Shown here in pieces: positions 1 to 64,000 of a stretch of 64,000 nucleotides of DNA. The notes beneath the pieces are model-generated. The model searched no databases. It was not told the DNA's origin and saw only the letters and a list, made by a program, of their open reading frames with translations. The stretch spans positions 4,412-68,411 of the forward strand of contig JAUMUT010000001.1 of NCBI GenBank assembly GCA_030530525.1, in the 5' to 3' direction. This DNA is from Capnocytophaga sp. (GTDB lineage: Bacteria; Bacteroidota; Bacteroidia; Flavobacteriales; Flavobacteriaceae). The position numbers and the translations under genes were made by a program. The number at the start of each line of letters is the position of its first letter. Position 1 is the stretch's first letter.

Positions 1-7
1 CGGCTTA

Positions 8-38
8 CAAAGATACTGAAAATAAATGAATTACGCAA
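8..38 (-). promoter_or_regulatory. Promoter reading leftward out of the window
   Basis: On the minus strand TATCTTTG (8-15) matches the Bacteroidetes -7 element TAnnTTTG, and a TTG (36-38) lies 20 bases upstream as a -33 element. It would transcribe a gene beyond the left edge. It lies downstream of dnaE, so that gene may have its own promoter. Confidence 0.55.
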
Positions 39-255
39 GGAAAAATCAAAAAAAGACAACCCCACATAGCTATTTTCTTCTTCTTTTTGCAAAGAGAAAT
101 TTTTACTAAATATACTTGGTGAGGCTGTCATTTTATTTTTGCATTATGTTAAAACTCGGCGCAAATTTAGGTAATATTTATAATAAATAAAAATATTAAA
201 TGTTAAATTTTTTACCTTCTTTAAAATAATTGCTTTTAACAAAATTTCTTATTTT

Positions 256-3200
256 TTATAGAATTTTATAATCAATTCCTGCTTCGGTGAGTTTTTCCAA
301 TACCGAGTCGTCTTCGCGGTCTATTCGTATTTTATATTTTCGGGAATTCATTTGTACTTCGGTTATTTTATTTTCTTTTTTAGAGAATAAAATAAATTCT
401 ACGTCTTTTGTGGCGTTGGGTTCGTTAAATATTTCCTGAAAAAATACTTTTTTTGCTTCATCAATGGTAGAAACATCTAAATTAATGCGTATTTTTTTAA
501 TATTTTGCTCTAAAACTTCGGAAAGTGGAGTTACACTAACGAAATTTATACGCGGTTTGCCTACTTGTTGTGTAGTTCGGTTGATAAAGCCTGGCATAAT
601 TTGCATTTTCAGATATACAAAATTATTTTGAGAGAAATTAGTTCTTAATTTTCTATAATCTTCTCCGTAAAGATTGAACTGAAATTCGCCTTGATAGTCT
701 TCTATTGCAAATTTGCCCCAGCCGTCTCCTTTGTTAGAAATCAAATGCTCTACTTTGGTGATAATTCCTGCAATTCGTACTTCTTTATTTACCCATTCTT
801 CTAAATTTTGCAACTTATCGGAAGTAGTGTTACAGAAAAGCTGAAAAACGTTTTTAAAATCATCTAACGGATGCGAAGAGATGTAAAGCCCCACTACTTC
901 TTGCTCACGTTTTAGCCTTTCCAAAACGCTCCATTCTTGGCATTTGGGAGCGGGTGGCGCAGGTATGGCTATTTCTTCGGCATCGCCAAAAAGGCTCAAT
1001 TGTATAGAGTTGGCACTTTCTTGGGCGCGGGCGGCGTTACGCATTATTTTTTCTAAATACGTGATGCTGTCATTGGCTTCTGTGTAAAAATATTGCGCTC
1101 TGTGAATGTCTTCAAACGAATCAAAAGCACCAGCCAGCACCAAGTTTTCAAACGCTTTTTTATTAGCCGATTTGAGATCAACTCGTTTTGCCATATCAAA
1201 AACGGAAGTGTAAGCCCCTGATTGTCTGTTTTGTACAATAGTTTCTACGGCAGATTTTCCTACGTTTTTTATTGCTCCCATACCAAAACGGATATGCCCT
1301 TGCTCATTAACAGTGAATTTGTATTCGGCTTCATTTACATCTGGGCTAAGTACTTTTATTCCTAATCTTTGGCACTCGGAAAGGAAAAAGCTAATCGTTT
1401 TAATATCATTCATATTATTAGAAAGTACGGCAGCCATATACTCGGCGGGGTAATTGGCTTTCAGGTAAGCCGTTTGGTAACCTACCCAAGCATAACAAGT
1501 AGAATGCGACTTGTTGAAGGCATAACTTGCAAATGCTTCCCAGTCTTTCCATATTTTTTCAAGAATGTCTTCGGGGTGGCCTTTTTCTTTTCCTCCATCA
1601 ATAAATTTGGGCTTCATTTTAGCCAAAACATCTTTTAATTTTTTACCCATTGCCTTACGGAGCATATCGGCTTCCCCTTTGGTAAAACCTGCCAATTTTT
1701 GAGAGAGTAACATTACCTGCTCTTGATAGACGGTAATTCCGTAAGTTTCTTTCAGATATTCTTCCATATCGGCAAGGTCGTAAGTGATGGGCTCTATGCC
1801 GTGTTTTCGTTTAATAAAACTTGGAATGTATTCTATTGGTCCTGGTCGGTAAAGGGCATTCATCGCGATAAGGTCGGCAAAAACGGTAGGTTTTAGGTCA
1901 CGCATATATTTTTGCATTCCGACAGATTCGTACTGGAACGTTCCGACAGTTTCGCCTCTTTGGAATAATTCGTACGTCTTTTTATCTTCCAAAGAAATGG
2001 CATCTATGTCCAAATCTATTCCGTGTCGTTTTTTTATGAGAGAAAGTGCATCTTTGATAATGGTGAGCGTACGCAAGCCAAGGAAGTCCATTTTCAACAA
2101 TCCTGCACTTTCTGCCACAGAGTTATCAAATTGGGTAACCCAAAGCTCGGAATCTTTTGGGAGAGTTACAGGAACGAAATTTGTAATATCATCTGGCGTA
2201 ATGATAACCCCACAGGCGTGGATACCTGTATTTCGGATAGAGCCTTCCAGAATGCGCGCCTGTTGTATCGTTCGTGCCGAGAGGTCATTCCCTTCGGCTA
2301 TTGCCTTGATTTCGTATGCTTTGGAAACATCGTTGCCTAATTTTTCTTTTAGTTTTTCATCATCAAAAGAGAAAATTTTCTGTAAAGATAAATCGGGGAT
2401 AAGTTTGGCTATTCTATCCGATTCGGATAATGGCAAATCCAACACGCGCGCCGTATCTCTAATAGAAGATTTGGCAGCCATTGTACCATAAGTGATAATT
2501 TGTGCTACTTGGTTTGCGCCATATTTGTTAATTACATATTCCAATACTTTTGCCCGTCCTTCATCTTCAAAATCAATATCAATATCGGGCATACTCACAC
2601 GGTCAGGATTGAGGAAACGCTCAAAAAGGAGGTCGTACTCAATGGGGTCCATATTGGTAATTCCTAAACAATACGCCACTGCCGAGCCTGCTGCCGAACC
2701 ACGCCCAGGTCCTACGGAAACCCCCATATTTCGGGCTGCGGTAATGAAGTCTTCCACAATAAGGAAATACCCAGGATAGCCCGTTTTTTCTATGATAGAT
2801 AATTCAAAATCAAGACGTTCGCGTATGGTTTCATTTATTTCTTTATATTTTTTCTCTGCGCCTTTGTAGGTTAAATGCCGTAAATAGTTGTTTTCGCCTT
2901 TTTTCCCTGTTGGGTCGTCTTCTACTAAAAATTCTTTTGGAATATCAAATTTGGGCAATAAAACGGGCTGTGCTAACTCATAAGGTTCTACCTTGTCTAT
3001 AATTTCTTTTATAGAAAAAATAGCCTCAGGAATGTCTTTAAAAAGCTCTTTCATTTGGTTTGCCGACTTGAAGTAATATTCTTCATTCGGAAGCCCGTAA
3101 CGATAACCTCGCCCTGAACCTATCGGAGTGGCTTGCTTTTCGCCATCTTTAAGACATAATAAAATATCTTGTGCATTGGCATCTTTTTGGTGAATATAAA

Positions 3201-4638
3201 ATGTATTATTTGCAGCTACTACATTGATATTGTGCTTTTTAGCTAATTCTATCATAACCGAATTGGCTCTGTTTTCATTTTCTTGGTCGTGGCGCATTAG
3301 CTCTATATAAAAATCTTCTCCAAACATTTCTTTCCACCAAATGAGAGCTTCTTCGGCTTGTCGTTCGCCTACATTCAATATTTTGGAAGGAATTTCGCCA
3401 TTCAAATTCCCTGAAAGAACAATAAGGTCAGATTTGTATTGCTCAATAATTTTTTTATCAATTCGTGGCACATAATAATACCCTTGCGTATAGGCAATAG
3501 AAGCCATTTTCGCTAAATTATGGTATCCTTTTTTATTTTTTGCTAATATAACTATCTGATAACCATTATCTTTTGTTGATTTATTTAAATGATTTTCACA
3601 GACGTAAAACTCGCACCCCAAAATAGGTTTTATCAAAGGAATAGTGGCAGGCTCACCTTTTTCTTCGGCTTCGGCATTTTTAGCTTTGGCAGATTTGTTA
3701 TGCGCCGAAATTTCTTTGATAAAAAGAAACGCCCCCATCATATTTCCTGTATCGGTAAGGGCAAGAGCAGGCATATTATTCTCTATCGTTGCCTTTATCA
3801 AACCAGAAATGGAAGAGGTAGATTGCAATACCGAAAACTGCGAATGATTATGTAAATGAGCAAAAGGAGCATCTGCTAAAAGTTTTTCATTTTCAGCAAG
3901 TTGTACTTCTGATATTTGAGATTGTGTTTTATTTTTTCTCTTATTTATCTTCTCCGATTCTTCTTTTAGGTTAATATGATGAAGACCTAAAAGCGGAATT
4001 TGGGTAGGATTATTTTTTTGAAAATTCGTAATATAATCCTGCGATATTTGTTCCGAAGAAAACCCTTCGCCTCTGCGAATAAGTTCAAAAAAACAGCGTG
4101 CGGTAGCCTCTACATCGGCAGTTGCGTTGTGTGCTTCGGCAAAAGGAACACCGAATAAAAATTGGTGCAATTCTGTCAGGGTAGGCAATTTAAATCGTCC
4201 GCCACGTCCGCCTGGTATTTTACAAAGTTCTGCCGTAATTTCGGTACAAGTATCCAACACAGGGAGCTTGGTCAAGTCATTTTCTATACCATAGCGATAA
4301 AATTCTGCTCCCATTATATTGATATCAAAATCAATATTTTGCCCTACAATATATTGCGCACGACTCATCACGTTTTTAAATTCTTCAAAAACGAAATGAA
4401 TATCCTTACCTTGTTCTTGTGCTAAATCGGTAGAAATTCCGTGAATACGCTCTGCATCATACGGAATAGTATAATTATCTGGGGTTATTAAATAATCTTT
4501 ATGTTCTATTATTTTCCCCCATTCATCGTGGAGTTGCCAAGCGATTTGTACGGCACGAGGCCAGTTTTCGCTGTCCGAAACAGGAGCTTTATAATTTCTC
4601 GGAAGCCCAGTGGTTTCCGTGTCAAATACTAAATACAT
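256..4638 (-). CDS. dnaE: DNA polymerase III alpha subunit fused to an N-terminal proofreading exonuclease
   Basis: Replicative DNA polymerase of 1460 residues. Residues 1 to about 190 form a DnaQ-like DEDDh 3'-5' exonuclease: FDTETTG with D6 and E8, D105 in GQNIDFD, and H170 with D175. A PHP domain begins with HLHNHS at 261-266. The C-family polymerase core has GPGRGSAAGS (643-652) and the acidic motif PDIDIDF (684-690). The C-terminal part (about 1290-1370) looks like an OB fold. Family knowledge: many Flavobacteriia have this fusion, combining the jobs of the alpha and epsilon subunits in one chain. Length fits the fused form; an unfused DnaE is roughly 1160 residues. A -7 element lies 22 bases before the ATG, so the gene is probably a single transcription unit. 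Confidence 0.96.
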   Translation of the reverse strand: MYLVFDTETTGLPRNYKAPVSDSENWPRAVQIAWQLHDEWGKIIEHKDYLITPDNYTIPYDAERIHGISTDLAQEQGKDIHFVFEEFKNVMSRAQYIVGQNIDFDINIMGAEFYRYGIENDLTKLPVLDTCTEITAELCKIPGGRGGRFKLPTLTELHQFLFGVPFAEAHNATADVEATARCFFELIRRGEGFSSEQISQDYITNFQKNNPTQIPLLGLHHINLKEESEKINKRKNKTQSQISEVQLAENEKLLADAPFAHLHNHSQFSVLQSTSSISGLIKATIENNMPALALTDTGNMMGAFLFIKEISAHNKSAKAKNAEAEEKGEPATIPLIKPILGCEFYVCENHLNKSTKDNGYQIVILAKNKKGYHNLAKMASIAYTQGYYYVPRIDKKIIEQYKSDLIVLSGNLNGEIPSKILNVGERQAEEALIWWKEMFGEDFYIELMRHDQENENRANSVMIELAKKHNINVVAANNTFYIHQKDANAQDILLCLKDGEKQATPIGSGRGYRYGLPNEEYYFKSANQMKELFKDIPEAIFSIKEIIDKVEPYELAQPVLLPKFDIPKEFLVEDDPTGKKGENNYLRHLTYKGAEKKYKEINETIRERLDFELSIIEKTGYPGYFLIVEDFITAARNMGVSVGPGRGSAAGSAVAYCLGITNMDPIEYDLLFERFLNPDRVSMPDIDIDFEDEGRAKVLEYVINKYGANQVAQIITYGTMAAKSSIRDTARVLDLPLSESDRIAKLIPDLSLQKIFSFDDEKLKEKLGNDVSKAYEIKAIAEGNDLSARTIQQARILEGSIRNTGIHACGVIITPDDITNFVPVTLPKDSELWVTQFDNSVAESAGLLKMDFLGLRTLTIIKDALSLIKKRHGIDLDIDAISLEDKKTYELFQRGETVGTFQYESVGMQKYMRDLKPTVFADLIAMNALYRPGPIEYIPSFIKRKHGIEPITYDLADMEEYLKETYGITVYQEQVMLLSQKLAGFTKGEADMLRKAMGKKLKDVLAKMKPKFIDGGKEKGHPEDILEKIWKDWEAFASYAFNKSHSTCYAWVGYQTAYLKANYPAEYMAAVLSNNMNDIKTISFFLSECQRLGIKVLSPDVNEAEYKFTVNEQGHIRFGMGAIKNVGKSAVETIVQNRQSGAYTSVFDMAKRVDLKSANKKAFENLVLAGAFDSFEDIHRAQYFYTEANDSITYLEKIMRNAARAQESANSIQLSLFGDAEEIAIPAPPAPKCQEWSVLERLKREQEVVGLYISSHPLDDFKNVFQLFCNTTSDKLQNLEEWVNKEVRIAGIITKVEHLISNKGDGWGKFAIEDYQGEFQFNLYGEDYRKLRTNFSQNNFVYLKMQIMPGFINRTTQQVGKPRINFVSVTPLSEVLEQNIKKIRINLDVSTIDEAKKVFFQEIFNEPNATKDVEFILFSKKENKITEVQMNSRKYKIRIDREDDSVLEKLTEAGIDYKIL

Positions 4639-4659
4639 TATGTTATTAATTTATGAGTG

Positions 4660-4667
4660 CAAAAATA
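4660..4667 (-). promoter_or_regulatory. Probable dnaE -7 promoter element
   Basis: TATTTTTG on the minus strand matches TAnnTTTG and lies 22 bases upstream of the dnaE start. I see no good -33 TTTG at the usual distance. Confidence 0.45.
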
Positions 4668-4785
4668 GAAATTTTATTTATAAAAATAAAGGCTCTTTTT
4701 TCGGTAAAAAGATATATTTTGATTTTAAATTAAATATCAGAATGTTATAAAGAAGAAAGTTATAAACAAATTTTTATAAAAAAGA

Positions 4786-4816
4786 AAAACTATCTCTAAC
4801 CAAAAAAGATAGTTTT
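4786..4816 (-). terminator. Second of two tandem terminators after rplQ
   Basis: Perfect 10-bp inverted repeat AAAACTATCT / AGATAGTTTT with an 11-base loop. On the minus strand it runs into a T-rich stretch. With the hairpin at 4826-4850 it closes the ribosomal protein cluster. Confidence 0.8.
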
Positions 4817-4825
4817 ATAAAAGAA

Positions 4826-4850
4826 AAAGCTACCCAAAAAGGATAGCTTT
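4826..4850 (-). terminator. First of two tandem terminators after rplQ
   Basis: Stem AAAGCTA / TAGCTTT extended by two GC pairs across one mismatch, with an A5 loop, starting 5 bases past the rplQ stop. On the minus strand it is followed by TTCTTTTAT. Confidence 0.7.
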
Positions 4851-4855
4851 GTGTA

Positions 4856-5311
4856 TTATTCTGCTGCTTCGGTAGTGGTAGCTTCTTGCTCTGCTTTTTT
4901 GCTACGACCACGACGAGTAGTTTTCTTTTTAGTAGCTTTTGGCGAATAAGTAGTGTTATAATCTACTAATTCTATCATTGCCATTTCAGCGTTATCACCA
5001 AGACGATTACCCAATTTAATGATACGAGTATAACCACCTGGTCTGTCTCCTACTTTTACAGAAACTTCTTTAAAAAGTTCTGTAACAGCATATTTGTTAC
5101 GCAAATTACTAAATACGACACGACGATTGTGCGTTGTATCTTCTTTAGATTTGGTAATCAATGGCTCAACAAACACTTTAAGAGCTTTCGCTTTTGCCAA
5201 AGTAGTATTAATGCGTTTGTGTTCAATCAAAGAACAAGCCATATTTGCCAACATAGATTTTCTATGAGCGGCTTTTCTTCCTAAATTATTTATTTTGTTT
5301 CCGTGTCTCAT
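4856..5311 (-). CDS. rplQ: 50S ribosomal protein L17
   Basis: Large-subunit protein L17, 151 residues. The N-terminal core begins [20 protein letters not shown], typical of L17 and its 23S rRNA contacts. From about residue 123 there is an extra low-complexity tail rich in Lys, Arg, Thr, Glu and Ala ([17 protein letters not shown]), so the protein is longer than the roughly 120 residues usual elsewhere; such tails are common in Bacteroidetes. It is the last gene of the cluster, 30 bp after rpoA, and is followed at once by two tandem terminators. Confidence 0.97.
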
Positions 5312-5341
5312 TTTCCCTTAAATTAAATGCGTTATAACAGA

Positions 5342-6334
5342 TTAATCTTTATCTAATTTGTACTTTGATAAATCCATTCCGAAAGTAAGTCCTTTACCTT
5401 CAACAAGTTCATCAAGTTCTGTAAGCGATTTCTTACCGAAATTTCGGAATTTCATCAAATCACTCTTGGTAAAAGAAACAAGGTCGCCCAAGGTATCCAC
5501 TTCTGCTGCTTTGAGGCAGTTGAGTGCTCGGACAGAAAGGTCCATATCCACCAATTTTGTTTTTAGGAGCTGACGCATATGCAACGATTCTTCATCATAG
5601 GTTTCTGTTTGTACAACTTCATCTGTTTCAAGAGTTATACGTTCATCAGAGAATAGCATAAAATGATGAATAAGTGTTTTTGCTGCTTCCATAAGCGCAT
5701 CTTTCGGGTGGATAGAGCCGTCCGTTTTTATTTCAAAAACTAATTTCTCATAGTCCGTTTTTTGTTCAACCCGATAGTTTTCAATGCTATATTTAACATT
5801 TTTAATTGGTGTAAAAATGGCATCTGTCGGAATGGTACCAATAGCTACATTTGGCTTTGCGTTTTCTTCTGCCGAGACGTAGCCGCGTCCTTTTTCAATA
5901 GTGATGTCCATTTTGAAATTCACCGTAGGTTCCATATTACAAATCACCAAATCTGGGTTAAGTACTTGGAATCCTGTTATAAACTTCTGAAAATCACCCG
6001 CAGTCAATTGTTTCTTTCCTGACACAGAGATGGAAGCTTTTTCGCTATCTGCATCTTCTGCTTGTCTTTTGAAACGCACTTGCTTCAAGTTCAAAATAAT
6101 TTCCGTAACATCTTCTACAACACCAGAAATAGTTGAGAATTCGTGTTCTACGGAGTCTATCTTAACCGAAGTAATCGCAAAACCTTCCAATGAGGAAAGC
6201 ATCACTCTTCGCAATGCGTTACCAATGGTTAAACCATAACCAGGCTCGAGTGGGCGAAATTCAAATTTGCCTTCGAACTCGGATGATTCAATCATTATAA
6301 CTTTATCTGGTTTTTGAAAATTGAATAATGCCAT
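5342..6334 (-). CDS. rpoA: RNA polymerase alpha subunit
   Basis: RNA polymerase alpha, 330 residues. The N-terminal assembly domain (about 1-230) contains [20 protein letters not shown], the core of the dimer interface and of beta/beta' contact. The C-terminal domain (about 255-325) has [17 protein letters not shown] and [12 protein letters not shown], the helix-hairpin-helix module that binds DNA and activators. It lies between rpsD (21 bp) and rplQ (30 bp), the standard alpha-operon order, which ties polymerase assembly to ribosomal protein supply. Confidence 0.98.
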
Positions 6335-6355
6335 ATCTGACTGCTGTCTTATTTA

Positions 6356-6961
6356 TTATTTAGAGTACAACTCTACGATTAACTGTTCTTTTATGTTCTC
6401 TGGAATTTGAAGTCTTTGTGGAACGGCAACAAATGTACCTTCCAATTTTTCTGTATTCCAAGTTATCCACTCATATACATTGCTATTTGCTGATAATGAG
6501 TTTTCAATAACGCTAAGAGATTTTGATTTTTGGCGAACTCCTACTACATCACCTGCTTTAAGTGTATAAGAAGGGATATTCACTACCTCTCCATTTACAG
6601 TAATATGTCTGTGAGAAACTAACTGACGTGCAGCACGGCGTGTAGGTGCGATACCCATACGATAAACAACATTATCTAAACGAGCTTCACAAAGTTGAAG
6701 AAGTACTTCACCTGTTACTCCTTTGCTACGACGAGCTTTTTCATACAAATTGCGGAATTGTCTTTCAAGAATTCCGTATGTATATTTTGCTTTTTGTTTT
6801 TCTTGCAACTGAATAGCGTACTCAGAGCGTTTTGCTCTTTTACGGTTAATTCCGTGTTGCCCAGGAGGATAATTCTTTTTAGCAAAAGATTTATCTTCTC
6901 CAAAAATCGCTTCTCCAAATTTACGAGCGATTTTAGTTTGCGGACCTGTATATCTTGCCAT
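6356..6961 (-). CDS. rpsD: 30S ribosomal protein S4
   Basis: Primary 16S rRNA-binding protein S4, 201 residues. The S4 RNA-binding domain is visible as [20 protein letters not shown] and the following [11 protein letters not shown], around residues 92-123. The N terminus ([17 protein letters not shown]) has no zinc cysteines, so this is the zinc-free form. Unusually for this tight cluster, 85 bp separate it from rpsK, and the gap holds a nested hairpin (6983-7034). S4 is a known autogenous repressor of alpha operons, so feedback at that structure is plausible. Confidence 0.98.
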
Positions 6962-6982
6962 TTTTTTTATTTTAATAAAAAT

Positions 6983-7034
6983 AAGGGAAGAGATTATGAA
7001 TTAAGGCTTTCCTTCGATAATTGCCTCTTCCCTT
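6983..7034 (-). promoter_or_regulatory. Nested hairpin in the rpsK-rpsD gap, candidate S4 control element
   Basis: A 52-base element 21 bases before the rpsD ATG. The outer stem is a perfect 10 bp (AAGGGAAGAG / CTCTTCCCTT); inside it ATTAT pairs with ATAAT, and AAGG pairs with CCTT around a 4-base apical loop. Downstream on the minus strand is ATTTTTATT. It could be a ribosomal-protein leader bound by S4, an attenuator or a processing site. The fold is read by eye only. Confidence 0.6.
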
Positions 7035-7046
7035 GTTACTTATAAA

Positions 7047-7439
7047 TTATACTCTTCTTCTTTTAGGAGGACGACATCCGTTATGAGGAAGTGGAGTTAC
7101 GTCAATAATTTCGGTAACTTCTATACCAGCATTATGAATGCTTCGGATAGCAGATTCTCTACCATTTCCTGGACCTTTCACGAATACTTTTACTTTTTTA
7201 AGTCCTGCATCGAACGCATTTTTAGCAGCGTCTTCGGCAGCTACTTGTGCTGCGTATGGAGTATTCTTTTTAGATCCTCTAAATTTCATTTTACCAGCAG
7301 AAGACCAAGAAATTACATCTCCTTTTTTGTTAGTAAGAGAAATAATAATGTTATTGAATGTAGCTGAAATATGAGCCTCACCCACAGATTCGATAACTAC
7401 TTTACGCTTCTTTGAAGTTTTTGCATTTGATTTTGCCAT
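7047..7439 (-). CDS. rpsK: 30S ribosomal protein S11
   Basis: S11, 130 residues, of the small-subunit platform near the mRNA exit. Family stretches include [39 protein letters not shown] and the basic C terminus [13 protein letters not shown]. It is 11 bp after rpsM and 85 bp before rpsD. Length is normal for the family. Confidence 0.98.
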
Positions 7440-7450
7440 ATTGCTACTTA

Positions 7451-7825
7451 TTATTTAGTTGCTTTTTTCTTGTTAGCAACAGTTTTTCGTCTACCTTTTC
7501 TTGTTCTTGAGTTGTTTTTTGTTTTTTGTCCTCTCAAAGGCAATCCTGCTCTGTGGCGAATACCTCTGTAGCAACCGATATCCATTAAACGCTTAATGTT
7601 CAATTGGATTTCTGAACGCAACTCTCCTTCAATTTTGTAAGAAGCAACAACCTCACGAATGCTACTGATTTCATCATCATTCCATTCGTTTACTTTTTTG
7701 TCTTCATTTACTTGAGCTCTTTGTAAGATTTCTTTAGCTCTACTTTTTCCGATACCAAAAATATAAGTTAAACCAATAACTCCTCTTTTGTATTTTGGTA
7801 AATCTATACCTGCAATTCTTGCCAT
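7451..7825 (-). CDS. rpsM: 30S ribosomal protein S13
   Basis: S13, 124 residues, at the head of the 30S subunit where it contacts the P-site tRNA and L5. The start [20 protein letters not shown] and the helix-two-turn-helix [17 protein letters not shown] are typical, followed by the basic tail [17 protein letters not shown]. It is 2 bp from rpmJ and 11 bp from rpsK, so translation is probably coupled. Confidence 0.98.
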
Positions 7826-7827
7826 AA

Positions 7828-7944
7828 TTATCCTTGTCTTTGTTTGAATCTAGGATTCTTTTTATTAATTACGTACAATACCCCTTTACGTCGCACAATT
7901 TTGCACTCGGGACTTCTTTTTTTAATTGATGCTCTAACTTTCAT
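7828..7944 (-). CDS. rpmJ: 50S ribosomal protein L36
   Basis: A 38-residue ORF beginning [20 protein letters not shown] and ending in the diagnostic NPRFKQRQG. It has a single cysteine where zinc-binding L36 proteins have a Cys3-His set, so this is the zinc-free form. It lies 70 bp after infA and 2 bp before rpsM, the expected place. The ATG is at 7942-7944 and TAA at 7828-7830. Confidence 0.96.
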
Positions 7945-8014
7945 TTGTTCTTTTAGTTATATGTTCTCACATATGTCTAATTCTTACTAGACGGATTTAT
8001 TCTGTTACTAAAAT

Positions 8015-8230
8015 TTAATATCTGTATGTAATTCTAGCTTTGGTCAAGTCATACGGAGTCATTTCTAATTTTACACGATCACCAGGAAGGAGCTTAATGT
8101 AGTGCATTCTCATTTTCCCTGATATGTGTGCTATTACTACGTGTCCGTTATCCAATTCTACTCGGAACATTGCATTAGAGAGAGACTCTATAATGGTTCC
8201 ATCTTGTTCTATTGCTGCTTGCTTAGCCAT
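8015..8230 (-). CDS. infA: Translation initiation factor IF-1
   Basis: IF-1, 71 residues, a single S1-type OB fold. [20 protein letters not shown], then [20 protein letters not shown] and the [19 protein letters not shown] segment, cover the whole family fold. It binds the 30S A site during initiation. It starts 1 bp after the secY stop. In many bacteria adk and/or map lie between secY and infA; neither is present here. Confidence 0.97.
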
Positions 8231-8231
8231 A

Positions 8232-9551
8232 TTACCTTCTGTTTTTACCTGTTTTCATTAGCCCATCATAGTGACGATTTAATAAGTAAGAGTTTACTTG
8301 TTGCATTGTATCAATAGCAACCCCTACCAAGATAAGTAAGGAAGTTCCTCCGTAAAATAACGCCCATTGGTGGTCAATATCCAAAACTTTATTTGCAACT
8401 GCTGGTAAAACAGCGATAGTTACTAAGAATAAAGACCCTGGCAATGTAATTAAAGACATTATTTTATCCAAATACTCTCCTGTTTCTTGTCCTGGTTTTA
8501 CTCCTGGAATAAAGCCTCCGCTACGTTTTAAATCGTCTGCCATTTTATTACTTGGAACAGTAATAGCTGTGTAAAAGTAAGTAAAAATGATAATAAGCAA
8601 AGCAAATACAAAATTATACCAAAAACCAAAAACATCACTAAAATTATTTTTAATTTGTACAGCAGCTTCTGATTTGAATAAACCTGCTAATGCTGATGGT
8701 ACAAACATTATTGCTTGTGCAAAAATGATTGGCATAACTCCTGAAGCGTTGAGTTTCAAAGGAATATATTGTCTTGCTCCAAAAATATTTCTTTCTTCTC
8801 TTCCTCCTGTTGTTCTTCTTGCATATTGTACAGGTACTTGTCTAACTGCAAGAGTTAAATAAATACAAGCCAAAATAATAAGCAACCACAAAAGTACTTC
8901 TACAATGATAAACATAGCCGATTGTCTAGCTACCTCGCCTATAAAAGCGTGTGGCATACGGGCTACAATACCAACCATAATGAGTAATGAAATACCATTG
9001 CCTATTCCTTTATCTGTAATTTTTTCTCCAAGCCACATTGCAAAAACGGTTCCTGTTACTAAAATAATTACAGATGGAATAATGAAGTCAAGACCTTTTC
9101 CTAAAAGAAATGCACTCTCAGGAACGCCCAATGCACTTATGGAGTAAAGATAAGCTGGTGCTTGTACAATACAAATTGCAATGGTCAGCCATCGAGTAAT
9201 TTGGTTTATTCTTCTTCTGCCACTTTCTCCCTCTTGTTGTAATTTTTGTAGATAAGGAATTGCTATTCCCATAAGTTGTACCACAATAGAAGCTGAAATA
9301 TATGGCATAATCCCTAAAGCAAAAACAGAAGCCTTAGCAAATGCCCCCCCTGTAAAAGCATTAAGGATATCCAATAAACCTCCTTCAGAAGTTCTTTGAG
9401 TCAATTTACTTAATTGTTCCGCATCTATTCCAGGTAGAATAACGTGCGCTCCAAAACGATATACCAAAAGAATGGATAACGTTAAGATAATCCTATTACG
9501 CAATTCTTCTATCTTCCAAACATTAGTTAAGGTCTCGATAAATTTCTTCAT
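8232..9551 (-). CDS. secY: Protein translocase subunit SecY
   Basis: Channel-forming subunit of the Sec translocon in the inner membrane, 439 residues. About ten hydrophobic segments are visible, with family landmarks [17 protein letters not shown] near the N terminus, [17 protein letters not shown] (plug and second helix region), [19 protein letters not shown] and [14 protein letters not shown] in a cytosolic loop. It works with SecE (60276-60458) and exports the many signal-peptide proteins in this window. It lies 9 bp after rplO and 1 bp before infA. Confidence 0.98.
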
Positions 9552-9560
9552 AACACAATA

Positions 9561-10013
9561 TTATAGAGTTACAGCTTCGCCTCCTGCCTTTTCGACAGCT
9601 TCTTTTGCACTTGCCGTGAACTTATGAACAGATATTTTTAATTTAGATTTCAATTCTCCTCCTCCAAGTATTTTTACTAAATCTGTTTTTTTAGCTAAAC
9701 GATTTTCTACTAAAATATCCAAATTTACAGTATCTGTTATAAGCCCTTTATCTACAAGCTCTTGTAGGCGACCTATATTAATACCAACATACTCTTTGCG
9801 GTTAAAGTTTTTGAAACCGAATTTTGGTACGCGTCTTTGAAGTGGCATTTGCCCTCCTTCAAAGCCTATTTTGGTAGAAAATCCTGAACGAGATTTTGCT
9901 CCTTTGTGTCCTTTTGTAGAAGTACCACCTTTACCAGAACCTTGTCCTCTACCTACGCGCTTCCCTTCTCTATGTACTGAACCTTGTGCAGGTTTCAAAT
10001 TACTTAAATTCAT
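9561..10013 (-). CDS. rplO: 50S ribosomal protein L15
   Basis: L15, 150 residues. The Gly- and Arg-rich N-terminal arm (KRVGRGQGSGKGGTSTKGHK, then SRSGFSTKIGFEGGQMPLQR) is diagnostic; it threads into 23S rRNA during late 50S assembly. It sits between rpmD (18 bp) and secY (9 bp), the conserved spc order. Confidence 0.97.
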   Translation of the reverse strand: MNLSNLKPAQGSVHREGKRVGRGQGSGKGGTSTKGHKGAKSRSGFSTKIGFEGGQMPLQRRVPKFGFKNFNRKEYVGINIGRLQELVDKGLITDTVNLDILVENRLAKKTDLVKILGGGELKSKLKISVHKFTASAKEAVEKAGGEAVTL

Positions 10014-10031
10014 AACTTATTATTCTGCTTT

Positions 10032-10211
10032 TTATGCTTCTTGTACAGAAACTAAGTGTTTAACTTTATTAATCATTCCAAGAATACTTGGAGTAGCTTC
10101 GTGTTCTACTGTTTTTCCTATTCCAGTAAGCCCCAAAGACTCTAATGTTAATTTTTGAGTCTTTGTACGCTTGATGCTACTTTTCGTTTGTTTAACAATT
10201 ATCTTTGCCAT
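10032..10211 (-). CDS. rpmD: 50S ribosomal protein L30
   Basis: A 59-residue ORF too short for most ORF callers. It starts MAKIIVKQTKSSIKRTKTQK, has the family core LGLTGIGKTVEHEATPSILG, and ends HLVSVQEA. ATG is at 10209-10211 and TAA at 10032-10034. It lies between rpsE (11 bp) and rplO (18 bp), exactly where L30 belongs in a spc operon. Confidence 0.96.
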   Translation of the reverse strand: MAKIIVKQTKSSIKRTKTQKLTLESLGLTGIGKTVEHEATPSILGMINKVKHLVSVQEA

Positions 10212-10222
10212 TGTTATTATTT

Positions 10223-10747
10223 TTAACCTTTAAACAATTTTTCCAAAGAAATACCACGTTGCTCAGCAATTGTCTTAGCACTTCTGAGCTTCAACAAAGC
10301 ATCGAAAGTAGCTTTCACTACATTGTGAGGGTTGGAAGAACCTTGTGATTTAGAAAGTACGTTATGCACTCCTACTGCTTCCAAAACAGAACGAACTGCC
10401 CCCCCTGCGATTACCCCTGTACCTTCTGCGGCAGGTTGTAAATATACACGAGCTCCTCCGTATTTTCCTTTTTGTTCGTGAGGTAAAGTAGTTCCTTCAA
10501 GAGGGATACGAACTAAGTTTTTCTTAGCGTCTTCTACTGCTTTTGCAATAGCATCTGCTACTTCTTTTGATTTTCCTAATCCGTGCCCAACAACCCCGTT
10601 TTCATCACCTACCACAACGATAGCTGAAAAACCGAAAGCACGTCCTCCTTTGGTAACTTTTGTTACTCGTTGAACCCCAACCAATCGGTCTTTTAATTCA
10701 AGTCCGCTTGGTTTTACATATTCTACATTTTTATAATTCTGATACAT
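10223..10747 (-). CDS. rpsE: 30S ribosomal protein S5
   Basis: S5, 174 residues, which guards decoding accuracy and mRNA entry. The double-stranded RNA-binding-like N-terminal domain [20 protein letters not shown] and the C-terminal [19 protein letters not shown] are family signatures. It lies 6 bp after rplR and 11 bp before rpmD. Confidence 0.98.
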
Positions 10748-10753
10748 AACTTC

Positions 10754-11107
10754 TTAGAATTTAAGTCCGCCTTCTCTTGCTCCTTCGGCTAAGGATTTTA
10801 CTCGTCCGTGGTATAGATACCCACCTCTGTCAAAAGATACCGTTTCGATACCTGCTGCATTTGCTTTTTTAGCAAGAGCTTCCCCTACTTGTTTTGCTTT
10901 TTCGGTTTTAGTACCAGATACTTGGATATCTTTATCTCTGGAAGATGCAGCTACTAAGGTAACTCCTTTGGTATCATCTATTATTTGCGCATAGATTTCA
11001 CTATTGCTTCTAAAAACAGCCAATCTTGGTTTTTCTGTAGTACCTGAAACTACCTTTTTGATTCTGTTTTTAATTCTCTGTCTTCTTTCTATTTTTGATA
11101 ATGCCAT
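10754..11107 (-). CDS. rplR: 50S ribosomal protein L18
   Basis: L18, 117 residues, which helps load 5S rRNA onto the large subunit. [20 protein letters not shown] and the C-terminal [20 protein letters not shown] are characteristic. It is 11 bp after rplF and 6 bp before rpsE; no unusual feature. Confidence 0.97.
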
Positions 11108-11118
11108 TATGCTAACTT

Positions 11119-11661
11119 TTAAGCTGATTTACCTGCTTTTCTTCTTAATACCTCACCAACAAACTTCACTCCTTTTCCTTTATAAGGCTCTGGCATACGG
11201 AAAGAACGGATTTTAGCCGCTACTTGTCCTAACAGTTGTTTATCGTGAGAAGTTAATTTAATAATAGGGTTTTTCCCTTTTTCGTTAATTGTTTCCAATT
11301 TTATCTCTTGTGGAAGCTCCATAACGATGTTGTGAGAGAAACCTAAAGCCAAATCTAATTTTTGACCTTGGTTAGAGGCACGATACCCCACCCCTACTAA
11401 TTCTAACTCTGTTGTAAAACCTGTAGATACTCCATAAACCATATTGTGAAGCAATGCACGATATAAACCGTGCAATGCATTTTGATTTTTTGTCATACCT
11501 GGGTTTTCTAACACTAATTTTCCATCCTCTTGCTTTACAGCAATGTCTTTAACCTCTTGGGTTAATTCGCCTAGTTTTCCTTTTACAGTAACAATATTAC
11601 CATTGATAGTTATTGTTACTCCTTGTGGAATACTGATGGGTGCTTTACCTATTCTTGACAT
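11119..11661 (-). CDS. rplF: 50S ribosomal protein L6
   Basis: L6, 180 residues, close to the sarcin-ricin loop and factor-binding site. Start [20 protein letters not shown] and the C-terminal [20 protein letters not shown] are diagnostic. Two repeated L6 folds are expected from the family. It lies 17 bp after rpsH and 11 bp before rplR. Confidence 0.98.
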
Positions 11662-11678
11662 TTTTTAGTCTTATATTA

Positions 11679-12077
11679 TTAGTAAACATTACAAATTACT
11701 TCTCCGCCTACTTTTAATTCTCTTGCTTGCTTACAAGTCATTACTCCTTTTGAAGTAGAAATGATAGCAATACCAAGCCCATTAAGTACTCGCGGAAGTT
11801 CGGTAGAACTTACATATTTACGAAGTCCTGGGGTACTTACTCTTTCTATTTTTCTGATAATAGGTTCTTTAGTTACTTTATCATATTTAAGAGCAATTTT
11901 TATAACTCCTTGCACATTGTTTTCTTCAAATTTATAACTAAGGATAAATCCTTGGTCAAAAAGAATTTTAGTGATTTCTTTTTTTAGATTTGAAGCTGGA
12001 ATTTCTACCACTCTATGCCCTGCATTACTCGCATTGCGAATTCTTGTTAAATAGTCTGCTATTGGGTCTGTATACAT
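11679..12077 (-). CDS. rpsH: 30S ribosomal protein S8
   Basis: S8, 132 residues, a primary 16S rRNA-binding protein and in other bacteria the repressor of the spc operon. [20 protein letters not shown] at the N terminus and [20 protein letters not shown] at the C terminus are signatures. It lies 17 bp from each neighbour (rpsN and rplF). I did not recognise an S8-binding mRNA mimic near rplE. Confidence 0.98.
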
Positions 12078-12094
12078 AATTTCTGTTATTTAAA

Positions 12095-12364
12095 TTACCA
12101 ACTTGCTTTTTTAACGCCTGGAATTAACCCTTTATTCGCCATTTCTCTGAATAATACACGAGAAATTCCAAAAGTACGCATATATCCTTTTGGTCTTCCT
12201 GTGAGTTTGCAACGATTGTGCAAGCGTACTGGAGATGCATTTTTAGGTAGTTTTTGTAATGCTTCATAATCACCAGCTTCTTTAAGAGCTTGGCGTTTTG
12301 CAGCATACTTTGCTACCAATTTTTCTCTTTTTACCTCACGGGCTTTCATTGATTCTTTCGCCAT
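12095..12364 (-). CDS. rpsN: 30S ribosomal protein S14, zinc-free type
   Basis: S14, 89 residues. The long form is shown by [20 protein letters not shown] and the C-terminal [20 protein letters not shown]. It lacks the two CxxC pairs of the short zinc-binding form; the only cysteine is in [14 protein letters not shown]. It begins 1 bp after rplE and probably shares its ribosomes. Confidence 0.97.
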
Positions 12365-12365
12365 A

Positions 12366-12917
12366 CTAATTCTTTTTAAATGGTAATCCTAATTCGGTTA
12401 ATAATGATTTGGCTTCTTTGTCTGTATTTGCTGATGTTACAAAAGTAATATCCATACCCGCTATTTTATTGATTTTGTCAATATCAATTTCTGGGAAAAT
12501 AATTTGTTCTGTAACTCCTAAGCTATAGTTTCCTCTTCCGTCAAAGCCATTAGCTTTTACTCCTTGAAAGTCTCTTACACGAGGAAGCGCAGTAGTAACC
12601 AATCTATCAAGAAATTCATACATTCTTTCTCCACGAAGAGTAACTTTTGCACCAATAGGCATTCCTTTACGAAGTTTAAAAGAAGCTACGTCTTTTTTGG
12701 ATAGAGTAGCAACTGCCTTTTGTCCTGTTATTTTAGTAAGCTCTTCTACGGCATAGTCTATTTGCTTTTTATCTGCAACAGCTGAGCCTACACCACGGCT
12801 TACTACTATTTTTTCAAGTTTAGGAACTTGCATTACATTTTTATAACCAAATTCTTCTTTGAGAGCTGCAATTACGCGCTCTTTATATTCCTGTTTTAAT
12901 CGAGGTATATATGCCAT
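12366..12917 (-). CDS. rplE: 50S ribosomal protein L5
   Basis: L5, 183 residues, binds 5S rRNA and bridges to the 30S head. [40 protein letters not shown] and [20 protein letters not shown] are family signatures. It is 2 bp after rplX and 1 bp before rpsN. Confidence 0.98.
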
Positions 12918-12919
12918 AA

Positions 12920-13234
12920 TTACAATACTTGTTTAGATTTTTTTGAAACTCTCACTTTTTTTCCATCTCTCAATTCATATCCTACTTTTGTTGGCTCACC
13001 TGTTTTAGGGTCTAAAAGCGACAAATTAGAAATATGAATAGGAGCTTCTTTTTTAATAATTCCACCTTGTGGATTTTGAGCACTTGGTTTGGTGTGTTTA
13101 GAGATGATATTAACTCCTTCTACAATGGCTCTATTTTTCTGACGATCAACGTTAAGTATTTTACCTTTCTGACCTTTATGCTCTCCGGCAATTACAACAA
13201 CGTTATCTCCTGTTTTAATTTTTAGCTTTATCAT
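12920..13234 (-). CDS. rplX: 50S ribosomal protein L24
   Basis: L24, 104 residues, an assembly initiator near the exit tunnel. The KOW motif is visible as [20 protein letters not shown], and the centre has [20 protein letters not shown]. It lies 12 bp after rplN and 2 bp before rplE. Confidence 0.97.
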
Positions 13235-13246
13235 TATTGTGTCTAA

Positions 13247-13615
13247 TTAAAGCACTTCTGGTGCTAATGATACAATTTTCATAAACTGCTTGTCTCGAAG
13301 CTCTCTTGCAACAGGCCCAAATACACGAGTTCCTCGCATTTCACCAGCTGCATTAAGGAGTACACACGCATTTTCATCAAAACGGATGTAAGAACCATCT
13401 TGTCTTCTTACTTCTTTTTTCGTTCTCACTACTACTGCGGTAGATACTTGTCCTTTTTTAACATTCCCATTGGGAGTAGCTTCTTTCACTGCAACAACTA
13501 TTTTATCACCTACGGAGGCATAACGGCGTTTTGTTCCTCCAAGAACACGGATAGTCAAAACTTCTTTTGCTCCCGTATTATCTGCTACTTTTAATCTTGA
13601 TTCTTGTTGTACCAT
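13247..13615 (-). CDS. rplN: 50S ribosomal protein L14
   Basis: L14, 122 residues, at the subunit interface where it contacts 16S rRNA. Start [20 protein letters not shown], then the loop [20 protein letters not shown] and [20 protein letters not shown], are diagnostic. It lies 2 bp after rpsQ. Confidence 0.98.
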
Positions 13616-13617
13616 AA

Positions 13618-13875
13618 TTACTTAGCTCTTTCAATGATTTCAACTAATCTCCAACATTTGGTTTTACTTAGAGGGCGAGTTTCCATAATTCTCACTGTAT
13701 CCCCAATGTTACAATCATTTTTTTCATCGTGTGCTACAAACTTTTTAGTTTGCAATACGAATTTTCCATACATAGGGTGTTTTACTCGTTTTACCACAGA
13801 TACAACGATGGATTTATCCATTTTATTGCTGGAAACAACCCCTATTCTTTCTTTTCTGATATTTCTTTTTTCCAT
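13618..13875 (-). CDS. rpsQ: 30S ribosomal protein S17
   Basis: S17, 85 residues, an OB-fold primary binder of 16S r[42 protein letters not shown] and [20 protein letters not shown] cover the fold. It lies 17 bp after rpmC and 2 bp before rplN. Confidence 0.97.
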
Positions 13876-13892
13876 ATTAAAGCAACAACGAT

Positions 13893-14084
13893 TTATTGTA
13901 ATTCTCTTCTTGTTAGCTCACTTGCCAATCTTGCGATGGTTCTTCTTGTCTTTCTGATAGAAAGTGGATTTTCAAGAGGTGTTATTGCGTGAGCAATTTT
14001 CATATCTGCGTATGCTTTTCTATATTCACCAAGCTTTTGTTGTAGCTCAGCTACCGATAAATTTTTAACTTCTGACTGTTTCAT
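13893..14084 (-). CDS. rpmC: 50S ribosomal protein L29
   Basis: L29, 63 residues, two helices at the tunnel exit that help dock SRP and trigger factor. [20 protein letters not shown] and [20 protein letters not shown] are typical. It lies between rplP (12 bp) and rpsQ (17 bp). Confidence 0.96.
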
Positions 14085-14096
14085 TTGTTAATAAAA

Positions 14097-14516
14097 TTAA
14101 TCTTGATAATCTCTCGCTACAACGAATTTAGTTGTTACAGGCAGTTTTTGAGCAGCTAAGCGCAATGCTTCTTTTGCTACATCAAGAGGAACTCCACCTA
14201 TTTCAAACATAATTCTACCTGGTTTTACGACAGCTGCCCAATATTCTACGGCACCTTTACCTTTACCCATACGTACCTCCAAAGGCTTCTTAGTAATTGG
14301 TTTATCTGGGAAAATTTTTATCCAAAGCTGGCCTTCACGTTTCATATAACGAGTAGCTGCAACACGGGCAGATTCTATTTGGCGAGCAGTGATGAAAGCA
14401 GATTCCAAAGATTTAATACCAAACATACCATTAGAAAGTTGGTGTCCTCTTTGTGATACACCTTTCATTCTACCTTTTTGTACCTTACGATATTTCGTTC
14501 TTTTTGGTTGTAACAT
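14097..14516 (-). CDS. rplP: 50S ribosomal protein L16
   Basis: L16, 139 residues, near the A site and needed for late 50S assembly. Start [20 protein letters not shown], then [20 protein letters not shown] and [20 protein letters not shown] are signatures. The loop around [10 protein letters not shown] is intact. It lies 19 bp after rpsC. Confidence 0.98.
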
Positions 14517-14535
14517 TCTAATTCTCTTTTAATAA

Positions 14536-15267
14536 TTATTTTTTACGGCGAGCTCTTTTTGCATCAGAGTTTCCTCTTTCCTCTTTTGAAGAACCTCCAA
14601 GACTTTTCTTAGACATTCCTACAAGTGGAGATAATTCTCTTTTGCCATACACTTCACCTTTCATAATCCACACTTTGATACCCATACGTCCATAAGTTGT
14701 ATGTGCTTCTCCAAGTGCATAATCAATATCTGCACGGAAAGTAGAAAGAGGGATACGTCCTTCTTTATAACTTTCAGAACGTGCCATTTCAGCACCATTC
14801 AAACGTCCTGATATTTGGATTTTGATACCTTCTGCATTCATACGCATAGCAGCAGCAATAGCCATTTTTATTGCTCTACGATAAGAAATACGACTTTCTA
14901 TCTGGCGTGCAATACTTTCTGCTACAAGAGGCGCATCAAGTTCTGGTCTTTTAATTTCAAAGATATTAATTTGAATATCTTTTCCTGTAATTTTTTTCAA
15001 TTCTTCTTTTAGCTTGTCTACCTCTTGGCCACCTTTCCCGATAATAATACCAGGGCGAGCGGTAGTGATAGTAACGGTTACAAGTTTCAAAGTTCTTTCA
15101 ATAATTACACGAGAAACACTAGCTTTTGATAAACGAGTATGAACATACTTTCTGATTTTATCATCTTCAGCTAACTTATCTCCGTAATCATTACCTCCAT
15201 ACCAGTTAGACTCCCATCCTCTGATAATACCAAGGCGATTCCCTATTGGATTTGTCTTTTGTCCCAT
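14536..15267 (-). CDS. rpsC: 30S ribosomal protein S3
   Basis: S3, 243 residues, lines the mRNA entry channel with S4 and S5. The KH-type motif [20 protein letters not shown] is clear at about residues 75-95, and the C-terminal domain has [20 protein letters not shown]. The extreme C terminus carries a Lys/Arg-rich tail ([15 protein letters not shown]). It lies 10 bp after rplV. Confidence 0.98.
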
Positions 15268-15277
15268 ACTTAATATC

Positions 15278-15685
15278 TTAGCTTACAGTGTTATTTTTAG
15301 CTCCTAAAACCAACGTTACGTGGTTGGAACGTTTACGAATTCTATGTGCTCTTCCTTGTGGTGCAGGGCGAAGTCTTTTTAACATTGCTCCTTCATCTAC
15401 ACGGATTTCTTTTACAAACAATTGAGCGTCTTCCAAGTTAGCTCCTTCGTTTTTAGCTTGCCAGTTAGCAATAGCTGATAATAATAATTTACCTAAACGA
15501 GCAGCTGCTTCTTTTTGGTTAAATTTTAAAATAGCAAGTGCTTTTTCTACTTCTACTCCACGTACCAAATCAGCAACTAATCTCATTTTACGAGGAGAAG
15601 TAGGGCAGTTATTCAATTTAGCAAAAGCTAAACTTTTCTTAGCTTCTTTTATTTCTAATGCTCTTTCTCTTTTACGAACTCCCAT
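15278..15685 (-). CDS. rplV: 50S ribosomal protein L22
   Basis: L22, 135 residues, whose hairpin loop lines the exit tunnel near macrolide sites. [20 protein letters not shown] and [20 protein letters not shown] are diagnostic; the loop looks ordinary, with no obvious macrolide-resistance indel. It lies 9 bp after rpsS. Confidence 0.97.
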
Positions 15686-15694
15686 AGCCTTCTA

Positions 15695-15973
15695 TTATTT
15701 TTTACCTTTATTTTTAGCTCCTGCGTGCCCTCTAAATGAGCGAGTAGGTGCAAATTCTCCTAACTTATGTCCCACCATATTTTCTGTTACATATACAGGT
15801 ACAAATTGTTTTCCGTTATGTACAGCAATTGTTTCTCCAACAAAATCAGGCGTAATCATTGACGCTCTTGACCAAGTTTTTATAACGGTTTTCTTCCCTG
15901 TCTCTTTATTTTGGAGTACTTTTTTCTCCAAAGCATAATGAACATAAGGTCCTTTTTTTAATGAACGTGCCAT
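15695..15973 (-). CDS. rpsS: 30S ribosomal protein S19
   Basis: S19, 92 residues, in the 30S head with S13. [40 protein letters not shown] and [20 protein letters not shown] cover almost the whole family. It lies 7 bp after rplB. Confidence 0.98.
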
Positions 15974-15980
15974 ATCCTAA

Positions 15981-16808
15981 TTATTTCTTTCTACGTTCTA
16001 CAATATACTTATTACTTGCTTTGGTTTTAGAACGAGTTCTATAACCTTTCGCTGGAATACCTTTGCGTGAGCGTGGGTGTCCTCCTGATGCACGGCCTTC
16101 ACCACCTCCCATTGGGTGATCTACTGGGTTCATAACAACAGCTCTTGTTCGAGGTCTTCTACCTAACCAACGAGAGCGACCTGCTTTACCAGAAATAATC
16201 AATTGGTGGTCAGAGTTTGATACTGCTCCAATTGTAGCTAAACAAGTAAGCAAAATCATACGTGTTTCGCCAGAAGGTAATTTTACCGTAGCATATTTTC
16301 CTTCTTTTGCCATAAGCTGAGCGAAAGTACCTGCAGAACGAGCAATATTTGCTCCTTGTCCTGGACGTAATTCAATACAGCTTATCACTGTACCAAGAGG
16401 GATTTCTGACAATGGCATTGCATTACCTACTTCTGGTGCTACATTTTTTTCTCCAGAAATAATTAGTTGATCTACTTTCAATCCTGCGGGAGCAATAATA
16501 TATCGTTTTTCCCCATCTGTATATTGCACTAATGCAATAAATGCAGTTCTGTTTGGGTCGTACTCAATAGAAACAACTTTGGCTTCTACACCAAATTTAT
16601 TTCTTTTGAAGTCAATAATACGATACTTTTTCTTATGACCACCACCAATGTAGCGCATAGTCATTTTTCCCTGATTGTTTCTACCTCCGGTCTTTTTTAA
16701 CGGAATAGTTAAACTTTTTTCCGGCTTATCAGTAGTAATAGCATCAAAGTTATTTACTACTCTAAAACGCTGACCTGGTGTAATCGGTTTTAATTTTCTT
16801 ACTGACAT
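15981..16808 (-). CDS. rplB: 50S ribosomal protein L2
   Basis: L2, 275 residues, close to the peptidyl transferase centre and needed for subunit joining. The C-terminal [20 protein letters not shown] contains the conserved histidine of that region, and [20 protein letters not shown] marks the OB-like N domain. It lies 16 bp after rplW. Confidence 0.98.
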
Positions 16809-16824
16809 ACTTTAATTTGTCTTC

Positions 16825-17115
16825 CTAAATATTGTTATAAAAATCAATAGTTTCCCCTTCTTTTACACTCACAACTGCTTTTTTTATAGCATTTGATTTA
16901 GACTGTTGAAGCCCATTTTTAGTGTAACGAGTTGTTCTTTTAGGTCCGTAGTTTAGCGTACGAACGCTCTCTACTGTAACTCCATAAGTAGCCTCTACAG
17001 CATCCTTAATCTGAATCTTATTTGCCTTAACAGAAACTGCAAAAGTATAACAATTTCTTAACTCACTATTAACGTTTGCTTTCTCTGTTATTATAGGTTT
17101 TATCAATATACTCAT
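16825..17115 (-). CDS. rplW: 50S ribosomal protein L23
   Basis: L23, 96 residues, the docking site at the tunnel exit for trigger factor and SRP. LIKPIITEKANVNSELRNCY and VEATYGVTVESVRTLNYGPK are family stretches. It lies 4 bp after rplD. Confidence 0.96.
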   Translation of the reverse strand: MSILIKPIITEKANVNSELRNCYTFAVSVKANKIQIKDAVEATYGVTVESVRTLNYGPKRTTRYTKNGLQQSKSNAIKKAVVSVKEGETIDFYNNI

Positions 17116-17119
17116 TGTT

Positions 17120-17749
17120 TTATTTTGTTAAATTAGATTGAACAACCTCTACTGCACTCTCTAATAGCACTACGCTTGATGCATTAGCAATTACGTAAGT
17201 ATTTAATTCAGAAGCTGTTACAACATTAACAGATTCTAAGTTACGAGAAGACAAATATACATTTTTATTTGTATCGCCCAACACAAAAAGAGATTTTTTA
17301 TCTTGTAATCCCAAAGAATTCAAAACTTTAACAAAATCTTTTGTTTTTGGAGTTTCAAAATTAAAATCTTCTAATACTACTAAAGCACCTTGTTGTAATT
17401 TTTGGCTAAGTACAGAACGACGAGCTAAACGTTTTACTTTTTTATTCAATTTTTGAGTGTAATCTTTTGGTCTTGGTCCGAAAACTCTACCTCCACCTAC
17501 AAAAACTGGTGATTTAACGCTACCTGCACGAGCTGTACCTGTTCCTTTTTGTTTTTTAATTTTTCTAGTACTTCCAGCTACTTCGTTTCTCTCTTTTGCT
17601 TTGTGAGTTCCTTGTCTTTTATTAGCCAAATATTGCTTAATATCAAGATAAATAACGTGATTATTTGGCTCTATCCCGAAAACAGCCTCAGAAAGAGTAA
17701 CCTTTCTTCCTGTTTCTTTTCCTTGTATATTTAATACTGCTACTTCCAT
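17120..17749 (-). CDS. rplD: 50S ribosomal protein L4
   Basis: L4, 209 residues, an early 50S assembly protein whose loop lines the exit tunnel. [20 protein letters not shown] and [20 protein letters not shown] are diagnostic. I take the ATG at 17747-17749 ([19 protein letters not shown]); a start 45 bases earlier would add residues unlike L4 and run into rplC. The chosen ATG shares one base with the rplC stop (TAATG), so the two are translationally coupled. In E. coli L4 is the S10-operon repressor; a long structured gap lies one gene upstream, between rpsJ and rplC. Confidence 0.96.
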
Positions 17750-18366
17750 TATTTGTGAATAGTTACATAAGCATTTTTGTGACCAGGAATACAACCTTTT
17801 ACAATAAGAAGATTTTTCTCTGCAACCACTTTTAATACTCTTAAGTTTTGTACTGTTACTTTTTCAGCTCCCATTCTTCCTGCCATTCGCATTCCTTTGA
17901 ATACTCTTGAAGGATAAGAAGAAGCTCCTACGGAACCTGGTGCTCTTAGTCGGTTATGTTGCCCGTGAGTAGATTGTCCTACACCACCGAATCCGTGGCG
18001 ACGAACTACCCCTTGGAATCCTTTCCCTTTAGATACACCTGTTATATCTACAAATTCGCCTTCTACGAATAGCTCTACTGAAATAGTATCGCCTAATTTG
18101 TAATTACTCTCAAAGCCTTGGAATTCGACAAGTTTTTTCTTTGGAGAAACGCCTGCTTTTGCAAAATGCCCTGCTTCTGCTTTATTTGCACGCTTTTCTT
18201 TTTTGTCATCGAAACCAAGTTGAAGAGCTTCATACCCGTCAACCTCTTTGGTTCTGACTTGGGTAACTACGCAAGGACCTGCTTCTATGATGGTACAAGG
18301 GATATTTTTCCCGTTTTCATCAAAAATACTGGTCATTCCTACTTTTTTTCCAATTAACCCAGACAT
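17749..18366 (-). CDS. rplC: 50S ribosomal protein L3
   Basis: L3, 205 residues, an assembly initiator that reaches to the peptidyl transferase centre. [20 protein letters not shown] at the start and [20 protein letters not shown] in the centre are signatures. It is the first gene after the 181-bp structured gap that follows rpsJ, and its stop overlaps the rplD start by one base. Confidence 0.98.
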
Positions 18367-18403
18367 AAAATTGTATTAAAAATTATTTATTTACTTAATT
18401 GAC

Positions 18404-18464
18404 GTAATAATTTTCATTATTACATATTTGAATATTCAGGGCTAAAAATTCAACCCTGAATATT
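18404..18464 (-). promoter_or_regulatory. Two perfect hairpins in the rpsJ-rplC gap, candidate leader
   Basis: Reading on the minus strand, the first hairpin has an 11-bp perfect stem (AATATTCAGGG / CCCTGAATATT, 18431-18464, 12-base loop). The second has an 8-bp perfect stem (GTAATAAT / ATTATTAC, 18404-18423, 4-base loop). Neither is followed by a T run in this direction, so they do not look like terminators of rpsJ. A near-consensus promoter lies by the rpsJ stop: TTTG, 21 bases, then CATCTTTG, one mismatch. The most likely role is a leader controlling rplC onward. Confidence 0.5.
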
Positions 18465-18547
18465 GCTTTTTTATCCGTTTTTCCCTCAGTAATTTTACTT
18501 TTGGGACAAGTTAGTAAAACAAAGATGCTTTACTTTAATTAAGTTTA

Positions 18548-18853
18548 TCAAACTTTGATTTCAACTTCTACTCCGCTTGGTAGTTCTAATTTCATCAAAG
18601 CGTCAATTGTTTTTGGAGATGAACTGTAAATATCCAAAAGACGTTTGTATGAACTTAGTTCAAACTGCTCACGAGATTTTTTATTTACGTGAGGAGAACG
18701 AAGAACAGTAAATAATTTTTTGTGAGTAGGAAGCGGGATAGGACCTACTACCCCTGCTCCTGTTGATTTTACTGTTTTTACGATTTTTTCAGCAGATTTA
18801 TCTACCAAGTTATGGTCGTAAGATTTTAATTTTATTCTTATTTTCTGACTCAT
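18548..18853 (-). CDS. rpsJ: 30S ribosomal protein S10
   Basis: S10, 101 residues, also known as NusE, the antitermination partner of Nus[21 protein letters not shown] and [20 protein letters not shown] are diagnostic. It lies 11 bp after fusA and is followed by 181 bp before rplC, the largest gap in the cluster. Confidence 0.98.
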
Positions 18854-18864
18854 TTTTCTAAAAA

Positions 18865-20988
18865 TTAATTAGCACCTTTTGCTTTTTTAATAACTTCTTC
18901 TGAGATGTTAGAAGGTGTTTCTGCATAGTGAGAGAACTCCATTGTAGAAGTAGCACGACCAGAAGACAATGTTCTAAGAGTGGTTACATAACCAAACATT
19001 TCAGAAAGAGGTACATTTGCTTTTACAACTTTCGCTCCGTTTCGGTCTCCCATATCATTTACTTGACCACGACGACGGTTCAAATCTCCTACGATGTCCC
19101 CCATATTTTCTTCTGGGGTAATTACTTCTAACTTCATAATAGGCTCCATCAATACTGCTCTTGCAGCACGTGCAGCTTCTTTGTAACCTAATCTTGCTGC
19201 TAATTCAAACGATAATGAATCTGAATCCACAGGGTGGAAAGAACCATCTTTTAGAGTAATCTTCATAGAGTCCATCTCAAAGCCTGCCAAAGGTCCGCTC
19301 TTCATAGCTTCTTTGAATCCTTTTTCAATAGAAGGAATATATTCTTTTGGAATATTACCACCTTTAATTTCATTAACAAATTCTAAGCCTGCTTTACCTT
19401 CTTCTGCTGGTTCCATAGTAAATACGATATCTGCGAATTTACCACGACCACCAGTTTGTTTTTTATACACTTCACGATGGTCAGCTTTTCCTGTAATAGC
19501 CTCTTTGTACTCTACTTGTGGTTCTCCTTGATTTACTTCTACTTTGAATTCTCGTTTCAAACGATCTACGATAATATCTAAGTGAAGCTCACCCATACCA
19601 GAGATAATAGTTTGTCCAGATGCTTGGTCTGTTTTCACTTGGAAAGTTGGATCTTCTTCTGCTAATTTAGCCAAAGCCATACCCAATTTATCCACATCGG
19701 CTTTTGTTTTAGGCTCTACTGCGATACCAATTACAGGATCAGGGAACACCATACTTTCTAATACTATCGGATGTTTTTCATCACAAAGAGTATCTCCTGT
19801 TTTAATATCTTTGAACCCAACAGCTGCTCCAATATCTCCTGCTTCTATATATTCAATAGGGTTTTGTTTATTAGCGTGCATTTGATAGATTCGGGAAATA
19901 CGTTCTTTACTTTCTGAACGAGTATTAAGCACATAAGAACCCGCATCTAAATGTCCTGAATAAACACGGAAGAACGCTAAACGACCAACATAAGGGTCTG
20001 TTGCAATTTTAAACGCTAATGCTGCAAAAGGCGCATCTACTGCTGGCTTACGAAGTGCAACTGCTCCTGTATCTGGGTTGGTTCCTTCAATAGCTTCTTT
20101 ATCCAAAGGAGAAGGTAAATAACGGCAAACCGCATCTAACATAAATTGAACTCCTTTGTTTTTGAATGAAGAACCGCAAGTCATTGGGATAATAGCCATA
20201 TCCATTACCGCAGCACGCAATGCATTATGAATTTCTTCTTCTGAGATAGAATTTTCATCTTCCATAAATTTCTCTAAAAGACCTTCATCATAACCTGCTA
20301 CTTCTTCAATAAGTTGCGCTCTATATTTAGCTACATCGGCTTTCATATCCTCAGGAATATCTATAATATCAAAAGTAGCTCCTTGAGTTTCTTCGTGCCA
20401 AACAATAGCTCTGTTTTTAATCAAATCTACTACTCCTTTAAAATCTGCTTCTTCACCAATAGGAAGAACGATAGGCACAGCGTTTGATTTTAACATATCT
20501 TTTACTTGCTGACAAACTTTAAGGAAGTCTGCTCCTTGTCTGTCCATTTTATTTACAAAGCCCATACGAGGTACTTTGTAGTTATCTGCAAGACGCCAGT
20601 TAGTTTCAGACTGAGGCTCTACTCCATCAACTGCGGAGAATAAGAATACCAATCCGTCCAATACACGCAAAGAACGGTTCACTTCCACAGTAAAATCCAC
20701 GTGACCGGGAGTATCTATAATATTAAAGTGATATTCTTTTGCGTCGGCAGTAGGTTTGCCATTTTCTGTTGGGAAATTCCATTTACAAGTTGTAGCCGCA
20801 GATTGGATAGTAATACCACGTTCTGCTTCTTGCTCCATCCAGTCCATAGTAGAAGCTCCATCGTGCACTTCTCCTATTTTGTGAGTTTTCCCTGTATAGA
20901 AAAGGATACGTTCTGTTGTTGTGGTTTTCCCTGCATCAATGTGTGCAGCAATACCAATATTTCTTGTATATTTTAAATCTCTACTCAT
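18865..20988 (-). CDS. fusA: Elongation factor G
   Basis: EF-G, 707 residues, the GTPase that drives ribosomal translocation. The G1 loop AHIDAGKT is at 15-22, followed by [10 protein letters not shown] (switch), [12 protein letters not shown] and NKMDRQGAD. The C-terminal domains show [16 protein letters not shown] and [20 protein letters not shown]. It lies between rpsG (13 bp) and rpsJ (11 bp). tuf is not here but at 60649-61836, as is usual in this phylum. Confidence 0.98.
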
Positions 20989-21001
20989 ATTGCACCACTA
21001 A

Positions 21002-21478
21002 TTAAAATCTAAAATGAGAGAACGCTTTGTTTGCCTCTGCCATTTTGTGAGTATCCATTCTTTTCTTCACTGCTGCACCTTCTTCTTTTGCGGCAGATAA
21101 TATTTCGCCAGCCAATTTTTGTGCCATAGATTTCTCGTTTCTTTTACGAGCGTACCCAATAAGCCATTTCATAGCCATAGACACTTTGCGGTCTGGACGA
21201 ATTTGCATTGGTATTTGGAAAGTAGCTCCACCTACACGGCGAGAACGTACTTCTACGTGTGGCATAACGTTTGACAACGCATCTTTCCATACTTCCAAAG
21301 CCGTTTTTTCATCATTGTTTTTTTTCTGTTCTACAATGTCAATAGCATCATAGAAAACCTTAAAAGCCACCGACTTTTTACCATCCCACATTAAGTTATT
21401 CACAAAACGTGTAACTAATTGGTCATTAAATTTAGGATCTGGTAAAAGAGGTCTTTTCTTAGCCTGTCTTTTTCTCAT
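21002..21478 (-). CDS. rpsG: 30S ribosomal protein S7
   Basis: S7, 158 residues, organiser of the 30S head at the E site. [20 protein letters not shown] and [20 protein letters not shown] are signatures; the protein ends [14 protein letters not shown]. It lies 25 bp after rpsL and 13 bp before fusA. Confidence 0.98.
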
Positions 21479-21503
21479 TTCTTTGTGTTAAAAGATTTTT
21501 AAA

Positions 21504-21917
21504 TTACTTTTTCTTTCCTTTTGCTGGAGCAGCTGGTGTTTGTCCTGGTTTTGGGCGTTTTGCTCCGTATTTTGAACGGCGTTGAGTTCTTCCATTAACT
21601 CCCGCTGTATCCAAAGCTCCACGCACGATGTGATAACGAACACCTGGTAAATCTTTTACCCTTCCGCCTCTTACCAATACTATCGAGTGCTCTTGAAGGT
21701 TGTGTCCTTCTCCTGGAATGTATGCGTTTACTTCATTACCATTAGTCAAACGAACACGCGCTACTTTACGCATTGCTGAGTTTGGTTTTTTTGGTGTAGT
21801 GGTATAAACACGAGTACACACTCCTCTTCGTTGAGGACACGAATCCAAAGCAGCCGATTTACTCTTCTTAGTAATTGTGGCTCTTCCTTTTCGTACTAAT
21901 TGTGAAATTGTTGGCAT
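21504..21917 (-). CDS. rpsL: 30S ribosomal protein S12
   Basis: S12, 137 residues, at the decoding centre. [20 protein letters not shown] and [20 protein letters not shown] are diagnostic. The classic streptomycin-resistance positions are wild type: K43 and K44 in the PKKPNS loop, and K88 with P91 in KDLPG. D89 is the residue that is methylthiolated in some bacteria. A Lys/Pro/Ala tail ends the protein. It is the first gene of the cluster, with a full promoter just upstream. Confidence 0.98.
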
Positions 21918-21955
21918 ATTTTTTAATAAAATTAAAATATTTCTTTAAGCGAGGG

Positions 21956-21987
21956 CAAAGATAAAAACTTTTTTTTTATCTACCAAA
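21956..21987 (-). promoter_or_regulatory. Promoter of the ribosomal protein cluster
   Basis: TATCTTTG (21956-21963) with TTTG (21984-21987) 20 bases upstream fits TTTG-N(17-23)-TAnnTTTG well. It lies 39 bases before the rpsL ATG and could drive the whole str-S10-spc-alpha cluster. Confidence 0.75.
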
Positions 21988-22198
21988 TATAAACTGCTTA
22001 TTCTCAATATTTTTTGGCTTCGTTTTTTTACTTTTTTTGTTGTAAAAAATATTTTACTCTTATGTTTATTTGTAAAATATTTTTCAATTTGCTGATTTTT
22101 AATTATTTACAAAATAAAACTTTCTTTATTCTATTGATAATCAAAGTGAAAAAGTTTTTGTTTTTTATTCAAAAAAGTTATTAACAATTTTATAATAA

Positions 22199-22230
22199 AA
22201 AAATCTGCACTAAAAAAAGTACAGATTTTT
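22199..22230 (-). terminator. Terminator after the LRR lipoprotein gene
   Basis: AAAAATCTG / CAGATTTTT with ACT / AGT pairs continuing inside after one mismatch, 22 bases past the stop. A-T runs flank both arms, so it may work in both directions. Confidence 0.7.
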
Positions 22231-22252
22231 CCACTAAAACTTAATCACAATA

Positions 22253-24232
22253 TTAATTACATTCTGCTTTTATAGCATCTTTGGAATAACTTGTTTTTGC
22301 TTTTAAAGTTTCTACCAAAGTAGAAGGAACTTTTACACACTGAATGGTCATATTATTACGAATATCTACCTTTGTAAGATTTTTACATAAGCTCAAATCC
22401 AATCTTTGTAAATTTCTTGCTTGGATATCTACCGAAGTAATAGCCGTTAAGCCTGTTGTATTGGCATTAAGAATACTATTGTTAGTAAAGGTTATTTTTT
22501 GTAAATTCACAAATGGTCGTAAATCTATTGTAGTAACACTTGCTCCTATTTCCAATTCGGTTACATTAATAAAGTATTCCAAACCAGCAAGATTTGTTAT
22601 TCTTGAATCTATAAGAGACAATTTTCCTCTAAAATTTGCAGCTTCTTGCTTAGTAATAGCGTCTGTTCTCTCTATTTTATTAGGGAAAGCAGTGCGGAAT
22701 ATAATTCCTCTTAAAACCTCATCAGGAATAGTAACAATGCCCGACTCACCTCCTGCATTAGTTTTATAAAATATTCCTTTATTCCCTGCATCGGTTATAT
22801 TTAATTTATCTGCTAATGCTTGGTTTGCTACATAAATAGTTGTTAAATTAGAGTTGGAAAGATTACTTTCTCCTGGCATAGACCTTTTTACTTGAATATA
22901 TGGAGCTTCGTCAGTGGTGATGCTCAAATTAGAAATATCCAAAGTTCCACTTAAATTATTTCCTATCAAATTAAGTTGTTTAATGGTAGAAAGCCCACTT
23001 AAATCAATAGTAGTAAGATTATTTTTTTGAAGAACTAATTTATTCAAAACAGGCAATCCGCTAAAATTAACAACCGTAATTTGATTATTTAGTAATTCTA
23101 ATGTTTTTAGCGAAGGTAAATCACGAACAATAATGTCTCTTATGTTATTTCCTCCTAACTGAATAGTTTCTAAGCGAGAAAACTCTTTAAGAACAATATT
23201 TGTATTTTTAAATATTTGATTTTCAATTCGTATAGAAGTAATATTAGAAAAATAAATTAAATCTGAAATATCTTCTACTGCATTTTCAGATGCGAGGCAA
23301 CGAATTTCGCCTGTAAAAGCTAAGGCTTCTTGCTTGGTAATTTCGCCGTCATTATTAGTATCCACTCTTGAAGAATTACCTTTTTGAGAATTGATGATAC
23401 ATTCTTTTAGTTTTTGGTTAATATTAAGAATTTCATCAACTGCATCGGTATTTGTATATTTATGCGTACTATCTTGAATATTAAACAAATTTGCTTTTTC
23501 CTTAGTAGCAACTTTTATTCCTGTAATGCCACTATTGGAACCACCTTTTAGAATTTCTACGGTGTTAAGAGCGGTTAGCTTAGAGAAATCTAAAAAGCCA
23601 GAAATATTATTATTTTTCGCTTTAATATCTTGCAAGCGAGTAAGGCTACCAATATTTAATTTGGTTAATTGGTTGCTATTCACTTCTAATTTTTCTAAAT
23701 TTGTGAAAAATTCAATTCCTGTAAGGTCTTTTATTCCTTTATCATTTAAGTATAAAGCGGTAGGTGCTTTTGCTTCGGCAATGGTTATTTTTCCGTCTTT
23801 TGGAGAAATGTCCCATTGTGCTAATGCATTTTTAAAATTTGCATCTGGTATATTTATTCCTTCTTCTAAAAGAGGCACCCAATTGTTTCCTTCTTTTTTG
23901 TATAGTTGATTATCGGTTTTATTTAGGTAATATTTTGAGCTGATAGAAGAAGTAGGTGCTCCTTCCCCTAAATAAATATCGCCATCGGTATAGCTACTTA
24001 TAGAGGCAATTGCTGTCCAAGAAGAACCTTTTTTCTGATACAAAACTTTACTTGCAGTATCAAAATAATAACTTCCTGCGGTAGCCGAAGAAGGGGCTAC
24101 ATTTCCTTTGCTAACATATTCTGTAGTTGAAGGACTTGGGTCTGTTGGATTATCTCCTCCTGATTTGGAACAGCCAACGCTCACTATTGTTCCTAACAAA
24201 AGTGCAAAACCTATTTGCTTTAACTTTTTCAT
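22253..24232 (-). CDS. Leucine-rich-repeat lipoprotein
   Basis: Envelope lipoprotein of 659 residues. A signal peptide ends in the lipobox VSVGC with Cys21. Two related modules of about 40 residues follow: GSYYFDTASKVLYQKKGSSW (53-72), then a second with KYYLNKTDNQLYKKEGNNW (100-118). The rest consists of three blocks, each opening with an amphipathic segment (IPDANFKNALAQW, 128-140, in the first) and continuing as irregular leucine-rich repeats (DLTGIEFFTNLEKLEVNSNQ). One block carries a complete EF-hand-like loop, DTNNDGEITKQE (291-302), which may bind calcium. Such proteins are often surface adhesins or binding proteins, but the ligand cannot be read. The residues after Cys21 (SKSGG) do not match the QKDDE-like surface-export signal. 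It has its own promoter and terminator. Confidence 0.85.
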   Translation of the reverse strand: MKKLKQIGFALLLGTIVSVGCSKSGGDNPTDPSPSTTEYVSKGNVAPSSATAGSYYFDTASKVLYQKKGSSWTAIASISSYTDGDIYLGEGAPTSSISSKYYLNKTDNQLYKKEGNNWVPLLEEGINIPDANFKNALAQWDISPKDGKITIAEAKAPTALYLNDKGIKDLTGIEFFTNLEKLEVNSNQLTKLNIGSLTRLQDIKAKNNNISGFLDFSKLTALNTVEILKGGSNSGITGIKVATKEKANLFNIQDSTHKYTNTDAVDEILNINQKLKECIINSQKGNSSRVDTNNDGEITKQEALAFTGEIRCLASENAVEDISDLIYFSNITSIRIENQIFKNTNIVLKEFSRLETIQLGGNNIRDIIVRDLPSLKTLELLNNQITVVNFSGLPVLNKLVLQKNNLTTIDLSGLSTIKQLNLIGNNLSGTLDISNLSITTDEAPYIQVKRSMPGESNLSNSNLTTIYVANQALADKLNITDAGNKGIFYKTNAGGESGIVTIPDEVLRGIIFRTAFPNKIERTDAITKQEAANFRGKLSLIDSRITNLAGLEYFINVTELEIGASVTTIDLRPFVNLQKITFTNNSILNANTTGLTAITSVDIQARNLQRLDLSLCKNLTKVDIRNNMTIQCVKVPSTLVETLKAKTSYSKDAIKAECN

Positions 24233-24262
24233 ATCGTGTGAGTTTTAGTTTATAATTTGGGG

Positions 24263-24292
24263 CAAAGGTAATTAAATATTTTAATTATGCAA
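24263..24292 (-). promoter_or_regulatory. Promoter of the LRR lipoprotein gene
   Basis: TACCTTTG (24263-24270) with TTG (24290-24292) 19 bases upstream on the minus strand, 31 bases before the ATG. Confidence 0.65.
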
Positions 24293-24372
24293 TAAGAAAT
24301 GAAATTATTTTCAATAAAAAACAACGTTTTCCACCAATTTATCCTGTATAAAAATAACATTAAATATACAAA

Positions 24373-24404
24373 AAAAGCATCTTTTTTGTTAAAAAGACGC
24401 TTTT
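24373..24404 (-). terminator. Terminator after hemH
   Basis: Stem of 14 positions with a single mismatch (AAAAGCaTCTTTTT / AAAAAGAcGCTTTT) and a 4-base loop, followed on the minus strand by T7. It starts about 135 bases after the hemH stop, so hemH mRNA would have a long 3' tail. Confidence 0.7.
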
Positions 24405-24540
24405 ATATTGTTATTTTTTATGTTTTATTTGGTTTTTAAAGGAATAAAAAACTTTTATTTATTTTTTATTCACATTTTTTATTATTTGTTAATAACTTTA
24501 AATTTTCTTTGATTTTTTATTAATTTTTACAGCTATTTTT

Positions 24541-25551
24541 CTAAACATTTTGCCATTTTTTTATCCAATTAGCGAGAGTATCGCACCAATCGTCACGATC
24601 GTTAAGGCACGGAATGAGCTTGTATTCTTCGCCCCCTGCGTTTAGAAATTCTTCTTTGCCTTCCATTCCTATTTCTTCAATGGTTTCCAAACAATCGGAA
24701 ACAAAAGCAGGTGTTACCACAGCCAATTTTTTTATTCCTTGTTGCGCTAAATGCTCAATGGTGGCATCGGTATAAGGTTGCAACCAAGGGTTTTTCCCTA
24801 ATCGGGACTGGAAAGACATTCCGTAAGAGCCTTCTGGCAAGCCCAATTCTTTTACTACGGCTTCGGTAGTAGCGAAACACTGGTGCCGATAGCAATAATT
24901 ATGCGCTGGCGAATCGTTTTTGCAACAATTATCATCTATTTTACAATGAGATTGGGTAACGTCCGACTTGTAAATATGCCTTTCAGGAACTCCGTGATAA
25001 GAAAACAGCAAATAATCTTCGGAAAACGTTTCTTTTATAGATTGTGCCAATACCTTTATATAATCTGGACGCTCATAAAAGGCTGGTACTTCGGTTATTT
25101 TAATATTTGGATATTTTTTCTTTCGGATTTTTTCTGCCAATACAGAAATTGTTTCGGTGGTTGCCATCGCAAATTGCGGATACAACGGCACTAATAAAAT
25201 ATCTGTAACTCCTTGTTTATGAAGTGATTCTATTCCTGACTCCAAAGAAGGATTTCCGTAACGCATACCAAGCTCCACAGGGATAGAAACACGCTCTTGT
25301 ACCTTTTTCTGTAATCTTTTGGAAAGGACAATAAGTGGCGAACCCTCGTCCCACCAAACTTTTTTATAGGCTTCTGCCGAGTGTTTGGAGCGGGTATTAA
25401 CGATTATTCCTTTTACCAAAAATGCTCGCATAAGGTACGGAATATCAATAACACGCTCGTCCATCAGGAATTGGTCTAAATATTTTTTCACATCTTTTAC
25501 GGACGGAGAATCAGGCGAACCCAAATTAACCAACAAAACTCCTTTTTGCAT
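24541..25551 (-). CDS. hemH: Ferrochelatase
   Basis: Inserts iron into protoporphyrin IX, the last step of the protoporphyrin-dependent haem pathway; 336 residues. MQKGVLLVNLGSPDSPSVKD opens the family fold. LFSYHGVPERHI carries the catalytic histidine, and FVSDCLETIEEIGMEG carries the conserved acidic residues. A cysteine-rich stretch (CKIDDNCCKNDS, then CYRHQCF) lies in the middle, as in other Bacteroidetes homologues; I do not claim an iron-sulfur cluster. It is monocistronic and divergent from purK, with a -7 element 18 bases before the start. Confidence 0.96.
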   Translation of the reverse strand: MQKGVLLVNLGSPDSPSVKDVKKYLDQFLMDERVIDIPYLMRAFLVKGIIVNTRSKHSAEAYKKVWWDEGSPLIVLSKRLQKKVQERVSIPVELGMRYGNPSLESGIESLHKQGVTDILLVPLYPQFAMATTETISVLAEKIRKKKYPNIKITEVPAFYERPDYIKVLAQSIKETFSEDYLLFSYHGVPERHIYKSDVTQSHCKIDDNCCKNDSPAHNYCYRHQCFATTEAVVKELGLPEGSYGMSFQSRLGKNPWLQPYTDATIEHLAQQGIKKLAVVTPAFVSDCLETIEEIGMEGKEEFLNAGGEEYKLIPCLNDRDDWCDTLANWIKKWQNV

Positions 25552-25568
25552 TTATTAAAAATTTTGCA

Positions 25569-25576
25569 CAAAATTA
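25569..25576 (-). promoter_or_regulatory. Probable hemH -7 promoter element
   Basis: TAATTTTG on the minus strand, 18 bases before the hemH ATG. No clear -33 element is seen. Confidence 0.45.
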
Positions 25577-25782
25577 CACATTTTAATATTAACTACATTT
25601 TTTTGTTATTATTTTTTTCTATAATAACATAAAACAAAATTATTTGTTAAAAAGCTAAATTATTGAATATTAATTTATTATCTTTAAATACTATTGTGAA
25701 ATATAATTTAAATTTATTGTTATTTTTAATCCAAATAAAATATTTTGTATATTTTCTATAATTAATTTCCTTTAAAAAATTG

Positions 25783-25790
25783 TATTTTTG
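25783..25790 (+). promoter_or_regulatory. Probable purK -7 promoter element
   Basis: TATTTTTG ends 15 bases before the purK ATG. No TTTG lies at a normal -33 distance. Confidence 0.5.
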
Positions 25791-25805
25791 CAAAAAAATT
25801 AGGTT

Positions 25806-26957
25806 ATGAATTATTTTTCGTCCAATTTCACCTTAGGGATTTTAGGAGGTGGGCAATTAGGAAAAATGCTTTTGTACGAAACTCGGAAATATGATATTCG
25901 TACCAAAGTGCTTGACCCGAGTGCTGATGCGCCTTGCCGAATAGCTTGCAACGAATTTGTTCAAGGAGATTTGTTAGATTTTGACACGGTTTATCAATTC
26001 GGGAAAAATGTAGATGTGCTTACTTTTGAAATTGAAAATGTAAATGTAGAAGCCTTAGAAAAGCTCGAAAAAGAAGGTGTTTTGGTATATCCTTCGGCTA
26101 AAAATTTACGAATTATTCAAAATAAAGGCGCTCAAAAATTATTTTATAAAGAAAAAAACATTGCAACAGCTGATTTTCAGCGTTTTAGTTCATTAGAAGA
26201 ATTAAAAAATAATAGCAATAACCTAAGATTTCCGTTCGTTTGGAAAAGTACCCGATTTGGCTACGATGGCAACGGAGTGAAAATTATCCGAACGCTTAAC
26301 GACCTTTCGGCTTTGCCAAATACAGAATGCATAGCAGAACAACTCATTGATTTTCAGACAGAACTTGCCGTTATCGTAGCACGAAACCCAAAGGGAGAAA
26401 CAAAAACATATCCTGTGGTAGAAATGGAATTTCACCCAGAAGCCAACCAAGTGGAATATGTTATTTGCCCTGCTAGAATACCCACAGAAATAGCCGAAAA
26501 AGCACAAATATTAGCCCTACAAGTATCCGAAGCCTTCCAAAATGTAGGACTTTTGGCTGTGGAAATGTTTTTAACCAAAGAAGGAGAGGTATTGGTGAAT
26601 GAAGTTGCGCCTCGCCCGCACAATTCGGGGCATTATAGCATTGAAGCGAGCTACACCAACCAGTTTGAACAGCATTTGCGAGCTATTTTAAATCTCCCAT
26701 TGGGGAAAACAGAAAGTAAAGTGGCGGGTGTAATGGTTAATTTGGTAGGCGAAGAAGGATTTGTAGGCGATGTTATTTATGAAAATATGGAAAAAGTGTT
26801 GGCTTTGGATGGTGTTACTCCGCATATTTATGGGAAAAGGCAAACACGTCCTTTCCGAAAAATGGGACATATAACCATTGTAAATCAAGACATTAGCAAA
26901 GCGAGAGAAATAGCAGCTAAGGTTAAAGAAACAATTCGGGTTATTAGTAAAAAATAA
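25806..26957 (+). CDS. purK: N5-carboxyaminoimidazole ribonucleotide synthase
   Basis: ATP-grasp enzyme of purine biosynthesis that carboxylates AIR to N5-CAIR using bicarbonate and ATP; 383 residues. The nucleotide-binding start is LGILGGGQLGKMLLYETRKY. The ATP-grasp core has FPFVWKSTRFGYDGNGVKII and VNEVAPRPHNSGHYSIEASY, the latter holding the family's substrate-contacting residues. Its partner PurE is not in the window. It is a single gene, with divergent hemH upstream and the dcuB promoter downstream. Confidence 0.96.
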   Translation: MNYFSSNFTLGILGGGQLGKMLLYETRKYDIRTKVLDPSADAPCRIACNEFVQGDLLDFDTVYQFGKNVDVLTFEIENVNVEALEKLEKEGVLVYPSAKNLRIIQNKGAQKLFYKEKNIATADFQRFSSLEELKNNSNNLRFPFVWKSTRFGYDGNGVKIIRTLNDLSALPNTECIAEQLIDFQTELAVIVARNPKGETKTYPVVEMEFHPEANQVEYVICPARIPTEIAEKAQILALQVSEAFQNVGLLAVEMFLTKEGEVLVNEVAPRPHNSGHYSIEASYTNQFEQHLRAILNLPLGKTESKVAGVMVNLVGEEGFVGDVIYENMEKVLALDGVTPHIYGKRQTRPFRKMGHITIVNQDISKAREIAAKVKETIRVISKK

Positions 26958-26990
26958 TTTATCTTTTTTTATTTTCTGATAAAAATCATT

Positions 26991-27019
26991 TTTGAATTTA
27001 ATAAAAACTTGTACTTTTG
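26991..27019 (+). promoter_or_regulatory. Promoter of the dcuB-asparaginase-porin group
   Basis: TTTG (26991-26994), 17 bases, then TACTTTTG (27012-27019), a full match to the Bacteroidetes consensus. The leader to dcuB is about 50 bases. Confidence 0.7.
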
Positions 27020-27073
27020 TTAAGAATTTAAAGGATTTTGTTATAGAAACCTTTTTATTGATCTGTTAGAATT

Positions 27074-28399
27074 ATGATTTATATTGAATTAATTATTGTT
27101 TTGCTTGCTATTTTCATTGGGGCGCGAGTTGGAGGTATTGGGCTTGGCATTTTCGGAATGATTGGGCTTGGTATTTTAGTTTTCGGCTTTGGGTTAAAAC
27201 CTGGCAAAGCTCCGATAGATGTAATGTTAATGATTGTAGCTGTAATAACAGCAGCATCTTCTTTGCAAGCGGCAGGCGGGTTGGATTATTTGGTAAAAGT
27301 AGCGGAAAAAATCCTTAGGAAAAATCCTTCAATGATTACTTTTTTAGCTCCTTTAGTATGTTATTTCTTTACTTTATTTTCAGGAACGGGACATATTGCT
27401 TATTCTCTTTTGCCCATTATTTCTGAAATTGCTACCGATAGCAAGGTACGACCAGAGCGACCTTTGTCTATCTCAGTAATTGCTTCACAACAAGCCATTA
27501 CGGCAAGCCCTATTTCGGCAGCAACGGCAGCACTTCTTAGCGCAGAATTGTTAGGCTCTAAGGGAATTACGCTTAGTAATATATTAATGGTGTGTATTCC
27601 TGCAACTCTTGTGGGCGTTATTGTTGGAGCAATTGCGGCGAGTTTTATTGGAGTACCGTTAGAGAAAGACCCTGAATATCAGCGAAGACTGCGTGAAGGT
27701 CTTTTGGAAAAAGAAAATGAACACATTAAGAAAATGCCCCCAGAGGAAACCCAAAAAGCACAAATTTCGGTAGTTATTTTCCTTTTAGGCGTGCTTTCTA
27801 TTGTTCTTTTTGGTTCTATTGATAGTATGCGACCTTCTTTTATGGTAGATGGCGAAATAGTGAAACTTGGAATGCCAGAAATTATAGAAATAATAATGAT
27901 GTCTGTGGCAGGATTTATTTTAATATTCTCTCGTACAGATGTTTCTAAGGCAGTGAAGGGTTCTGTTTTTATTGCAGGAATGCAAGCTGTTATCGCTATT
28001 TTCGGTATTGCGTGGATGGGTGATACTTTTTTTAAAGGAAATTTGAGCTTCTTCCAAGAACATATAGAAAGTATTGTAACACATTATCCGTTTTTGTTTG
28101 CGATAGCTCTTTTTGTGATGTCTATTTTGCTATTTAGCCAAGCCTCTACCGTGCAAACACTTTATCCGTTAGGGATACAATTGGGCATTGCGCCGATGGC
28201 TTTGGTAGCGATGTTCCCAGCGGTGAATGGTTATTTCTTTATCCCGAATTATCCAACCGTAGTAGCAGCGATAAACTTTGACCGAACGGGTTCTACACGA
28301 ATAGGAAAATACGTTCTGAACCATTCGTTCCAAATACCTGGTTTTGTGGCAACTATTGTAGCAATAGCTGTGGGTTATTTAATCATAATGTTTATGTAA
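27074..28399 (+). CDS. dcuB: Anaerobic C4-dicarboxylate transporter (Dcu family)
   Basis: Inner-membrane carrier of 441 residues with about ten to twelve hydrophobic segments. RVGGIGLGIFGMIGLGILVF and FSGTGHIAYSLLPIISEIAT are Dcu-family stretches, as is ISVIASQQAITASPISAATA. Dcu proteins exchange fumarate, malate or aspartate for succinate during anaerobic respiration; the aspartate/fumarate preference cannot be read here. The asparaginase gene follows by 60 bp and a porin gene after that, which suggests that asparagine-derived aspartate is imported and succinate exported. DcuA would be an alternative name. Confidence 0.9.
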   Translation: MIYIELIIVLLAIFIGARVGGIGLGIFGMIGLGILVFGFGLKPGKAPIDVMLMIVAVITAASSLQAAGGLDYLVKVAEKILRKNPSMITFLAPLVCYFFTLFSGTGHIAYSLLPIISEIATDSKVRPERPLSISVIASQQAITASPISAATAALLSAELLGSKGITLSNILMVCIPATLVGVIVGAIAASFIGVPLEKDPEYQRRLREGLLEKENEHIKKMPPEETQKAQISVVIFLLGVLSIVLFGSIDSMRPSFMVDGEIVKLGMPEIIEIIMMSVAGFILIFSRTDVSKAVKGSVFIAGMQAVIAIFGIAWMGDTFFKGNLSFFQEHIESIVTHYPFLFAIALFVMSILLFSQASTVQTLYPLGIQLGIAPMALVAMFPAVNGYFFIPNYPTVVAAINFDRTGSTRIGKYVLNHSFQIPGFVATIVAIAVGYLIIMFM

Positions 28400-28459
28400 C
28401 ACCTCTGCCCCTAATCCCTAAACAGAAACTAATAACTAAAATTATATATGTTACCATTA

Positions 28460-29503
28460 ATGAAAAAAATTGCCCTTTCATTACTGATGTTAATGTCTGT
28501 GGCAGTCTTTGGACAAAAACCAAAGATACGTATTTTAGCAACTGGCGGAACAATCGCAGGAGTTAGCAAATCTAATACCGAAACCAATTACAAAGCCGGA
28601 GAATTAGGTATTTATCAGCTATTAGATGCCGTTCCAGAAGTAAAAAACATTGCCGACATCAGTGGAGAACAAATTGTGAAAATTGGCTCACAAGATATGA
28701 ATGATGAGGTATGGCTAAAACTTGCTAAACGTATTAACGAATTGTTAAACAAAGAAGGTTATGACGGCGTAGTTATCACTCACGGAACAGATACTATGGA
28801 AGAAACCGCCTATTTCCTTAACCTTACCGTTCATAGCAAAAAACCTGTGGTGCTTGTAGGAGCTATGCGCCCTGCAACAGGAATGAGTGCCGACGGGCCT
28901 CTGAATTTATACAATGCTGTGGTAGTGGCTACCGACAAAAATGCTGCTGGACGTGGCGTTATGGTTGCTATGAATGATATTGTACTCGATGCCAAAGATG
29001 TAATAAAAACCAACACTACTGCGGTAGAAACTTTCCAAGGGGCAAATTATGGCAAATTGGCATACATCCATAACGGGAAAGTATTTTTCAATCGTACGCC
29101 AGAGAACAAACACACCTATCAGTCTGTATTTGATGTAGATAATCTAAAACAATTACCAAAAGTAGGCATCGTGTATAGCTATTCTAACGTGTCTGAATTG
29201 CCTATGAAGGCTTTCATTGATGCAAAATTTGATGGAATAGTACACGCTGGTGTTGGTAACGGAAATTTATATCATACCATTTTTGATTTGGCTGTAAAAG
29301 CAAGACAAAAAGGCATTCAGTTTGTGCGCTCTTCTCGTGTGCCTACTGGGGCTACTACCTTAGATGCCGAAGTAGATGACGCTAAGTTTCAATTTGTTGC
29401 ATCTCAAACTCTTAACCCTCAAAAGGCTCGTGTTTTATTAATGCTTGCCCTTACTAAAACGAAAGATTGGAAACAAATTCAGGATTATTTTAACGAATAT
29501 TAA
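28460..29503 (+). CDS. ansB: Periplasmic L-asparaginase, type II
   Basis: Hydrolyses L-asparagine to aspartate and ammonia. With the start at 28460 it has 347 residues and a clear signal peptide (MKKIALSLLMLMSVAVFGQ). An ATG four codons earlier would only add MLPL in front of the basic N region, so I prefer the later one. ILATGGTIAG carries the first catalytic threonine, THGTDTMEET the second Thr-Asp pair, and GAMRPATGMSADGP the conserved region that follows. The periplasmic location fits the neighbouring porin (outer membrane entry) and Dcu carrier (inner membrane). Confidence 0.95.
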   Translation: MKKIALSLLMLMSVAVFGQKPKIRILATGGTIAGVSKSNTETNYKAGELGIYQLLDAVPEVKNIADISGEQIVKIGSQDMNDEVWLKLAKRINELLNKEGYDGVVITHGTDTMEETAYFLNLTVHSKKPVVLVGAMRPATGMSADGPLNLYNAVVVATDKNAAGRGVMVAMNDIVLDAKDVIKTNTTAVETFQGANYGKLAYIHNGKVFFNRTPENKHTYQSVFDVDNLKQLPKVGIVYSYSNVSELPMKAFIDAKFDGIVHAGVGNGNLYHTIFDLAVKARQKGIQFVRSSRVPTGATTLDAEVDDAKFQFVASQTLNPQKARVLLMLALTKTKDWKQIQDYFNEY

Positions 29504-29529
29504 TTTTTTTCTAACCAAAATTAATTTTT

Positions 29530-30714
29530 ATGAAATCGTTTTTTTTCGCAATTAGCCTTCTGGCAGGAGGAGTTGCAATGGCTCAGGAAGATTTACAAAA
29601 CCAAATAAATCAATTGCGAGCAGAGTTAGAACACCTTAAAAGAACTCCGCAAATGCATATGGACAAACCACCGATGGATATGCCTCCACATAAAGAAATG
29701 GAAAGTCCTATTCATAAAAAATTTAACGTTTTCTTTAATTTTCAATCTAGCTTTGATGCAATAACACCAAAAGACCAAGATACCGAATTGGGCTTCCGGG
29801 CGCGTCAATTACGTTTGGAAATACGAGGCGATATCAATGACCGTATTTTCTATCGTTTTCGCCATCGCCTTAATCGTAGCAATGATGCGGCTTCGTTAGA
29901 TAATTTGGCTCGTGCTACCGACCTTATGTATGCAGGCTTTAAGCTCAATGACAAATTTACTTTAACACTCGGTAAAATGTGCCAAGCGTGGGGCGGATTT
30001 GAGTTTGACCTCAACCCTATGAACATTTACGAATATTCGGATATGGTAGAAAATATGGATAATTTTATGCTCGGCGGAATGCTTACTTTCGCTCCGAACA
30101 AAAACCACGAATTTAACCTACAAATAACCGATGTTCGTAATAAATCTTTTGAAGATCATTACGGAAATTCTACTGGTATTCAGGCAAGTAAAGCTCCGCT
30201 AACTTATATTTTTAATTGGAATGGTAATTTCTTTAAAAACAATTTGTTACAAACACGTTGGGCTATCGGCTTCCAAAATGAAGCGAAAAACCACATCAAT
30301 GCAATGTACACTTTCGGAACAAAATTGAACCTTTCCAAGTTCCAAGTAGCGTTGGATTATATGTTAGCCGATGAAGAATTGGACAGACTTAAATACACTC
30401 CACTAAGTGGAACACAAGTATTAAAAGATGTTACCTACAATACATTTGTGCTAAAAGCAGAATATCAACCAATAGAAAAATTAAATATTTTTGCACAAGG
30501 AATGTACGAAACCGCTGAAAATAGTATCCAAAATAACGAACGAACTTCCTTGGGCTACTATGCTGGTGTAGAATATTTACCTTTTAAAGACCAAGATTTA
30601 CGATTTTTCTTGGCTTACATTGGCAGAAAATATGATTACAAAAATAATAGTTCATTAGATAATTATACCAACCGTATTAGCCTTGGCTTGATGTATAGAA
30701 TCAAAGCGTTTTAA
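29530..30714 (+). CDS. Outer-membrane porin with a Met/His/Pro-rich linker
   Basis: A 394-residue protein with a signal peptide (MKSFFFAISLLAGGVAMAQ) and a short coiled coil (DLQNQINQLRAELEHLKRT). A linker at about residues 40-60 is rich in Met, His and Pro (MHMDKPPMDMPPHKEM). The rest alternates as beta strands and ends IRLSLGLMYRIKAF-like with a C-terminal aromatic, as in outer-membrane barrels; ELGFRARQLRLEIRGDINDR resembles phosphate-selective porin O/P proteins. Following dcuB and ansB, it probably admits asparagine or dicarboxylates rather than phosphate, but selectivity is inference. A terminator follows 42 bases after the stop. Confidence 0.8.
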   Translation: MKSFFFAISLLAGGVAMAQEDLQNQINQLRAELEHLKRTPQMHMDKPPMDMPPHKEMESPIHKKFNVFFNFQSSFDAITPKDQDTELGFRARQLRLEIRGDINDRIFYRFRHRLNRSNDAASLDNLARATDLMYAGFKLNDKFTLTLGKMCQAWGGFEFDLNPMNIYEYSDMVENMDNFMLGGMLTFAPNKNHEFNLQITDVRNKSFEDHYGNSTGIQASKAPLTYIFNWNGNFFKNNLLQTRWAIGFQNEAKNHINAMYTFGTKLNLSKFQVALDYMLADEELDRLKYTPLSGTQVLKDVTYNTFVLKAEYQPIEKLNIFAQGMYETAENSIQNNERTSLGYYAGVEYLPFKDQDLRFFLAYIGRKYDYKNNSSLDNYTNRISLGLMYRIKAF

Positions 30715-30756
30715 AATAGTAAAATTAAGAGTTTCATAGTATTACGTTTTTATTTA

Positions 30757-30796
30757 AAAAAATCCGAGAGAAGATATTTCTTTTCGGATTTTTTTT
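30757..30796 (+). terminator. Terminator after the porin gene
   Basis: AAAAAATCCGA / TCGGATTTTTT, an 11-bp perfect stem extended by AGAA / TTCT inside, followed by further T residues. It separates the dcuB group from the regulator gene. Confidence 0.85.
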
Positions 30797-30820
30797 ATTT
30801 CTTTTTTAGAAAATCTTAAT
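30788..30820 (+). repeat. Left copy of a post-terminator repeat flanking the glycan locus
   Basis: A, T8, ATTTC, T6, AGAAAATCTTAAT. The right copy at 45084-45117 differs only in the lengths of the two T runs. The pair bracket the locus at 30884-45032. Confidence 0.5.
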
Positions 30821-30826
30821 ATTTTA

Positions 30827-30860
30827 TTGGCTACTTTATTTGTTTTTTTTAGTAATTTTG
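30827..30860 (+). promoter_or_regulatory. Promoter of the hybrid two-component regulator gene
   Basis: TAATTTTG (30853-30860) with TTGG (30827-30830) 22 bases upstream. The TTG in this box could be mistaken for a start codon of the regulator; its position in the promoter argues for the ATG at 30884. Confidence 0.55.
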
Positions 30861-30883
30861 TGAGATATTTATTCTATTTTTTG

Positions 30884-33800
30884 ATGAAATTTGTTAAAAT
30901 TATCTTACATATACACTTTCTATTTATCTCTTTTGTGGTATTTTGCCAAGAAGAAAGTAATTATTACTTTAAACGAATTTCAATAGAACACGGCTTATCT
31001 CAGTCGGGAGTAACTACTATTGTTCGTGATTATAAAGGTGTTTTATGGATTGGCACACGACAGGGAATTAACCGAGTAGAACGCAATCATATAAAAAAAT
31101 ACACGGAATATTATATTTTTCATTTATATGAAGATGCTCAGCAACAATTATGGGCTGTAACTAATAATGGCGTACTATTATACGAACCTAAGGAAGATAT
31201 TTTTATACCCAAAACCAAACAGCCTTTGTTTTCCATAGCTGGTAGCCATTTAGGAGTATTTTTCGGAGGCTATTCTGCTATTTATCAATACAATAGTGAT
31301 ACTAAAATTATAGAACGATTACCTTTATTAAAAGAAGAAAAAGCAAAAGACAAAGAATGCCTCATTACTCAAATTATTCCTATAAATGAAGATATTTTCT
31401 TAATAGGTACAGAAAACGACGGCATTTTCCAATATTCTCGGAAAACTCATCTTTTTACTTCATTCATAGAAGAAGCCAAGCCACTAAGTGCATTATTTTA
31501 TGAGGAAAAGCAGAATAATATTTATTTTTCGGTTTTCCAAAAAGGACTTTTTCAGTATTCTGCTTCTGGTGTTTTTTTAGCGCATTATCATCAGCAAAAT
31601 ACCGCTTTGCCCAATGATATTATTTTGGATATAAAACCCTATCGGGGGAATATTTGGCTTGCTACCGATGGTGGAGGAATTTCTATTTTAAATCCTGAAA
31701 ATCATTCCTTCCGAAATATTCAACATAGTGCAGGGAATGTACATTCGTTACCCGTCAATTCTATCACTACTCTTTACGAAGATGCCAACCATAATATGTG
31801 GGCAGGCACAGTGCGCGATGGAGTTTTTCTTTTCCAAGAAACGTATATAAAAACTTATATTGATAGTGCTTTGGGCAAAAATAACGGGCTTAGTGAGCGA
31901 GCTGTAATAAGTATTTTTGAAGCAGAAAACGGCAAAGTTTGGATAGGTACAGACGGAGGTGGAATAAATGAATTTGACCCAAAAACAGACCATTTTACCC
32001 ATCATCTTGCTACGTATAATGACAAAATTACCTCCATCACCAACTTTTCTCCTCAACAATTATTGGTTTCTATTTATGGAAAAGGACTATTTTTATATCA
32101 TATTAATAATCAAACATATACACCTTTTTTGTTAATAGATGAAAACATCAACCAAGAGGAATGCCACACAGGTTTTACTCCTTTTGTTTATAGAATAAGT
32201 AAAAATAATATCCTCATCACAGCGAAAAATTCTTATTTGTACCATATTGATAATAAGCAATTTACAAAAATTCCTTTTGAAAATAATCTTTCTCCAAAAA
32301 ATGCACTTCAACTGAAACTACAAAAAGACGATACGCTATTCTTTTCCAAAGGAAATATTTTATACCAAATGAAGGAAGACGAGGCTACTATTCGTTTTTT
32401 TCTTTCCTTAAATGAAGATTGTGCCATTAGTGCTGTTTGTTATGACAAGGCTCAAAATACGCTTTGGATAGGCTCTTCCAATGGACTTTTTAGCTATTCT
32501 TTGGATACAAAAAAACTAAATATGGTAACGACCAACCATATGTTTCGGCAAATTAGTTATATGCAGTTGGACAACCAAGAACGTTTATGGATTAATGCCT
32601 CCAATGTACTATTTTCATATCATATTCCTGATAAAAAAATAATGATTCGTGATGACTCGGACGGGTTTCTGCCCAATGATGTCCTGACGGGTTATGTACA
32701 AACTTCTGGTAAGGATTTTATTTATATGGGAGGGGTTGGTGGTTTTGTAAAAATCAATCCGTCTATTACTTCTGATACGGATACCAATCCGCTTCTTTTT
32801 GTTCAAAATATTGACTTAAATGGAAAAATTTACACCGCAGAGAATTTTCCAAAAGAAATTCCTCCGTACTTTAACACTCTAAAAATTAATGTTGGGCTGA
32901 ATGAAAAAAATATGTTCCGAAAGATACTTTTTCGGTTCAAAATAAAAAATAATTCGCAAACTTCTGTTATAGAAACGTATGATAATAGCTTGGATATCAT
33001 TTCTTTACTTTCTGTTGGAAAATATCAGGTAGAAGTAGCTTGTATGACAAAGAATGGTTATTGGACAGAAGATGTTCCGTTGCTTACCTTTGAGGTGCTT
33101 CCTGTTTGGTACCAACGATTTTGGTTTATTTTTTTAGTAATTTTAACTATTTTGGCTATTAGTGCAGGAATAATGTGGGGGTACTTTCGCCGTAAAAAAC
33201 AGCAACTCAAATGGCAAATGGCACTTCATCAGCAAGAGATGAATGAAGATAAAATACAATTTCTTACCAATGTAAGCCATGAATTGCGTACGCCACTTAC
33301 GCTTATTTATGCGCCGTTAAAACGTTTGTTAAATAGTAATGAAATAGAGCAATTTTCAGAAATTCAAAAAAATCAATTACAAAGTGCTTTTCGGCAAGCT
33401 AATACGATGAAAAATATCATCAATTGGGTGTTGGACTATAACCGAAGTACCTCGCTTGAAAATACATTACAAAAAACTTATACCGACCTAAATCATCTTC
33501 TTACAGATAGTTGCAAAGACTTTGAACAGGAGTTGGAGGCGAAGAATATTCATTTTGTTTTGCTTTTGGATAAAAATTTGCCTCTTATTGAAGTAGATAT
33601 TCCTAAAATAAGAGTAGTAATTTCTAATTTGTTAATGAATGCTTTAAAATTCAGTAATGAGCATTCCTCTATACGCATACAAAGCTCTTATAATGAGCGT
33701 TTTATACGTTTCCAAATAGAAAATACAGGTATTGGCTTACGCAATATTGATATGGACAAACTTTTTACTCGTTTTGTGCAAGGAAAGCATAACCAAAAAG

Positions 33801-34774
33801 GTAGTGGTATAGGCTTGGCTTATTGTAAAGAACTTATTGACAAACATTTAGGCAACATAGGAGCGTATGAAGAAAATAAACAAACTATTTTTTATGTAGA
33901 ATTACCTTATCTTTCTAATGAGAAAATTTTAGACAAATTTGAAAATGAAAAAGCTCATTCTCAAGCACCTGAAAAGTTAGTAAATACAATAGATACTTCA
34001 TTATATTCTGTACTTTTGGTAGATGATAATTTGGATTTTCTTCATTATTTACATTCCGAATTGCGCTCAATGTTCAAAAATGTTACTAAGGCTACCAATG
34101 GGCAAGAAGCGTTGTTAGTTTTAAAAACTCATCAGCCTGATATTATTATCAGTGATGTTATGATGCCTGTAATGAATGGGTATCAGCTTTGTAAAGAAGT
34201 AAAAGATTTTTTACCTATTAGTCATATTCCTGTTATTTTATTAACAGCAAAGAATGACAATGAAAGTCAAAAAATAGGCTATAAATTGGGCGCAGATGCT
34301 TATCTTTCCAAACCTTTTGATATGGAGCTTTTGCTTTCTGTAATTAGCAATTTGCTCAAACAAAAAGAAGCTATAAAACAACGTTATGATAAAGAAACTC
34401 TCTTGCCCTCGCCCATTGCTACTACTATCAGTAATGCCGATGAGGTATTTATGATAAAACTCAATGAAGTAGTTAAGACGCATTATAACAATATAGACTT
34501 GGATGTAGATACCGTAGCCGATGCAATGGCAATGAGCCGAGCTTCTATTTATAACAAAATGAAACAAATAACAGGTATTGGAATTAACGAATATATTAAC
34601 AAATATCGTATAGAAATAGCTTGTCATTTATTGAAACAAACTGACAAATCTATCACAGATATTGCTTTTGAAACAGGCTTCAATTCTCAGAAATATTTCA
34701 GTACCCTCTTCAAACAATCTACCGGGAAAACTCCAAAAGAATACCGAAATAACACAGAAACACAAACTTCTTGA
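30884..34774 (+). CDS. Hybrid two-component system regulator of the glycan locus
   Basis: Membrane sensor and transcription factor in one chain, 1296 residues from the ATG at 30884. Order: signal peptide (1 to about 21), periplasmic beta-propeller repeats (GVLWIGTRQGINRVE, NIWLATDGGGISILNPENH, KVWIGTDGGGINEFDPKTDH), a Y_Y_Y-type domain, one membrane segment (about 750-772), histidine kinase with NVSHELRTPL (phospho-acceptor His799), an ATPase domain (GSGIGLAYCKELID), a receiver (VLLVDDN; phospho-acceptor Asp1091 in SDVMMPVMNG), and an AraC-type DNA-binding domain (SITDIAFETGFNSQKYFSTL, FKQSTGKTPKEYR). Family knowledge: such proteins bind an oligosaccharide in the periplasm and activate the adjacent susC operon. 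It lies 136 bp before susC on the same strand, and a direct repeat there is the likely binding site. Confidence 0.95.
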   Translation: MKFVKIILHIHFLFISFVVFCQEESNYYFKRISIEHGLSQSGVTTIVRDYKGVLWIGTRQGINRVERNHIKKYTEYYIFHLYEDAQQQLWAVTNNGVLLYEPKEDIFIPKTKQPLFSIAGSHLGVFFGGYSAIYQYNSDTKIIERLPLLKEEKAKDKECLITQIIPINEDIFLIGTENDGIFQYSRKTHLFTSFIEEAKPLSALFYEEKQNNIYFSVFQKGLFQYSASGVFLAHYHQQNTALPNDIILDIKPYRGNIWLATDGGGISILNPENHSFRNIQHSAGNVHSLPVNSITTLYEDANHNMWAGTVRDGVFLFQETYIKTYIDSALGKNNGLSERAVISIFEAENGKVWIGTDGGGINEFDPKTDHFTHHLATYNDKITSITNFSPQQLLVSIYGKGLFLYHINNQTYTPFLLIDENINQEECHTGFTPFVYRISKNNILITAKNSYLYHIDNKQFTKIPFENNLSPKNALQLKLQKDDTLFFSKGNILYQMKEDEATIRFFLSLNEDCAISAVCYDKAQNTLWIGSSNGLFSYSLDTKKLNMVTTNHMFRQISYMQLDNQERLWINASNVLFSYHIPDKKIMIRDDSDGFLPNDVLTGYVQTSGKDFIYMGGVGGFVKINPSITSDTDTNPLLFVQNIDLNGKIYTAENFPKEIPPYFNTLKINVGLNEKNMFRKILFRFKIKNNSQTSVIETYDNSLDIISLLSVGKYQVEVACMTKNGYWTEDVPLLTFEVLPVWYQRFWFIFLVILTILAISAGIMWGYFRRKKQQLKWQMALHQQEMNEDKIQFLTNVSHELRTPLTLIYAPLKRLLNSNEIEQFSEIQKNQLQSAFRQANTMKNIINWVLDYNRSTSLENTLQKTYTDLNHLLTDSCKDFEQELEAKNIHFVLLLDKNLPLIEVDIPKIRVVISNLLMNALKFSNEHSSIRIQSSYNERFIRFQIENTGIGLRNIDMDKLFTRFVQGKHNQKGSGIGLAYCKELIDKHLGNIGAYEENKQTIFYVELPYLSNEKILDKFENEKAHSQAPEKLVNTIDTSLYSVLLVDDNLDFLHYLHSELRSMFKNVTKATNGQEALLVLKTHQPDIIISDVMMPVMNGYQLCKEVKDFLPISHIPVILLTAKNDNESQKIGYKLGADAYLSKPFDMELLLSVISNLLKQKEAIKQRYDKETLLPSPIATTISNADEVFMIKLNEVVKTHYNNIDLDVDTVADAMAMSRASIYNKMKQITGIGINEYINKYRIEIACHLLKQTDKSITDIAFETGFNSQKYFSTLFKQSTGKTPKEYRNNTETQTS

Positions 34775-34796
34775 AAATCAAATATTTAACATTTAA

Positions 34797-34832
34797 TAGA
34801 TAAATTTATACCTTTTTTAGATAAATTTACAC
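34797..34832 (+). promoter_or_regulatory. Tandem direct repeat before susC, candidate regulator binding site
   Basis: TAGATAAATTTATAC (34797-34811) and TAGATAAATTTACAC (34818-34832) match at 14 of 15 positions and are 21 bp apart, two helical turns. The second copy ends 21 bases before the susC -7 element, over the -33 region. AraC-type activators often bind such tandem sites. Confidence 0.65.
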
Positions 34833-34853
34833 TTACTTTTTTGGCTGTTTTTA

Positions 34854-34861
34854 TAATTTTG
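34854..34861 (+). promoter_or_regulatory. susC operon -7 promoter element
   Basis: TAATTTTG matches TAnnTTTG, 49 bases before the susC ATG. The nearest TTTG is only 10 bases upstream, so there is no proper -33 box. That fits a promoter dependent on an activator. Confidence 0.6.
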
Positions 34862-34910
34862 AACATCAATTTTAAGTATCAAACTCCGATACAAAACAAA
34901 CAACCATTGT

Positions 34911-37900
34911 ATGAAAAAAAAACTATTTTTATCCATTCTCTTAATGCTACTTGTTGGTTGGAGCTATGCACAACAACGAACTATTAGCGGAATTATTAGA
35001 GATGCTTCTACCCAAGAACCTCTCTTTGGGGCTTCGGTAGTAATTAAAGGAAGTACCAAAGGTGTGAGTACTGACCTTGACGGAAAATATTCTATTTCTG
35101 TACAAACAGGACAGATTTTAGAAATTACATTCATTGGCTATCAAACCAAAGAAATGAAAATAATAGCCAATACGCCTACCAAACTTAACATTGTGCTATC
35201 ACCAGAAGAAGTAGTTCTTGATGATGTGGTAGTAGTGGGCTATGGGGTTACAAAAAAACGAGACTTGGCAGGTTCTATCACTTCTCTAAAAACAGAGGAT
35301 ATAAAAGCTGGGGTAGTAACCGATATGTCTCAGTTTTTGAAAGGTCGTGCCTCTGGGGTACAAGTAAAACAAAACTCATTAGAGCCTGGCGGAAATGTTT
35401 CTATTCGTGTTCGAGGAGCATCGTCTGTAAGTGCTGAAAATGAGCCTCTTTATGTTATTGACGGATTTCAGACAGATAATATGTCGCAAATCAGTATGGA
35501 CGACATTGAGTCTATTGAAATTTTAAAAGACGCTTCAACAACTGCTATTTACGGAGCAAGAGGGGCAAATGGAGTTATTCTTATTACTACCAAAAAAGGG
35601 AAAGAAGGTGTGTTCAATATTGAATATTCTAACCAAACTTCTTTTAAAAAAATGTACAATCCTTGGGAGTTGCTCGATGCAGGAGAAACCATTGCACTAA
35701 GTCGTCGTTTGTATGAGCAAGACCCTACCATTGCATCTAGCACTTGGACAGCAGAACAAGCCAAATACAGAGGCAAAGGTACAGATTGGCTAAAAGAAAC
35801 CACTCGTAGTACCTTTACAGTGCTTCATCAATTATCTGTTTCAGGAGGTACAGAAAGGCTTTCTGCTTTTGCATCAGCAAGTTACCTTAACGAACCTGGT
35901 ATTTTGCTTAATACGGATTATGACCGATTTGGAGGACGAACAAATATTCAGTACAAAATAAGCCCTAATATTCGTACAGGTGCCAATGTGAGCTTTTCTC
36001 AGTCTAAAAAGAAATTTTTGGATATGGGAACCATTTCTTCAGATAAAAATATAATGTATCGAATCTTCAATTTAGAGCCTTGGAAAAACAAAGAAGGATA
36101 CGATGTTTTTGGGGTACAAGCACGTCGCCCTGCGGTATTTGAAGAAATGAACGGAGCGCAACTATATCGTTCTTTCAATACAATGTATGCTACTGCTTTT
36201 GTAGATATAGATGTATTGCCTTCTCTTATAGTTAATGGGCGATATACTTATGCATACGACCATTTAAAAACAGAAAAATACTACGACCGCTCTACATCTA
36301 TCGGGTTGGCGCGTAAAGGAGAAGCTTTTTTGAGCCACGAAGAAAATATTAAGCATCAATTGGAAGCTGTTGCTACATATCATCCTGAAATTAATGATAA
36401 AAATGATTTGAAAATCATTGCTGGTACATCTTATATTCTGCAAAAAGGAAAAGGCGATGAAACACAAGCGTATGGTTTTGCTTCAGATGTATTTTCATTT
36501 AAAAACATAGGAGCAGCTAAGCACTTGGACTGGATAGGCTCTGGCGAATCTTCTTTGAAAAAATCTTCTTTCTTCGGTCGTGCCGAATATGTTTTTAACA
36601 ATCGTTATATTATAAATGCTTCTGTTCGTGCCGATGGTTCTTCTGTTTTTGGAGCAGATTATCGTTGGGGGATATTCCCTGCGGCATCTTTGGCGTGGCA
36701 CTTAGGTGAAGAAAATTTTATGGCATTTGCCAAACCAGCTGTTTCTCGTCTGAAATTACGTACCAGCTATGGGCTTAGCGGTAATGATGGTATTCGTTTT
36801 GGATTATCTCAGTACCAATATTCTGTACGTGATGTGTATGTAGGAGGCAGTGGCGTACAAAAAGGTATGTATCCTTCCAATCCGTACAACCCTACTCTTC
36901 GTTGGGAAACTACTTCACAATGGAATATTGGAGCGGATATAGCCTTCTTAAACGGAAGAATTGATGCTAGCGTAGATTACTACATTAAGCATACCAAAGA
37001 CTTGCTTAGCCCCGATGCTATTCACCCTTCTGGTGGCTTCCCAGACTATACCACTCCTGATGGCAGACGCTATGAGTACACCGCTATGATGGTAAATGAT
37101 GGAGAAATAGAAAACAGAGGTATTGAATTTGTTATAAAATCTACTAATTTTAGTAAAGAAAATTTTGTTTGGAATACTTCTCTTAACTTTGCTTATAACA
37201 AAAGTAAAGTACTGAAACTCAATAATGGGCAAGCTCGTTTCCAATACGTACGCCCTCACGGGTCTTACGATTATAAAGAATATATTATCTTAAAAGAAGG
37301 CGAGCCTCTCAGTGCTATTTATGGCTATGTGTTTGACGGAGTAATCCAAGAAGGAGAAACCTATGCTCCACAGCCCAAATCTATCCCTGGCGACCCCAAA
37401 TTTAAAGACTTAAATGGAGATGGCATTATTGACGAAAGAGACAGAACTGTTTTGGGTACAGGTATTCCTAAAACTATCATTGGGCTAAATAATAGTTTCA
37501 CTTACAAAGATTTTGATTTTTCTATCTTCTTTGAAGCATCATTAGGAGGAAAAATGTTAAACCTTACTCGTATTTATTTGGAAGATAATAACCGCCTTCG
37601 TGCCTCACAAGAACGATGGACAAAAGGAGGGCGAGAGCTTACCGATGCCAACGGAAATACTTATATTTCTTCGGGATACCCTTCCAACAACGTGCCAAGA
37701 AAAGGCTACCACAGCAAGGCAGGACTACAATATGGCTCTTACATCAACTCTCGTTTTGTAGAAGATGCTGATTTCTTAAAACTAAGAAATATAGAAGTAG
37801 GATATACTATTCAAGGAAATAAATGGAATTTAAAAGGAATAAAAAATATTCGCTTATCTCTCGGTGCGCAAAATTTATTCACTTTTACCAAATATCAAGG

Positions 37901-38012
37901 ATTTGACCCAGATATTAGCACCAACGGAAGTAGCGCCATCGCACAAGGGCTGGATTTGAATTCTTATCCTGCATATAGAATGATTAATTTAGGAGTAAAA
38001 CTAACTTTTTAA
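34911..38012 (+). CDS. SusC-like TonB-dependent outer-membrane transporter
   Basis: Imports oligosaccharides across the outer membrane using TonB energy; 1033 residues. Signal peptide (MKKKLFLSILLMLLVGWSYA), carboxypeptidase-regulatory-like domain (about 23-98, GIIRDASTQEPLFGASVVIK), the SusC-type motif DDVVVVGYGVTKKRDLAGSI, plug domain (LYVIDGFQTDNMSQISMDDI, then ILKDASTTAIYGARGANGVI), and a large barrel ending in an aromatic (LGVKLTF). It is 9 bp before susD, with which it forms a lidded transporter. The sugar cannot be read from the sequence; downstream enzymes suggest N-acetylhexosamine-containing glycans. Confidence 0.96.
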   Translation: MKKKLFLSILLMLLVGWSYAQQRTISGIIRDASTQEPLFGASVVIKGSTKGVSTDLDGKYSISVQTGQILEITFIGYQTKEMKIIANTPTKLNIVLSPEEVVLDDVVVVGYGVTKKRDLAGSITSLKTEDIKAGVVTDMSQFLKGRASGVQVKQNSLEPGGNVSIRVRGASSVSAENEPLYVIDGFQTDNMSQISMDDIESIEILKDASTTAIYGARGANGVILITTKKGKEGVFNIEYSNQTSFKKMYNPWELLDAGETIALSRRLYEQDPTIASSTWTAEQAKYRGKGTDWLKETTRSTFTVLHQLSVSGGTERLSAFASASYLNEPGILLNTDYDRFGGRTNIQYKISPNIRTGANVSFSQSKKKFLDMGTISSDKNIMYRIFNLEPWKNKEGYDVFGVQARRPAVFEEMNGAQLYRSFNTMYATAFVDIDVLPSLIVNGRYTYAYDHLKTEKYYDRSTSIGLARKGEAFLSHEENIKHQLEAVATYHPEINDKNDLKIIAGTSYILQKGKGDETQAYGFASDVFSFKNIGAAKHLDWIGSGESSLKKSSFFGRAEYVFNNRYIINASVRADGSSVFGADYRWGIFPAASLAWHLGEENFMAFAKPAVSRLKLRTSYGLSGNDGIRFGLSQYQYSVRDVYVGGSGVQKGMYPSNPYNPTLRWETTSQWNIGADIAFLNGRIDASVDYYIKHTKDLLSPDAIHPSGGFPDYTTPDGRRYEYTAMMVNDGEIENRGIEFVIKSTNFSKENFVWNTSLNFAYNKSKVLKLNNGQARFQYVRPHGSYDYKEYIILKEGEPLSAIYGYVFDGVIQEGETYAPQPKSIPGDPKFKDLNGDGIIDERDRTVLGTGIPKTIIGLNNSFTYKDFDFSIFFEASLGGKMLNLTRIYLEDNNRLRASQERWTKGGRELTDANGNTYISSGYPSNNVPRKGYHSKAGLQYGSYINSRFVEDADFLKLRNIEVGYTIQGNKWNLKGIKNIRLSLGAQNLFTFTKYQGFDPDISTNGSSAIAQGLDLNSYPAYRMINLGVKLTF

Positions 38013-38021
38013 CAATAATCT

Positions 38022-39689
38022 ATGAAAACCATATACAAAATATATACTCTGGCAGGAGCTTTAAGCATTTCTCTAACAGCCTGTTCATTAAACGAAGATT
38101 TAACTTCTGTTTATAATGCAGATAATGCTTATACTACCGAAGAAAATGCCCAAGAAGGTGTCAATGGTATTTACAGATACCTCTTAGGGGCTAACCATCC
38201 TGCCACATTTTACATCAATGATATGTCTACCGACGATTGTTATATGTCTGAGGATATTTATGAAACACTTAACGAAAACGGACTTACAAGTGATGTGCAA
38301 TTATCCAAAGCCTATAACGGAAATTGGCAAATGATAGGCTGTGCCAACTCTGCCATTGATAATATTATGCAAATAGATAATAGCCGTTTCCAATCTACAC
38401 AAAAGAAAAATGAGTTATTGGCAGAGGCTCATTTTATGCGAGGATTTGCTTATTATCAACTTACTAATATTTTTTATAGAGTTCCGTTAATTACTAATGG
38501 CTTCTATGAATCTACCGCCAACCCAACGCTTTCTTCCGTAGAAGCATTGGATGACCAAATAGAGCGCGACTTGCTCATAGCTGCTAATAATTTACCAACC
38601 GAATGGAGTGCCTCTTATGAAGGAGCTGCCGGACGACCAACCAAAGGCGCAGCGTACGGATATTTAATGCGCCTTCATATGAGAAAAGCAGGTCGCTTGC
38701 GTGAAGAAGGACAAAGTGCCACTACCTCTTGGCAAGCCGCTCTGAATTATGCAGACCAAGTTATCGCTTCTGGCAAATACGCACTTCAATCTCATATTTT
38801 TGATGTTTTTGACCCAAGTACTTCTGAAAAAATTTATAATAACGAAATTATTTTCGCTGTTCGTGCTAGCGAAACCGCTTCGGCAGGTGCCTCTGACTTG
38901 GCTTTATATTTCACCTCTTGGAGTTATAACTATGGCTGGGACAAGTTCAATATTCCATTGGAAATGTTCTGGAAATATAATTCCGAAGACGAACGCTTAA
39001 CCAAACTCCTTATATCCTCTTTCCCTGATGTGTATAATAGTAATATCGTTTATAAAGCTCCTACCTTAAACGAAATAGGTACTTTGGACAATGAAACCAG
39101 TACCCCCATCGTAAAAGAATTGGCGCAAGTATATACAGATAAATACCATTACCAAAAGGCAGGAACATATAACTACAACACTCCCAATAACTTACCTCTA
39201 TTACGCTATGCAGATGTTCTTTTGTGCAAAGCCGAAATATTGAATGAGCTTAACGGAGTGAATCAGGAAGCGATTGATTTGCTTAACAAAATCAGGGAAA
39301 GAGCTTTTCAAAATAGCAACCATAATTACACCGCAACAGATTTTGCTTCGGCAGAAGATTTTCGTAGTAAATTATGCGATGAACGATTGTTAGAACTCAA
39401 TAACGAAGGCGTACGAAGAATTGACCTTATCCGAATGGGTCTCTGGAAAGACCGCTTAGATGCTTATATGGACGGCATAAAAGCAAAAGCTGAAAAACAA
39501 GAAGAGAATATGAGAGCCAAAAGTGCCAACAATACCTCTGTGGATTTAAGTGCTAAATGGAAACCTTATCCCAAATTTTCTGGCTCACCTCTAAAAATAT
39601 ACGACAAACGAAGATATTACCCTATACCAAAAGTATATAGTAGCAAATATCCAGACTTGGAAAACAATCGTTCTTTTAACGAACAATAA
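38022..39689 (+). CDS. SusD-like glycan-binding lipoprotein
   Basis: Surface lid of the SusC channel, 555 residues. The signal peptide ends in the lipobox LTAC with Cys21. The family's TPR-like helices include NELLAEAHFMRGFAYYQLTN and LPLLRYADVLLCKAEILNEL; the C-terminal part has RRIDLIRMGLWKDRL and KRRYYPIPKVYSSKYPDLEN. SLNED follows the cysteine, an acidic stretch only partly like the surface-export signal. It is 9 bp after susC and 21 bp before the next lipoprotein gene. Confidence 0.95.
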   Translation: MKTIYKIYTLAGALSISLTACSLNEDLTSVYNADNAYTTEENAQEGVNGIYRYLLGANHPATFYINDMSTDDCYMSEDIYETLNENGLTSDVQLSKAYNGNWQMIGCANSAIDNIMQIDNSRFQSTQKKNELLAEAHFMRGFAYYQLTNIFYRVPLITNGFYESTANPTLSSVEALDDQIERDLLIAANNLPTEWSASYEGAAGRPTKGAAYGYLMRLHMRKAGRLREEGQSATTSWQAALNYADQVIASGKYALQSHIFDVFDPSTSEKIYNNEIIFAVRASETASAGASDLALYFTSWSYNYGWDKFNIPLEMFWKYNSEDERLTKLLISSFPDVYNSNIVYKAPTLNEIGTLDNETSTPIVKELAQVYTDKYHYQKAGTYNYNTPNNLPLLRYADVLLCKAEILNELNGVNQEAIDLLNKIRERAFQNSNHNYTATDFASAEDFRSKLCDERLLELNNEGVRRIDLIRMGLWKDRLDAYMDGIKAKAEKQEENMRAKSANNTSVDLSAKWKPYPKFSGSPLKIYDKRRYYPIPKVYSSKYPDLENNRSFNEQ

Positions 39690-39710
39690 TCCATTCTTAA
39701 TATTTCAAAT

Positions 39711-41204
39711 ATGAAAACATATACCAAAACCATATTCTTTACTGCATCACTTCTTAGTTGCATCGGGTGCAGTAAAACCGAACGAGATGGACGTTTTTCT
39801 GACAATCCACTTAGCCAAATAGAAAGCATAGCAGAAGGTTCTCTCAACAATGAACAACAAATAAAATGGAACTTTACCAATACCGATAATTGGATAAGTG
39901 CCAACCAAGGCACACAAGCTGATAACAACCTATCTTCTATCGTAGATAATTCAGATTGTGAAGACGGAAAAGCCCTAAAAATATACACCCAAGCCAATAC
40001 ACAACAAAGACAAAAACTAAAAACCAAACAACAATTTGGTGCAGGGCTATACACTTGGCGCACTTATATTTCTGATTTGGGCGAGGTAGAACGCGTAAGC
40101 ATAGGCTCGTGGCTTTGGAATAGTGATAAACACGAATTGGACTTTGAAGTAGGCTCAGGAACTGCCACCGAACGCACCGCCTTAGGCTTATCTTCAGACG
40201 AAGTTATCGCTTACATCACCAGTCAAGATAATCCTTTTATTCAACAAAAAGTTAAAATTAAAAAAAATGCTTGGCATACTTTCCAGATTAATTTACAATT
40301 GGTAAATGGAAAATATTTCGCTACTTGGAGTATTGACGGAGTAAAATACGCCGCACAACAATTGCAATATGGGCAAGACTATCCTTTCCATATTTTTTGT
40401 AGTACCGAAAATTTAAAATTCATTGGTGATACTTGGCCTTACCAAAACAACTACGGATTGTGGGATTATGTAAGCTACACTCCCTACTCCTACTCTATTG
40501 CTCCAATAGAGCCTTCTACCCAAACCAATCCTACTGATGTAGCTCCTGAACCAGACCCAGGAGAAAGAAAAATTTGGTACTTTAAAGAATTCCCATCAGA
40601 TTGGAACAAATGGACAAATGTTGGCACAGATGGTGTTGCATTCAACAAAATAGAAGACGATAAATTGGTGCTTTCTGTTAATGATTATTGTATTACTTCT
40701 AAAATAGAATACAAATCGCCAGTAAGTTACGGAAAATATACGTGGTCTGTACGTTTTCCTGATGTTTCTGAACTTACAAAAACTACCAAATTCCAAATCG
40801 GTGGTACGCTATACACCACTAATGATAAAAAAGAAGCACACGCCATTACAATGATGGCTTGGTACGGAACAGAAACCGAAAGAACTCGCTTAGGGGCAAA
40901 ACCCAATCAGTTATTATTACGATTGTATTCTGAAATTCCTGGTTATGAAGCCTTTGTAGCTGTTTTAGACCCCGACAAAGACTACAAACTAAGCATTGAA
41001 CTCAAAAAGGTAAGTAATAAATACATTATTGTTTATTCTCTTGATAATGAAGTACTTAAAACCCTTCCTACTAATTACGGAGAAGATACGGTTAAGTTTT
41101 TGTTTATTTCCTCTGCTGAGTCTAACAGAAATTGGATGCCAGGAGAAAAGCTCTACAAAAAAATAGATGCAAAATTCAATTTTATTGAATATATTTCTTA
41201 TTAA
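39711..41204 (+). CDS. Lipoprotein with tandem GH16-like jelly-roll domains
   Basis: A 497-residue lipoprotein; the lipid cysteine is Cys20 (SCIGC) or possibly Cys17 (LLSC). Two similar halves of about 200 residues follow. The first has HELDFEVGSG, in which E142-x-D144-x-E146 matches the GH16 catalytic pattern E-x-D-x-E, and a GH16-type strand NAWHTFQINLQLVNGKYFAT. The second half keeps a parallel segment (MMAWYGTETERTRLGAKPN) but has no E-x-D-x-E. A Pro-rich linker (PSTQTNPTDVAPEPDPGE) separates them. It could be an endo-acting glycosidase with a binding module, or a surface glycan-binding protein, the usual product of the gene after susD. I favour the binding role slightly. An in-operon hairpin follows. 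Confidence 0.7.
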   Translation: MKTYTKTIFFTASLLSCIGCSKTERDGRFSDNPLSQIESIAEGSLNNEQQIKWNFTNTDNWISANQGTQADNNLSSIVDNSDCEDGKALKIYTQANTQQRQKLKTKQQFGAGLYTWRTYISDLGEVERVSIGSWLWNSDKHELDFEVGSGTATERTALGLSSDEVIAYITSQDNPFIQQKVKIKKNAWHTFQINLQLVNGKYFATWSIDGVKYAAQQLQYGQDYPFHIFCSTENLKFIGDTWPYQNNYGLWDYVSYTPYSYSIAPIEPSTQTNPTDVAPEPDPGERKIWYFKEFPSDWNKWTNVGTDGVAFNKIEDDKLVLSVNDYCITSKIEYKSPVSYGKYTWSVRFPDVSELTKTTKFQIGGTLYTTNDKKEAHAITMMAWYGTETERTRLGAKPNQLLLRLYSEIPGYEAFVAVLDPDKDYKLSIELKKVSNKYIIVYSLDNEVLKTLPTNYGEDTVKFLFISSAESNRNWMPGEKLYKKIDAKFNFIEYISY

Positions 41205-41229
41205 TTTATTTTAAAAAAGTATTCTCAAA

Positions 41230-41257
41230 AGGCTGTCTCGCTCCATTGAGACAGCCT
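41230..41257 (+). terminator. Strong hairpin inside the susC operon
   Basis: Perfect 10-bp stem AGGCTGTCTC / GAGACAGCCT with an 8-base loop, in the 76-bp gap before the arylsulfotransferase gene. It is followed by ATTTATTAC, not a clean T run. It may terminate part of the transcripts or protect the 3' end of an upstream message. Confidence 0.6.
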
Positions 41258-41280
41258 ATTTATTACAAAAAATTATAATA

Positions 41281-42693
41281 ATGATGAGAACGTTACACAA
41301 ATATTTTATCATAAACCTTATTGCTTTCTGTTTTTTATCTTGCCAGAAAGATACCGAAGCAGAAAATACCAACCCAAATAGCTTACAAAATTTTGAAGTT
41401 TCTCTTAGTAACAAAAACCATTTAAGAGCAGAAATAAGTGCTACTTTTTCTGAAAATACTTCGTTTTCTATCGCTTATTGGGATATTAATACCCCTTCTG
41501 AAATAAAACAAACCCAAACCTATCAAGCAAACGGAAACATTCATAAAACTATTCTTTTTCTAAAACCAAATACTCAATATGCTTGCAAAATTATTTACGG
41601 AAAAGAATTATCTTCTGATATTAAAACATTCAAAACCAAAGATATACAATCTTTTTTACCCAATGCAACCCTACAAGAAGACAATCTAAAACAAGATATT
41701 GAGGGCTATTTATTGGCAAACAACCGAAGTTCTAATCATATTTACCTAATGGATACCAAAGGGAATGTAGTTTGGTACGAGCCTGTGCCTGATGTTCCCG
41801 CAGTTGTAACCTACGATCCTAAAAATCAGTATTTTTACTTGCTTACCGATGCTCCAAATAATGGTTTATTTGTATTCAATTCTAAAAAATTAAAAATAAT
41901 AGACCTTTTTGGTAATATTATCCTACAAAAAGAGTTTGCCTCTATCCCAGAATTAAAAAATCGGGAAGTGCATCACGAATGTCGCCCTCTCCCCGATGGT
42001 AATATAGGGTTGGTTACCTACATTCATCAAACCATAGACCTCAGTAGCAAAGGAGGTTCAAAAAACGATATTGTAACTGGCGACGGCTTTGTGATTATGA
42101 ACCTAAAAGGAGAAATTATAAAAAAATGGAGTTGTTTTGACTATCTAAATCCGCTCGATTATCCAATCATTACCAATCCAAAAGTAAAAGAAGATTGGAT
42201 ACACGCCAATTCTATCGACCAAGATAGCGAAGGCAATTACTATATGACAACCAATCGCGATAGCGAACTCTGGAAAATTAATGGAAAAACAGGAGAACTG
42301 ATGTATCGTGTAGGCAAAAACGGAACTATCCAACCTTCGGAAAACCTCTTATCTCACGGTATCCATTGTGCCATTGTACAAGCTCCTAATGAAGTATTGG
42401 TCATTGACAACGCCCGAGAAAATAAAACTACGGGTTCAAGAGCTCTTATTTACAAAGTAGATGAACAAAGTAAAACGGCTTCGGTATCCTTAGAAGTAGC
42501 TTTGCCCAAAGGAACGTTTTCTTCTACCCGTAGCAATGTACAACTCATTGACAATCAATATGTACTTTTTGCTTTAAGCGCACAACGAGAAGTATTTATC
42601 ACCGATAAAAATACTACTCCCGAAATAAAACGTTCTCTTTTATTACCTTACACTTTCTATCGTGTAGAGTATATTCCTTCTATTTCCTATTAA
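41281..42693 (+). CDS. Arylsulfotransferase-family lipoprotein, probably surface exposed
   Basis: A 470-residue lipoprotein. The lipobox FLSC places the lipid on Cys21, and the next residues, QKDTE, closely match the QKDDE-type surface-export signal described for C. canimorsus. After a fibronectin-like N region (about 35-118), the rest resembles the six-bladed propeller of bacterial arylsulfate sulfotransferases (ASST). Likely active residues are His231/His232 in REVHHECRPLPDGNIG, His308 in EDWIHANSIDQDSEGN, Arg326 in TTNRDSEL and His359/His362 in LSHGIHCA, parallel to the His/His/Arg/His set of E. coli ASST. Characterised enzymes move sulfate between phenolic compounds without PAPS. Here it lies between a glycan-binding lipoprotein and a GH20 hexosaminidase, so a glycan sulfate ester as donor or acceptor is possible but unproven. 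Confidence 0.8.
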   Translation: MMRTLHKYFIINLIAFCFLSCQKDTEAENTNPNSLQNFEVSLSNKNHLRAEISATFSENTSFSIAYWDINTPSEIKQTQTYQANGNIHKTILFLKPNTQYACKIIYGKELSSDIKTFKTKDIQSFLPNATLQEDNLKQDIEGYLLANNRSSNHIYLMDTKGNVVWYEPVPDVPAVVTYDPKNQYFYLLTDAPNNGLFVFNSKKLKIIDLFGNIILQKEFASIPELKNREVHHECRPLPDGNIGLVTYIHQTIDLSSKGGSKNDIVTGDGFVIMNLKGEIIKKWSCFDYLNPLDYPIITNPKVKEDWIHANSIDQDSEGNYYMTTNRDSELWKINGKTGELMYRVGKNGTIQPSENLLSHGIHCAIVQAPNEVLVIDNARENKTTGSRALIYKVDEQSKTASVSLEVALPKGTFSSTRSNVQLIDNQYVLFALSAQREVFITDKNTTPEIKRSLLLPYTFYRVEYIPSISY

Positions 42694-42704
42694 TTCAATT
42701 AACA

Positions 42705-45032
42705 ATGAAAAAAATTATATTTAGTGTAGTAACACTATGCCTTATGGCTTGTAAAGGAACTGAACCTGTAATTCATTACGAGGTAATTCCGCTACCACAA
42801 TCCATTAGTTATACTCATCAAAAGCCTTTTGAGCTCGATGCTCAAACCGTGATTACGTACCCACAAGGAGATGCCTCACTACAAAGGAATGCGCAATTTC
42901 TCGCTTCTTATCTTAAAGAACTCACAGGGCTCACCCTTACCACTAAACCCAATGTGAACAACGGGAAGGTCATTCATCTTAAAACAGACCTTCAAAACCC
43001 TAACCGTGAGGCGTACCAACTCACTGTAACAAGTGAGCAAATTACGATTAACGGAGCAAGTCCCGCAGGTGTGTTCTATGGCATACAAACCCTGCACAAG
43101 TCGATTGAGGTAGCCCAACCACAAGCCCTATCGTTCCCTACGGCTGTGATAGACGATGCGCCTCGCTTTGCCTATCGCGGAATGCATTTTGATGTGAGCA
43201 GGCATTTCTTTCCTGTTAGCTTTATCAAGCAGTATATTGATATACTCGCCTTGCACAATCTCAATACGTTCCATTGGCATCTTACCGATGACCAAGGGTG
43301 GCGTATAGAAATCAAAAAATACCCTCGCCTTACTGAGGTAGGTTCTACTCGTAAAGAAACGCTTAAAGGGCACTTGTTCAAAGATAAACCTCATCAGTTT
43401 GACGGCAAACCCTATGGGGGCTTCTATACCCAAGAACAGATTAAAGAGATTGTAAAATACGCCCAAGACCGCTATATTACAATTATTCCTGAGATAGATA
43501 TACCTGGGCATACCCTCGCCGTGCTTACCGCTTACCCTGAGTTGGGCTGTACAGGTAAGGACTACGCCGTAGGTACTAAATGGGGGGTGTTCGACGATGT
43601 ACTTTGTGCTGGGAATGAAGCTTCTTACGAGTTCTTAGAGGGTGTATTCGATGAACTTACCGAACTTTTTCCCTCTAAATACATTCATATTGGGGGTGAT
43701 GAATGCCCAAAAACACGTTGGAAAGAGTGTCCCAAATGTCAGGCTAAAATTAAAGCGTTAGGCTTAAAAGGCGATGGTGAGCACACTGCCGAACAGAAAC
43801 TACAAGGCTATGTAGTATCGCGCGTAGAGCAATTCCTTAAAAAGAAAGGGAGAGAAATCATAGGTTGGGACGAGATTTTGGAAGGTGATAACATCTCACA
43901 AGACGCTATTGTGATGTCGTGGCGAGGCACCGAAGGTGGAATTGCTGCAGCACAACGCCACAATCGCGCTATTATGACCCCCCATTACAGTCTCTATTTT
44001 GATTACAATCAAGGCGAAGACCCAACCAAAGAACCCCTTTCCATAGGCGAGTACCTTCCCGTAAAAAAAGTGTATGACTACGAGCCTATCGACCCAAAAC
44101 TCACCCCTGAGCAAGCTAAGTATATCTTAGGAGTACAAGCCAACCTTTGGACGGAGTACATCGAGAACCCTTCTCACGCCGAGTATATGCTCTTACCGCG
44201 ATTGGCTGCCTTAGCCGAGGTACAATGGACGGCTCCCGATAAAAAGAATTTTCCTAATTTCCTAAGACGTCTCGGCAACCTACTCAACTATTACCAAAAG
44301 GAAGGGTATCACTATGCTAAACACGTGTTGGGCATTACCCCTGTCATTCAACCCGCACCAAAGAAAGATGGTATTCAGGTAGAGCTCCTTACCGTTGGTG
44401 AAGGAAAAGTATATTACACTACTGATGGCACTACCCCCGATGCGAGCAAAACGCTTTACACTCAACCTATCAAACTGAGCAATGAAGTACTACTGAAAGC
44501 CGTAGCGATACATAAAGACACCATAAGTGGCATATTTAGCTATCAGTCGTTATTCAACAAGGCTACATATAAACCTATACAGCTACTCACCGAAACCAAT
44601 CCTAAATACACCTTTGGTGGTGCTGCTGCCTTAGTCGATGCCCAAATAGGCGAAGACTCCTATATCGACGGACATTGGGTAGGTTTTCCCGGTAGGGTAG
44701 GAGTAGAAGCGGTGATTGATTTGGGTAAAGAAGAAGAAATTACTAACCTCAAAGCAGGTTCTTTATCCGATACCCCAAACTGGATATTTCCAGCTTCCGA
44801 AGTGGCTATTTACGGCTCTGCCGATGGCAAAAACTTTCAGCTCATCGCACAGCAATCTTTAAGGATAGCCGAGAAGAGCGACCCTATCAAGCGAGTGCCT
44901 ATTAACATTAGTTTTGCTAAAACCAAAGTGCGTTACGTAAAAGTAGTACTCAAAGGTAGCATTATCCCCGAATGGCACGAGGGCAAAGGCACACCAGCTT
45001 TGCTATTTGTAGATGAAATCCAAGTAGAATAA
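42705..45032 (+). CDS. GH20 beta-N-acetylhexosaminidase
   Basis: Removes terminal beta-linked GlcNAc or GalNAc; 775 residues. The signal peptide ends LMAC with Cys16, so it is a lipoprotein. A GH20b-type N domain (about 25-150) precedes the catalytic barrel: FAYRGMHFDVSRHFFPV, NTFHWHLTDDQGWRIEIKKY, IPEIDIPGHTLAVL and IHIGGDECPKTRW, with the Asp332-Glu333 catalytic pair of substrate-assisted hydrolysis. After about residue 555 there is a chitobiase-like C-terminal domain (VYYTTDGTTPDASKTLY), then an F5/8-type C (discoidin-like) domain with GFPGRVGVEAVIDLGKEEEI. It is the last gene of the operon, 11 bp after the arylsulfotransferase gene, with a strong terminator. Base composition is visibly higher in GC than its neighbour. 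Confidence 0.95.
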   Translation: MKKIIFSVVTLCLMACKGTEPVIHYEVIPLPQSISYTHQKPFELDAQTVITYPQGDASLQRNAQFLASYLKELTGLTLTTKPNVNNGKVIHLKTDLQNPNREAYQLTVTSEQITINGASPAGVFYGIQTLHKSIEVAQPQALSFPTAVIDDAPRFAYRGMHFDVSRHFFPVSFIKQYIDILALHNLNTFHWHLTDDQGWRIEIKKYPRLTEVGSTRKETLKGHLFKDKPHQFDGKPYGGFYTQEQIKEIVKYAQDRYITIIPEIDIPGHTLAVLTAYPELGCTGKDYAVGTKWGVFDDVLCAGNEASYEFLEGVFDELTELFPSKYIHIGGDECPKTRWKECPKCQAKIKALGLKGDGEHTAEQKLQGYVVSRVEQFLKKKGREIIGWDEILEGDNISQDAIVMSWRGTEGGIAAAQRHNRAIMTPHYSLYFDYNQGEDPTKEPLSIGEYLPVKKVYDYEPIDPKLTPEQAKYILGVQANLWTEYIENPSHAEYMLLPRLAALAEVQWTAPDKKNFPNFLRRLGNLLNYYQKEGYHYAKHVLGITPVIQPAPKKDGIQVELLTVGEGKVYYTTDGTTPDASKTLYTQPIKLSNEVLLKAVAIHKDTISGIFSYQSLFNKATYKPIQLLTETNPKYTFGGAAALVDAQIGEDSYIDGHWVGFPGRVGVEAVIDLGKEEEITNLKAGSLSDTPNWIFPASEVAIYGSADGKNFQLIAQQSLRIAEKSDPIKRVPINISFAKTKVRYVKVVLKGSIIPEWHEGKGTPALLFVDEIQVE

Positions 45033-45061
45033 AATAACTCATACACTATTTTTATACGACT

Positions 45062-45091
45062 AATCTCCATTGAAATAATGGAGATTTTTTT
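45062..45091 (+). terminator. Terminator of the susC operon
   Basis: AATCTCCATT / AATGGAGATT, a 10-bp perfect stem with a 5-base loop, followed by T residues. It starts 30 bases after the GH20 stop. Confidence 0.9.
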
Positions 45092-45117
45092 ATTTCTTTT
45101 TTTTAGAAAATCTTAAT
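45084..45117 (+). repeat. Right copy of the post-terminator repeat flanking the glycan locus
   Basis: A, T7, ATTTC, T8, AGAAAATCTTAAT, matching 30788-30820 apart from T-run lengths. Both copies begin inside the 3' arm of a terminator. Confidence 0.5.
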
Positions 45118-45145
45118 TCTATGAGAAATAATAACTAAAAAATAG

Positions 45146-45153
45146 TATTTTTG
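45146..45153 (+). promoter_or_regulatory. tag -7 promoter element
   Basis: TATTTTTG, 18 bases before the ATG at 45172. A TTG that might be read as a start (45151) lies inside this box, which supports the ATG. Confidence 0.5.
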
Positions 45154-45171
45154 CTCCCTCAATTTTATACA

Positions 45172-45732
45172 ATGACAGATAATAAAATTCGCTGTGCGTG
45201 GTGCGAAAAAGACGAACTTTACACCAATTACCACGACCAAGAATGGGGACGATGGATTACCGACGAACGGCTACTCTTTGAGTTTCTTATTCTGGAAGGA
45301 TTCCAAGCGGGACTCAGTTGGCATACTATTTTAAAGAAAAGAGAACATTTTCGTAATGCTTTTGACAATTTTCAGCCAAAGAAAATAGTACATTACACCC
45401 AAGAAAAGGTAAATTCTCTATTAAATAATGAAAACATCATTCGTAATAAGCTAAAAATACAAGCTACAATAACCAATGCAAGTGCTTTTTTAGAAATTCA
45501 AAAAGAATTTGGTTCTTTTGCTAATTATTTAAGCACTTTTATAGCCGAACCCATAGACAATTGCCCGAAAACACTATCCGAAGTACCGAGTTTTTCTCCT
45601 TTATCTGATAATATTAGTAAAGATTTAAAAAAAAGAGGATTCAAATTTGTTGGCACAACCATTATTTATTCTTTCTTGCAAGCCACTGGGCGAATTAACG
45701 ACCACATAGAAGAATGCTGGACAAGAACTTAA
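45172..45732 (+). CDS. tag: DNA-3-methyladenine glycosylase I
   Basis: Excises 3-methyladenine from alkylated DNA; 186 residues from the ATG at 45172. RCAWCEKDELYTNYHDQEWG is the family start, with the first zinc ligands, and NDHIEECW near the C terminus supplies the second His/Cys pair of the Tag zinc site. ILEGFQAGLSWHTILKKREH contains the conserved glutamate and tryptophan of the base pocket. It is a single gene between two terminators, with no visible LexA-type site. Confidence 0.95.
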   Translation: MTDNKIRCAWCEKDELYTNYHDQEWGRWITDERLLFEFLILEGFQAGLSWHTILKKREHFRNAFDNFQPKKIVHYTQEKVNSLLNNENIIRNKLKIQATITNASAFLEIQKEFGSFANYLSTFIAEPIDNCPKTLSEVPSFSPLSDNISKDLKKRGFKFVGTTIIYSFLQATGRINDHIEECWTRT

Positions 45733-45756
45733 TTTTTAGAAAAATTAATGTTTTTT
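45729..45756 (+). terminator. AT-only terminator overlapping the tag stop codon
   Basis: TTAATTTTT / AAAAATTAA with a 2-base nominal loop (the real loop is larger), then TG and T6. It includes the TAA stop. Weak because it is almost all A-T pairs. Confidence 0.4.
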
Positions 45757-45789
45757 GTTAAAAAATTAGGATATTATCTTTTTTAATTT

Positions 45790-45797
45790 TAAATTTG
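45790..45797 (+). promoter_or_regulatory. Probable -7 element of the MORN-repeat gene
   Basis: TAAATTTG matches TAnnTTTG, 26 bases before the ATG. No -33 element at the usual distance. Confidence 0.4.
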
Positions 45798-45823
45798 CTT
45801 TCACTAATTTAAAATTAAAAAAA

Positions 45824-47581
45824 ATGAGAAAAATTCTTTTGTTATTGCTTTTATTTGTTCATACAATAACAGCTTACACACAAACAGCTACAATCCCTCC
45901 TATAAAAAGTTATGAGGGAGAACGAAACAAAGAGGGGTTACCTAATGGAAAAGGAAAAGCCTTTTTCGATGATAAAAATTGGGTATCCTACGAGGGAGAA
46001 TGGGTAAATGGAATTCCTGAAAAATATGGTCATTTCATCTACTCTTTTGGAAATGAATATATTGGAGAAGTAAAAGATGGTCTGATGCACGGAAAAGGGA
46101 AATATAACATTAAAGATGGAACTATTTATGAAGGAATTTATGAAACAGGACTTCCTGTGAAAGGAAAATTAAAATATTCTAATGGAAATTATTATGAAGG
46201 AGAATGGACTGATGGTAAACGAACAGGTATTGGATACTTCAGATGGGGAAATGGAGATTATTATGAAGGAAGTTTTAAGGAAGGGACAAGGTTTGGATTT
46301 GGAAAATACACCTATGCGAATGGAGATGTAAAATATGGATTCTTTTTTTATGACGAAAATAAAAAAGAATATTCAATGGTGAAAGAAGATCCTTTTCCTG
46401 AGGATTTTTCCAATGTACCTATAAATGAATTTGTGATACAAAAGGAAAATCCTATTCAAATTAGAAAAATTCAATTTGGCAAAAGAAGTGCTAAAATAAC
46501 TATGCCTAATGGAACTGTATTGATAATGTACAGAATCAATGATGATGAATATTATGGAGCAGGTAGTACAGAAAACCTTTATCAATATATGCGCAGATCG
46601 AAAGATGACGAAAAGGAAGACGTAGTGTATTTCTTTAATACCAGAAAGAACGGTATGTTTTCTTCTACTTCTAATAGTGAACTTATACGTTACAATATGC
46701 CTTATAGAGACACTCCTATAAAGGAATTTGCTAAATATGGAATTGAGTTCAAATATACCTTTAAGTTTGGTAAAGTTGGACAAGGTTGGGTTCCTGCTAA
46801 ATATGGATATTACAATGCCGGAAAAACTTATAAAATAGGAGACTTAGAGATTCAAGAAAAAGACTATCGCCAACGCTTGGAAAGAGAAGGACATTCTATT
46901 GACTTACAAGGAGAGTCTTATGTTTATCAAATAGTAAATCCAACTCATAAACTCTACAAAATTAATTATTCTATTTCTGGTCACGGAGATTTTCAGTTTT
47001 ATCAAAATCCTGGCTTTTTAAGATTTGAAGGGCTTCGTACATCTTGGAATCATTATAGCTATTCCAGCTTTGTTATTTTAAAACCAGAAGGAGTTTTTAG
47101 AGATGAGATGGTAATAGGTTCTCAATCTAATGATTTTCTATTTAAAGTAGATACAATTACTGAAATTAGTAATGATTGGTATAATAATTTATTAAAAGCT
47201 CTTGAAGGTTCTGATTTGAATCTCATTAATAAATATCTTAGTGATGATTTAGCCAAAGAATGGCATTCCTCCTTAAAAGACAATAAAAACCAAATTATCG
47301 CAAAAAACAAAAAAGATTTCAATTCAAAGTATTTACCTTTAATAAAAACTACCATTTCTCCAAAAGACAAACTACGCTTTGATAGAGACTTTGAAAGTGA
47401 AATTATTTATACAATAACTAACAATTCGGATAAAGTTTTAATAATTACCTACGACATCAATGATAAAATAAAGGACAAAATAAAACTAAATTCAAAAGAA
47501 TCTTTCAATAATACAAAAAAAATACTGGGGATAGAGGCAAGTTCTCTAAAAGTCAATGTAAAAGATGTATCTCCTGAATAA
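45824..47581 (+). CDS. Secreted MORN-repeat protein
   Basis: A 585-residue protein with a signal peptide (MRKILLLLLLFVHTITAYTQ). Residues of about 28-175 hold five or six MORN repeats: YEGEWVNGIPEKYGHFIY, YIGEVKDGLMHGKGKY, YEGIYETGLPVKGKLKYSNG, YEGEWTDGKRTGIGYFRWGN and YEGSFKEGTRFGFGKYTYAN. The remaining 400 residues match nothing I recognise; they are rich in aromatic and charged residues and have no further membrane segment, so the protein is probably periplasmic or surface located. MORN repeats bind lipids or proteins in other systems, but no function can be assigned. It shares a bidirectional terminator with the convergent rpoC operon. Confidence 0.8.
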   Translation: MRKILLLLLLFVHTITAYTQTATIPPIKSYEGERNKEGLPNGKGKAFFDDKNWVSYEGEWVNGIPEKYGHFIYSFGNEYIGEVKDGLMHGKGKYNIKDGTIYEGIYETGLPVKGKLKYSNGNYYEGEWTDGKRTGIGYFRWGNGDYYEGSFKEGTRFGFGKYTYANGDVKYGFFFYDENKKEYSMVKEDPFPEDFSNVPINEFVIQKENPIQIRKIQFGKRSAKITMPNGTVLIMYRINDDEYYGAGSTENLYQYMRRSKDDEKEDVVYFFNTRKNGMFSSTSNSELIRYNMPYRDTPIKEFAKYGIEFKYTFKFGKVGQGWVPAKYGYYNAGKTYKIGDLEIQEKDYRQRLEREGHSIDLQGESYVYQIVNPTHKLYKINYSISGHGDFQFYQNPGFLRFEGLRTSWNHYSYSSFVILKPEGVFRDEMVIGSQSNDFLFKVDTITEISNDWYNNLLKALEGSDLNLINKYLSDDLAKEWHSSLKDNKNQIIAKNKKDFNSKYLPLIKTTISPKDKLRFDRDFESEIIYTITNNSDKVLIITYDINDKIKDKIKLNSKESFNNTKKILGIEASSLKVNVKDVSPE

Positions 47582-47735
47582 TCTAATTTAAGGATAATGT
47601 ATTTTATAACAAATTGGTTTTAAGAGACTATTCAGCGACAAAGATACAAAATAATTAGCAACTTTACTCATTTGCTCACAAGATTAATTTTTAAAGATAA
47701 ATATATTTTTATACCTTCCCTTCTTTTTTACAAGA

Positions 47736-47767
47736 AAAAACGTCTTACTTTTTCGTAAGACGTTTTT
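47736..47767. terminator. Bidirectional terminator between the MORN gene and the rpoBC operon
   Basis: AAAAACGTCTTAC / GTAAGACGTTTTT, a 13-bp perfect stem with a 6-base loop and T-rich sequence on both strands. It lies 6 bases past the DUF3467 stop on the minus strand and about 155 bases past the MORN gene stop on the plus strand. Confidence 0.9.
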
Positions 47768-47773
47768 CTATTT

Positions 47774-48079
47774 TTATGCTTCGCCTGCACTTCCAAAGCG
47801 TGCTACGGTTTGCATTATTTCATTGTCATTTATTGTATTGAGCTGGTTTTCAAATTTTTGAATATTGTCAGAAAGCGCATTGAGCAGTCGTTTAGCGTGT
47901 AGCGGAGCGAGTATTATTCTACTCTGTACGCGTCCTTTGGGTACGCCTGGCATCAAGCTAACAAAATCTAACACAAATTCTGTTTCGGAATGATTGACAA
48001 CCACCAAGTTAGAATATACACCGTTGGCGGTTTGTTCGTCCAGTTCTATACTTATTTCTTGTGATATTTCATTGTCCAT
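47774..48079 (-). CDS. DUF3467 protein downstream of rpoC
   Basis: A 101-residue soluble protein without signal peptide. ISIELDEQTANGVYSNLVVV, FVLDFVSLMPGVPKGRVQSR and LAPLHAKRLLNALSDNIQKF are DUF3467 features. It begins 5 bp after rpoC and is the last gene before the terminator; family knowledge places DUF3467 after rpoC in many Bacteroidetes. Function is unknown. The position suggests a link to RNA polymerase, which remains untested as far as I can tell. Confidence 0.9.
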   Translation of the reverse strand: MDNEISQEISIELDEQTANGVYSNLVVVNHSETEFVLDFVSLMPGVPKGRVQSRIILAPLHAKRLLNALSDNIQKFENQLNTINDNEIMQTVARFGSAGEA

Positions 48080-48084
48080 ATTTC

Positions 48085-51000
48085 TTATTTTTGCATTTCT
48101 CTTCTTGAACCTACCACAATATTTTCATAGCGTTTTAGTCCTGTTCCCGCAGGGATTCGGTGTCCTACGATAACATTTTCTTTCAAGCCGTCTAAGAAAT
48201 CTACTTTCCCTTGTACAGCCGCCTCGTTAAGTACTTTGGTCGTTTCTTGGAATGATGCTGCCGAAATAAACGATTTGGTTTGTAGAGATGCTCTTGTAAT
48301 ACCTTGTAATACAGGCACTGCCGTAGCGGGGATAACATCGCGTGCTACTACTAAGTTTTTGTCTTGGCGTTTTAAGATAGAGTTTTCATCACGCAACTGA
48401 CGAACGGTAACGATTTGTCCTGCTGTCAAATGCTCAGAATCTCCTGCATCTTCCACAACTTTTTTGCCGAAAAGCTTGTCATTTTCTTCAATAAAGTCAT
48501 CTTTATGTACCAATTGCTCTTCTAAGAATAGCGTGTCTCCTGGATCTTGAATTTCTACTTTACGCATCATTTGGCGAACGACAACCTCAAAGTGTTTGTC
48601 ATTGATTTTCACCCCTTGCAAACGATATACTTCTTGTACTTCATTTACCAAATATTGTTGCACGGCAGAAGGTCCTTTGATTTTCAAGATATCTTCTGGG
48701 GTTACAGAGCCATCAGAAAGTGGCATACCTGCACGCACGTAGTCATTTTCTTGTACCAATACTTGGTTAGAAAGTTTTACCAAATACGTACGTTTTTCGC
48801 CCAATTTAGATTCTACAAAAATCTCACGATTACCACGTTTTACTTTTCCGAAAGATACCACACCGTCAATTTCAGAAACTACGGCAGGGTTAGATGGGTT
48901 ACGCGCTTCAAACAACTCGGTTACACGAGGAAGACCTCCTGTAATATCCCCAGACTTGGCAGACTTACGCGGTATTTTTACCAATACTTTTCCTTCTTTA
49001 ATTTTCTCTTTATCATCTACCATTATATGCGCCCCAACAGGTAAAGTGTAAGAACGTAATATATTGCCCGATTTATCTTCAATATGAAGGGTTGGGATAA
49101 GTCGTTTGTTACGAGATTCAGAAATTACTTTCTCTTGGAAACCAGTTTGTTCGTCAATTTCTACCTGATAAGTAACCCCTTGTTCAATGTTTTCATAAAC
49201 GATATTTCCTGCAAATTCAGAAATAATTACAGCGTTATAAGGGTCCCATTGGTTAATTACATCGCCTTTCTGAACGGTATCTCCATTTTTAAAGAAAATA
49301 TAAGCTCCGTACGGAATATTGGTGGTACTAAGTACCATTTTGGTATTCGGTTGTAAAATTTTAACTTCCGAAGTACGAGAGATAACCACTTCCACAGGGT
49401 TGCCTTCATTGTCTTCTCCGTGAACGGTTTTAAGGTCGTCAATTTCAAGAACTCCTTCAAAACGAGCTATATTTTTGTTTTCCTCAGAAATGTTACCCGC
49501 AGTACCACCCATATGGAAAGTACGAAGAGTAAGCTGCGTACCAGGCTCCCCGATAGATTGTGCTGCTACTACGCCGACAGCCTCTCCAAGTTGTACCATT
49601 TTACCTGTGGAAAGATTTCGCCCGTAACATTTAGCGCAAATTCCGTGTTTAGCCTCGCAAGTAAGTGCCGAACGAACCTCAATAGTTTCAATAGGTGCTT
49701 GGTTGATTTTAGAAACAGCATCTTCACGGATTTCTTCGCCTGCGGCAACGATAACTTCTTCTGTAATTGGGTTGATAATATCGTTCAATGCTACACGACC
49801 TAACACGCGCTCGCCAAGAGTTTCTATTACTTCTTCATTTTTCTTTAAGGCTTGTACCTCAATTCCACGAAGTGTTCCACAGTCATCGGTGTTGATAATC
49901 ACATCTTGTGAAACATCCACCAAACGACGAGTAAGGTAACCCGCATCGGCAGTTTTTAAAGCGGTATCGGCAAGACCTTTACGCGCTCCGTGGGTAGAAA
50001 TAAAATATTCTAAGATAGAAAGCCCTTCTTTAAAGTTAGAAAGAATAGGGTTTTCAATAATTTCACCACCACCAGCAGTAGATTTTTTCGGTTTTGCCAT
50101 CAAACCACGCATACCTGTAAGCTGGCGAATTTGCTCCTTAGAACCACGCGCTCCTGAATCCAACATCATATACACAGAGTTGAACCCTTGTTGGTCTTCA
50201 CTGATTCGCTTCATAGCCAAATCGGTAAGGCGAGCATTGGTAGATGTCCAAACGTCAATCACTTGGTTATAACGCTCATTATTGGTGATAAGCCCCATAT
50301 TATAGTTTCCGATAATACCTTGTACTTGTTCGTTGGCATCGGAAATCATACTTTGTTTTTCTTTCGGGATAATAATATCTCCTAAGGAGAAAGAAAGCCC
50401 ACCTTGGAAGGCAAATTTATATCCCATTGCTTTAATATCGTCCAAAAACTCAGCGGTACGCGGAATACTTGTAGCCTTTAACACATCACCGATAATATCT
50501 CTAAGAGATTTTTTAGTTAAAACTGTGTTAATATATCCTGCTTCAATAGGTACAACTTCATTAAATAATACACGCCCAACAGTAGTGTCTATTAGTTTCG
50601 TAACGATATTTCCGTTTTCATCTAAATCTCTGGTTTTCACCTTAATAGAAGCATTTAAATGTACTTTTTTCTCATTATAAGCAATATTTACTTCTTCTGG
50701 TGAATAGAACACAGACCCCTCTCCTATTACAGGATATTCTGGTGTGCTTTTACGAAGTTTGGTAATATAATAAAGACCCAAGACCATATCCTGAGAAGGT
50801 ACGGTAATTGGCGCACCATTGGCAGGGTTCAAGATATTATGAGAAGCAAGCATCAACATTTGGGCTTCCAAAATAGCTTCTGGACCAAGAGGAAGATGCA
50901 CCGCCATCTGGTCACCGTCAAAGTCGGCATTAAACGCCGTACAAACTAACGGGTGCAAACGAATAGCTTTTCCTTCAATAAGCCTTGGCTGAAATGCCTG

Positions 51001-52353
51001 AATACCCAATCTGTGGAGCGTAGGAGCTCGGTTGAGCAATACTGGGTGTCCTTTGATTACATTTTCTAAAATATCCCAAACAACAGGTTCTTTTTTGTCA
51101 ATAATTCGTTTTGCAGATTTTACCGTTTTTACGATACCTCTTTCTATTAACTTACGGATAACGAATGGTTTATACAATTCTGCTGCCATATTTTTTGGCA
51201 ATCCGCATTCGTAAAGTTTCATTTCAGGACCAACAACAATTACCGAACGAGCGGAATAATCCACACGCTTACCTAAAAGGTTTTGACGGAAACGTCCTTG
51301 TTTTCCTTTGAGAGAATCGGATAATGATTTTAATGGTCGGTTAGATTCTGTTTTTACAGCCGATGCTTTACGAGTATTATCAAATAAAGAATCGACAGAC
51401 TCTTGAAGCATACGTTTTTCATTTCGTAAAATTACGTCTGGTGCTTTGATTTCCATCAAACGTTTCAAACGATTGTTACGAATGATAACTCTTCGGTACA
51501 AATCATTCAAATCTGAAGTAGCAAAACGACCACCATCTAACGGAACAAGAGGTCGCAACTCTGGCGGAATAACAGGGATTACTTTCATAATCATCCACTC
51601 TGGTTTGTTCTCTCTATTTCTTTGCGATTCGCGGAAAGCTTCTACTACTTGAAGACGTTTAAGAGCTTCTGTTTTACGTTGTTTTGAAGTTTCTGTGTTT
51701 GCTTTGTGTCGTAATTCATACGAAAGTTGGTCAATATCCAAACGTTGTAAAAGTTCGTACAAACATTCGGCACCCATTTTCGCAATAAATTTATTAGGGT
51801 CGCTATCGTCTAAGTATTGGTTTTCAACAGGTAACGACTCCATTATATCCAAATATTCTTCTTCTGATAAGAAATCCATAGGTTGAAGAGGCTCGCCTTC
51901 TATGGTTTTAGCGATACCAGGTTGGATAACGACATATCTTTCGTAGTAGATAATCATATCCAATTTTTTGGAAGGAAGCCCAAGTAAATAGCCTATTTTG
52001 TTAGGCAATGAGCGGAAATACCAAATATGAGCCACAGGCACTACCAAGTTAATATGCCCTACACGCTCACGACGTACTTTCTTTTCGGTTACTTCCACAC
52101 CACAACGGTCGCACACGATACCTTTATAACGGATACGCTTATATTTCCCGCAGGCACATTCGTAGTCTTTTACAGGACCAAAAATACGCTCACAGAAAAG
52201 CCCATCACGCTCTGGCTTGTGCGTACGATAGTTAATCGTTTCTGGCTTAGAAACTTCTCCTCTTGACACTGCCAAAATGCTTTCAGGCGAAGCCAAACCA
52301 ATAGAGATTTTGTCAAACCTCACTGCTGTGTTTTTATCTTTTCCTTTTGCCAT
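48085..52353 (-). CDS. rpoC: RNA polymerase beta' subunit
   Basis: Largest RNA polymerase subunit, 1422 residues. The N-terminal zinc site [20 protein letters not shown] is intact, the active-site loop NADFDGDQM lies at 475-483 (magnesium-binding Asp477, Asp479, Asp481), and a second cysteine cluster appears in [27 protein letters not shown]-type sequence ([20 protein letters not shown]) marks the clamp/switch region. Length is typical of Bacteroidetes. It is separated from rpoB by 540 bp holding a DUF1304 gene, and the DUF3467 gene follows at 5 bp. Confidence 0.98.
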
Positions 52354-52412
52354 ATTACAAATGGTATATAGTTTTTTATTTTATAAATAATTTTATTTTT
52401 GTTGTTTTGTTT

Positions 52413-52772
52413 TTAAATTTTGAACAATACGCAAGCTATTGCTATTAAAGCGGGTAGAGCCTGAGCAAAAAATATTTTTTTAGAAGCTGTCAAAGCCCCA
52501 AAAATGCCTGCTACGGCTACACAACCTAAGAAAAACAAACGTATATTGGTACTCCACCATACATCTTCTATACAGAAGCTCCAAGCTAAACCTGCTACCA
52601 AAAAGCCGTTGTACAAACCTTGATTGGCTGCCATTGATTTGGTTTGTGGAAATAAATGTTCTGGCAAGGATTTGAAAAATTTCTTACCACGCGTTTCCCA
52701 AGCGAACATTTCCATATACAAAATATAAAGATGTTCTATCGCTACCAAAATAGTTAAAATAGTTGCTATCAT
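52413..52772 (-). CDS. DUF1304 integral membrane protein between rpoB and rpoC
   Basis: A 119-residue protein with about four hydrophobic helices: MIATILTILVAIEHLYILYM, then a loop with MFAWETRGKKFF, a helix near NGFLVAGLAWSFCIEDVW, one near LFFLGCVAVAGIFGALTA, and a C-terminal helix ALPALIAIACVLF. EHLYILYMEMFAW is typical of the DUF1304 family. Function is unknown. It lies on the same strand as rpoB and rpoC, 121 bp after rpoB and 59 bp before rpoC, a place normally empty in bacteria. I see no -7 element before it, so it may depend on rpoB transcription. Confidence 0.85.
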   Translation of the reverse strand: MIATILTILVAIEHLYILYMEMFAWETRGKKFFKSLPEHLFPQTKSMAANQGLYNGFLVAGLAWSFCIEDVWWSTNIRLFFLGCVAVAGIFGALTASKKIFFAQALPALIAIACVLFKI

Positions 52773-52833
52773 TGTTTAAAAAATCATTTTATAAAAATAC
52801 CTTTTTAAGCTATCTTTATATAATATCAAAATC

Positions 52834-52869
52834 CCAAACTCCAAATATAAAGTAATATCTGGAATTTGG
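52834..52869 (-). other. Hairpin after rpoB
   Basis: Interrupted stem CCAAA / TTTGG, TCCA / TGGA, ATAT / ATAT with two mismatches, 25 bases past the rpoB stop. On the minus strand the downstream side is only GATTTTG, so termination would be partial. The T run is on the other strand. Confidence 0.45.
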
Positions 52870-52893
52870 TTTTTTGATTTTTATTTTATTTTT

Positions 52894-55800
52894 TTATTCT
52901 TCCAAACGAATATCTAAGCCAAGCCCTTTAAGCTCGTGCATCAATACATTGAAAGATTCTGGCAATCCTGGTTCTGGCATTGTATCGCCGTGTACGATAG
53001 CCTCGTAAGTACGCGCACGACCGATAACATCGTCAGACTTCACGGTTAAGATTTCACGCAATGTGCTAGAAGCTCCATACGCCTCCAATGCCCAAACCTC
53101 CATCTCTCCGAAACGCTGACCACCAAATTGTGCTTTACCTCCCAATGGCTGTTGCGTAATAAGTGAATATGGCCCGATAGAACGTGCGTGCATTTTATCA
53201 TCAATCATATGCCCAAGTTTTATCATATAGATAACCCCTACGGTTGCCTTTTGGTCAAAACGCTCGCCTGTTCCTCCGTCATAAAGGTAAGTATGCCCGA
53301 AAGCTGGTACGCCTGCCTTGTCTGTATATTCTGTAATTTGTTCTAAGGAAGCCCCGTCAAAAATAGGTGTGGCAAACTTCAAGCCGAGCTTTTGTCCTGC
53401 CCAACCAAGAACAGTTTCATATATCTGTCCAATGTTCATACGCGAAGGTACCCCAAGAGGGTTCAAGACAATATCCACAGGAGTTCCATCTTCCAAGAAT
53501 GGCATATCTTCATCACGAACAATACGTGCTACGATACCTTTGTTTCCGTGTCGTCCTGCCATTTTATCTCCTACTTTGAGTTTTCGTTTTTTAGCAATAT
53601 AAATTTTTGCTAATTTCATAATTCCTGCTGGCAATTCATCTCCAACAGAAAGAGTAAATTTATCTCTACGAAGCGCTCCTTGTAGGTCGTTTAGTTTTAT
53701 TTTATAATTGTGAATAAGGTCATTCACAAGAGTATTGGTATGCTCATCGGTTGTCCAACCACCAGCGAGAAGGTGCGTATAATCTTCAATAGAGCTTAGC
53801 CCTTTTTGGGTATGTTTTCTTCCTTTTGGAATAATTTCTTCACCTAAATCGTTATAAACTCCTTGTGATGTTTTTCCATTAACTAAGGAGAATAGTTTTT
53901 CTAATAATCTATCTTTTAGCGATTCTGCTTTGGCATTGAAAGTAGCTTCTAAGGTAGCTAATTCGTCTTTTTCTTTGCTTCGTTTTTGTTTGGTTTTTAC
54001 CGCACGAGCGAAAAGTTTTTTACCAATAACTACCCCTTCCAAAGATGGTGATGCTTTTAACGACGCATCTTTCACATCTCCTGCTTTATCCCCGAAAATA
54101 GCACGAAGAAGTTTTTCTTCTGGTGTTGGGTCAGACTCTCCTTTTGGAGTTACTTTACCAATAAGAATATCTCCTGGTTTTACATTTGCCCCAATACGGA
54201 TAATACCATTTTCGTCCAAATCTTTGGTAGCATCTTCCGATACGTTAGGAATATCGTTGGTAAGCTCTTCTGTACCTAATTTTGTATCTCGAACATCTAA
54301 CGTATATTCATCTATATGGATAGAGGTAAAAATATCTTCCCGAATTACACGTTCAGAAATTACAATCGCATCTTCAAAGTTATATCCTTTCCAAGGCATA
54401 AAGGCAACTTTCATATTTCGCCCAAGTGCCAATTCGCCGTTTTCAGTGGCGTAACCTTCACAAAGTACTTGTCCTTTTTTCACTCTATCGCCTTTACGAA
54501 CAATAGGTTTTAGGTTAATACAAGTTCCTTGGTTGGTACGGCGGAATTTTATAAGGTCATAAGTGGTTAATTCTTCATCAAACGAAACTAAAATTTCGTC
54601 TTCGGTTCTGTCGTATTTGATGATAATTTTATCCGCATCTACGTATTCCACAGTTCCTTCTCTTTCGGCATTCATCAATACACGAGAGTCGGTAGCTACA
54701 CGCTGTTCCAATCCTGTTCCTACGATAGGAGCTTCTGGACGAAGCAAAGGTACGGCTTGGCGCATCATATTCGAGCCCATCAAAGCACGGTTTGCGTCAT
54801 CGTGTTCCAAGAATGGAATAAGAGAAGCAGAAATAGAAGCAATTTGGTTTGGAGCAACGTCAATATAATCCACTTCCTCACGCATAATAACCGGGAAGTC
54901 GCCATCTTCTTTAACTACCAAACGTTCTTCTAAAATATTTCCTTTTTCATCTACCTCAATGTTTGCTTGCGGAATTTTCAAGCCTTCTTCTTCTTCGGCA
55001 CTCATATAAATGAGCTTATCCAACTGCACTTTTCCGTTTTCTACCTTACGATATGGCGTTTCTATAAAGCCCATTGAATTTACTTTGGCATATACCGCAA
55101 GAGAAGAAATAAGCCCGATGTTTGGTCCCTCAGGAGTTTCAATAGGACAAAGACGACCATAGTGAGTATAATGCACGTCTCGCACCTCAAATCCTGCACG
55201 CTCACGCGAAAGACCACCAGGACCTAATGCAGATAAACGACGCTTGTGAGTAATCTCTGCCAATGGATTGGTTTGATCCATAAACTGAGAAAGCTGACTT
55301 GTTCCGAAGAAAGAATTAATTACCGAAGAAAGAGTTTTAGCATTAATCAAATCTATCGGTGTAAATACCTCATTATCACGTACATTCATACGCTCACGAA
55401 TGGTTCTTGCCATACGAGAGAGACCTACTCCAAATTGTGCAGAAAGTTGCTCGCCCACAGTTCTCACACGACGGTTGGAAAGGTGGTCAATATCATCTAC
55501 TTCGGCTTTGGAGTTAATAAGTTCTATCAAATATTTTACGATAGTGATAATATCTTCTTTGGTCAAGACTTGTTTTTCCATAGGAATATCAAGCCCCAAT
55601 TTTTTATTCATTCGGTAACGCCCTACATCACCAAGGTTATAACGTTGGTCTGAGAAGAATAATTTATCAATAATATCACGTGCTGTTTCCTCATCAGGCG
55701 GTTCTGCATTTCGTAACTGACGATAAATATGTTCTACGGCTTCTTTCTCTGAGTTGGTAGGGTCTTTTTGTAATGTATTATGAATGATGTTATAATCAAT

Positions 55801-56703
55801 AGCGCGCTCATCTTCTTTATGAAGAAGAATAGTTTTTACGTTTGCTTCTACGATTTCATCAATATGCTCTTTTTCCAAGACAGTATCTCGGTCAAGGATA
55901 ATTTCATTACGCTCAATAGAAACTACCTCGCCTGTATCTTCATCTACGAAATCCTCGTGCCAAGTATTAAGCACACGAGCCGCTAAACGTCTGCCTAAGT
56001 ATTTTTTAAGTCCCGTTTTTGATACTTTCACTTCTTCGGCAAGGTCAAATATTTCCAAAATATCTTTATCTCGCTCAAAGCCAATAGCACGGAAAAGAGT
56101 AGTTACAGGAAGTTTCTTTTTCCTGTCAATGTAAGCATACATTACATTGTTAATATCGGTAGTAAATTCAATCCACGAACCTTTAAAAGGAATAATACGT
56201 GCGGAATATAATTTTGTTCCGTTTGCGTGATAAGATTGCCCAAAGAAAACCCCTGGCGAACGGTGCAATTGCGATACAATAACACGCTCTGCCCCATTGA
56301 TAACGAAAGTACCGCTGGAAGTCATATAAGGGATAGTACCAAGATACACATCTTGCACGATAGTTTCAAAATCTTCGTGCTCTGGGTCGGTACAATATAA
56401 TTTTAATCGAGCTTTAAGAGGCACGCTGTACGTAAGCCCGCGCTCAATACATTCTTCCACAGAATAGCGTGGTGGGTCTATGAAATAATCAAGAAACTCA
56501 AGAATGAACTGGTTTCGGGTGTCAGTAATAGGAAAATTTTCCTTGAAGGTGCTGTAAAGCCCTTCATTGCTTCGTGCGTCAGATTTGGTTTCCAGTTGGA
56601 AAAAATCTTGAAACGATTTTACTTGAATATCCAAAAAATCAGGATAATCAGGCACGTGCTTTGTTGAAGCAAAATTGATTCTGGCAGTTTGGTTCGTAAG
56701 CAT
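52894..56703 (-). CDS. rpoB: RNA polymerase beta subunit
   Basis: RNA polymerase beta, 1269 residues, catalytic core with RpoC. The rifampicin region reads [20 protein letters not shown], then RLSALGPGG, with Asp476, His486 and Ser491 at the positions of E. coli 516, 526 and 531, all in the wild-type, rifampicin-sensitive state. [33 protein letters not shown] and [20 protein letters not shown] are further core signatures. Start: the ATG directly follows the stop of a broken gene upstream (56704-57315). rpoB is not adjacent to rplL or to rpoC here. Confidence 0.98.
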
Positions 56704-57315
56704 CTATTTACTTTTATTTAAATTATTATCATTCTTTTTACGAGAATGATGATGTTTTCTATGTATTTCTTCGGCTATTTTTATTCGTTCAGGGATGATT
56801 TTAAAGGCATAACGAATAATATCCTTTCTGGTTTTCCCTGTAAAATCATAATCCTTATCTATCTCTAAAATTCGTTTTTTTATTCTACAAAAAAACTATC
56901 TAAATTCTTATTATCTTCATAATTCAAAAACTCATACATACGATAAGGATGAGTTATTCCATTTCGTTTTGCTAATTTCTTTATTTCTTCTACATCAAGA
57001 TAAGTATAAAAACATAAAGACTCCCACTTATATGTGATATGTTGTACGGCTCTATTAACAGCTCCCCAATCATCTAATTCTCACATCAATACTACCGCTA
57101 ATGAGTCACTATACTTTTTTATCCTTTCCTCATAAAACTTATATTTTATAATAGTTTTTTTATAATCTTTCTCCGAAATTCTTATTTTATAATTTTTATC
57201 TAAATATTTATATGGGTAGCTTAAATAATCTACTTTGGTCTCATCTCTCAAATATTTCTGAGCAGTTATAGCTATCGGGAATAATAAAAATAGTAAGAGA
57301 ATTAATATTTTTCAT
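56704..57315 (-). pseudogene. Broken gene for a small secreted protein between rplL and rpoB
   Basis: Reading on the minus strand from ATG at 57315, one frame gives a signal-peptide-like ILILLLFLLFPIAITAQ only after a one-base shift in the A5 run that follows the ATG. The frame then runs through KYLRDETKVDYLSYPYKYLD to an in-frame TGA (57081-57083), continues ELDDWGAVNRAVQHITYKW and on to a TAA at 56880-56882. It is restored in another frame at 7-base T or A runs (56875-56881, 56889-56895), giving ILEIDKDYDFTGKTRKDIIR and a His/Lys-rich end before TAG at 56704-56706. Three lesions make a decayed gene more likely than sequencing error. I do not recognise the family. Its end abuts the rpoB start. 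Confidence 0.75.
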
Positions 57316-57529
57316 TTTAAAAATATTTTAAAAAATTGCAAAATGAATTTATTAAAATAAAATTAGCTATTTTATATTTTTTAGGATAATGTGTTGTTTG
57401 TAAATTTTGTTCTACTACAATAATTTATATAAGATTTTTGCAAAATCAATTCTTATTTCACTGATAATAAAACAGTTACAATATTTCTATTATTTTATTA
57501 AATTAAGATACTGATATAATGCACAAAAT

Positions 57530-57565
57530 GGTATAGGTCTATTCCTATACGAAAAGACCTATACC
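57530..57565 (-). terminator. Hairpin after rplL, possible attenuator before rpoB
   Basis: Perfect 11-bp inverted repeat (AGGTATAGGTCT-type stem; arms 57530-57540 and 57555-57565) with a 14-base loop, 22 bases past the rplL stop. On the minus strand only ATTTTG follows, so read-through is expected. The rest of the 272-bp gap (57316-57587) is AT-rich with nothing recognisable. Confidence 0.55.
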
Positions 57566-57587
57566 TTATATTTTGAGCTTAACAGAA

Positions 57588-57962
57588 TTACTTAAGTTCA
57601 ACTTCTGCTCCTGCTTCTTCTAATGATTTTTTAAGGCTTTCTGCTTCATCTTTAGAAACACCTTCTTTCAATTTTGAAGGAGCACCATCTACTAATTCTT
57701 TAGCTTCTTTAAGACCTTGTCCTGTTAAATCTTTAACTAATTTAACAACTGCTAATTTGTTAGCACCTGCACTTTTAAGAATTACATCAAATTCTGTTTT
57801 TTCTGCTGCTGCTTCCCCTGCTACTGCTGGACCTGCTGCTACTGCTACTGCTGCTGCTGCTGGTTCAATTCCGTACTCTTCTTTAAGGATTTGAGCTAGC
57901 TCATTTACTTCTTTAACTGTTAAGTTTACTAATTGTTCTGCGAAATTTTTTAAATCTGCCAT
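57588..57962 (-). CDS. rplL: 50S ribosomal protein L7/L12
   Basis: Stalk protein that recruits translation GTPases; 124 residues. The N-terminal dimer domain ([20 protein letters not shown]) is followed by an Ala/Val-rich hinge (about 35-50) and the C-terminal domain [21 protein letters not shown] hairpin and a broken gene follow before rpoB. Confidence 0.98.
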
Positions 57963-58009
57963 TTCTATCGTTTTTAATTGTTTATAAAATAATTAATGTG
58001 CGTTCGTTT

Positions 58010-58525
58010 TTATTTTTCAGAAAGAGTTTTGATAATTCCTGCCAATTTTCCGCCTCCAGATTTAAGTGCAGAAATAACGTTTTTAGCAGGTGATTGTAAC
58101 AACCCGATGATATCTCCAATAACCTCTTCTTTGGATTTGATTGCAGAAAGCGTATCCAATTGGTTATCCCCTATAAATACGGCTTCTTCTATATAAGCTC
58201 CTTTAAGGATTGGTTTATCAGATTTTTTTCTGAAATTTTGAATTAATTTTGCAGGAGCATTTCCTACTTCTGCATACATAAGAGAGGTATTTCCTTTCAG
58301 GATACTTGGAAGTTCTCCAAAATCTTTTTCAGAAGCCTCCATTGCTTTTGCAAGAAGAGTATTTTTTACTACTGCAAGTTTTATATTTGCTTTAAAGCAA
58401 GCACGGCGTAATTCTGAAGTAGCCGTAGCGTTTAGTCCTGTGAGGTCTGCAATATAGATAACATTATTTTCAGCTAACTGTGCAGTTAAATCCTCTATTA
58501 TCAATGATTTTTCTTCTCTTGTCAT
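58010..58525 (-). CDS. rplJ: 50S ribosomal protein L10
   Basis: L10, 171 residues, stalk base that holds L7/L12 dimers on its C-terminal helix. MTREEKSLIIEDLTAQLAEN, IYIADLTGLNATATSELRRA and KLAVVKNTLLAKAME are family stretches. It lies 21 bp after rplA; that gap is too short for the long L10 leader known in E. coli. Confidence 0.96.
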   Translation of the reverse strand: MTREEKSLIIEDLTAQLAENNVIYIADLTGLNATATSELRRACFKANIKLAVVKNTLLAKAMEASEKDFGELPSILKGNTSLMYAEVGNAPAKLIQNFRKKSDKPILKGAYIEEAVFIGDNQLDTLSAIKSKEEVIGDIIGLLQSPAKNVISALKSGGGKLAGIIKTLSEK

Positions 58526-58546
58526 AATTTCTTTCTTTAACTACGA

Positions 58547-59236
58547 TTAAACTGCTTTTGTATCTACTGCCACACTTGGGCTCATTGTACTTGATAAATA
58601 AATAGACTTGATGTAAGTACCTTTTGCTACGGTTGGTTTCAATTTTATTAATGTTTGAATCAATTCATTAATATTATCTACCAATTTATCAGAAGAGAAA
58701 GATACTTTACCTACTGATGTATGTACGATACCTGTTTTATCTACACGGAAGTCAATTTTTCCTGCTTTCACTTCTTGAACAGCTTTTCCTACTTCCATTG
58801 TAACTGTACCTGTTTTTGGGTTTGGCATAAGACCACGAGGACCTAAAACACGACCAAGCGGACCTAGTTTCCCCATTACAGCTGGCATAGTAACGATAAC
58901 ATCTACATCTGTCCAACCATCTTTTATTTTTTGTAGATACTCATCTAACCCTACATAATCCGCTCCTGCTGCTTTAGCCTCAGCTTCTTTATCAGGAGTT
59001 ACAAGTGCAAGAACTCTAACATCTTTACCTGTCCCGTGAGGAAGCGTAACTACTCCTCTTACCATTTGGTTTGCCTTACGAGGATCTACTCCTAAGCGCA
59101 CAGCGATATCCACAGAAGCATCAAATTTTGTAAAAGTAATTTCTTTTACTTTATTAGTAGCATCTACCAAATTATATAATTTATTTGCCTCAATTTTAGA
59201 TAAAGCCTCTTTATATTTTTTTGTCAATTTTGTCAT
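58547..59236 (-). CDS. rplA: 50S ribosomal protein L1
   Basis: L1, 229 residues, the mobile stalk that releases E-site tRNA and in other bacteria represses rplK-rpl[21 protein letters not shown], then [20 protein letters not shown] are diagnostic. It lies 9 bp after rplK. Confidence 0.98.
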
Positions 59237-59245
59237 TTCAATCGA

Positions 59246-59683
59246 TTAAAAAGGTTTTTCTCCACTCACTGTTATACCCATAGAACGCGCTGTCCCTGCT
59301 ACCATACTCATAGCTGCTTCAATAGTAAATGCACTTAAATCTTGCATTTTATCTTCCGCAATAGCTCTTACTTGGTCCCAAGTAATATTTCCCACTTTCT
59401 TACGGTTTGGTTGTCCTGAACCACCTTTAATCTTTGCTGCTTCCAATAGTTGAACTGCCGCAGGAGGGGTTTTTACAACAAAATCAAATGATTTGTCTTT
59501 ATAAACTGAGATAACAACAGGTAATATTTTACCTGGTTTGTCCTGTGTACGAGCATTGAATTGCTTACAGAACTCCATAATGTTAACCCCAGCAGCCCCC
59601 AAGGCAGGTCCAACCGGTGGCGATGGATTCGCAGCACCTCCCTTAACTTGTAGTTTAACTACTTTGTGTAATTCTTTTGCCAT
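59246..59683 (-). CDS. rplK: 50S ribosomal protein L11
   Basis: L11, 145 residues, of the GTPase-associated centre. [20 protein letters not shown] and [20 protein letters not shown] are diagnostic of the thiostrepton-binding N domain; the C domain has AIEDKMQDL-like [20 protein letters not shown]. It lies 40 bp after nusG. I see no clear L1-binding stem in that gap. Confidence 0.97.
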
Positions 59684-59723
59684 TGTTCGACTATTAATTT
59701 AATTATTTATAGAAACTATAATT

Positions 59724-60275
59724 TTATACTAATTTTTCTACTTGTGTGTAGCTTAATTCCATTGGAGTTTTTCTTCCGAAAATTTTAACAATAACTGTAA
59801 GTTTTCGTTTCTCCTCATTCACTTCTTCTATAAGCCCTGTAAAACCACTAAATGCTCCTTCGGTAACTCGTACGCTCTCACCTACTTCATAAGGAATAGC
59901 AATTACTTCTACCTTTTCTTGCATTTCATCAACAAGACCAAACATTCTGTTAATCTCTGATTTTCTAACAGGTGTTGGCGTTCCACCTTTCGTCTCTCCT
60001 AAAAAGCCTATAACTCCTGATATTCCTTTTATAATATGTAATACTTCTCCTCCCAAATCAGCCTTTATCATTACATAACCAGGAAAAAATACTCTTTCTA
60101 CATTTATTTTTTTACCATTACGCAATTGAGGAACTTTCTCGGTAGGTACTAATACTTGCTCTACATAATCTCCATAGCCTAAACGAGTTATTTCGGTTTC
60201 TATATAATTTTTAACCTTATTTTCTTGCCCGCTTACAGCACGTATTACATACCAATTTTTTTCAAGTACAGCCAT
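59724..60275 (-). CDS. nusG: Transcription antitermination factor NusG
   Basis: Universal RNA polymerase processivity factor that couples transcription to ribosomes through S10 and to Rho; 183 residues. The N-terminal NGN domain starts EKNWYVIRAVSGQENKVKNY and includes RVFFPGYVMIKADLGGEVLH. The C-terminal KOW domain has GESVRVTEGAFSGFTGLIEE. It directly follows secE without any gap. Confidence 0.97.
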   Translation of the reverse strand: MAVLEKNWYVIRAVSGQENKVKNYIETEITRLGYGDYVEQVLVPTEKVPQLRNGKKINVERVFFPGYVMIKADLGGEVLHIIKGISGVIGFLGETKGGTPTPVRKSEINRMFGLVDEMQEKVEVIAIPYEVGESVRVTEGAFSGFTGLIEEVNEEKRKLTVIVKIFGRKTPMELSYTQVEKLV

Positions 60276-60458
60276 TTAGAAAGTTTTAAAAATAAATGCA
60301 ATTAAATATTCAAAAACATAATCAACTGCTGCGATAAACAGTGAGAATATTATAGAAAAAACAGCTACTATTAATAACAATCGTTGGGCTTCTGAAAAAG
60401 AAGTCCAAGTAACGTTTTGTGTTATTTCCGTGTAAGATTCTTTAATATAGCTTATCAT
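60276..60458 (-). CDS. secE: Protein translocase subunit SecE
   Basis: A 60-residue single-helix SecE, stabiliser of the SecY channel. An amphipathic start (SYIKESYTEITQNVTWTSFS) precedes one membrane helix (LLLIVAVFSIIFSLFIAAVD). The short form is normal outside enteric bacteria. It lies between tRNA-Trp and nusG, the conserved order. Confidence 0.93.
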   Translation of the reverse strand: MISYIKESYTEITQNVTWTSFSEAQRLLLIVAVFSIIFSLFIAAVDYVFEYLIAFIFKTF

Positions 60459-60525
60459 TATCTTATTTATTAAAAGATTTTTTATCAGACTATTTTTAGC
60501 AATAGCCTGATAAAAAATTAATTGG

Positions 60526-60596
60526 CACGGGTGGAGGGATTCGAACCCCCATCAACGGTTTTGGAGACCGCTATTCTACCCTTGAACTACACCCGT
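60526..60596 (-). tRNA. tRNA-Trp (CCA)
   Basis: Minus-strand cloverleaf of 71 bases: acceptor ACGGGTG / CACCCGT, anticodon loop CTCCAAA, T arm GGGGGTTCGAATCCCTC. The 3' CCA is not encoded. It lies between tuf and secE. Confidence 0.95.
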
Positions 60597-60648
60597 ATGA
60601 AAGAGCTTTGATTTCTCAAAACTCTTTTATATTTTCTTTAAACTAAAA

Positions 60649-61836
60649 TTAGTCAAGAATTTCAGTTACCTGACCAGCTCCTACGGTTCTACCACCTTCA
60701 CGGATAGCGAAACGAAGACCTACGTTAAGAGCGATTGGTTGAAGTAATTCTACTGTAATAGTCAAGTTATCACCTGGCATTACCATATCTACTCCTTCTG
60801 GTAAGTTAATAGTTCCTGTTACGTCAGTTGTACGTACATAGAACTGAGGACGGTAGTTGTTGTGGAATGGAGTGTGACGACCACCTTCTTCTTTTTTCAA
60901 GATATACACCTCAGCTTTAAATTTAGCGTGTGGTTTAACAGAACCTGGCTTACAGATTACCATACCACGACGGATATCTTTTTTATCAATACCACGAAGT
61001 AATAAACCTACGTTATCACCAGCTTCTCCACGGTCAAGGATTTTCTTGAACATCTCAACCCCTGTAATAGTAGAAGTTAATTTGTCAGCACCCATACCGA
61101 TAATTTCTACTGGATCACCTGTATTAGCTACCCCTGTTTCGATACGACCTGTTGCAACTGTACCACGACCTGTAATAGTGAATACGTCCTCGATTGGCAT
61201 CAAGAATGGTTTGTCAATATCACGTTGTGGAAGTTCAATCCAGCTATCTACTGCATCCATAAGTTGCATTACAGTATCTACCCATTTTTGCTCTCCGTTA
61301 AGAGCCCCAAGTGCAGAACCTTGAATAACAGGACCATTATCGCCATCATATTCATAGAAAGAAAGCAAATCACGTACTTCCATTTCAACAAGCTCTAACA
61401 ATTCTGGGTCATCTACCATATCCACTTTGTTTAAGAAAACAACGATACGAGGAATACCTACCTGACGACCAAGAAGGATATGCTCACGAGTTTGTGGCAT
61501 AGGACCATCTGTAGCAGCAACTACAAGGATAGCTCCGTCCATTTGCGCAGCACCAGTAACCATGTTTTTTACATAGTCGGCGTGACCAGGACAGTCAACG
61601 TGTGCATAGTGACGATTAGCTGTTTGATATTCAACGTGTGAAGTATTGATAGTAATACCACGCTCTTTTTCTTCTGGTGCGTTATCGATTGAATCAAAAC
61701 TTCTTGCTTCAGAAAGACCAGCGTCTGCTAATACTTTTGTAATAGCGGCTGTCAAAGTTGTTTTACCGTGGTCAACGTGTCCAATAGTACCAATATTTAG
61801 GTGGGGTTTGGAACGGTCAAAATTTTCTTTTGCCAT
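60649..61836 (-). CDS. tuf: Elongation factor Tu
   Basis: EF-Tu, 395 residues, delivers aminoacyl-tRNA to the ribosome. G1 GHVDHGKT at 19-26, switch region [15 protein letters not shown]3 [12 protein letters not shown] and G4 NKVDMVDD are all intact. It is the only tuf copy in the window and sits directly after tRNA-Thr(GGU), probably co-transcribed with the tRNA block. Confidence 0.98.
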
Positions 61837-61891
61837 GTTTAATAATTTTAAATCTTAGTTATATATTAGTGTTCAATGTATATTTGAAATG

Positions 61892-61963
61892 AGCCAATGA
61901 CGAGATTTGAACTCGTGACCTCTTCCTTACCAAGGAAGCACTCTACCCCTGAGCTACATCGGC
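61892..61963 (-). tRNA. tRNA-Thr (GGU)
   Basis: 72-base cloverleaf on the minus strand: acceptor GCCGATG / CATTGGC (one G-U pair), anticodon stem CTTCC / GGAAG with loop TTGGTAA. No encoded CCA. It lies 55 bp before tuf. Confidence 0.94.
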
Positions 61964-61972
61964 GTTGAAGAG

Positions 61973-62045
61973 AGCGGGAGACGAGGTTCGAACTCGCGAC
62001 ATTCAGCTTGGAAGGCTGACGCTCTACCAACTGAGCTACTCCCGC
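61973..62045 (-). tRNA. tRNA-Gly (UCC)
   Basis: 73-base cloverleaf: acceptor GCGGGAG / CTCCCGC, anticodon stem TCAGC / GCTGA with loop CTTCCAA. It lies 9 bases before tRNA-Thr(GGU). Confidence 0.95.
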
Positions 62046-62074
62046 AATTAAATAAAGAAAATAATTTCTTTTAG

Positions 62075-62156
62075 TGGGAAGAGCAGGATTCGAACCTGCG
62101 AAGGTAATACCAGCAGATTTACAGTCTGCCCTCGTTGGCCGCTTGAGTATCTTCCC
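62075..62156 (-). tRNA. tRNA-Tyr (GUA)
   Basis: 82-base type II tRNA with a long variable arm: acceptor GGGAAGA / TCTTCCC, anticodon stem GCAGA / TCTGC with loop CTGTAAA. It lies 29 bases before tRNA-Gly. Confidence 0.95.
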
Positions 62157-62191
62157 AAAACCATTATTTTAACAATCTTAAATGAACATTG

Positions 62192-62265
62192 AGCCGATAG
62201 AGGGATTCGAACCCACGACCCCGAGATTACAAATCACGTGCTCTGGCCAACTGAGCTATATCGGC
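62192..62265 (-). tRNA. tRNA-Thr (UGU)
   Basis: 74-base cloverleaf: acceptor GCCGATA / TATCGGC, anticodon loop TTTGTAA. The anticodon stem CGTGA / TCTCG has a central T-T mismatch. It is the first of the tRNA block Thr-Tyr-Gly-Thr-tuf, the same order as the thrU-tyrU-glyT-thrT-tufB operon of E. coli. Confidence 0.92.
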
Positions 62266-62313
62266 AATTTTATCGTTTTTTGAAGTGCAAAATACACCCC
62301 GCTTAACGAGGTG

Positions 62314-62343
62314 CAAATATACAACTTTTTTTTATACCTCAAA
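62314..62343 (-). promoter_or_regulatory. Promoter of the tRNA-tuf block
   Basis: TATATTTG (62314-62321) with TTTG (62340-62343) 18 bases upstream on the minus strand, about 48 bases before tRNA-Thr(UGU). A GC-richer stretch follows the -7 element. Confidence 0.65.
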
Positions 62344-62374
62344 AAAAAATCTGTATTTTTTTTCTAAAATATTT

Positions 62375-63139
62375 TTACTCTTTATTTTTAGCTTCATATT
62401 TCCAACGGAAAGACTCGTGTTGTTCTATGGCAAAGGCTATTTTTTCCACTATTTCATCAATGCTTTCGTTCTCATAATCAATATCTAACGGAGGTTTTAT
62501 ATGCATTGTTTGTTGTATTCCTTTCTTTTTTATAGCTACTCCTTTTTTATCAAAAGCTCTTCGAAAACCATCAATAACAACAGGCACAACAATAGGTTTG
62601 TAGTTTTTTATAATATGTGCCGTACCTTTTCGGATGGGTTTCCAAGGCGAAGTTGTCCCCTGCGGGAAGGTAATTACCCAACCATCTTCCAGAGCTATAC
62701 CTATATTATTAATATCATCTTGTTTTACTTCTCTATGTATTTCTTTTCCTTTTTCGCGCCAGGTTCTATCCACACGAATTGCGCCTACATATGCCAATAT
62801 TTTAGGAAGAAGACCAGCCCGCATTGTTTCTGAGGCTGCTATGTAATAAATATTCAGCTTCGGATTCCAAACATAACCTACGTTACTTAGAGAATCTATT
62901 CTTCCTTTTAGGCTTGCATTAAATACGTGATACATTGCGATAACGTCCGCAAAATAAGTTTGGTGGTTGGAAATAAACAACACACCACGCTCAGGCAATT
63001 GCCTAATAATTTCAGAACCTTTTATATGTAATTGATTAAAACCATTGTATCTACGATGTGTTAATGTACCTAACACTCTGATAATCTGCTTTTTTATCCA
63101 AACAGCATTCCCGAAAGGGTCTTGTTTCCAAAAACTCAT
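62375..63139 (-). CDS. Lysophospholipid acyltransferase (PlsC-like)
   Basis: Membrane-associated acyltransferase of 254 residues, probably 1-acylglycerol-3-phosphate acyltransferase of phospholipid synthesis. The catalytic motif reads SNHQTYFAD: His and Asp are separated by five residues instead of the usual four (HX4D). The downstream motif reads FPQGTTSPW where FPEGTRS is usual. RVDRTWREKGKE and GTAHIIKNYKPIVVPVVIDG are further family stretches. The N terminus has no clear signal peptide. The motif variants could mean a subfamily with another acceptor, such as an ornithine or glycine lipid. A -7 element lies 43 bases upstream. Confidence 0.82.
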   Translation of the reverse strand: MSFWKQDPFGNAVWIKKQIIRVLGTLTHRRYNGFNQLHIKGSEIIRQLPERGVLFISNHQTYFADVIAMYHVFNASLKGRIDSLSNVGYVWNPKLNIYYIAASETMRAGLLPKILAYVGAIRVDRTWREKGKEIHREVKQDDINNIGIALEDGWVITFPQGTTSPWKPIRKGTAHIIKNYKPIVVPVVIDGFRRAFDKKGVAIKKKGIQQTMHIKPPLDIDYENESIDEIVEKIAFAIEQHESFRWKYEAKNKE

Positions 63140-63181
63140 TTTTTTAATTTTATTTTAGTTTTATCCTAAAAAAATTGGTTG

Positions 63182-63189
63182 CAAATATA
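63182..63189 (-). promoter_or_regulatory. Probable -7 element of the acyltransferase gene
   Basis: TATATTTG on the minus strand, 43 bases before the ATG at 63139. No good -33 box. Confidence 0.45.
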
Positions 63190-63292
63190 CAAAATTTATT
63201 CTAATGAAGTTTTATTATTTCTCTTAATAATTTTTGTTTGTTATTTTTTCTTAATTTTATTTAAAATCATCGTAAAAAATAGTACCTTTGCT

Positions 63293-63300
63293 GTTCTCTA
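63293..63300 (+). promoter_or_regulatory. Probable -7 element of the sulfatase gene
   Basis: TACCTTTG, 10 bases before the sulfatase ATG. No -33 TTTG at a usual distance. Confidence 0.5.
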
Positions 63301-63310
63301 ATCTTTATTT

Positions 63311-64000
63311 ATGAAAAAATATATTTTGTTGATTATGAGCTTTTTATCTTATTTTATAAATGCTCAAAACACCACTTTGCCCAATGTTATTTTTATATTG
63401 GCAGATGACTTAGGATATGGGGATACTGAACCTTACGGACAGAAAATAATAAAAACACCCAACCTCAATACGCTTACTGCCGAAGGAATGAAATTTACAG
63501 ATTTCTATGCGGGGACTGCTGTTTGCGCACCTTCCAGAGCTTCTATCATTACTGGGCAAACAACAGGAGAAACTCACATTCGTGGAAATAAAGAAGTTAC
63601 CGAACCTATTGACGGACAGGCTTCTATCCTTGCCAATTCGCCTTCTATTGCTAAAATTTTCAAAAATGCGGGTTACAATACAGGCTGTTTCGGAAAGTGG
63701 GCTTTGGGAACAATACACTCCGATGGCAACCCTCTTTTGCAAGGTTTTGATACTTTTTTTGGATACAATTCCCAATTCCGAGCGCATCGGCGTTATCCTG
63801 CTTTTTTATGGCATAATAATGAAAAATTTCCTTTAACAGAAAACGGATTTTATGAACACCAAAAAATATACGCCGAAGATGTAATACAAGAAAAAATTTT
63901 GGATTACATAAAAGAACAATCGCCTGAAAAGCCTTTCTTTATGTGGCTTACCTATACGTTGCCTCACGCCGAGCTTTCTGTGCCGAAAGACAGCATTTAT
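63311..64000 (+). CDS. Sulfatase, 3' end beyond the window
   Basis: The first 230 residues of a secreted sulfatase; the frame is open to the edge. A signal peptide (MKKYILLIMSFLSYFINAQ) is followed by NVIFILADDLGYGD (metal-binding Asp32 and Asp33) and CAPSRASIITG, where Cys72 of the C-x-P-S-R motif is expected to become formylglycine. FGKWALG at 127-133 holds the conserved lysine. This is the Cys-type S1 sulfatase family; the substrate (glycan or aryl sulfate) cannot be told from this part. An anaerobic maturase (anSME) would be needed and is not in the window. It may cooperate with the glycan locus at 30.9-45.0 kb. Confidence 0.9.
   Translation, partial: MKKYILLIMSFLSYFINAQNTTLPNVIFILADDLGYGDTEPYGQKIIKTPNLNTLTAEGMKFTDFYAGTAVCAPSRASIITGQTTGETHIRGNKEVTEPIDGQASILANSPSIAKIFKNAGYNTGCFGKWALGTIHSDGNPLLQGFDTFFGYNSQFRAHRRYPAFLWHNNEKFPLTENGFYEHQKIYAEDVIQEKILDYIKEQSPEKPFFMWLTYTLPHAELSVPKDSIY

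Follow-up and report, generated by a model that had tools for sequence, protein, structure and literature searches.

An arylsulfate sulfotransferase-family lipoprotein encoded within a conserved SusC/SusD glycan-uptake operon of Capnocytophaga

Polysaccharide-utilisation loci (PULs) for sulfated host glycans, such as those of Bacteroides thetaiotaomicron, combine SusC/SusD with a regulator, an endo-acting GH16-fold enzyme and an exo-hexosaminidase, and desulfation in them is carried out by S1 formylglycine sulfatases or 6-sulfo-GlcNAcases. To our knowledge, neither the arylsulfate sulfotransferase (ASST) of Escherichia coli CFT073 nor that of Bacteroides vulgatus (BvAST) is associated with SusC/SusD. 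BvAST is grouped with the E. coli-type Cluster I, and what ASSTs do in the cell, and on which substrates in nature, has been described as poorly understood (PMC13426309).

The stretch of 64,000 nucleotides analysed here (the window) contains a PUL operon from the oral bacterium Capnocytophaga with the same general composition, in which an ASST-family gene occupies the place of the desulfating enzyme. All its genes and elements lie on the forward strand. The operon (34911-45032) comprises a SusC-like TonB-dependent transporter (34911..38012; Pfam plug and CarbopepD_reg_2 domains), a SusD-like lipoprotein (38022..39689; PF07980 and PF14322), a lipoprotein with two tandem GH16-fold domains (39711..41204), the ASST-family lipoprotein of 470 residues (41281..42693) and a GH20 beta-N-acetylhexosaminidase lipoprotein (42705..45032; Pfam GH20b, GH20, CHB_HEX_C and F5/8 C domains); the last four proteins all display N-termini of the lipoprotein type. 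Upstream lies a hybrid two-component regulator (30827..34774; Pfam Reg_prop propellers, HisKA, HATPase, receiver and AraC HTH), which likely acts as sensor for the locus; its real start is probably downstream of the listed TTG, and its homologues adjoin the SusCD-ASST block in several relatives, as seen by neighbourhood comparison. Adjacent SusC and SusD genes, together with a glycoside hydrolase and a regulator, are the features by which a PUL is recognised. An earlier reading made from the sequence only (the sequence-only reading) had placed the ASST gene between the GH16-like and GH20 lipoprotein genes, 76 and 11 bp from its neighbours, and this order, the common strand and both gaps were borne out. 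The 76-bp gap ahead of the ASST gene holds a stem-loop (41230..41257; 11 pairs, -18.8 kcal/mol, z -4.8) that probably serves in attenuation or processing within the operon; relatives carry hairpins of different sequence at the equivalent place. Hairpin folding also located an intrinsic-terminator-like hairpin at the end of the operon (45062..45086). Matches to the Bacteroidota promoter pattern were no more frequent than chance.

The view that PULs use sulfatases and that here an ASST stands in their stead fits the operon, where a Pfam scan found no S1 formylglycine sulfatase (PF00884 with CxPSR), but not the genome, which encodes three CxPSR sulfatases, all at other loci. On this ground, a lack of sulfatases in the organism was discarded as the reason for employing an ASST.

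The assignment of the 41281-42693 protein to the ASST family is secure. It matches PF05935 with E=1.1e-26 (94.1 bits, the curated cut-off being 24.2), and profile searches retrieved the Streptomyces ASST-type sulfotransferase Cpz4 (E=6e-29 for PDB 9kf4) and, at E=1e-9, E. coli ASST (3elq). The structure model (pLDDT 90.6) shows an N-terminal beta-sandwich and a propeller like those of 3elq, and its structural matches (VIA Z) reach 33.7 for Cpz4 and about 30 for E. coli ASST, while other propellers score about 21. The overlay on 3elq suggested by the sequence-only reading agrees at the fold level, with 402 residues aligned (Z 30.4, rmsd 3.6). The fold family is that of the PAPS-independent arylsulfate sulfotransferases, for which sulfate transfer is the predicted activity.

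The His/His/Arg/His set previously proposed as catalytic stood for three of its histidines. Profile alignment equates His232 (41974..41976) with E. coli H252, His308-x-Asn310 (42202..42210) with H356-x-N358 and His362 (42364..42366), the predicted sulfo-histidine, with H436. This H/H/N/H core is invariant in 28/28 sequences, in which the relatives are 23-75% identical to the window's ASST, and in the whole set of 86 ASST-like proteins it is intact in all but one; its invariance across such diverged sequences argues for catalysis. His359 falls outside the conserved residues, and Arg326 failed as the conserved arginine: the column that holds Arg374 in E. coli, and arginine in Cpz4 and in the family generally, is occupied by Asn325 (Asn325-Arg326, 42253..42258), and position 326, one residue off, varies (of the 12 closest sequences, six have R there and the others A, T or N). 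Arg417 (42529..42531), invariant in the nearest 12 sequences and in the Capnocytophaga-Dysgonomonas-Cryptobacteroides group, falls in the column of E. coli T501, which the first profile alignment did not place and which was set via a longer homologue, the alignment there being weak (3elq match E 0.66). The classical E. coli-type active site (Arg374 plus Thr501) is thus not matched, and N325 and R417 at those columns make the protein a variant within the fold family, outside the classical active-site type. An asparagine at the family arginine column may indicate shifted chemistry or specificity. A relocation of the arginine from the R374 to the T501 column is only suggestive: by raw counts the association looks strong (Fisher p 6e-11), but it loses significance when the phylogeny is taken into account, with two to three opposite changes and zero to one same among independent pairs on the tree.

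The GH16-like fold anticipated for the upstream lipoprotein was confirmed by the model and structure searches, conservation and motifs also being considered: both domains match the GH16 fold (Z 18-20), and neither matches a Pfam family. The catalytic motif expected of a GH16 beta-jellyroll, ExDx(0,1)E, is kept in the N-terminal domain (HELDFE, residues 141-146) and degenerate in the C-terminal one (HAITMM). The GH20 assignment is firm (PF00728, E=9e-121), with the catalytic Asp-Glu pair present (GGDE at residue 330). Sulfate-binding motifs described for 6-sulfo-GlcNAcases are QIPYYINR, YYICR, QFLYFSN and YFPQ...WAC (PMC11659886). The window's GH20 has none of these known motifs, carrying TPHYSLYFDYNQ at the aligned position, the motifs being diverse and other solutions possible. 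YFDYNQ occupies the motif position, as in an ordinary YFDY-type pocket, and D433-Y434 align with the sulfate-binding N437-R438 of Bt4394. With such a pocket, desulfation before the action of GH20 makes sense.

In Capnocytophaga canimorsus the surface-export signal has been measured as C-X-K-(D/E)2 (PMC5080379). The mature N-terminus of the ASST, CQKDTE, is close to this signal; its orthologs display CKKDD, CKKDD, CKKDE and CQTKDD, the first three of which fit fully, and the CKGTEP of GH20 does not fit. These N-termini point to a surface-exposed ASST and a periplasmic GH20.

A lack of conservation of the neighbourhood, which the sequence-only reading had named as evidence against itself, was looked for and not found. 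The order SusC-SusD-ASST is conserved in Capnocytophaga, Dysgonomonas, Flavobacteriaceae and other genera, and the SusCD-linked ASSTs of the window's type form a single clade with full support in the tree. Among 27 such loci, a recognised SusC is present in 26, SusD in 25 and a formylglycine sulfatase in two; a HexNAcase lies nearby in 23 (GH20 in 14, GH123 in 9), as a raw count over these loci. Within Capnocytophaga, the ASST and the GH16-like protein co-occur in the same 6 of 20 genomes. A tblastn search of phages gave weak Salmonella matches only. The pairing of an ASST with a glycan-uptake operon recurs across Bacteroidota and is apparently undescribed: a full-text literature search, which excludes subscription papers and preprints, returned no description of an ASST with SusD, a PUL or a glycan.

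The explanation that we favour, with a probability of about 0.5, is that a catalytically intact ASST-fold protein in a glycan-uptake operon desulfates a HexNAc glycan at the surface before GH20 acts. At the cell surface, the GH16-like lipoprotein would cut a host-type glycan that contains HexNAc, and the ASST would take the sulfo group from the sulfated sugar onto His362 (ping-pong) and pass it on to an acceptor; SusC/SusD would then take up the desulfated oligosaccharide, from which GH20 would trim the terminal HexNAc in the periplasm. Glycan desulfation, as already advanced in the sequence-only reading, is supported in part by the position of the ASST inside a SusCD/GH20 locus that is widely conserved and in which a beta-HexNAcase is nearly always present and a formylglycine sulfatase nearly always absent. 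This same context suggests the glycan as sulfate donor, a HexNAc as the sulfated sugar and an acceptor other than water, and the transfer would presumably run off the glycan. In Cpz4 a sugar hydroxyl is the preferred acceptor (PMC13426309), so sugars fit the ASST fold. Several observations count against the favoured explanation: the family arginine is replaced by asparagine, the ASST gene of distant relatives sits in the slot after SusD that surface glycan-binding proteins often take, the ASST locus in the window contains no acceptor-making gene and the genus no PF13469 sulfotransferase, and the formylglycine sulfatases in the same genome make an ASST unneeded for desulfation in general.

Transfer in the reverse direction, from small aryl sulfates such as host conjugates to a phenol or a glycan, with the PUL position reflecting co-regulation instead of glycan desulfation, appears unlikely. 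It is favoured by loci L078-L081 and L091, where genes for a PAPS-type sulfotransferase and a CHR transporter stand beside the ASST gene as if supplying sulfate, an arrangement that recalls caprazamycin biosynthesis, where a PAPS enzyme feeds an ASST. The donors characterised so far are, moreover, aryl sulfates (PMC13426309). However, sulfate added to a glycan would hinder GH20 or GH123, the linkage to catabolic HexNAcases is consistent, and the genus Capnocytophaga is without a PF13469 sulfotransferase. Less probable still is that water serves as the acceptor, the same fold and sulfo-histidine then giving a sulfatase with no need for formylglycine. Such an enzyme would replace the PUL sulfatase that is missing from 25 of the 27 loci, and the altered arginine site (N325/R417) could change acceptor choice, but no sequence feature singles out hydrolysis, and the ASSTs studied so far have been presented as enzymes that move sulfate from one ester to another (PMC13426309). 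The least probable reading, a non-catalytic surface glycan-binding protein on the ASST fold with a SusE/F-like role, would agree with the surface signal, the substituted arginine column and the place of the gene right after SusD in many loci (directly so in distant relatives), a slot that often holds a surface glycan-binding protein gene, but in proteins that only bind, the core that is retained here should have been lost in some lineages.

A broader version of the favoured desulfation reading, which we consider doubtful, is that the SusCD-coupled surface ASST clade, its arginine moved between propeller strands, constitutes a second, formylglycine-independent route of HexNAc-glycan desulfation in Bacteroidota, where the sulfo group passes to a carrier rather than being released; where the ASST gene has PAPS-type sulfotransferase and CHR transporter neighbours, the cell could even recover it. 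The fixed position of an ASST clade next to SusC/SusD and a HexNAcase offers sulfated GlcNAc/GalNAc glycans as a concrete, testable substrate class for part of the family. If this is true, desulfation screens on mucin or glycosaminoglycan-like glycans that are limited to formylglycine sulfatases miss a route, including in oral bacteria, and the arginine relocation offers a way to study shifts of specificity among ASSTs.

Among known proteins, the beta-hexosaminidase of PDB 6q63 is a full-length homologue of the window's GH20 (E=4e-248) with the same YFDY motif and no difference in domain layout, and we know of no ASST beside its gene. The best match to the window's ASST in both sequence and structure is Cpz4 (PDB 9kf4/9kf6), which shares the His/Asn/His core and acts on a sugar hydroxyl (PMC13426309), but belongs to antibiotic biosynthesis and not to a PUL, and has Arg aligned with N325 and Gln with R417. 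E. coli CFT073 ASST (3elq) shares the beta-sandwich, the propeller and the H252/H356/N358/H436 core; it differs in its length of about 570 residues, in having been tested on aryl sulfates and in its R374 and T501, where the window's protein has N325 and R417.

The 470-residue lipoprotein encoded at 41281-42693 (+) belongs to the arylsulfate sulfotransferase (ASST) family, matching PF05935 with 94 bits, and a PDB profile search recovers both the Streptomyces ASST-type sulfotransferase Cpz4 and E. coli ASST. Its confident structure model has the ASST fold, with Cpz4 as best match (Z 33.7, 335 residues) and E. coli ASST at Z about 30 over about 400 residues, while other propellers score far lower (Z about 21). 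By HMM alignment, H232, H308, N310 and H362 correspond to E. coli H252, H356, N358 and H436, and the PDB entry of the E. coli H436N mutant aligns at the same position as H362. These four residues are unchanged throughout 28 sequences.

The sequence-only reading had taken R326 as the conserved arginine, and an ungapped HMM segment does set it on E. coli R374. That assignment had to be abandoned, as the wider family alignment together with Cpz4 places the arginine column directly before it, at N325, and so does a longer homologue when matched to E. coli ASST (SSRH on SSRH). In the closest group (Capnocytophaga-Dysgonomonas-Cryptobacteroides) N325 is fixed (12/12), residue 326 is arginine in only 6/12, and R417, in the column of E. 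coli T501, is also fixed. Among 86 ASST-like proteins, a basic residue occupies column 325 in 45, 416/417 in 42, both in 7 and neither in 6. A tree-based test of the two sites yielded 7-8 changes and no significant correlation, so we treat relocation of the active-site arginine as a hypothesis and not a result. A second ASST group of about 445 residues, found after a different SusC at three loci (L092, L102, L103) alongside a SusD-like_2 protein (PF12771; checked in L092), lacks Arg at column 325 and has Lys at 416.

The gene, whose closest named relatives are in C. periodontitidis, C. sputigena and C. leadbetteri, lies in a 2.29 Mb Capnocytophaga genome downstream of a hybrid two-component regulator (30827-34774, +). 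SusC (34911-38012), SusD (38022-39689), a 497-residue GH16-like lipoprotein (39711-41204), the ASST and GH20 (42705-45032), all on the + strand, are separated by 9, 21, 76 and 11 bp and followed by a terminator-like hairpin (45062-45086), as fits a single operon. Within the 76-bp gap preceding ASST there is a stable hairpin (z -4.8). Because relatives carry hairpins of different stem sequence at the equivalent site, it is probably genuine and serves attenuation or processing. Upstream of the regulator, purK, an anaerobic C4-dicarboxylate transporter, a type II asparaginase and a phosphate-selective-type porin lie together in a single run (25806-30714) and look like ordinary aspartate/fumarate metabolism; near ribosomal genes, a 659-residue leucine-rich-repeat protein (22253-24232, -) has the LRR domain of EndoS as its best Pfam match.

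The SusCD-type ASSTs (n=28) form a single, fully supported clade, and the arrangement is rare, occurring in a few percent of sampled Bacteroidota genomes. The neighbourhood is conserved: across 27 relatives with flanks (SusC/SusD called by similarity, neighbours partly Pfam-checked), loci contain SusC in 26, SusD in 25, GH20 in 14 (12 on the same strand, two divergent), GH123 in 9 and a formylglycine sulfatase in only 2. Three sub-types can be distinguished. The first joins GH16-like protein, ASST and GH20 in Capnocytophaga and Dysgonomonas; among 20 Capnocytophaga genomes, ASST and GH16-like protein occur together in 6 and neither is found without the other, the pattern that a module acquired or lost whole would leave. 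The second, seen in four genera of Flavobacteriaceae and echoed in L091, combines ASST, a CHR (chromate/sulfate-type) transporter, a PAPS-type sulfotransferase (PF13469) and GH20. The CHR and PF13469 genes both adjoin ASST in five distant loci (L078:7080-9349, L079:6706-8989, L080:6541-8831, L081:6617-8915, L091:10777-12997), where the PF13469 protein has no obvious signal peptide, and a sulfate relay is possible. In the third (L084-L090), cytochrome c immediately follows ASST in all seven loci, then GH123, with a DUF5107-TPR protein next in six.

Pfam and PDB sequence searches with the GH16-like protein gave no match, and its model (pLDDT 85) consists of two jellyrolls of GH16 fold. The first retains HELDFE, consistent with the GH16 catalytic signature, with H141, E142, D144, F145 and E146 invariant among 16 aligned sequences; the second, having HAITMM at the equivalent site, is likely an inactive, binding-type copy. 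Structural matches include the endo-acting mucin O-glycanases 6t2o, 6t2p and 6t2s, and laminarinases and lichenases score equally, so that no specificity is singled out. The gene occurs in three tandem copies in one Capnocytophaga (L074:4566-9234) and in two copies in others, which suggests local duplication.

The closest PDB entry to the window GH20 is 6q63. The window GH20 carries YFDYNQ where Bt4394 has its 6-sulfate-binding YYINR; known GH20 sulfate motifs have been catalogued (PMC11659886). On present knowledge this GH20 would need unsulfated GlcNAc, and a desulfating step upstream would therefore make sense. From the lipid Cys, Capnocytophaga ASST orthologs read CKKDD, CKKDD, CKKDE and CQTKDD and the window ASST CQKDTE; in C. 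canimorsus, C-X-K-(D/E)2 was shown to direct lipoproteins onto the cell surface (PMC5080379), and we infer that ASST is a surface lipoprotein. The GH20 N-terminus, CKGTEP, falls outside this signal, so the enzyme is probably periplasmic. Judging from context, the donor would be a sulfated HexNAc glycan, with transfer through sulfo-His362 and an acceptor that could be water. Transfer by ASST in the reverse direction is possible; a binding-only role is also possible, but the invariant catalytic core speaks against it.

Desulfation by ASST would not stand alone in this cell: three CxPSR sulfatases are encoded outside the locus, so ASST would supplement the sulfatase route and not replace it. Positions 63311-64000 cover the first part of a CxPSR formylglycine sulfatase gene that runs past the window end; it adjoins other SusC/SusD pairs and is separated from the ASST locus by about 18 kb. 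We found no description in the open-access papers searched of a SusC/SusD-tied ASST clade with an altered arginine site; ASSTs, PULs, GH16-fold enzymes and GH20 are themselves already known kinds, and a characterised AST exists in B. vulgatus (PMC13426309).
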